Of a DNA stretch of 20,035 bases, positions 1-20,035 are shown piece after piece (positions within the stretch are counted from its first letter, which is position 1; the number at the start of each line of letters is the position of its first letter). Below the pieces are notes generated by a model. The model made no database searches, had not been told where the DNA came from, and worked only from the letters and a program-made list of their open reading frames with translations. The stretch spans positions 1 through 20,035 of the IMG/VR virus record IMGVR_UViG_3300002488_000127; one strand, given 5' to 3'. Source of the DNA: a virus. The position numbers and the translations under genes are program-made.

Positions 1-3000
1 GACCACCACGGAATGTGTAGTGTTCTACCCGGTGTAGAATCATCAAACATACCTACATGATATGCGTGCGTAGAGCGTGTAAATGCTGGACTTTGATTCC
101 CTTGCACTCCCAATGGATTGTATGTCATTAAAGGTGGTGTGTTGGTAAACTGCCCACCGTGGTCAGGGTCATGGTCAAGAATGATTTCGTTGATGAATAC
201 TTCACAACCACGTACATCTGCAAGAGTAGCCTCAGCAAGAACTAGAGTTACGCCACCAATAGCAGAACCGCGCTCACTGTCATACTTGATACCTACAACA
301 AGATTGACTTGTTGACTGGTTAATTCTACTGCGGAACCATTTGGTAAACTGGTTGCTGAACTGTGGTTTGCATGGAATCCAGCAATCTGTTGTTTACGTA
401 CATTTGGTTGTATTACAATCTGATATGCGCCAACTTCCGCAGGGTCTGGGAAGTGATTATCCAACGTATAATTTCCTGCTGCTTCAAGTATGATTGAGTG
501 ACCACCTGTTTTATTCATATCACCAGCAGTACCCTTGGATGCAAGAATACCGTAACCGTCGTATTTTACCTTAGTCTCAAACATTAGAGTAAACGCACCA
601 CCATGAATGTCACTGGGACCAGATGGGGTAGGAGTGAGAGAACTAATTCTAAGTGGTGGGTTTAGTGGATGTAATTTATCTGTAATGCTAGTAGCAAGAC
701 TTGTGGTGTTTATGCCTATGTTGTCTTGGAGAGTGATAAAGTCTTCATCTGCTCTAGTGACAGTTTGTTGACTTCTAGTTCGATCGTATAGTCCTTGGTA
801 CGACGGATGTGCCCAATGACCGGGTAACATAGGCATAGTAGCGTTAACAAAGTGGTGGCCCATTCTTGGGTATGGTATGGGTGTAAGTTGTGGCTTACTG
901 TATCGTGTATGAAGCAGAGTGTCTTGGTCCCCATCGAAGTATAATGTATGTGCCATGTCTGGACTGTTACCACTAACCTCGGCATGGTCACGTAGTCGTC
1001 GAGCAGCAAAGAATCGAGTGCTACCCGCAGGTACATAGTACGATGGTGAAATGTTGATTGTGCTTGTTGCTGGTGGATTATCGAGTAAAAACTGGTCAAA
1101 GTCAATATCACCAACTACACCCGTAAAAGTCGCACCGCTGATGGCTGTGTACGAAACAACTACCGCGTCAGTAGCGGTAGCAAGACGTAGGAAGCGACGA
1201 TTATCACTCTTTTCTTTAGTACCAAAGTCAGCGTCAAACACAGTGCTTGTTACAGTGGCGGACGCAGTAAGTGTAGTACCAGAGAAACTACTTACAGTAA
1301 GTGATTGATTTACCACACCACTAGCATGATTGTAAATTACAGGGTAACGCTCAGTATGACTATGCCCCATCTTAGTTACATGGAAAAACAAAGTACGATC
1401 GTGCAACTCATAAGACGACTGTATTGGATTGTCCTCAGTTGCATCTTTCCATCCATCTCTCTTACTGTCAGGGAAAGCAGAGTCCTCTGAGATATGCTCC
1501 CAACCAACTTCACCCATTGTAGGACCAAAGCGCGGTCCCTTGATTGCGTTGTCAAACAAGTGTCCTATGTGAGATGCCCCAAGGTCAGGATGTAACATAC
1601 CACCATCACCCATTGTCTCATTCTGATAGGCTTGTAGTCTATCGAATCCTGAACGTACAATGATGTTACCGGGTATAGCATTAGGGTCTGGGAGTCTAAT
1701 TTTTAGATTTGGCTCTACACCACTATTGGCGTTTGCTGGTTGTAGACCACTTGCAAGACGTTCACCTGCTGTTTGGAATGCACGAATGATAACACCAAAT
1801 GGAGACCCACCCTCAATCTTATGTGTTTGACCTGTATCATCTACAACATTCATTGCTTCAAACTGTAACTCTTCATTTGGTATCTCCAATATGTTACGCA
1901 GTTCGTGTGGGTGTCTAGCAGCCAACTGTGGGTGCGAAAGTTCCTGTGCTTGAAGAATCGGCATCATAGCGCTATTGGTTGTCTCGAATGAGAATCGTAC
2001 ATTACCGTACAATTTCTCTCCCATGGTATACTCAGTATTACTCTTTACACGATTAATCCAAGGTACTGCCCCAAGCCCACGAGCATTGACTGCTGGTAGA
2101 GATAAACTACCTCCGTCCATGCGCTTCCAAACAACATGCTCTGTATTGAAATTCTTTGCAGGAGCACGTTTGTACATTTCATATCCATTTATGTCACCTA
2201 CCCAGAATGATTTTCCAATAGCAGTATTTGCAAAGAATGCTGATGGTCTATTGGTTGGGTTAGCATAGAAATCAGAACTTATATTTCTTTGAGCACTAGC
2301 ACTTGCTGAGAAATGAGAACCTATACTCTTGTCAAGGTCATAGAATAAATCACCAGTTTCTGCTCGACATGGTGTAGCATTCTCAAGATAATTATCTCCA
2401 ATGACCTCATCATGCAAGAAGAACTCAGCATCAAAGGGTGCAGCGTCCAAACCATTTGTTGCTGTGATGTTGCTTATTGTAGGTAATGATGTAGTGCTTG
2501 CAATCAAAGCCTCGACGTTTGGCCCAGCATTAGCAGTACATACAAACCGATCTTGACCATGGAATCTCTCATCCCATCTTGTTGTACCAGCCTTGACTTT
2601 GTTACCCTGTTGCTCTGCAAGCAACCAGTCACCAGTACATGTAATACCATCTCTATCATACTTAGCCACTAGAGGTAACTCAGATTCGTAGGCTATAACA
2701 AGAAGTGCTCGACCATAAGTTCCTTGAGGGTGATGCATTTCATTTACAATTTCGTCATTGTCATAGAACACTGGAGTGCTGTTATAATCCGATGTATCTG
2801 CATAACCAACTTTGTAACCCTGATACCCAGAACTGTCCTGTCGTTCAGCACTCATATCGCCTAAGAATTCATAGGGCGCATCTGGATTAAAAGTTGGGAA
2901 ATTTACAAGACCTGTGGAAGAGTCAGGTCTTATGGACTCACCACTGTTTGGCATAGGAGCAAGATGAGGTAAGTGACCAAGAGTTGTAGCACACCCCATA

Positions 3001-6000
3001 CTACCTCCGTATGGAGAAAAACCGAGTGAGGGATGCCACGCTCCAAGTCCAGCAGCGTAGGATGAACCAGCCAGTAGGCTGTTAAGATACGAGTATCGCT
3101 CCCCTGCCCAACCAACGACACCAGTTGGTCTTGTTCTATCAATAGCATCAACTAGACCGTTGAAATGCACATTTGTCATATGGTCACGAGAAGAAGTATT
3201 TTCATTGTTATAAGAGAACGTACCCGCTTTTGTCCATACATAAATTGTGTCATTTGCAGCAACAGTTGGGATGTTAATGTTCCCAGCAGCGACCGTTCCC
3301 CCTGCTTCTATGTCATGCCAAGTTTCTGCATTTTCAAAGGCTTTATTTCCGGTAAGATAATTGTACCCAATGTAGAATCTAATAAAATGGTTGCCACTTA
3401 CATCTGTGTAAACAACACGAGTGTGATATGGAGCATAAGCAGGTGCAGCATTTTCTTTACTACTCGCTACAGTTATTTTGTGTTGAGTTCCAGTTCTTAA
3501 CCAACCTGACGCAGGAACCTTTTCACCTAGTGCTATACTCGCTACAGAAACATCAAGATAAGAATATCTACTTTGTTGAGTTGCATCATCAGCAGTGGTA
3601 TCAACTGCACTACCTGCTTCGCTAGTGCCATCGTTTCGATAGTTTGTTACTGTAAACTCCTTCCAACCATAACGATCTTGTCTCATGGCATTACTCATGC
3701 TTGGCATAAATGTACCACCCATCGCTTTGAGTGCGCCAGCACCGGGGAACGTGTTTACGGCTGCACCAATTACAGTAGCGAGTTCCTCACCATTTTGACA
3801 ACGAGTCCCATCAACCACAATATATTCCATATCTATATCACCAGTATCAGGTGTATGTACTTGGAACGCACCACTGCTACCAAACAAAACACGTCTTGCT
3901 AATACACCAGCAACACGGAAGGCAGTAGGATGAACAGAGCAATTACTTGCTGCTACCTTAGCAACCAATGTGTTTCCATCTGGATGTGCTGGGTTCATTG
4001 ATATTTGATTGTCCATCCATGAACCACCGGGGTGATACCCACCATCCATGTGCCAAGCCCAATCAGAATTAGCAACCATACCACCTCCCATGAATACTCC
4101 ATGACGTGTTGGATGTAGCACTTTGAAATCAACCATATTTGAAGCAGCAGGGGTAGGACCTTCTGGGTTTACCATGTCACCATACATTCTACCCTGCTCT
4201 GGTCGATTATACAACACACCAATATTCGGCTTACCAATTGCTGGCTCCCAATTGAGAGTTTGACGCCAATGGAAACGACCACGATCTGTTTGATATGTAC
4301 TTGTCATCGGCATGAAATGGCCTTGGTCATTCTCAATGTGATTTGGGAATGTTTGATTTAACGTGAAAGTCAAAGTTTGATTGGTGTTTGTTGCTGTGGT
4401 ATCTTCACTGACTCTAAAGAGCGTAGAACTATCTATCTGTGTAACAATTGAATTATCAGCAATACCTGTCCCTGTAACAGTCATACCTACTTTTACATTA
4501 GTAGTATTGTCCATTTGTATGATTTTTGGATTGCCTCCAAACGATGAACCACTACCCGCTGTGTTATTTGTATCGCAAGTAGCATCAGTAATTGCAGTCT
4601 TCCCATATGGGACAGCGGACCAAGAGCCACCAGCAGTTATCGCTTTACCGGGATGTGGCTCCTTAGCATTATGTGAAGCGCTACTATCTGCAACCTCTTG
4701 TGTAAATGGGAATGCTTGACCCGGACCATAGATGAGATAAGTTGTTTTATTCTCAGTACCAGCAACTGCATCACCGTATCGCGCTGTTGGGTGTGCAAAA
4801 CGAAGAAGGAATGGAGATGGGACTTGAATGCTTACACCTGCTGTATAAACAGCGGAGTTAGGATGGGCAGCATTTACTGTCTGAGTGCCACGTTTAAGAT
4901 CTGGTGAGAGCATATTGTCTTGATTAAATGCTGGAGGATTAGTTGCACCACGATGTTGATTGACTAATGGTGTACCGGGAAAGAAAGCCATAATCGCATT
5001 GCAGTCAATCATAGCATGAGAGGACAACACTTCGTTAGCGTGTTGGATACCTGCACAACCTGTTGGTCCATTCGCATATGGGTGTGTGTTGAATGACGAG
5101 TAGTCAGTATCAGTGCCATCATTTACGTCCAAGACAACACCACTAAATCCACCACCAAAGAACAATGGAACCCAATGGTCTGTGCTGTCACGCGCACCAC
5201 GGAAGAAAACCTGTGGTACAGAGTTTACACTACCAAGCGCTCGCTTACCTGTAACCCCAAATCGACTAAGACCATGTAGAGTCACTCTTCCTCGCCCTTC
5301 GTCATCCTCACTTACTTTTACTCTAGTTGCTCTTGAAGAGCCTAAGTCATATCTCTGCATTACAGCATTTGCCGAAGGATCGCTTCCGGGCCAATTACTG
5401 TCAACTGTAATTAAGTCAAATCGAGTTTGTGAGTTACTACTAGCATTAGCACCAGTTACAAGACCAGTTGCACCTCTATAATGAATTGGAGATATACTTC
5501 CAAAAGATGCAACCTTGTCTTTAGAAGACACACTGGTTCCCTCTTCTCCAGCAGGGTGTGAGAAGTACCACATCTCACCAACTGCTAAATTCATTGTTGT
5601 TGAACCTGCTACATCAGCAGCAGTGATGATAACGGTAGGATTGCTAATGTTCGGTAAAATGTGGTCCCCACTGTCTGCTGTATAACTTTCTCCAATCAAA
5701 TTCTTTTTCCAATCGGACGCATCAACTGGATTGTTTCTACTATCTACAAGAATAGGAGACAGGGTGTTCGCATTGGAACCTTTACCTTTGGTGCGTACTT
5801 GCATTAGTGTACGAGGTATGTATCCACATGGATTACGTAATCCAGCATCTATTTTAGCATCAGTGGCTGCTCTGCTTGTTCCGGGTAATGTAATCCCGTC
5901 TGCTTTTACGGCAACAGATGCAATCTCTCCGTATTCAACATGCGCTGCTTGAATACCCAAATCTTTGTGCAATGTCGCTTCAAAGAAATTTGACAATGGT

Positions 6001-9000
6001 TGAATATCTCGATTCGGATCGTACGCTCTAATTCTTATTGCATCATGTCTTACACCCCACTCACCGAACGTGCGCCCATCAGCAGCATACATATTCGTAC
6101 AATCAAATGTTACACCGTCTTCACTGTTTACTTCACTCATGTTAATGACACTTGTAGTCACAGCAGCCATGAGTTCGTCAGTTACAAGACTCGTCCAATT
6201 TGCTGCTGGTGAAATAAGTGCTCTTATCTCACCGTTTGCACCGTCACCAAAAATATGAGTAACAGTTGTAACACCAGCCGACCCATCTGTTTTATGGGAG
6301 GCAGTGAAATTATTCCCCTCCACACCATAAAAGACATGTGTACCACTTCCAGTGTCACGAGTTCGAGACGTATACGAATACATATGCCCTTGAGAGCCTT
6401 TCATCGTAGAATCATTGAATGGGTCTGAGAGTTGGAGAACTCCGTCCTTTAGAGGAAAGCCCATGTAACCAAGCATATCATGATGAGGGCATGAATTGTA
6501 CGGCGCTTGTGGTTGTATAGTCAATGTCTTTGCTGATGCATCATAAGTTACTTCACAATCGTATGCGGCATTTGGAGCAGGTACTCCACGCCAACGATTA
6601 CCTCTCCAAGGAACGTGTGTGGCGTTAGAATCAGATGCATCAAAACGACCAGTGGCATCACCTGAACCATGCATGTGGCGACCTATTGTGAAACCACCAT
6701 CACCTACATCTCTATCATCAAAATAGACCATTACTTCTTCATTAATTGTGTTTGGAAGTTGCGTTTTTTCTAGTGCGAACTTTTCACCAAATCGACGATA
6801 AAGGAATCGAATACCATGGCCTACACCACGATGGTCTACAAAACGGAATCCATAAAGATCGGAGTTCCCGATGTTATCTATTTTGACATTACTGGCTGGT
6901 ACATGAACGCCATATGTGGTGGGTGCTTGGGGTGTAAATGTTAGAGTTACTGTACCATTAGCAGTAGCAACAATATCAAGTTGGAAAGTTGTAGAATTTG
7001 TAATCGATGCTACCTTTGCACCAGAGGGTATACCAGTCCCACTAACCCCCATACCTACAACAAGAGCATGTGATGTTGATACGTTAGAAAAAGTCACTTG
7101 AGTTGAATTTGCGGTAACACCACATGACGCTACTGTAACAGCATTATCAGTTACTGTAACATCACCATAGTACTTCGGGAATCTTTTGTCTCCTTTACGC
7201 CCAAAGCCCCATGGTCCAGCGTCAGGTGCAAAACCCGGTATACCTGATGCTACAAGCCCACCAAAGTTCACTCGTCCTGTTGCAGATGTACCAGTTCTTA
7301 ATCCACTAACAAGAGATGTAACAAAACCCTCAGCCTCCAAAGACTCAGTGTTCACTGTATTATGTGATTGACCTGAGCCAACAACCATGCTCATTGCGCG
7401 ATTTACTGGGTCAGATGACTCATCATCTCGGTCAGTAAAGTCAGATGTTGACTTGATACGCTGCCCTGCTTCATCAGGTAATGTGTATTGTTTGAGAGTA
7501 GTGATTGGGGCAAAGGGTCTCCCATCTTTATTCAATGGCATAGGGGCAGGGTGCATGTTCTCCCCACTCATTTCATCAGGCATACACCAGAATGTACGAT
7601 AACGACCACCGTGACCAATGAGGAATTCAGGTTCATACGCGGTTTGACCACGACTGTTATCTAACCATACACAGAAATTACGTCCAGTAGCACCGGGTAT
7701 AGTGCTGTGAATAATTATACTGTAACCCTCTCGTCCCCGTGAATCTTGCACTACACGACCAAGATGAGCGCGTACATATCCCATGTGAGTTCCCTTGTCA
7801 TGACTTTCAAATGAGTCATCGCCCCACCAAGGTGCTGGATTAAATGTAGAACCAGTAAGAGAAAAGTCAGCAACATTTTGGTTAATTGTATCGAGTGTAA
7901 ACTCAGATGTAATAGATCGTTCCAAAGTCCCTGACCAAGTTGGGTCAGTTGCAACATATCTTTCTTTAGGACGGCGAGCATGTGTTCTTCCATTTGGAGC
8001 AGCACCTTGATTGATAAGTCGCACTACCTCACGCGCCGCAGCCTCTACGTCTGTAACACCGTCACGTACTCCCACTTCACCAAGGTCAACTGAAAGACGG
8101 CGAGTAAACGCCATATCAGTCCATTGTTTGAGATGTTGTAATCTGGACTCTGAGTGATTGGTTAAATCAAGAGACGATGAACGTATACCTTTGAGTGCAA
8201 GGTATGCAGGTATTACGCGAGTGCCATCAGGAGTATCGAATAATGTTGAAGGATCGCGAATAGATGCTGACGACGTTCCAGCCCGATGTTCCCTGAGAGC
8301 AACAGTTAGATTATGCTCTGCACTTCTTGACTTACGAGTGTAAGAATGCTTAGTATCTGCCACATAAGATGATGCAACTCCCTCTTCTGTTCTTGGAAGA
8401 ATACTATCTCCCATTGTATTTTCTCCAAATCCAAGACCAGTGTAATATCCAGTGTGAACGAAATGCCCGTGGGCTTTACCGTATAACGTGGTATAGTTAC
8501 CAGTAGATGCATATGTTTGTGGAGAAATGTATGTAGGGGCAGAACCACCCACTGGATTAAGAAGTGAGGATGCTACTCTATTTGCTACATCATGTGCATA
8601 AGCGCTTTCCATAAATCGAGAGCGCACAGCAGTGCGAACCCATTTATTTTCAGATGGGAAACCAGCAGCGACATCGATTTGTGTGATGTAAGGGTGTTGA
8701 CTTCCTCCATTGAATGTAGTACCATAAGTTGACAAATCTGCATTTGCAACATATCGTTGCCAACCAATTTCAGCATGTTTAGCACTGCTTTGAACTTGCA
8801 TATGTAAATCTTGAAATGCTACAAATTCTCGATCGTGAGCAACATCAAACAACAAAACTCTAGCATGACTATCACTTGCTAGATAAGGGTCAAGATACGC
8901 CACTGTAGGAGGATTACTTAGCCCTAAATTTGTATAATTTAACTCAACAGTTTTATTGACGTGTTGAACATAGTTCACTGCTGTTTCATAACAAGAATCA

Positions 9001-12000
9001 CCAATGAGAAAGTTCTCCAACGGTATACTATCTCTTGGTGAAACGGCTAAAGCACCCTCCCCTCCATTAAATAGATTGCAAACAAATGCCTCATTTAAGA
9101 CTCCACGACTTTTAGCAAACAATCCCTCAGTTGCATGTGGGTTATTGTACGTCATGTTCGCCCAAATAGTATCACCATTTCGTAACCCACCTTGTGCGTA
9201 AGGATGCAACCAAGATCGATTTAAGATAGCATCTTGGTCAGTGGACATAACAGAATTTATCCCAACGCGTAAACGCATGGTCACTCCAGCACCGTTAATT
9301 GCTTGTAAGTCACCATCTACGTCTGTATTTATTCCGGGTATGCTAGTCATATCACCAACAATAATTGTTGAATATGAAGTACCTTCAATAATACTTTCAC
9401 CGATATTAGAAATAATTCCTAGATATATTGGTGCTCCCGCTGCTAATGGACCTACTGCTGAAGCAGGTTCAGCGTATATCATATCACCAACTTTTGCTGA
9501 AAATCCTAGAGTATTATGTTGCAGACATTTAGATGATGTGGTTAGACCGGATGGTGGTGTGGCTTGTAATGTAGTTGAGTTAACATATTCAAGAATCCAA
9601 GAATCAGAATTACCCGGACGATATGAGTGAGTAATATTGAGATTATTTCTCGCTTGTATATCTTCTAATGCAGAAACACCACCCAAAGAACCATGTGAAA
9701 AATTCATCAACTTCACAGAGCCACCAACAGCATAAGATGTATGTGATGATGTTAAGAAGTTAGGAAGCGTTGGTCTCGACGATAATGTTTCTAACACAAT
9801 AGTTGAATTTGCTATCTTCGATGTTGCAACGGACCCAGATCCAGACAAAACTAAGGTATGAGCAAAAGTGGCCGATGTACGCCCCCAGTATATGCAACTT
9901 TCAGTCGAGCCATTAGGTAAAGTAATGTCTGCCCTGTAATGCTTGTCTCCAGTTTCAAATTGTATATTGCCACTTCCATCCACATTTGCAGTAATTTCAG
10001 GGAATAATAAAGCATCTTCATCACTAAGAGATACAGTAAATACACCGCTAAAATTAGTCCCGTTAAATAAAGGTGTGACAGCGTTTACTCTACCAATAGC
10101 ACGTTTAGATTTGACGCGAGCAGCGTGTGGATTTGTTGTAGGCCCAGCCTTGAATTCTACAGCACTGACGTATTGACGGAGTCCATAGTCTACGTTACCG
10201 CCTTGTGTTTTGGTGCTTGCTTGGTCGTAGTAGTACTCACTTCTCCCCTCAAAGTCTGATGATGTTGTTTCATCATCTGAAAAGATAGGTATCACTCTTT
10301 CAGACTCGTAACCATCAGAAACAAGAAGTTGCATACCAACCTCATGAGTTGCCAAAAAACCCTCAGAATAAGCCCAATCATGGTCTGCAAATTCTATATA
10401 ACCATCAGATGCTGGGTCGTTTTGATATAGAATCCACTCACCATTTGGTAAGAAAGCCTGACGATACACCACTACATTGTCTACATTGTAAAAAGACGAT
10501 GCACTGGTTGAAGCAGCAGGGAAGGCATCAGGATCTCTAACGTATAATTGATACGTAGAACCTACATCTTTTGCTCTTAGCATAATGGATGAACTCTTTG
10601 AAAACTCATCACGCTCAATTGCATACGCGTACGCTGCTCGTGCAGCGCGGTCAGCAGGAGCCTTCTCAGGATATCGTCTACCGACTGGACTTGGATTCCA
10701 AGTATGAGCAGTCATGGTTGCGTCAACGTGTAATTTCAAAGAGTTATCAGGACCGGGGAATATACCTTCGGATGCATTCTCAAAGAACTGCCCACCAAAT
10801 AGTGGGATTTCTACAAGAGCACGAGTTGATGCATACTGAGTACCTAATTGATAATCGTGAGTTACATCATCCATAGATTGGAACATTCTATCGTTTACTG
10901 TGGACCCATCGGCAGCAGCGTTTTCTATGTAGAAGTGACCATCACCAAGAATAACTTCACCCAATGAAAATGTCTCATTGTCTGTTCCTGTTACACCACT
11001 TGCTTCGGGAAGAAGACCAGAGGCGATACACCAAGATTTCAAAGTACCAAGGTCTTGACCATCAGCAAGTGTGAATTTACCATCACCAACAGTGCCGTCT
11101 GTAAAGAAAAAGGCAACACCATTCTTGGAAGCATACTCAGCACTCGCTCCATTCTTCAAAAACAATCGACCTTTCTTTGGGAAAGGATACGTACCCCATG
11201 ATTCTAAATCTGGAGTGTTGTTATTCAACGGACGAACTTCGATGTACTGGATGGGTGTACTACCATGTAAGTCGATACGTGCAGACTGAGCGACTACCGA
11301 GAATCCTCTTCTAGTGGTATAAGGCAGACGTGAAAGGGGACTAGGATCGAATGATGGTTTGGTGTCAAATGCACCTTGGCCCGGTCCACCTAGAGTTACT
11401 GTAACAACGGGAGCGTTAGGGTCCAACTCTTTAATGATGTGGGAGTCAGGACTACCTGAGCCTATCTCACTAGCAGTTGCAGTGTTGGCAAGAGAAGTAG
11501 TTCCTTGTATGCGGAAGTTGGTAAAACGAACACCGTCTTCTGCCTCAGTTTCAGATACACTTCTCAAAATACCTTTACTCATCATGTAATATATACCAGC
11601 AGAATTTGCTTCCTTGGACCTTTCGCGAGTGCCTATGAGATGCCTTAGTTGCATTGTACGGTTTCTATCGGAAGGTTGTATGTAGAGGATATAAGGGTCG
11701 GATTCCAATTGTATATGATTGTCAATAATATCAAACACTTCATGAATTGGAGATGCAGAGCGGGATACACCAATATCAAATTGTCCATCGCTAGGTGAAT
11801 CAATATCTGTAAAAACAGATCGCACACCAGTTGTTGCTATATTTTCTTTAGTAAATTTACTTCCTTCAATAACCAGTCGATTAAAAACAGACTCATGTGC
11901 TGTAGAATTTGTATGAGATGCTGTAACAATTTGTGGTGTTTTACGAGGCTCATCAGACATTGTTGTGTAATTTTGGGGTGTATACTTTTCATCTAACTCA

Positions 12001-14408
12001 TCATCAGCCTCGTACCCTTCACTTACATCACCAATCATCATGTGGGGTGATTGTAAAGTGTGGAGATTACCTTCTTCTAATCTCATCGTTACTACGCCAC
12101 CCGGAGAGAAAATAGTAGTATCAACCGCTGCATTTACCAAATCAGCAGCAATAATATCAGCAATATATGCAGGAGTGAAAGTAAGTGTCCCATTAGTTAC
12201 TGACCCACCAGTAGTAGCAGCACTCAACTCAAATGTAGTGCTATTTGTTATGCTAACAACAAACGCACCTGCTGGTATACCTGTGCCTGAAACACGCATA
12301 CCAACTCGAACATTTGTAGTAGCATCCATTGTTACAGTAGGGTCATTGTTATAGTCGCAAGTCGCATCAGTAAACGAACTACCTGCTGTTTGAAAAGAGC
12401 CAGCAGGTAGTGTTTTTTCTACCATAAGCATTGATACTGTTTTACCCATACTTACACCAGTTACGTCTACTGCGTTATAATGAACTTCAACCATTGGGGC
12501 AAAGTTATGAGTCGATAAAGACGGTACTGAAAGCATCGCTATTCTACTTGTACGAGAGGGACGGAGATGATGAGTTCTCTCAGTCTCATCTACACTAGAA
12601 ACTGAACGTGGCACTGGTCCCTTAAGGAAAAAAGGATACGGGTTAAATCTTTTTTGTGTAAAATTAGTTTTAGTCCCACTACCACCAATGGCTATAATTT
12701 CACGACTGGCCCCACTAAGTCCGTTGTCAACAATTTCAAAGGCCATTGATGAATCTTGTACAGATGCAATTTCCATACTCGCTATTTGGCGGTAATAATC
12801 AACTTCTGAATTAATTGGCATCTGACTTTCTATACCCTTAGTTGAATCATCATAAATAATTTCTACAATGTCAGCAGTGCCTATTTGTTGGTCTACAATT
12901 TCTTCATTTGCTTTAGGAAGCATACGTAGATAGTGATGACCATTGATATGATTATTGATATGACGACCAGAGTGGCCTACTTGGAATGATTCATCTACAG
13001 AGGTAGGCCAAGTAACTGCGAATGGATTATCTGAATCGCTAGTTGTTGTAGCCATACGTGAAGAGTAAGTTATTCCATGTTGTTCAAACGGCCCTTCATC
13101 AAGTATCATTTGTCCAGTGCGATCGATAAGTTGAGTGGCAAGATGAGGTGGTTGATAAGGACGACCTGAGCCATTTTCAATCAATAAATCAGCAGCGACC
13201 ACGACGAAATAATCATCACCAGTAGCGGCACTTCTTGAATGAAGAACAGGTCGTAATCCATCACCAGTAGCACTTGTAACAAAGTCAAGATGTATACTAC
13301 TTACAAGCATTACACCAGTGCTCACGTTGATGTTGTGTAGACGAACACGTTCAGGTGGAGATTGATTTGGTTTCTTGGTTTTACGATTGATTGCACCGGG
13401 ATTAATGAGAAGATTGTAAGGTACGTGAGGTATGCTTCTTGTTGTTGCAGATGCCCCTGCACCTGTGACATTGTCAAATACACTATAATTACCCGAAGAA
13501 TAAGGTGATGTTGTAAAATCAATTGTACCAGTTGTTACCGTATTACCAGTAAGAGCAGTGGCTAAAGTCGCGGCATTAGCAGTTGAGATGGTAATCGTAG
13601 ATAAATTCGAGGCAGATCCAATAGAAGAAATATCATACTCTCCCGCTATGGGATTAATAGGCTCTTCAAATCTGTATAGAAGAGCAGTAGAATCTTGTAC
13701 CAAAGGAGGATTTGCTGATAACATTTCACTTTCAAAACTATTGGATATGTGAAGGCTTTCAATTACACCACGGAATTGACCACCCTTACCTCCAACGTAA
13801 ACATGATTATTAGATTGATTTATTGTAGTACCAAATGGTATTTTTTGTTGAGCCATAATTAATCCATTAACATAAAGACGTATGTAACCTGATTCTACAG
13901 CACCAACAACATGATACAGTGGACGGTGACTTAAGTTAAGAGCAGTGCCATCATCTTTGTTACTGTCAAATCGGTTATACGAATCAGTAATTGCATTATA
14001 ATCAGGGGTAGGGTACACAGTACCACTGTACCCCGCGCTAGTCAACGAAGCAGTAGTTACATGAAATTCTCCAAGTCCACTTGGTGAGTCAAGAGCAACC
14101 GAAAATATTGCAGGGCCGGGGGTGTCTACGGTTCCTATTTGAAGTTTGAATTGGTCATCTTTTGATACAATTACTCCACCACAGTCAGGTGTAACCCAAG
14201 CCTCTACTACTATTGTGTTACGTAAAATATCACCTACGACACTTGGACCACGCTCACCATCCGCTGAGTCACCGATAATATCACCAGCACTTCGATTACC
14301 ACTTGCATCATCATTTCCAACCTTACTATGAAGACCTTGAGGGATAATAACAGAATCAGTTACCCCGTCAAAGAGTAAAGCATGATTTGTCTTGAGTAGT
14401 GCTGGCAT
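1..14408 (-). CDS. Giant virion structural protein (probable tail tip/fibre), 3' end outside window
   Basis: A single reading frame runs from an ATG at 14408 to base 1 without a stop, at least 4,802 codons. I translated it throughout and checked the phase at 10334, 8414, 4175, 830 and base 5. The start follows GAGGT with a 6-base spacer. Residues about 8-250 look like a LamG/concanavalin A-like domain: it opens ALLFDGVTDSVIIP, then has IVVEAWVTP, IRLYVNGLIMAQQ, HVYVGGKGG and LLYRFEEP. Residues about 677-747, 2413-2497 and 3269-3352 carry a repeated beta module (VGMxVSGTGIP...ITNSTTFxL). KRA(I/L)GxVN segments occur near 1432 and 3052. A segment with ELATVIGAAVN lies near 3510-3558. The rest is beta-type sequence rich in Gly, Asn, Thr, Ser, His and aromatics, with no signal peptide, membrane segment or catalytic motif that I recognise. 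Its place directly after the tape measure and hub genes suggests a tail tip, fibre or adhesion component; the function is inferred. The single frame is very secure, the role moderately so. Confidence 0.88.
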   Translation of the reverse strand, partial: MPALLKTNHALLFDGVTDSVIIPQGLHSKVGNDDASGNRSAGDIIGDSADGERGPSVVGDILRNTIVVEAWVTPDCGGVIVSKDDQFKLQIGTVDTPGPAIFSVALDSPSGLGEFHVTTASLTSAGYSGTVYPTPDYNAITDSYNRFDSNKDDGTALNLSHRPLYHVVGAVESGYIRLYVNGLIMAQQKIPFGTTINQSNNHVYVGGKGGQFRGVIESLHISNSFESEMLSANPPLVQDSTALLYRFEEPINPIAGEYDISSIGSASNLSTITISTANAATLATALTGNTVTTGTIDFTTSPYSSGNYSVFDNVTGAGASATTRSIPHVPYNLLINPGAINRKTKKPNQSPPERVRLHNINVSTGVMLVSSIHLDFVTSATGDGLRPVLHSRSAATGDDYFVVVAADLLIENGSGRPYQPPHLATQLIDRTGQMILDEGPFEQHGITYSSRMATTTSDSDNPFAVTWPTSVDESFQVGHSGRHINNHINGHHYLRMLPKANEEIVDQQIGTADIVEIIYDDSTKGIESQMPINSEVDYYRQIASMEIASVQDSSMAFEIVDNGLSGASREIIAIGGSGTKTNFTQKRFNPYPFFLKGPVPRSVSSVDETERTHHLRPSRTSRIAMLSVPSLSTHNFAPMVEVHYNAVDVTGVSMGKTVSMLMVEKTLPAGSFQTAGSSFTDATCDYNNDPTVTMDATTNVRVGMRVSGTGIPAGAFVVSITNSTTFELSAATTGGSVTNGTLTFTPAYIADIIAADLVNAAVDTTIFSPGGVVTMRLEEGNLHTLQSPHMMIGDVSEGYEADDELDEKYTPQNYTTMSDEPRKTPQIVTASHTNSTAHESVFNRLVIEGSKFTKENIATTGVRSVFTDIDSPSDGQFDIGVSRSASPIHEVFDIIDNHIQLESDPYILYIQPSDRNRTMQLRHLIGTRERSKEANSAGIYYMMSKGILRSVSETEAEDGVRFTNFRIQGTTSLANTATASEIGSGSPDSHIIKELDPNAPVVTVTLGGPGQGAFDTKPSFDPSPLSRLPYTTRRGFSVVAQSARIDLHGSTPIQYIEVRPLNNNTPDLESWGTYPFPKKGRLFLKNGASAEYASKNGVAFFFTDGTVGDGKFTLADGQDLGTLKSWCIASGLLPEASGVTGTDNETFSLGEVILGDGHFYIENAAADGSTVNDRMFQSMDDVTHDYQLGTQYASTRALVEIPLFGGQFFENASEGIFPGPDNSLKLHVDATMTAHTWNPSPVGRRYPEKAPADRAARAAYAYAIERDEFSKSSSIMLRAKDVGSTYQLYVRDPDAFPAASTSASSFYNVDNVVVYRQAFLPNGEWILYQNDPASDGYIEFADHDWAYSEGFLATHEVGMQLLVSDGYESERVIPIFSDDETTSSDFEGRSEYYYDQASTKTQGGNVDYGLRQYVSAVEFKAGPTTNPHAARVKSKRAIGRVNAVTPLFNGTNFSGVFTVSLSDEDALLFPEITANVDGSGNIQFETGDKHYRADITLPNGSTESCIYWGRTSATFAHTLVLSGSGSVATSKIANSTIVLETLSSRPTLPNFLTSSHTSYAVGGSVKLMNFSHGSLGGVSALEDIQARNNLNITHSYRPGNSDSWILEYVNSTTLQATPPSGLTTSSKCLQHNTLGFSAKVGDMIYAEPASAVGPLAAGAPIYLGIISNIGESIIEGTSYSTIIVGDMTSIPGINTDVDGDLQAINGAGVTMRLRVGINSVMSTDQDAILNRSWLHPYAQGGLRNGDTIWANMTYNNPHATEGLFAKSRGVLNEAFVCNLFNGGEGALAVSPRDSIPLENFLIGDSCYETAVNYVQHVNKTVELNYTNLGLSNPPTVAYLDPYLASDSHARVLLFDVAHDREFVAFQDLHMQVQSSAKHAEIGWQRYVANADLSTYGTTFNGGSQHPYITQIDVAAGFPSENKWVRTAVRSRFMESAYAHDVANRVASSLLNPVGGSAPTYISPQTYASTGNYTTLYGKAHGHFVHTGYYTGLGFGENTMGDSILPRTEEGVASSYVADTKHSYTRKSRSAEHNLTVALREHRAGTSSASIRDPSTLFDTPDGTRVIPAYLALKGIRSSSLDLTNHSESRLQHLKQWTDMAFTRRLSVDLGEVGVRDGVTDVEAAAREVVRLINQGAAPNGRTHARRPKERYVATDPTWSGTLERSITSEFTLDTINQNVADFSLTGSTFNPAPWWGDDSFESHDKGTHMGYVRAHLGRVVQDSRGREGYSIIIHSTIPGATGRNFCVWLDNSRGQTAYEPEFLIGHGGRYRTFWCMPDEMSGENMHPAPMPLNKDGRPFAPITTLKQYTLPDEAGQRIKSTSDFTDRDDESSDPVNRAMSMVVGSGQSHNTVNTESLEAEGFVTSLVSGLRTGTSATGRVNFGGLVASGIPGFAPDAGPWGFGRKGDKRFPKYYGDVTVTDNAVTVASCGVTANSTQVTFSNVSTSHALVVGMGVSGTGIPSGAKVASITNSTTFQLDIVATANGTVTLTFTPQAPTTYGVHVPASNVKIDNIGNSDLYGFRFVDHRGVGHGIRFLYRRFGEKFALEKTQLPNTINEEVMVYFDDRDVGDGGFTIGRHMHGSGDATGRFDASDSNATHVPWRGNRWRGVPAPNAAYDCEVTYDASAKTLTIQPQAPYNSCPHHDMLGYMGFPLKDGVLQLSDPFNDSTMKGSQGHMYSYTSRTRDTGSGTHVFYGVEGNNFTASHKTDGSAGVTTVTHIFGDGANGEIRALISPAANWTSLVTDELMAAVTTSVINMSEVNSEDGVTFDCTNMYAADGRTFGEWGVRHDAIRIRAYDPNRDIQPLSNFFEATLHKDLGIQAAHVEYGEIASVAVKADGITLPGTSRAATDAKIDAGLRNPCGYIPRTLMQVRTKGKGSNANTLSPILVDSRNNPVDASDWKKNLIGESYTADSGDHILPNISNPTVIITAADVAGSTTMNLAVGEMWYFSHPAGEEGTSVSSKDKVASFGSISPIHYRGATGLVTGANASSNSQTRFDLITVDSNWPGSDPSANAVMQRYDLGSSRATRVKVSEDDEGRGRVTLHGLSRFGVTGKRALGSVNSVPQVFFRGARDSTDHWVPLFFGGGFSGVVLDVNDGTDTDYSSFNTHPYANGPTGCAGIQHANEVLSSHAMIDCNAIMAFFPGTPLVNQHRGATNPPAFNQDNMLSPDLKRGTQTVNAAHPNSAVYTAGVSIQVPSPFLLRFAHPTARYGDAVAGTENKTTYLIYGPGQAFPFTQEVADSSASHNAKEPHPGKAITAGGSWSAVPYGKTAITDATCDTNNTAGSGSSFGGNPKIIQMDNTTNVKVGMTVTGTGIADNSIVTQIDSSTLFRVSEDTTATNTNQTLTFTLNQTFPNHIENDQGHFMPMTSTYQTDRGRFHWRQTLNWEPAIGKPNIGVLYNRPEQGRMYGDMVNPEGPTPAASNMVDFKVLHPTRHGVFMGGGMVANSDWAWHMDGGYHPGGSWMDNQISMNPAHPDGNTLVAKVAASNCSVHPTAFRVAGVLARRVLFGSSGAFQVHTPDTGDIDMEYIVVDGTRCQNGEELATVIGAAVNTFPGAGALKAMGGTFMPSMSNAMRQDRYGWKEFTVTNYRNDGTSEAGSAVDTTADDATQQSRYSYLDVSVASIALGEKVPASGWLRTGTQHKITVASSKENAAPAYAPYHTRVVYTDVSGNHFIRFYIGYNYLTGNKAFENAETWHDIEAGGTVAAGNINIPTVAANDTIYVWTKAGTFSYNNENTSSRDHMTNVHFNGLVDAIDRTRPTGVVGWAGERYSYLNSLLAGSSYAAGLGAWHPSLGFSPYGGSMGCATTLGHLPHLAPMPNSGESIRPDSSTGLVNFPTFNPDAPYEFLGDMSAERQDSSGYQGYKVGYADTSDYNSTPVFYDNDEIVNEMHHPQGTYGRALLVIAYESELPLVAKYDRDGITCTGDWLLAEQQGNKVKAGTTRWDERFHGQDRFVCTANAGPNVEALIASTTSLPTISNITATNGLDAAPFDAEFFLHDEVIGDNYLENATPCRAETGDLFYDLDKSIGSHFSASASAQRNISSDFYANPTNRPSAFFANTAIGKSFWVGDINGYEMYKRAPAKNFNTEHVVWKRMDGGSLSLPAVNARGLGAVPWINRVKSNTEYTMGEKLYGNVRFSFETTNSAMMPILQAQELSHPQLAARHPHELRNILEIPNEELQFEAMNVVDDTGQTHKIEGGSPFGVIIRAFQTAGERLASGLQPANANSGVEPNLKIRLPDPNAIPGNIIVRSGFDRLQAYQNETMGDGGMLHPDLGASHIGHLFDNAIKGPRFGPTMGEVGWEHISEDSAFPDSKRDGWKDATEDNPIQSSYELHDRTLFFHVTKMGHSHTERYPVIYNHASGVVNQSLTVSSFSGTTLTASATVTSTVFDADFGTKEKSDNRRFLRLATATDAVVVSYTAISGATFTGVVGDIDFDQFLLDNPPATSTINISPSYYVPAGSTRFFAARRLRDHAEVSGNSPDMAHTLYFDGDQDTLLHTRYSKPQLTPIPYPRMGHHFVNATMPMLPGHWAHPSYQGLYDRTRSQQTVTRADEDFITLQDNIGINTTSLATSITDKLHPLNPPLRISSLTPTPSGPSDIHGGAFTLMFETKVKYDGYGILASKGTAGDMNKTGGHSIILEAAGNYTLDNHFPDPAEVGAYQIVIQPNVRKQQIAGFHANHSSATSLPNGSAVELTSQQVNLVVGIKYDSERGSAIGGVTLVLAEATLADVRGCEVFINEIILDHDPDHGGQFTNTPPLMTYNPLGVQGNQSPAFTRSTHAYHVGMFDDSTPGRTLHIPWW
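3735..3880 (-). other. Tail-type segment with ELATVIGAAVN in the giant protein
   Basis: Residues about 3510-3558 read SGAFQVHTPDTGDIDMEYIV, then VDGTRCQNGEELATVIGAAVN. The pattern 'beta strand, xDGTxxxxxxELAxxIxxAVN' is common in phage tail and adhesin proteins. A more complete example appears in the neighbouring 425-residue hub-like protein (residues about 112-240). It is reported as a local pattern only; domain limits are uncertain. Confidence 0.35.
4351..4605 (-). repeat. Beta module copy C in the giant protein (VGMTVTGTGIA)
   Basis: This copy begins ITDATCDTNNTAGSGSS, has NVKVGMTVTGTGIADNSIV, then TQIDSSTLFRVSEDTTATN, and ends QTLTFTLN. Its DATCD lead-in matches copy A at both protein and codon level (ACTGATGCxACTTGCGA). 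It differs in the core, where IADNS replaces IPAGA. It is the most diverged of the three copies inside the giant protein. Confidence 0.7.
6918..7170 (-). repeat. Beta module copy B in the giant protein (VGMGVSGTGIP)
   Basis: This copy begins around VTVTDNAVTVASCGVTA and contains LVVGMGVSGTGIPSGAKVAS followed directly by ITNSTTFQLDIVATANGTV and LTFTPQAP. It shares VSGTGIP and ITNSTTF with copy A word for word and has the same trailing LTFTP strand. The lead-in is different from that of copies A and C. Confidence 0.75.
12167..12381 (-). repeat. Beta module copy A in the giant protein (VGMRVSGTGIP)
   Basis: About 71 residues start FTDATCDYNNDPTVTMDA, continue with VRVGMRVSGTGIPAGAFVVS and ITNSTTFELSAATTGG, and end in GTLTFTPA. 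The pattern (VGM-V-GTGIP, six or seven residues, then a strand with TTFxLS) recurs at two other places in this protein and at the N terminus of the tail tube protein. It looks like a small domain inserted into a larger one, because the flanking sequence reads as one continuous beta-rich region. Confidence 0.75.
13660..14387 (-). other. LamG/concanavalin A-like domain at N terminus of the giant protein
   Basis: Residues about 8-250 of the giant protein show the layout of a Laminin_G_3-type jelly roll. It begins with a strand like LLFDGVTDSVIIP, followed by TIVVEAWVTP and the KDDQFKLQIG strand. Then come HVVGAVESGYIRLYVNGLI (the usual 'vdGxxxxxxx' hairpin), NNHVYVGGKGGQFRGVIESLHIS and finally LLYRFEEP. 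Such domains in viral tail proteins usually bind carbohydrate or serve as fibre scaffold. No ligand can be deduced here. Confidence 0.7.
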
Positions 14409-14414
14409 TTCAAG

Positions 14415-14419
14415 ACCTC
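14415..14419 (-). promoter_or_regulatory. Shine-Dalgarno site of the giant gene
   Basis: GAGGT sits 6 bases before the ATG at 14408 and overlaps the TGA stop of the upstream gene (14420-14418). This supports ATG 14408 as the start and suggests coupling to translation of the gene before it. Confidence 0.75.
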
Positions 14420-15695
14420 AGAATATCATATCAATCGGTAGGAATGTGAGTGTAAAACGATAAACGGCCTCACCAGCGTCATAACCGATTTCTAAATTCT
14501 TTACAGTGCCTTGAATTCCAGTATAATTATCCGTTGTACTAAATTCAACATCAGCGGACAAATCATTAGCGTCTGAGCCTTTTTCACCTTTTCTTTTATA
14601 ACCAGTGGGTACAAAGAAATTACGAGCAGTATACAATTGACCATCGGGCGCTTGAATCATAGAATTGTATGGAATTTGAAGTCCTATAGGATAATCACCA
14701 CTTCTTTGCGCTGGATCTAAAATTTCACTAGGATCGCTACCAGTCGAACCAAAAGCGGAAGCGGTAGCACCTGCCATTCTCATGAGCACAGGTAGTCCTA
14801 AAGAGGCGACAGTGCTTAATTTAGCAGAGCCACCACGGATAGTATTATGCAGAATACCATATAAGTCCTGTACTTTATCTCCAGCGGATTTTCTATTAGA
14901 ACCAGTAGACGTTACGGGGTCTGAACCAAAAGACGTAGTTTTAGACTCAGCGGCAAACGATGTATTTTCAAAATTACGTACAACACCATCAGCGGCGTAT
15001 GCACCAGCAGTAACAGCAGTAAAAACAACTTTTTCATTATTACCTGCTGTTCTACTTGTGTTGGAAGAATCAGCAAGAGTAGTAGTAAATTTAGTGGTTA
15101 AAGCAACACTACTTATTGATTGATTCGCCATTAGATGTTGAATAGATGCAGCGACCTGAGCATTTGTTGCATAACCACCAGCGCCATTTCCACCTCGAAT
15201 TAACCAAGATGTTCCAGAACTACCACCGACTTGAAGATATGCATTATTACTCGCACCAAAAGCCACTCCACCTCCAGTACCGTTTGTGGCAAAATCATCT
15301 ATCACTAGGAAAATAACGAGGGCATCATCCTTGTCTCTAAGTTCATATATAGTAGCGGGAGCAAGACCAGTGTTACCAGTCATAGTTTGCACATCTGGTA
15401 CTGTTTGCCCAAAGGTGTTATTATTTTGAATTCCAAAATCAATTTCACCTACACCCGCTGTTCCGGGGATTGCTGCTGCTGAAACGGTATCATCAACGAA
15501 CACTCCATCAATAACAATAACAGAGTTGGACATGTTCAAATCCATACCAAATCTCCTACCACCACTAAAAGGAACAGGGCTACCGCCTGTCTTACGTTCA
15601 ACACTCATACCAATACGAGTGGCATCAAGACGGATTGCTGTCTTCTCATCATCGTCAAGAATAAGACGTATAGGAGTTGCATAACCACTAGACAT
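14418..15695 (-). CDS. Probable distal tail/hub (baseplate) protein, 425 residues
   Basis: I recognise this protein by position and style rather than by a diagnostic motif. It lies between the tape measure gene and the giant tail protein, where distal tail or hub proteins are usually encoded. The N-terminal part has IRLILDDDEKTAIRLDATRI and FGMDLNMSNSVIVIDGVFVD. The C terminus, GIQGTVKNLEIGYDAGEAVY then RFTLTFLPIDMIF, has the alternating strand pattern seen at the ends of tail hub and adaptor proteins, which read 'G.v.s......g...Y.f.l.F'. Residues about 112-240 look like an inserted beta module: ATIYELRDKDD, FLVIDDFATNGTGGG, ATNAQVAASIQHLMA, VVFTAVTAGAYAADG. The start has a strong GGGAGGTT site 6 bases upstream. 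The TGA stop is 9 bases from the next start. No enzymatic motif or membrane segment is seen. The tail assignment is likely; the exact subunit is uncertain. Confidence 0.8.
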   Translation of the reverse strand: MSSGYATPIRLILDDDEKTAIRLDATRIGMSVERKTGGSPVPFSGGRRFGMDLNMSNSVIVIDGVFVDDTVSAAAIPGTAGVGEIDFGIQNNNTFGQTVPDVQTMTGNTGLAPATIYELRDKDDALVIFLVIDDFATNGTGGGVAFGASNNAYLQVGGSSGTSWLIRGGNGAGGYATNAQVAASIQHLMANQSISSVALTTKFTTTLADSSNTSRTAGNNEKVVFTAVTAGAYAADGVVRNFENTSFAAESKTTSFGSDPVTSTGSNRKSAGDKVQDLYGILHNTIRGGSAKLSTVASLGLPVLMRMAGATASAFGSTGSDPSEILDPAQRSGDYPIGLQIPYNSMIQAPDGQLYTARNFFVPTGYKRKGEKGSDANDLSADVEFSTTDNYTGIQGTVKNLEIGYDAGEAVYRFTLTFLPIDMIF

Positions 15696-15697
15696 GA

Positions 15698-16741
15698 TTA
15701 GAACCTCCCAGTCATGGTGCTTCCACCCAATTTTCTCGATACTTCTTGTTGAATCATATTTCCAATCTGACGGGCAAGTTCTCGTTTGTCTGTGCGATCG
15801 GTGATGCCATTAAGATTCATTGCAATATTTACAGCAGTGCCAGCACCGCCTTCCGATGCTTTTTCGACAGCCCCAACAACTGCCTGACCCGGTGCTGCTA
15901 TTGTGCCTACAATTTTATCATGGGCTTTATCGATTTTGTGTACTATTGGTTTTATGTATTGAACATACAATTCTCTAACTCGATTTACAAATGCTTCAAA
16001 ATTTTCTTTTGCACCATCAAAGAAATTTGATAAGGATGTTTTTATTGGATTCATAAAATTATTGAAAACAGTCTTTATTCTTTCAACGAGAACATCCCAA
16101 TCTTCTTTTATCCCAGTAAATCTATCTCTTACTTTTTGCTTTAATTCATCCCATATAGTTAAAAATCTAGTTCTATAAGTCTCAACCATACTCAGAATTT
16201 TTTCCTTAAAAATTTCTTTTACTTTATCTAATTTATTTGATGCGACTTCTTTTAGTTGCTCCCATATCGGTACAACAACAGCACTCCAAAGATCTTTTAT
16301 TGCTGTCCAAGTGGTTGAAATTCCATTTATCAATCCACCTCCTTCTCCAAAGAAAGCATTCCATATTGTTTTGAATGTATCAACAATTGGAACTACAACA
16401 TTATCCCATGCTGATTTTACAAAGCCCCAAGCCCCTTCGGCAGTAATTTTTAACTGTTCCCATATCGGAACAACAATATTATTCCATGCGTCAGTTATAC
16501 CTTGCCATGCATTAGTTGCAACTTCTTTGATTGTGTTCCATATTGGGATTAAATTCTCATCTATGAAAGCCTTGAGTTGTTCATATTTTTCTTTGATTGT
16601 TTCGTATATAGAAATAAAAGCCTCTTTTACAACAGTCATTGAACTACTAAATACAGAGCCAAGAGAACTAAACGTAGAGGACACTCCTTGAGAGATAGTG
16701 CTTAGAGTGCTAATGCTGTTAGCAAGTTGTGCAACACCCAT
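15698..16741 (-). CDS. Tape measure protein, short form (347 residues)
   Basis: This protein would set tail length and be threaded inside the tube. It is long-helical with regularly spaced tryptophans: PIWNTIKE, PIWEQLKI, PIVDTFKT and PIWEQLKE with prolines at residues 66, 92, 118 and 158, so a 26-residue repeat with one 40-residue interval. The C terminus (about 303-340) reads AVNIAMNLNGITDRTDKREL then ARQIGNMIQQEVSRKLGG, which is typical of tape measure C-termini. There is no clear membrane segment and no peptidase or lysozyme domain. At 347 residues it is short for the family (often 600-2,000). At the usual roughly 1.5 angstrom per residue it predicts a tail of about 50 nm. The ATG overlaps the stop of the frameshifted chaperone (TAATG) and is preceded by GGGAGGA at 6 bases. 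Confidence 0.88.
   Translation of the reverse strand: MGVAQLANSISTLSTISQGVSSTFSSLGSVFSSSMTVVKEAFISIYETIKEKYEQLKAFIDENLIPIWNTIKEVATNAWQGITDAWNNIVVPIWEQLKITAEGAWGFVKSAWDNVVVPIVDTFKTIWNAFFGEGGGLINGISTTWTAIKDLWSAVVVPIWEQLKEVASNKLDKVKEIFKEKILSMVETYRTRFLTIWDELKQKVRDRFTGIKEDWDVLVERIKTVFNNFMNPIKTSLSNFFDGAKENFEAFVNRVRELYVQYIKPIVHKIDKAHDKIVGTIAAPGQAVVGAVEKASEGGAGTAVNIAMNLNGITDRTDKRELARQIGNMIQQEVSRKLGGSTMTGRF
15702..15709 (-). promoter_or_regulatory. Shine-Dalgarno site of the hub-like gene
   Basis: GGGAGGTT lies 6 bases before the ATG at 15695, inside the last codons of the tape measure gene. The tape measure stop TAA (15700-15698) falls within the spacer. This fixes the start and implies coupled translation. 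Confidence 0.8.
16262..16484 (-). repeat. Near-identical DNA repeat encoding PIW segments of the tape measure
   Basis: Plus-strand text CCCATATCGGTACAACAAC near 16262 and CCCATATCGGAACAACAAT near 16460 differ at only two positions. Both encode VVPIWEQ of the 26-residue tape measure repeat. The similarity at DNA level points to fairly recent duplication or recombination between repeats. Confidence 0.6.
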
Positions 16742-17040
16742 TAGAAGTCCTCCCTGTCTAAGAACGAGTAGTCAACCTTCACTGTCTCGCGCCCCCCACT
16801 CTTTGCTTCTTGACGCTGTTGCTTATTCGCTTTTTCCTCTTGACCAATACCAACAAGGGTCCATACAAGCGAGCGACGAAATGTTTCAGGGTGCATATCA
16901 TCCACTTCCTTTAATGAAATTCCAAAATGCTTCGCTATCATATAACTCCACAACTCCAGTTGCATTACGATGTCTTGGGCTGATGTAACAGTCTTTCGAG
17001 ATAGAAAATCTTCTACTTCTCGCTGTCGCCCTTCGTAAAC
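16741..17040 (-). CDS. Frameshift-dependent T-like extension of the tail-assembly chaperone (99 residues)
   Basis: This -1 frame is open from the G7 run at 17046-17040 to a TAA at 16743-16741. After the shift it reads VYEGRQREVEDFLSRKTVTS and continues through MQLELWSYMIAKHFGISLKE to VDYSFLDREDF. An internal ATG at 16965 would give 74 residues, but it lacks a Shine-Dalgarno sequence and would drop 25 plausible coding residues. The reading as an extension of the chaperone is therefore preferred. Joined to the first 115 residues of the upstream gene, the product is 214 residues. In lambda and many other long-tailed phages the equivalent G-T fusion binds both tape measure and tail tube subunits. 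This gene's place immediately before the tape measure, overlapping it as TAATG, agrees with that role. The sequence itself is not one I recognise. Confidence 0.8.
   Translation of the reverse strand, partial: VYEGRQREVEDFLSRKTVTSAQDIVMQLELWSYMIAKHFGISLKEVDDMHPETFRRSLVWTLVGIGQEEKANKQQRQEAKSGGRETVKVDYSFLDREDF
16748..16754 (-). promoter_or_regulatory. Shine-Dalgarno site of the tape measure gene
   Basis: GGGAGGA is placed 6 bases before ATG 16741, inside the final codons of the frameshifted T-like reading frame. It supports this start over later in-frame methionines. Confidence 0.75.
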
Positions 17041-17384
17041 CCCCCCTGCACCGTCTGCGCCAATTCATCAGGGCTAGGAAGGAGGGATGAAATTGCCTCA
17101 CCAACAGCGCCTTTCAAATTAAGAATTTCATCAGTGGTAAGGGAAGGATTGGTTTTTACAACCCAATTGGTAAAAGCAAAACGCCAATACGCTGCAAGAT
17201 TAAGAGATAGATCTCCATTCTGTCCTATATCAAACAACTCTTGTGTTGCGAGTTGAATGTCGAAGAACGAGATGTCACGAATCCACACCTCCATGACCGC
17301 ATCAGGGTCATCAGGGTCAATCTGGATTTCGTGTTTAGTTTCTGTCGTTTGTCTTAATAATTTATTCTTGTCCACTACTGGCAT
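17013..17384 (-). CDS. Tail-assembly chaperone, gpG-like (123 residues)
   Basis: It lies between the tail tube side and the tape measure, where the gpG/gpGT chaperones of long-tailed phages are encoded. The core reads MEVWIRDISFFDIQLATQEL, then LSLNLAAYWRFAFTNWVVKT, SLTTDEILNL and LLPSPDELAQTVQGGF. This is a small helical protein of the size expected for the short chaperone form. The zero-frame product ends GGFTKGDSEK; ribosomes slipping at the G7 run give the long form instead. The start ATG 17384 has GAGGTG at 7 bases and overlaps the end of the SAP-domain gene by 23 bases, implying coupled translation. Assignment rests on position, size and the frameshift rather than on residue identity to a named family. 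Confidence 0.8.
   Translation of the reverse strand: MPVVDKNKLLRQTTETKHEIQIDPDDPDAVMEVWIRDISFFDIQLATQELFDIGQNGDLSLNLAAYWRFAFTNWVVKTNPSLTTDEILNLKGAVGEAISSLLPSPDELAQTVQGGFTKGDSEK
17040..17046 (-). promoter_or_regulatory. Slippery heptamer GGGGGGG for -1 ribosomal frameshift
   Basis: In the chaperone frame the codons are CAG GGG GGG TTT, so the run G GGG GGG fits the X XXY YYZ rule with full re-pairing after a -1 slip. The zero frame stops 24 bases after the run (TAG at 17015-17013), while the -1 frame is open for 99 codons up to the tape measure start. I found no convincing stem-loop by eye just downstream, so stimulation of the shift is unresolved. Confidence 0.82.
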
Positions 17385-17877
17385 TTTCTTCCACCTCGGT
17401 TACAGCCGACTCATCGTCGGGGGCATCCGGCTGTTCGTCAGCAGCCGCATCAGCGGGGGCTTCGGACTCAGCCGTGGTTTCTTCCTCGATATCCTCATCA
17501 TCACGCCGTAAGCGCAAGGCGAGTTCAGCCTTCGTACCGGAGTACGGAAGACCGCGCTGCTTACATTCCTCACGGAGTTCTGCGAGCGTCATTGCATCGT
17601 AGGAAAGGTCACTTGGAAATTCAGAAGTGTTTGGTATCTCATCAGCCGTGACAGGCGTGACAGTCTTTTCTGTCTCGTTTGTCTCAAGGTCATCGGTTTT
17701 TACTTCTGCTTTATATGTGGATTGCAGGGAGAGGACATAATTCTCAATCAAAGCACGAGAACGATGAGAAATGAGAATGTCTCCTTCTATCCCCATACGT
17801 TGTGCAAACCACTCACCGTACCCCTGCGGAGTCTTACGCCTAAAGTGAAAGACACGTTCGCGTGGTGTTGGCATCAT
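17362..17877 (-). CDS. SAP-domain protein in the tail cluster (171 residues)
   Basis: Three parts can be seen. Residues 1-60 are basic to mixed and begin MMPTPRERVFHFRRKTPQGY; they also contain GEWFAQRMGIEGDILISHRS. Residues about 91-127 match the SAP fold (SAF-A/B, Acinus, PIAS): LSYDAMTLAELREECKQRGL then PYSGTKAELALRLRR, with the usual 'LxxLxxxxxxRGLxxxGxKxxLxxRL' spacing. Residues 128-171 are an acidic, Ala/Glu/Asp-rich, probably disordered tail. SAP domains generally bind DNA. Its place between tail tube and chaperone suggests a tail-related or tube-associated role, but no function is established from the sequence. The tandem ATG ATG start (17877 and 17874) follows GAGGTGA, so either could be used. 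The gene ends inside the chaperone gene. Confidence 0.85.
   Translation of the reverse strand: MMPTPRERVFHFRRKTPQGYGEWFAQRMGIEGDILISHRSRALIENYVLSLQSTYKAEVKTDDLETNETEKTVTPVTADEIPNTSEFPSDLSYDAMTLAELREECKQRGLPYSGTKAELALRLRRDDEDIEEETTAESEAPADAAADEQPDAPDDESAVTEVEENASSGQE
17392..17397 (-). promoter_or_regulatory. Shine-Dalgarno site of the chaperone gene
   Basis: GAGGTG precedes ATG 17384 by 7 bases and lies inside the SAP-domain coding sequence, encoding part of its C-terminal acidic tail. It decides the start of the chaperone. Confidence 0.75.
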
Positions 17878-17881
17878 CTTT

Positions 17882-17888
17882 TCACCTC
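17882..17888 (-). promoter_or_regulatory. Shine-Dalgarno site of the SAP-domain gene
   Basis: GAGGTGA lies 4 bases before ATG 17877 and 7 before ATG 17874. It begins within the TGA stop of the tail tube gene. The 7-base spacing of the second ATG is closer to the 6-7 bases seen for the other genes here, so 17874 may be the true start. Confidence 0.75.
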
Positions 17889-20035
17889 AGCAATGGAATA
17901 GAGTATCCGTTGAAATCACACGTATAGTCTTGGGCATAACCTTGAGCGGTGCGCGAATTGGACCCTTATCTTCGGGTATAGGAAGTGGAGCCTCAGTGAT
18001 TACATAATCATCAAGATAGATATCAAGACTTTCACGAGTGCCAGCACTTCCAACTTTTGTAAAAGACAAGCGAATCATGTTAGCAGTGGTTGCATCATGA
18101 TCTACTGCTCTACGCATCTTATGATAGAAAACAGGGTCATCGACGATTATTTCCAAGTCAGCCATGTATTCTGTCTGACCTTCAACTGCAATACTTGCAT
18201 TACGAGAGCCAGCGAATGGAGTTTGGTCAGTGGCAGCATCCGCAATTGGTGCGCCATTGATAGTATAGAATTGCTGAACACCAGTAGAACCAGTGACTGA
18301 AAAGGATACAACTTGTCCAATTTGAACTCCTGCAAGTGTGATGGTTCCATTGTAGAACATGAAAGGTTTCTGAGTACCAACACCAATACCCGCTTCTTTT
18401 CGAGCAAGATCTGTACTCGCAGTATCTTCAAAAATACGATGTGGATTGTATCTATCACCTGCACTACTTGCCTCAAGACGGCCTGTATCTGTGTAACAAA
18501 GAGCAGAATCGAAACCTACGTTGAGTCTTAAAGCAGCATCAGTATCAGCAGTCAAAGAGAACTCCTTAACTTTACATCCACGGAATATACGAGTCAATTG
18601 CTTAGAGTCACTTGCTCCACCGTCTACAACTTCTGTATCTATGTTAGAAGAGAAAGGTGGGACCTCATCATCAACCTGATTATCACGACGACGAATACTA
18701 ACTTCTAATGCAAAGGATGGTACATGACTACGCGAATAGAGAAGACGAGTTACACCATTTGTGAGAACACCAGTAGATGCACGATCAGGACTACCTTGTG
18801 TCGTGCTTGCATGGAAGCGAGCAAAACGAATTACAGTATTGTTAGCGTGAGAGAAACATAGGGGGTCATCAAGGAATATTTGAGTTGTAGTAATCGCAAC
18901 GATACGACGAATTTCACCCTTCTCAGTTGTATCGAAATATGTACTCTGAGGGTTTGATACTGAACCGAATGCGGTTTGGTCGCCTTCTTTGAAAGAGACT
19001 ATACTCTCAGTTGTTGTGTCTTTAATGATAACGTAATCACCAGCAGCAACAGCAGATGAGCCTGATGAGAATGTTGGTGTAGAAGCGCCAGCAGAATCCC
19101 AAGTTATGACCGACGCACCAGCAGCGACAGCGCCATTAAGAGCATAATCATTGTTAGCGCACAAAGCGTCATAAGTTGTACCAATATCAACAGCCTCCAT
19201 ACCAAGGCAGTAGTATAACCAACGTGGATTGTGCATGTTAACTTCAAAGGAGCCACCCTCGTTGATGAAGCGACCCGGAACCTGCACAGACACATCACGA
19301 CCAAGCCCAACAACATGGTAACGCTTGAGATCTACTCGTGTTTCAGGTAGTGTAATGGCAGTTGTAATACCAAGGAACTGGTCTGTAAGAGATGATTCAG
19401 AACTGTCGTGTGCATCATCAGCATAAAGCATGTTTACATCAACAGATGGGAATTTGAATGAGTGGAAGTTCAAAGCATCACTCGTACTACTAAATGTAGA
19501 AGCCGCAGTTGAAAGAGCAGGAGTAATGGTAAAATCAGTTTCAGTAGCACTGGCTTGGTGTGCTACTACAGTATAGATTTGACCAGTGCTTTCAGAATCA
19601 TCAGCAGTAAAATTAGTAACTCCGATAATGCTTAACTTAGTCCCAACCAACATACCGCGAGGTGTTTGAAGAATACCCATAGAAACAGGGAAAGCACCGG
19701 AGGGACTCCCTAATCGGATAACACTGGTATTTGCAACTGCATCAGTGCTTTGATGTTTGAATGCAAAACCGTAAGTTAATGTTACATTTGATTGAGTTCC
19801 ACCAGTTGCGGCGGATGATAGTTCAAACGTGTCGGCGTCTGTGAAGGAGGAAATAACTGCACCAGTAGGAACACCACTTCCACTTACCGAAGATCCCACT
19901 GAAAGAACAAGACGAATATCTGATGCGGAAGCGCCAGCAATAGCAGTCCCCGAAGTTTCAACAGTAGCGTCATTTTCTAAATCATTACTGGTTCCAGTAA
20001 CTGCCATTGAGCCGTGTGTAAGAAGAAGACCACTC
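17887..20035 (-). CDS. Tail tube (major tail) protein, 5' end probably outside window
   Basis: It is a virion protein expected to polymerise into the tail tube. Recognisable features include LKRYHVVGLGRDVSVQVPGR then GGSFEVNMHNPRWLYYCLG (about 227-269). The C-terminal segment has EYMADLEIIVDDPVFYHKM and RESLDIYLDDYVITEAPLPI followed by a basic VMPKTIRV stretch, which is the layout of tail tube C-termini. Residues about 10-80 hold a beta module like those in the giant protein (LSVGSSVSGSGVPTGAV, DADTFELSSAATGG). At 706 residues from ATG 20007 it is much larger than usual tube proteins (150-400). That ATG has no Shine-Dalgarno site, unlike every other gene here, and the frame stays open to the edge (SGLLLTHGS precedes it), so the true start is probably upstream. 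The identity as a tube protein is likely but not proved; a sheath-like or fused tube protein is the alternative. Confidence 0.78.
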   Translation of the reverse strand, partial: SGLLLTHGSMAVTGTSNDLENDATVETSGTAIAGASASDIRLVLSVGSSVSGSGVPTGAVISSFTDADTFELSSAATGGTQSNVTLTYGFAFKHQSTDAVANTSVIRLGSPSGAFPVSMGILQTPRGMLVGTKLSIIGVTNFTADDSESTGQIYTVVAHQASATETDFTITPALSTAASTFSSTSDALNFHSFKFPSVDVNMLYADDAHDSSESSLTDQFLGITTAITLPETRVDLKRYHVVGLGRDVSVQVPGRFINEGGSFEVNMHNPRWLYYCLGMEAVDIGTTYDALCANNDYALNGAVAAGASVITWDSAGASTPTFSSGSSAVAAGDYVIIKDTTTESIVSFKEGDQTAFGSVSNPQSTYFDTTEKGEIRRIVAITTTQIFLDDPLCFSHANNTVIRFARFHASTTQGSPDRASTGVLTNGVTRLLYSRSHVPSFALEVSIRRRDNQVDDEVPPFSSNIDTEVVDGGASDSKQLTRIFRGCKVKEFSLTADTDAALRLNVGFDSALCYTDTGRLEASSAGDRYNPHRIFEDTASTDLARKEAGIGVGTQKPFMFYNGTITLAGVQIGQVVSFSVTGSTGVQQFYTINGAPIADAATDQTPFAGSRNASIAVEGQTEYMADLEIIVDDPVFYHKMRRAVDHDATTANMIRLSFTKVGSAGTRESLDIYLDDYVITEAPLPIPEDKGPIRAPLKVMPKTIRVISTDTLFHC
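19765..19980 (-). repeat. Beta module at the N terminus of the tail tube protein
   Basis: Residues about 10-80 read IRLVLSVGSSVSGSGVPTGA, then VISSFTDADTFELSSAATGG and a closing NVTLTYGF strand. This lines up with the VGMxVSGTGIP / TTFELS(A/S)ATTGG modules of the giant protein; FELSxAATGG is almost the same as the FELSAATTGG of copy A. It suggests that the same small domain decorates two virion proteins. Confidence 0.65.

Follow-up and report, generated by a model that had tools for sequence, protein, structure and literature searches.

The closest described systems are the magroviruses and, among Druskaviridae, the virus HVTV-1. Magroviruses (order Magrovirales, including the families Aoguangviridae and Apasviridae) are viruses of Poseidoniales, and their genomes of 90-110 kb carry two oppositely transcribed modules, a PolB, a clamp loader, a chaperonin, and an MCP related to that of Druskaviridae (PMC10768690, PMC12999244, PMC5332604). 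HVTV-1 presents its capsid genes, the major tail protein gp128, a frameshifted chaperone, and the tape measure gp131 in the same order as the viruses described here. The sequence under study (hereafter the window) is an entire linear IMG/VR record of 20,035 bp, in which a single giant reading frame extends from the tail genes to the contig end.

Evidence for the affiliation of this virus came from its relatives. A contig that overlaps the window with 100% identity encodes an MCP that is 90% identical to that of the relative G004. The G004 MCP, in turn, displayed 32-34% identity over 99% to the MCPs of HVTV-1, HCTV-1, and HCTV-5 (Druskaviridae, HK97-type). Among the G004 genes that lie outside the window are a PolB (9.8e-37), an AAA clamp-loader-like gene (6e-15), a Cpn60_TCP1 group II chaperonin (2.5e-123), and an SNF2 helicase. 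In G004 (contig of 105 kb) and G008 (102 kb), the morphogenesis and replication modules are located on opposite strands. Both resemble Magrovirales in their size (90-110 kb) and opposed modules, and G004 also does so in its PolB, clamp-loader ATPase, chaperonin, and Druskaviridae-related MCP. Set against the published magrovirus descriptions, the window most likely derives from a marine archaeal tailed virus of the order Magrovirales, and we infer an archaeal host from Poseidoniales. The only host matches in genome collections were MAGs of Maricaulis and Cytophagaceae (L197-L199), to which the pieces of giant-gene viruses were probably mis-binned. No tRNAs were found when these were sought for a host link.

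The giant frame and its relatives

Two features mark the giant gene and its start in the window:

3..14408 (-): giant gene of the tail module, represented by its N-terminal 4,802 codons, ATG start, frame cut by the contig end
14415..14419 (-): GAGGT ribosome-binding site, 6 nt 5' of the ATG, sharing bases with the stop codon of the preceding gene

The frame opens with the ATG at 14408, runs through 4,802 codons without an internal stop, and is still open at the contig end, its 3' end lying outside the record. Across this stretch, the longest other frame has no more than 132 codons, and no tandem repeats were found in the giant frame. Sites similar to GAGGT precede the giant-gene starts in most relatives. 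The uninterrupted frame with a ribosome-binding site, as described in the original prediction, is thus borne out. Judged against the full length of the gene in relatives, the window holds its N-terminal four fifths. Because the closest relative with the whole gene (77% identical) has 6,126 aa, the full protein of the window is probably about 6,000-6,100 aa long. The window ends at residue 4,822 of this relative, and beyond that point the proteins of 20 relatives have 976-1,611 further residues.

The whole gene was recovered from 20 related IMG/VR contigs, in each as a single ORF of 5,166-6,143 aa that ends in a TGA stop, with homology spanning the entire length, C-terminus included. A contig from another metagenome (3300044448_001703) is 100% identical to the window over the first 959 codons, and a second one (3300030116_005293, ~93% identical) has an open frame of 4,848 codons. 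Queries with the C-terminal 1,000 residues retrieved 73 relatives with identities of 42-93%, and a profile of one conserved-body segment (aa 1724-2310) retrieved 291. In stretches of 800 codons, NG86 dN/dS was mostly 0.03-0.25, with synonymous sites saturated in several stretches of the more distant pairs; the gene is evidently under purifying selection along its length. A single frame break was detected in only 2/176 scanned loci (L056 and L166), and these breaks, which occur at different sites, look like indels.

As an independent sampling, 20 long contigs were chosen by their MCP and not by the giant gene. The giant gene was present in 18 of them, that is, in 18/18 of those reaching far enough; the remaining two stop less than about 9.4 kb past the MCP gene, and in G004 the giant gene begins ~9.6 kb past it. 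Since the profile search and every testable MCP-selected contig agree, the comparisons show that the giant gene belongs to the core gene set of a large lineage of viruses and is not a rarity of a single genome. Viruses of this lineage are abundant in marine metagenomes, and to our knowledge none has been cultured. Virion proteins of this size had been regarded as very rare; within this lineage the giant gene is no rarity. The large share of the genome thought to be spent on one gene is confirmed at ~16-17% in relatives of 90-105 kb.

The window by itself is a truncated metagenomic contig, and one might suppose that several genes were fused in it by chimeric joining or missed stops. The probability of such an artefact is negligible, as independent contigs from many metagenomes share both the gene order and the stop-free single frame. 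A missed frameshift or a chimeric join, the hazards named in the original prediction, are ruled out by the full-length relatives, the purifying selection, and the presence of the gene in all testable relatives.

Searches of deposited phages by tblastn with three 1,000-aa pieces returned no homologue. Meanwhile, the viral UniProt entry A0A1B1IU10 (a BFVD fragment) aligns with the N-terminus across 1,153 columns at 44% identity (E 2e-88); by this match, the gene family is already deposited. We found no description of a giant magrovirus tail protein in the literature searched, and an earlier description is possible.

Tail-gene neighbourhood

The rest of the window, which precedes the giant gene, encodes the following:

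14418..15695 (-): 425-aa tail protein of no confident family, keeping its syntenic position ahead of the giant gene in 4/4 genomes examined
15698..16741 (-): tape measure, 347 aa, matching PHROG tape-measure families (E 1.9e-18) and, by profile, HVTV-1 gp131 (80% probability)
16741..17384 (-): tail assembly chaperone, 123-aa G-like and 74-aa T-like ORFs with a putative -1 frameshift
17362..17877 (-): SAP-domain tail-module protein, 171 aa (Pfam SAP 5.2e-11)
17887..20007 (-): major tail protein of 706 aa, matching HVTV-1 gp128 by profile (94.7% probability)
19768-20007 (-): copy of a mobile module at the N-terminal end of the major tail protein, detected by module comparison

A putative -1 slip run, GGGGGGGTTTA at 17040-17046 (-), would link the 123-aa ORF with the downstream ORF of 74 aa, and the pair resembles lambda G/GT, which is joined by a -1 frameshift. 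The relative G001 displays the same G-run context in its chaperone gene. In G001, G004, G008, and G016, the giant gene comes after the major tail protein and a protein of 403-429 aa, with the tape measure and chaperone identified between these in most, and tail-fibre-like genes (PHROG 18345) come after the giant gene. The synteny with major tail protein, chaperone, and tape measure agrees with the earlier view that the giant gene belongs to the tail module. The claim that it follows a hub gene found no support, as the upstream 425-aa protein gave no confident match in Pfam or PHROGs.

Further observations were made in the related genomes. Two adjacent genes of G016 (48170-51085, -) encode proteins of 415 and 552 aa that are each similar to the 425-aa protein of the window, which may be duplicated there. 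A sequence of ~105 aa is 84-87% identical across the otherwise distant G008:60893-61231, G016:32138-32455, and G004:29630-30505 (L087, L090, L079). It adjoins the 3' side of the giant gene in two of these genomes, belongs to the head/packaging module in the other one, and is possibly a mobile element. A second large ORF (1,839-1,932 aa) was present in the head module of 4/4 genomes (G004:35848-41367), in a position like that of HVTV-1 gp115.

Domains and conservation of the giant protein

Within the giant frame, the following segments were distinguished:

13659..14213 (-): ConA/LamG-like lectin jelly-roll domain, aa about 66-250 (Pfam Laminin_G_3, AF2, VIA)
12162..12371 (-): mobile module a, ~70 aa (aa 680-749), shared with L097 and missing from the other relatives shown
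7479..9239 (-): conserved body segment, aa 1724-2310, source of the profile that retrieved the 291 relatives
6921..7136 (-): mobile module b (aa 2425-2496), which only L097 has as well
4350..4589 (-): mobile module c (aa 3274-3353), missing at the equivalent site of L097
3..2168 (-): most conserved segment, aa 4081-4802, mean column identity 64%

Pfam Laminin_G_3 matched 17/19 relatives (best E 6.8e-9), with the copy in the window below the curated cutoff. The AF2 model of this domain has a pLDDT mostly of 70-88, and its VIA Z was 14.5 to PAPP-A, 12-13 to pentraxin PTX3, and ~11 to neurexin/laminin LG domains. Foldseek matches to the binding domains of botulinum/clostridial neurotoxins were set aside, as they reflect the common jelly-roll fold and imply no toxin. 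The predicted lectin fold at the N-terminus supports a role at the surface or in adsorption; the domain could also be structural instead of adhesive.

No recognised fold was obtained outside the lectin domain, where the AF2 models were weak: mean pLDDT was 56 for the N-terminal 1,110 residues and 40 for aa 1724-2420, the latter model being left out of the fold searches. Hub homology (baseplate hub/Tal, gp27-like) was likewise not detected, with no PHROG, PDB-sequence, or HVTV-1 baseplate match; with AF2 models as weak as pLDDT 40-56, such a domain may still be present. Three segments of the giant protein and the mobile module had no convincing sequence relatives in the PDB. There was no transmembrane-like segment, the maximum 19-residue hydropathy being 1.4-1.6.

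The core of the protein spans ~5,400 alignment columns, and length differences between relatives result largely from inserts, for which core positions ~4477-4950 and ~5225 are hot spots. Between G004 and G008, identity was ~51% for the giant protein, 22-44% for other tail genes, and 74-77% for capsid genes. By these alignments, the giant body is more conserved than the tail proteins with which it was compared, and its variation resides mostly in loop inserts. At the C-terminal hot spot, L113 carries an optional insert of 296 aa (aa 4478-4773), beta-propeller-like by eye, and L111 one of 588 aa (aa 5065-5652) that displays several repeats by eye; neither gave a confident match in Pfam or PHROGs.

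When the profiles of 51 segments were compared all against all, only a dispersed mobile module recurred, the rest being non-repetitive. This module has 70-80 aa with the pattern TDATCD...VGM.VSGTGIP...TLTF, and it occupies three sites in the giant protein, with a further copy at the N-terminal end of the major tail protein. The sequence on either side of the module aligns between relatives and is cleanly interrupted by it, and one subtype is found at different sites in the window and in a close relative; L097 carries a copy of the c type elsewhere, at its aa 1139-1218. Pfam and PHROGs returned no confident match for the module. Mobile modules inserted into loops in this way are a natural experiment in which the gain of surface domains by virion proteins can be followed. 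A giant adhesin built of repeats (RTX/Ig-array type) was also considered, and it was rejected for want of tandem internal repeats, the dispersed module being the only recurrent element.

Role of the giant protein

Position, synteny, and the module shared with the major tail protein place the product of the giant gene in the tail. We consider it probable that this is a structural gene closing the tail module and encoding a tail-tip scaffold/adhesion protein of the virion; we infer the presence in the virion, the tail-tip location, and the scaffold and adhesion roles. The product of ~6,000 aa would form a baseplate-like tail tip as a long non-repetitive chain, in which the conserved core of 5.2-5.4 kaa would act as scaffold or hub beside the tail tube and the tape measure. 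Contact with the host envelope would be made by the lectin-fold domain at the N-terminus and by the optional surface-loop domains, and the downstream gene with fibre-family matches would be the likelier fast-evolving receptor-binding fibre. More tentatively, one non-repetitive chain of 5.2-6.1 kaa may possibly make up nearly the whole tail tip in this lineage and replace the separate distal-tail, hub, and baseplate proteins, being diversified by small mobile domains that enter its loops.

Instead of acting as one chain, the protein might be made at full length and afterwards processed by a protease to yield several separate tail-tip proteins, replacing small genes of the HVTV-1 gp132-138 type. 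HVTV-1 has seven ordinary-size genes after the tape measure, the giant-gene viruses have one giant gene and 3-4 smaller ones up to the oppositely transcribed module, and variable, gap-rich stretches separate the conserved blocks of the giant protein, all of which suits a polyprotein. We nevertheless regard it as unlikely, since the frame is never split into genes in relatives (bar the two indel-like breaks), no part of it matches gp132-138, and the sole protease known in the genome belongs to the prohead protease family. A fusion of gp132-138 was rejected, as these proteins have no profile match to the giant protein. The lectin-fold N-terminus, the optional domains at the hot spots of the core, and the location of the gene in the tail module are also what a long, outward-extending fibre or adhesin would display, the protein being mainly a receptor binder. 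That reading seems rather improbable to us: the giant protein is the better conserved of the tail genes compared, it lacks a repeat architecture except for the mobile module, and a separate downstream gene matches tail-fibre families. Relative conservation thus points to a structural core, for example a scaffold of the tail tip or baseplate, more than to a fast-evolving receptor binder.

The tail tip or adhesion structure proposed in the original prediction is therefore kept in part. The lectin-fold N-terminus and the place in the tail module favour it, a plain variable adhesin fits poorly with the identities given above, and a conserved scaffold with optional modules appears to fit better. 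Alternatively, the product might be no virion part, and the gene for a giant protein that is secreted or intracellular (for example, a modifier of the host surface) could lie behind the tail genes by chance. We deem this very improbable, given the constant synteny within the tail module, the mobile module that the giant protein shares with the major tail protein encoded in the window, and the lack of a transmembrane-like segment.

As a tail-tip scaffold, the giant protein would be a tail-tip protein of exceptional length, and a single gene that takes up about one sixth of the genome, occurs in every testable relative, and exceeds its tail neighbours in conservation suggests an unusual tail-tip design. 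This gene is a good marker gene and a good target for proteomics.

The comparison with known systems concerns both the N-terminal domain and the gene layout. ConA/LamG-like lectins (Laminin_G_3, pentraxin, neurexin LG, PAPP-A) have the jelly-roll fold in common with aa ~66-250 of the giant protein, but this domain makes up only ~3-4% of it, and a common fold shows no ligand. HVTV-1 encodes a LamG-type protein of 367 aa, gp137, behind its baseplate gene, and Foldseek gave a weak match to this protein too. Downstream of the tail genes whose order both share, HVTV-1 has several genes of 150-524 aa, whereas the lineage described here has one gene of 5-6 kaa, with no profile match between them.
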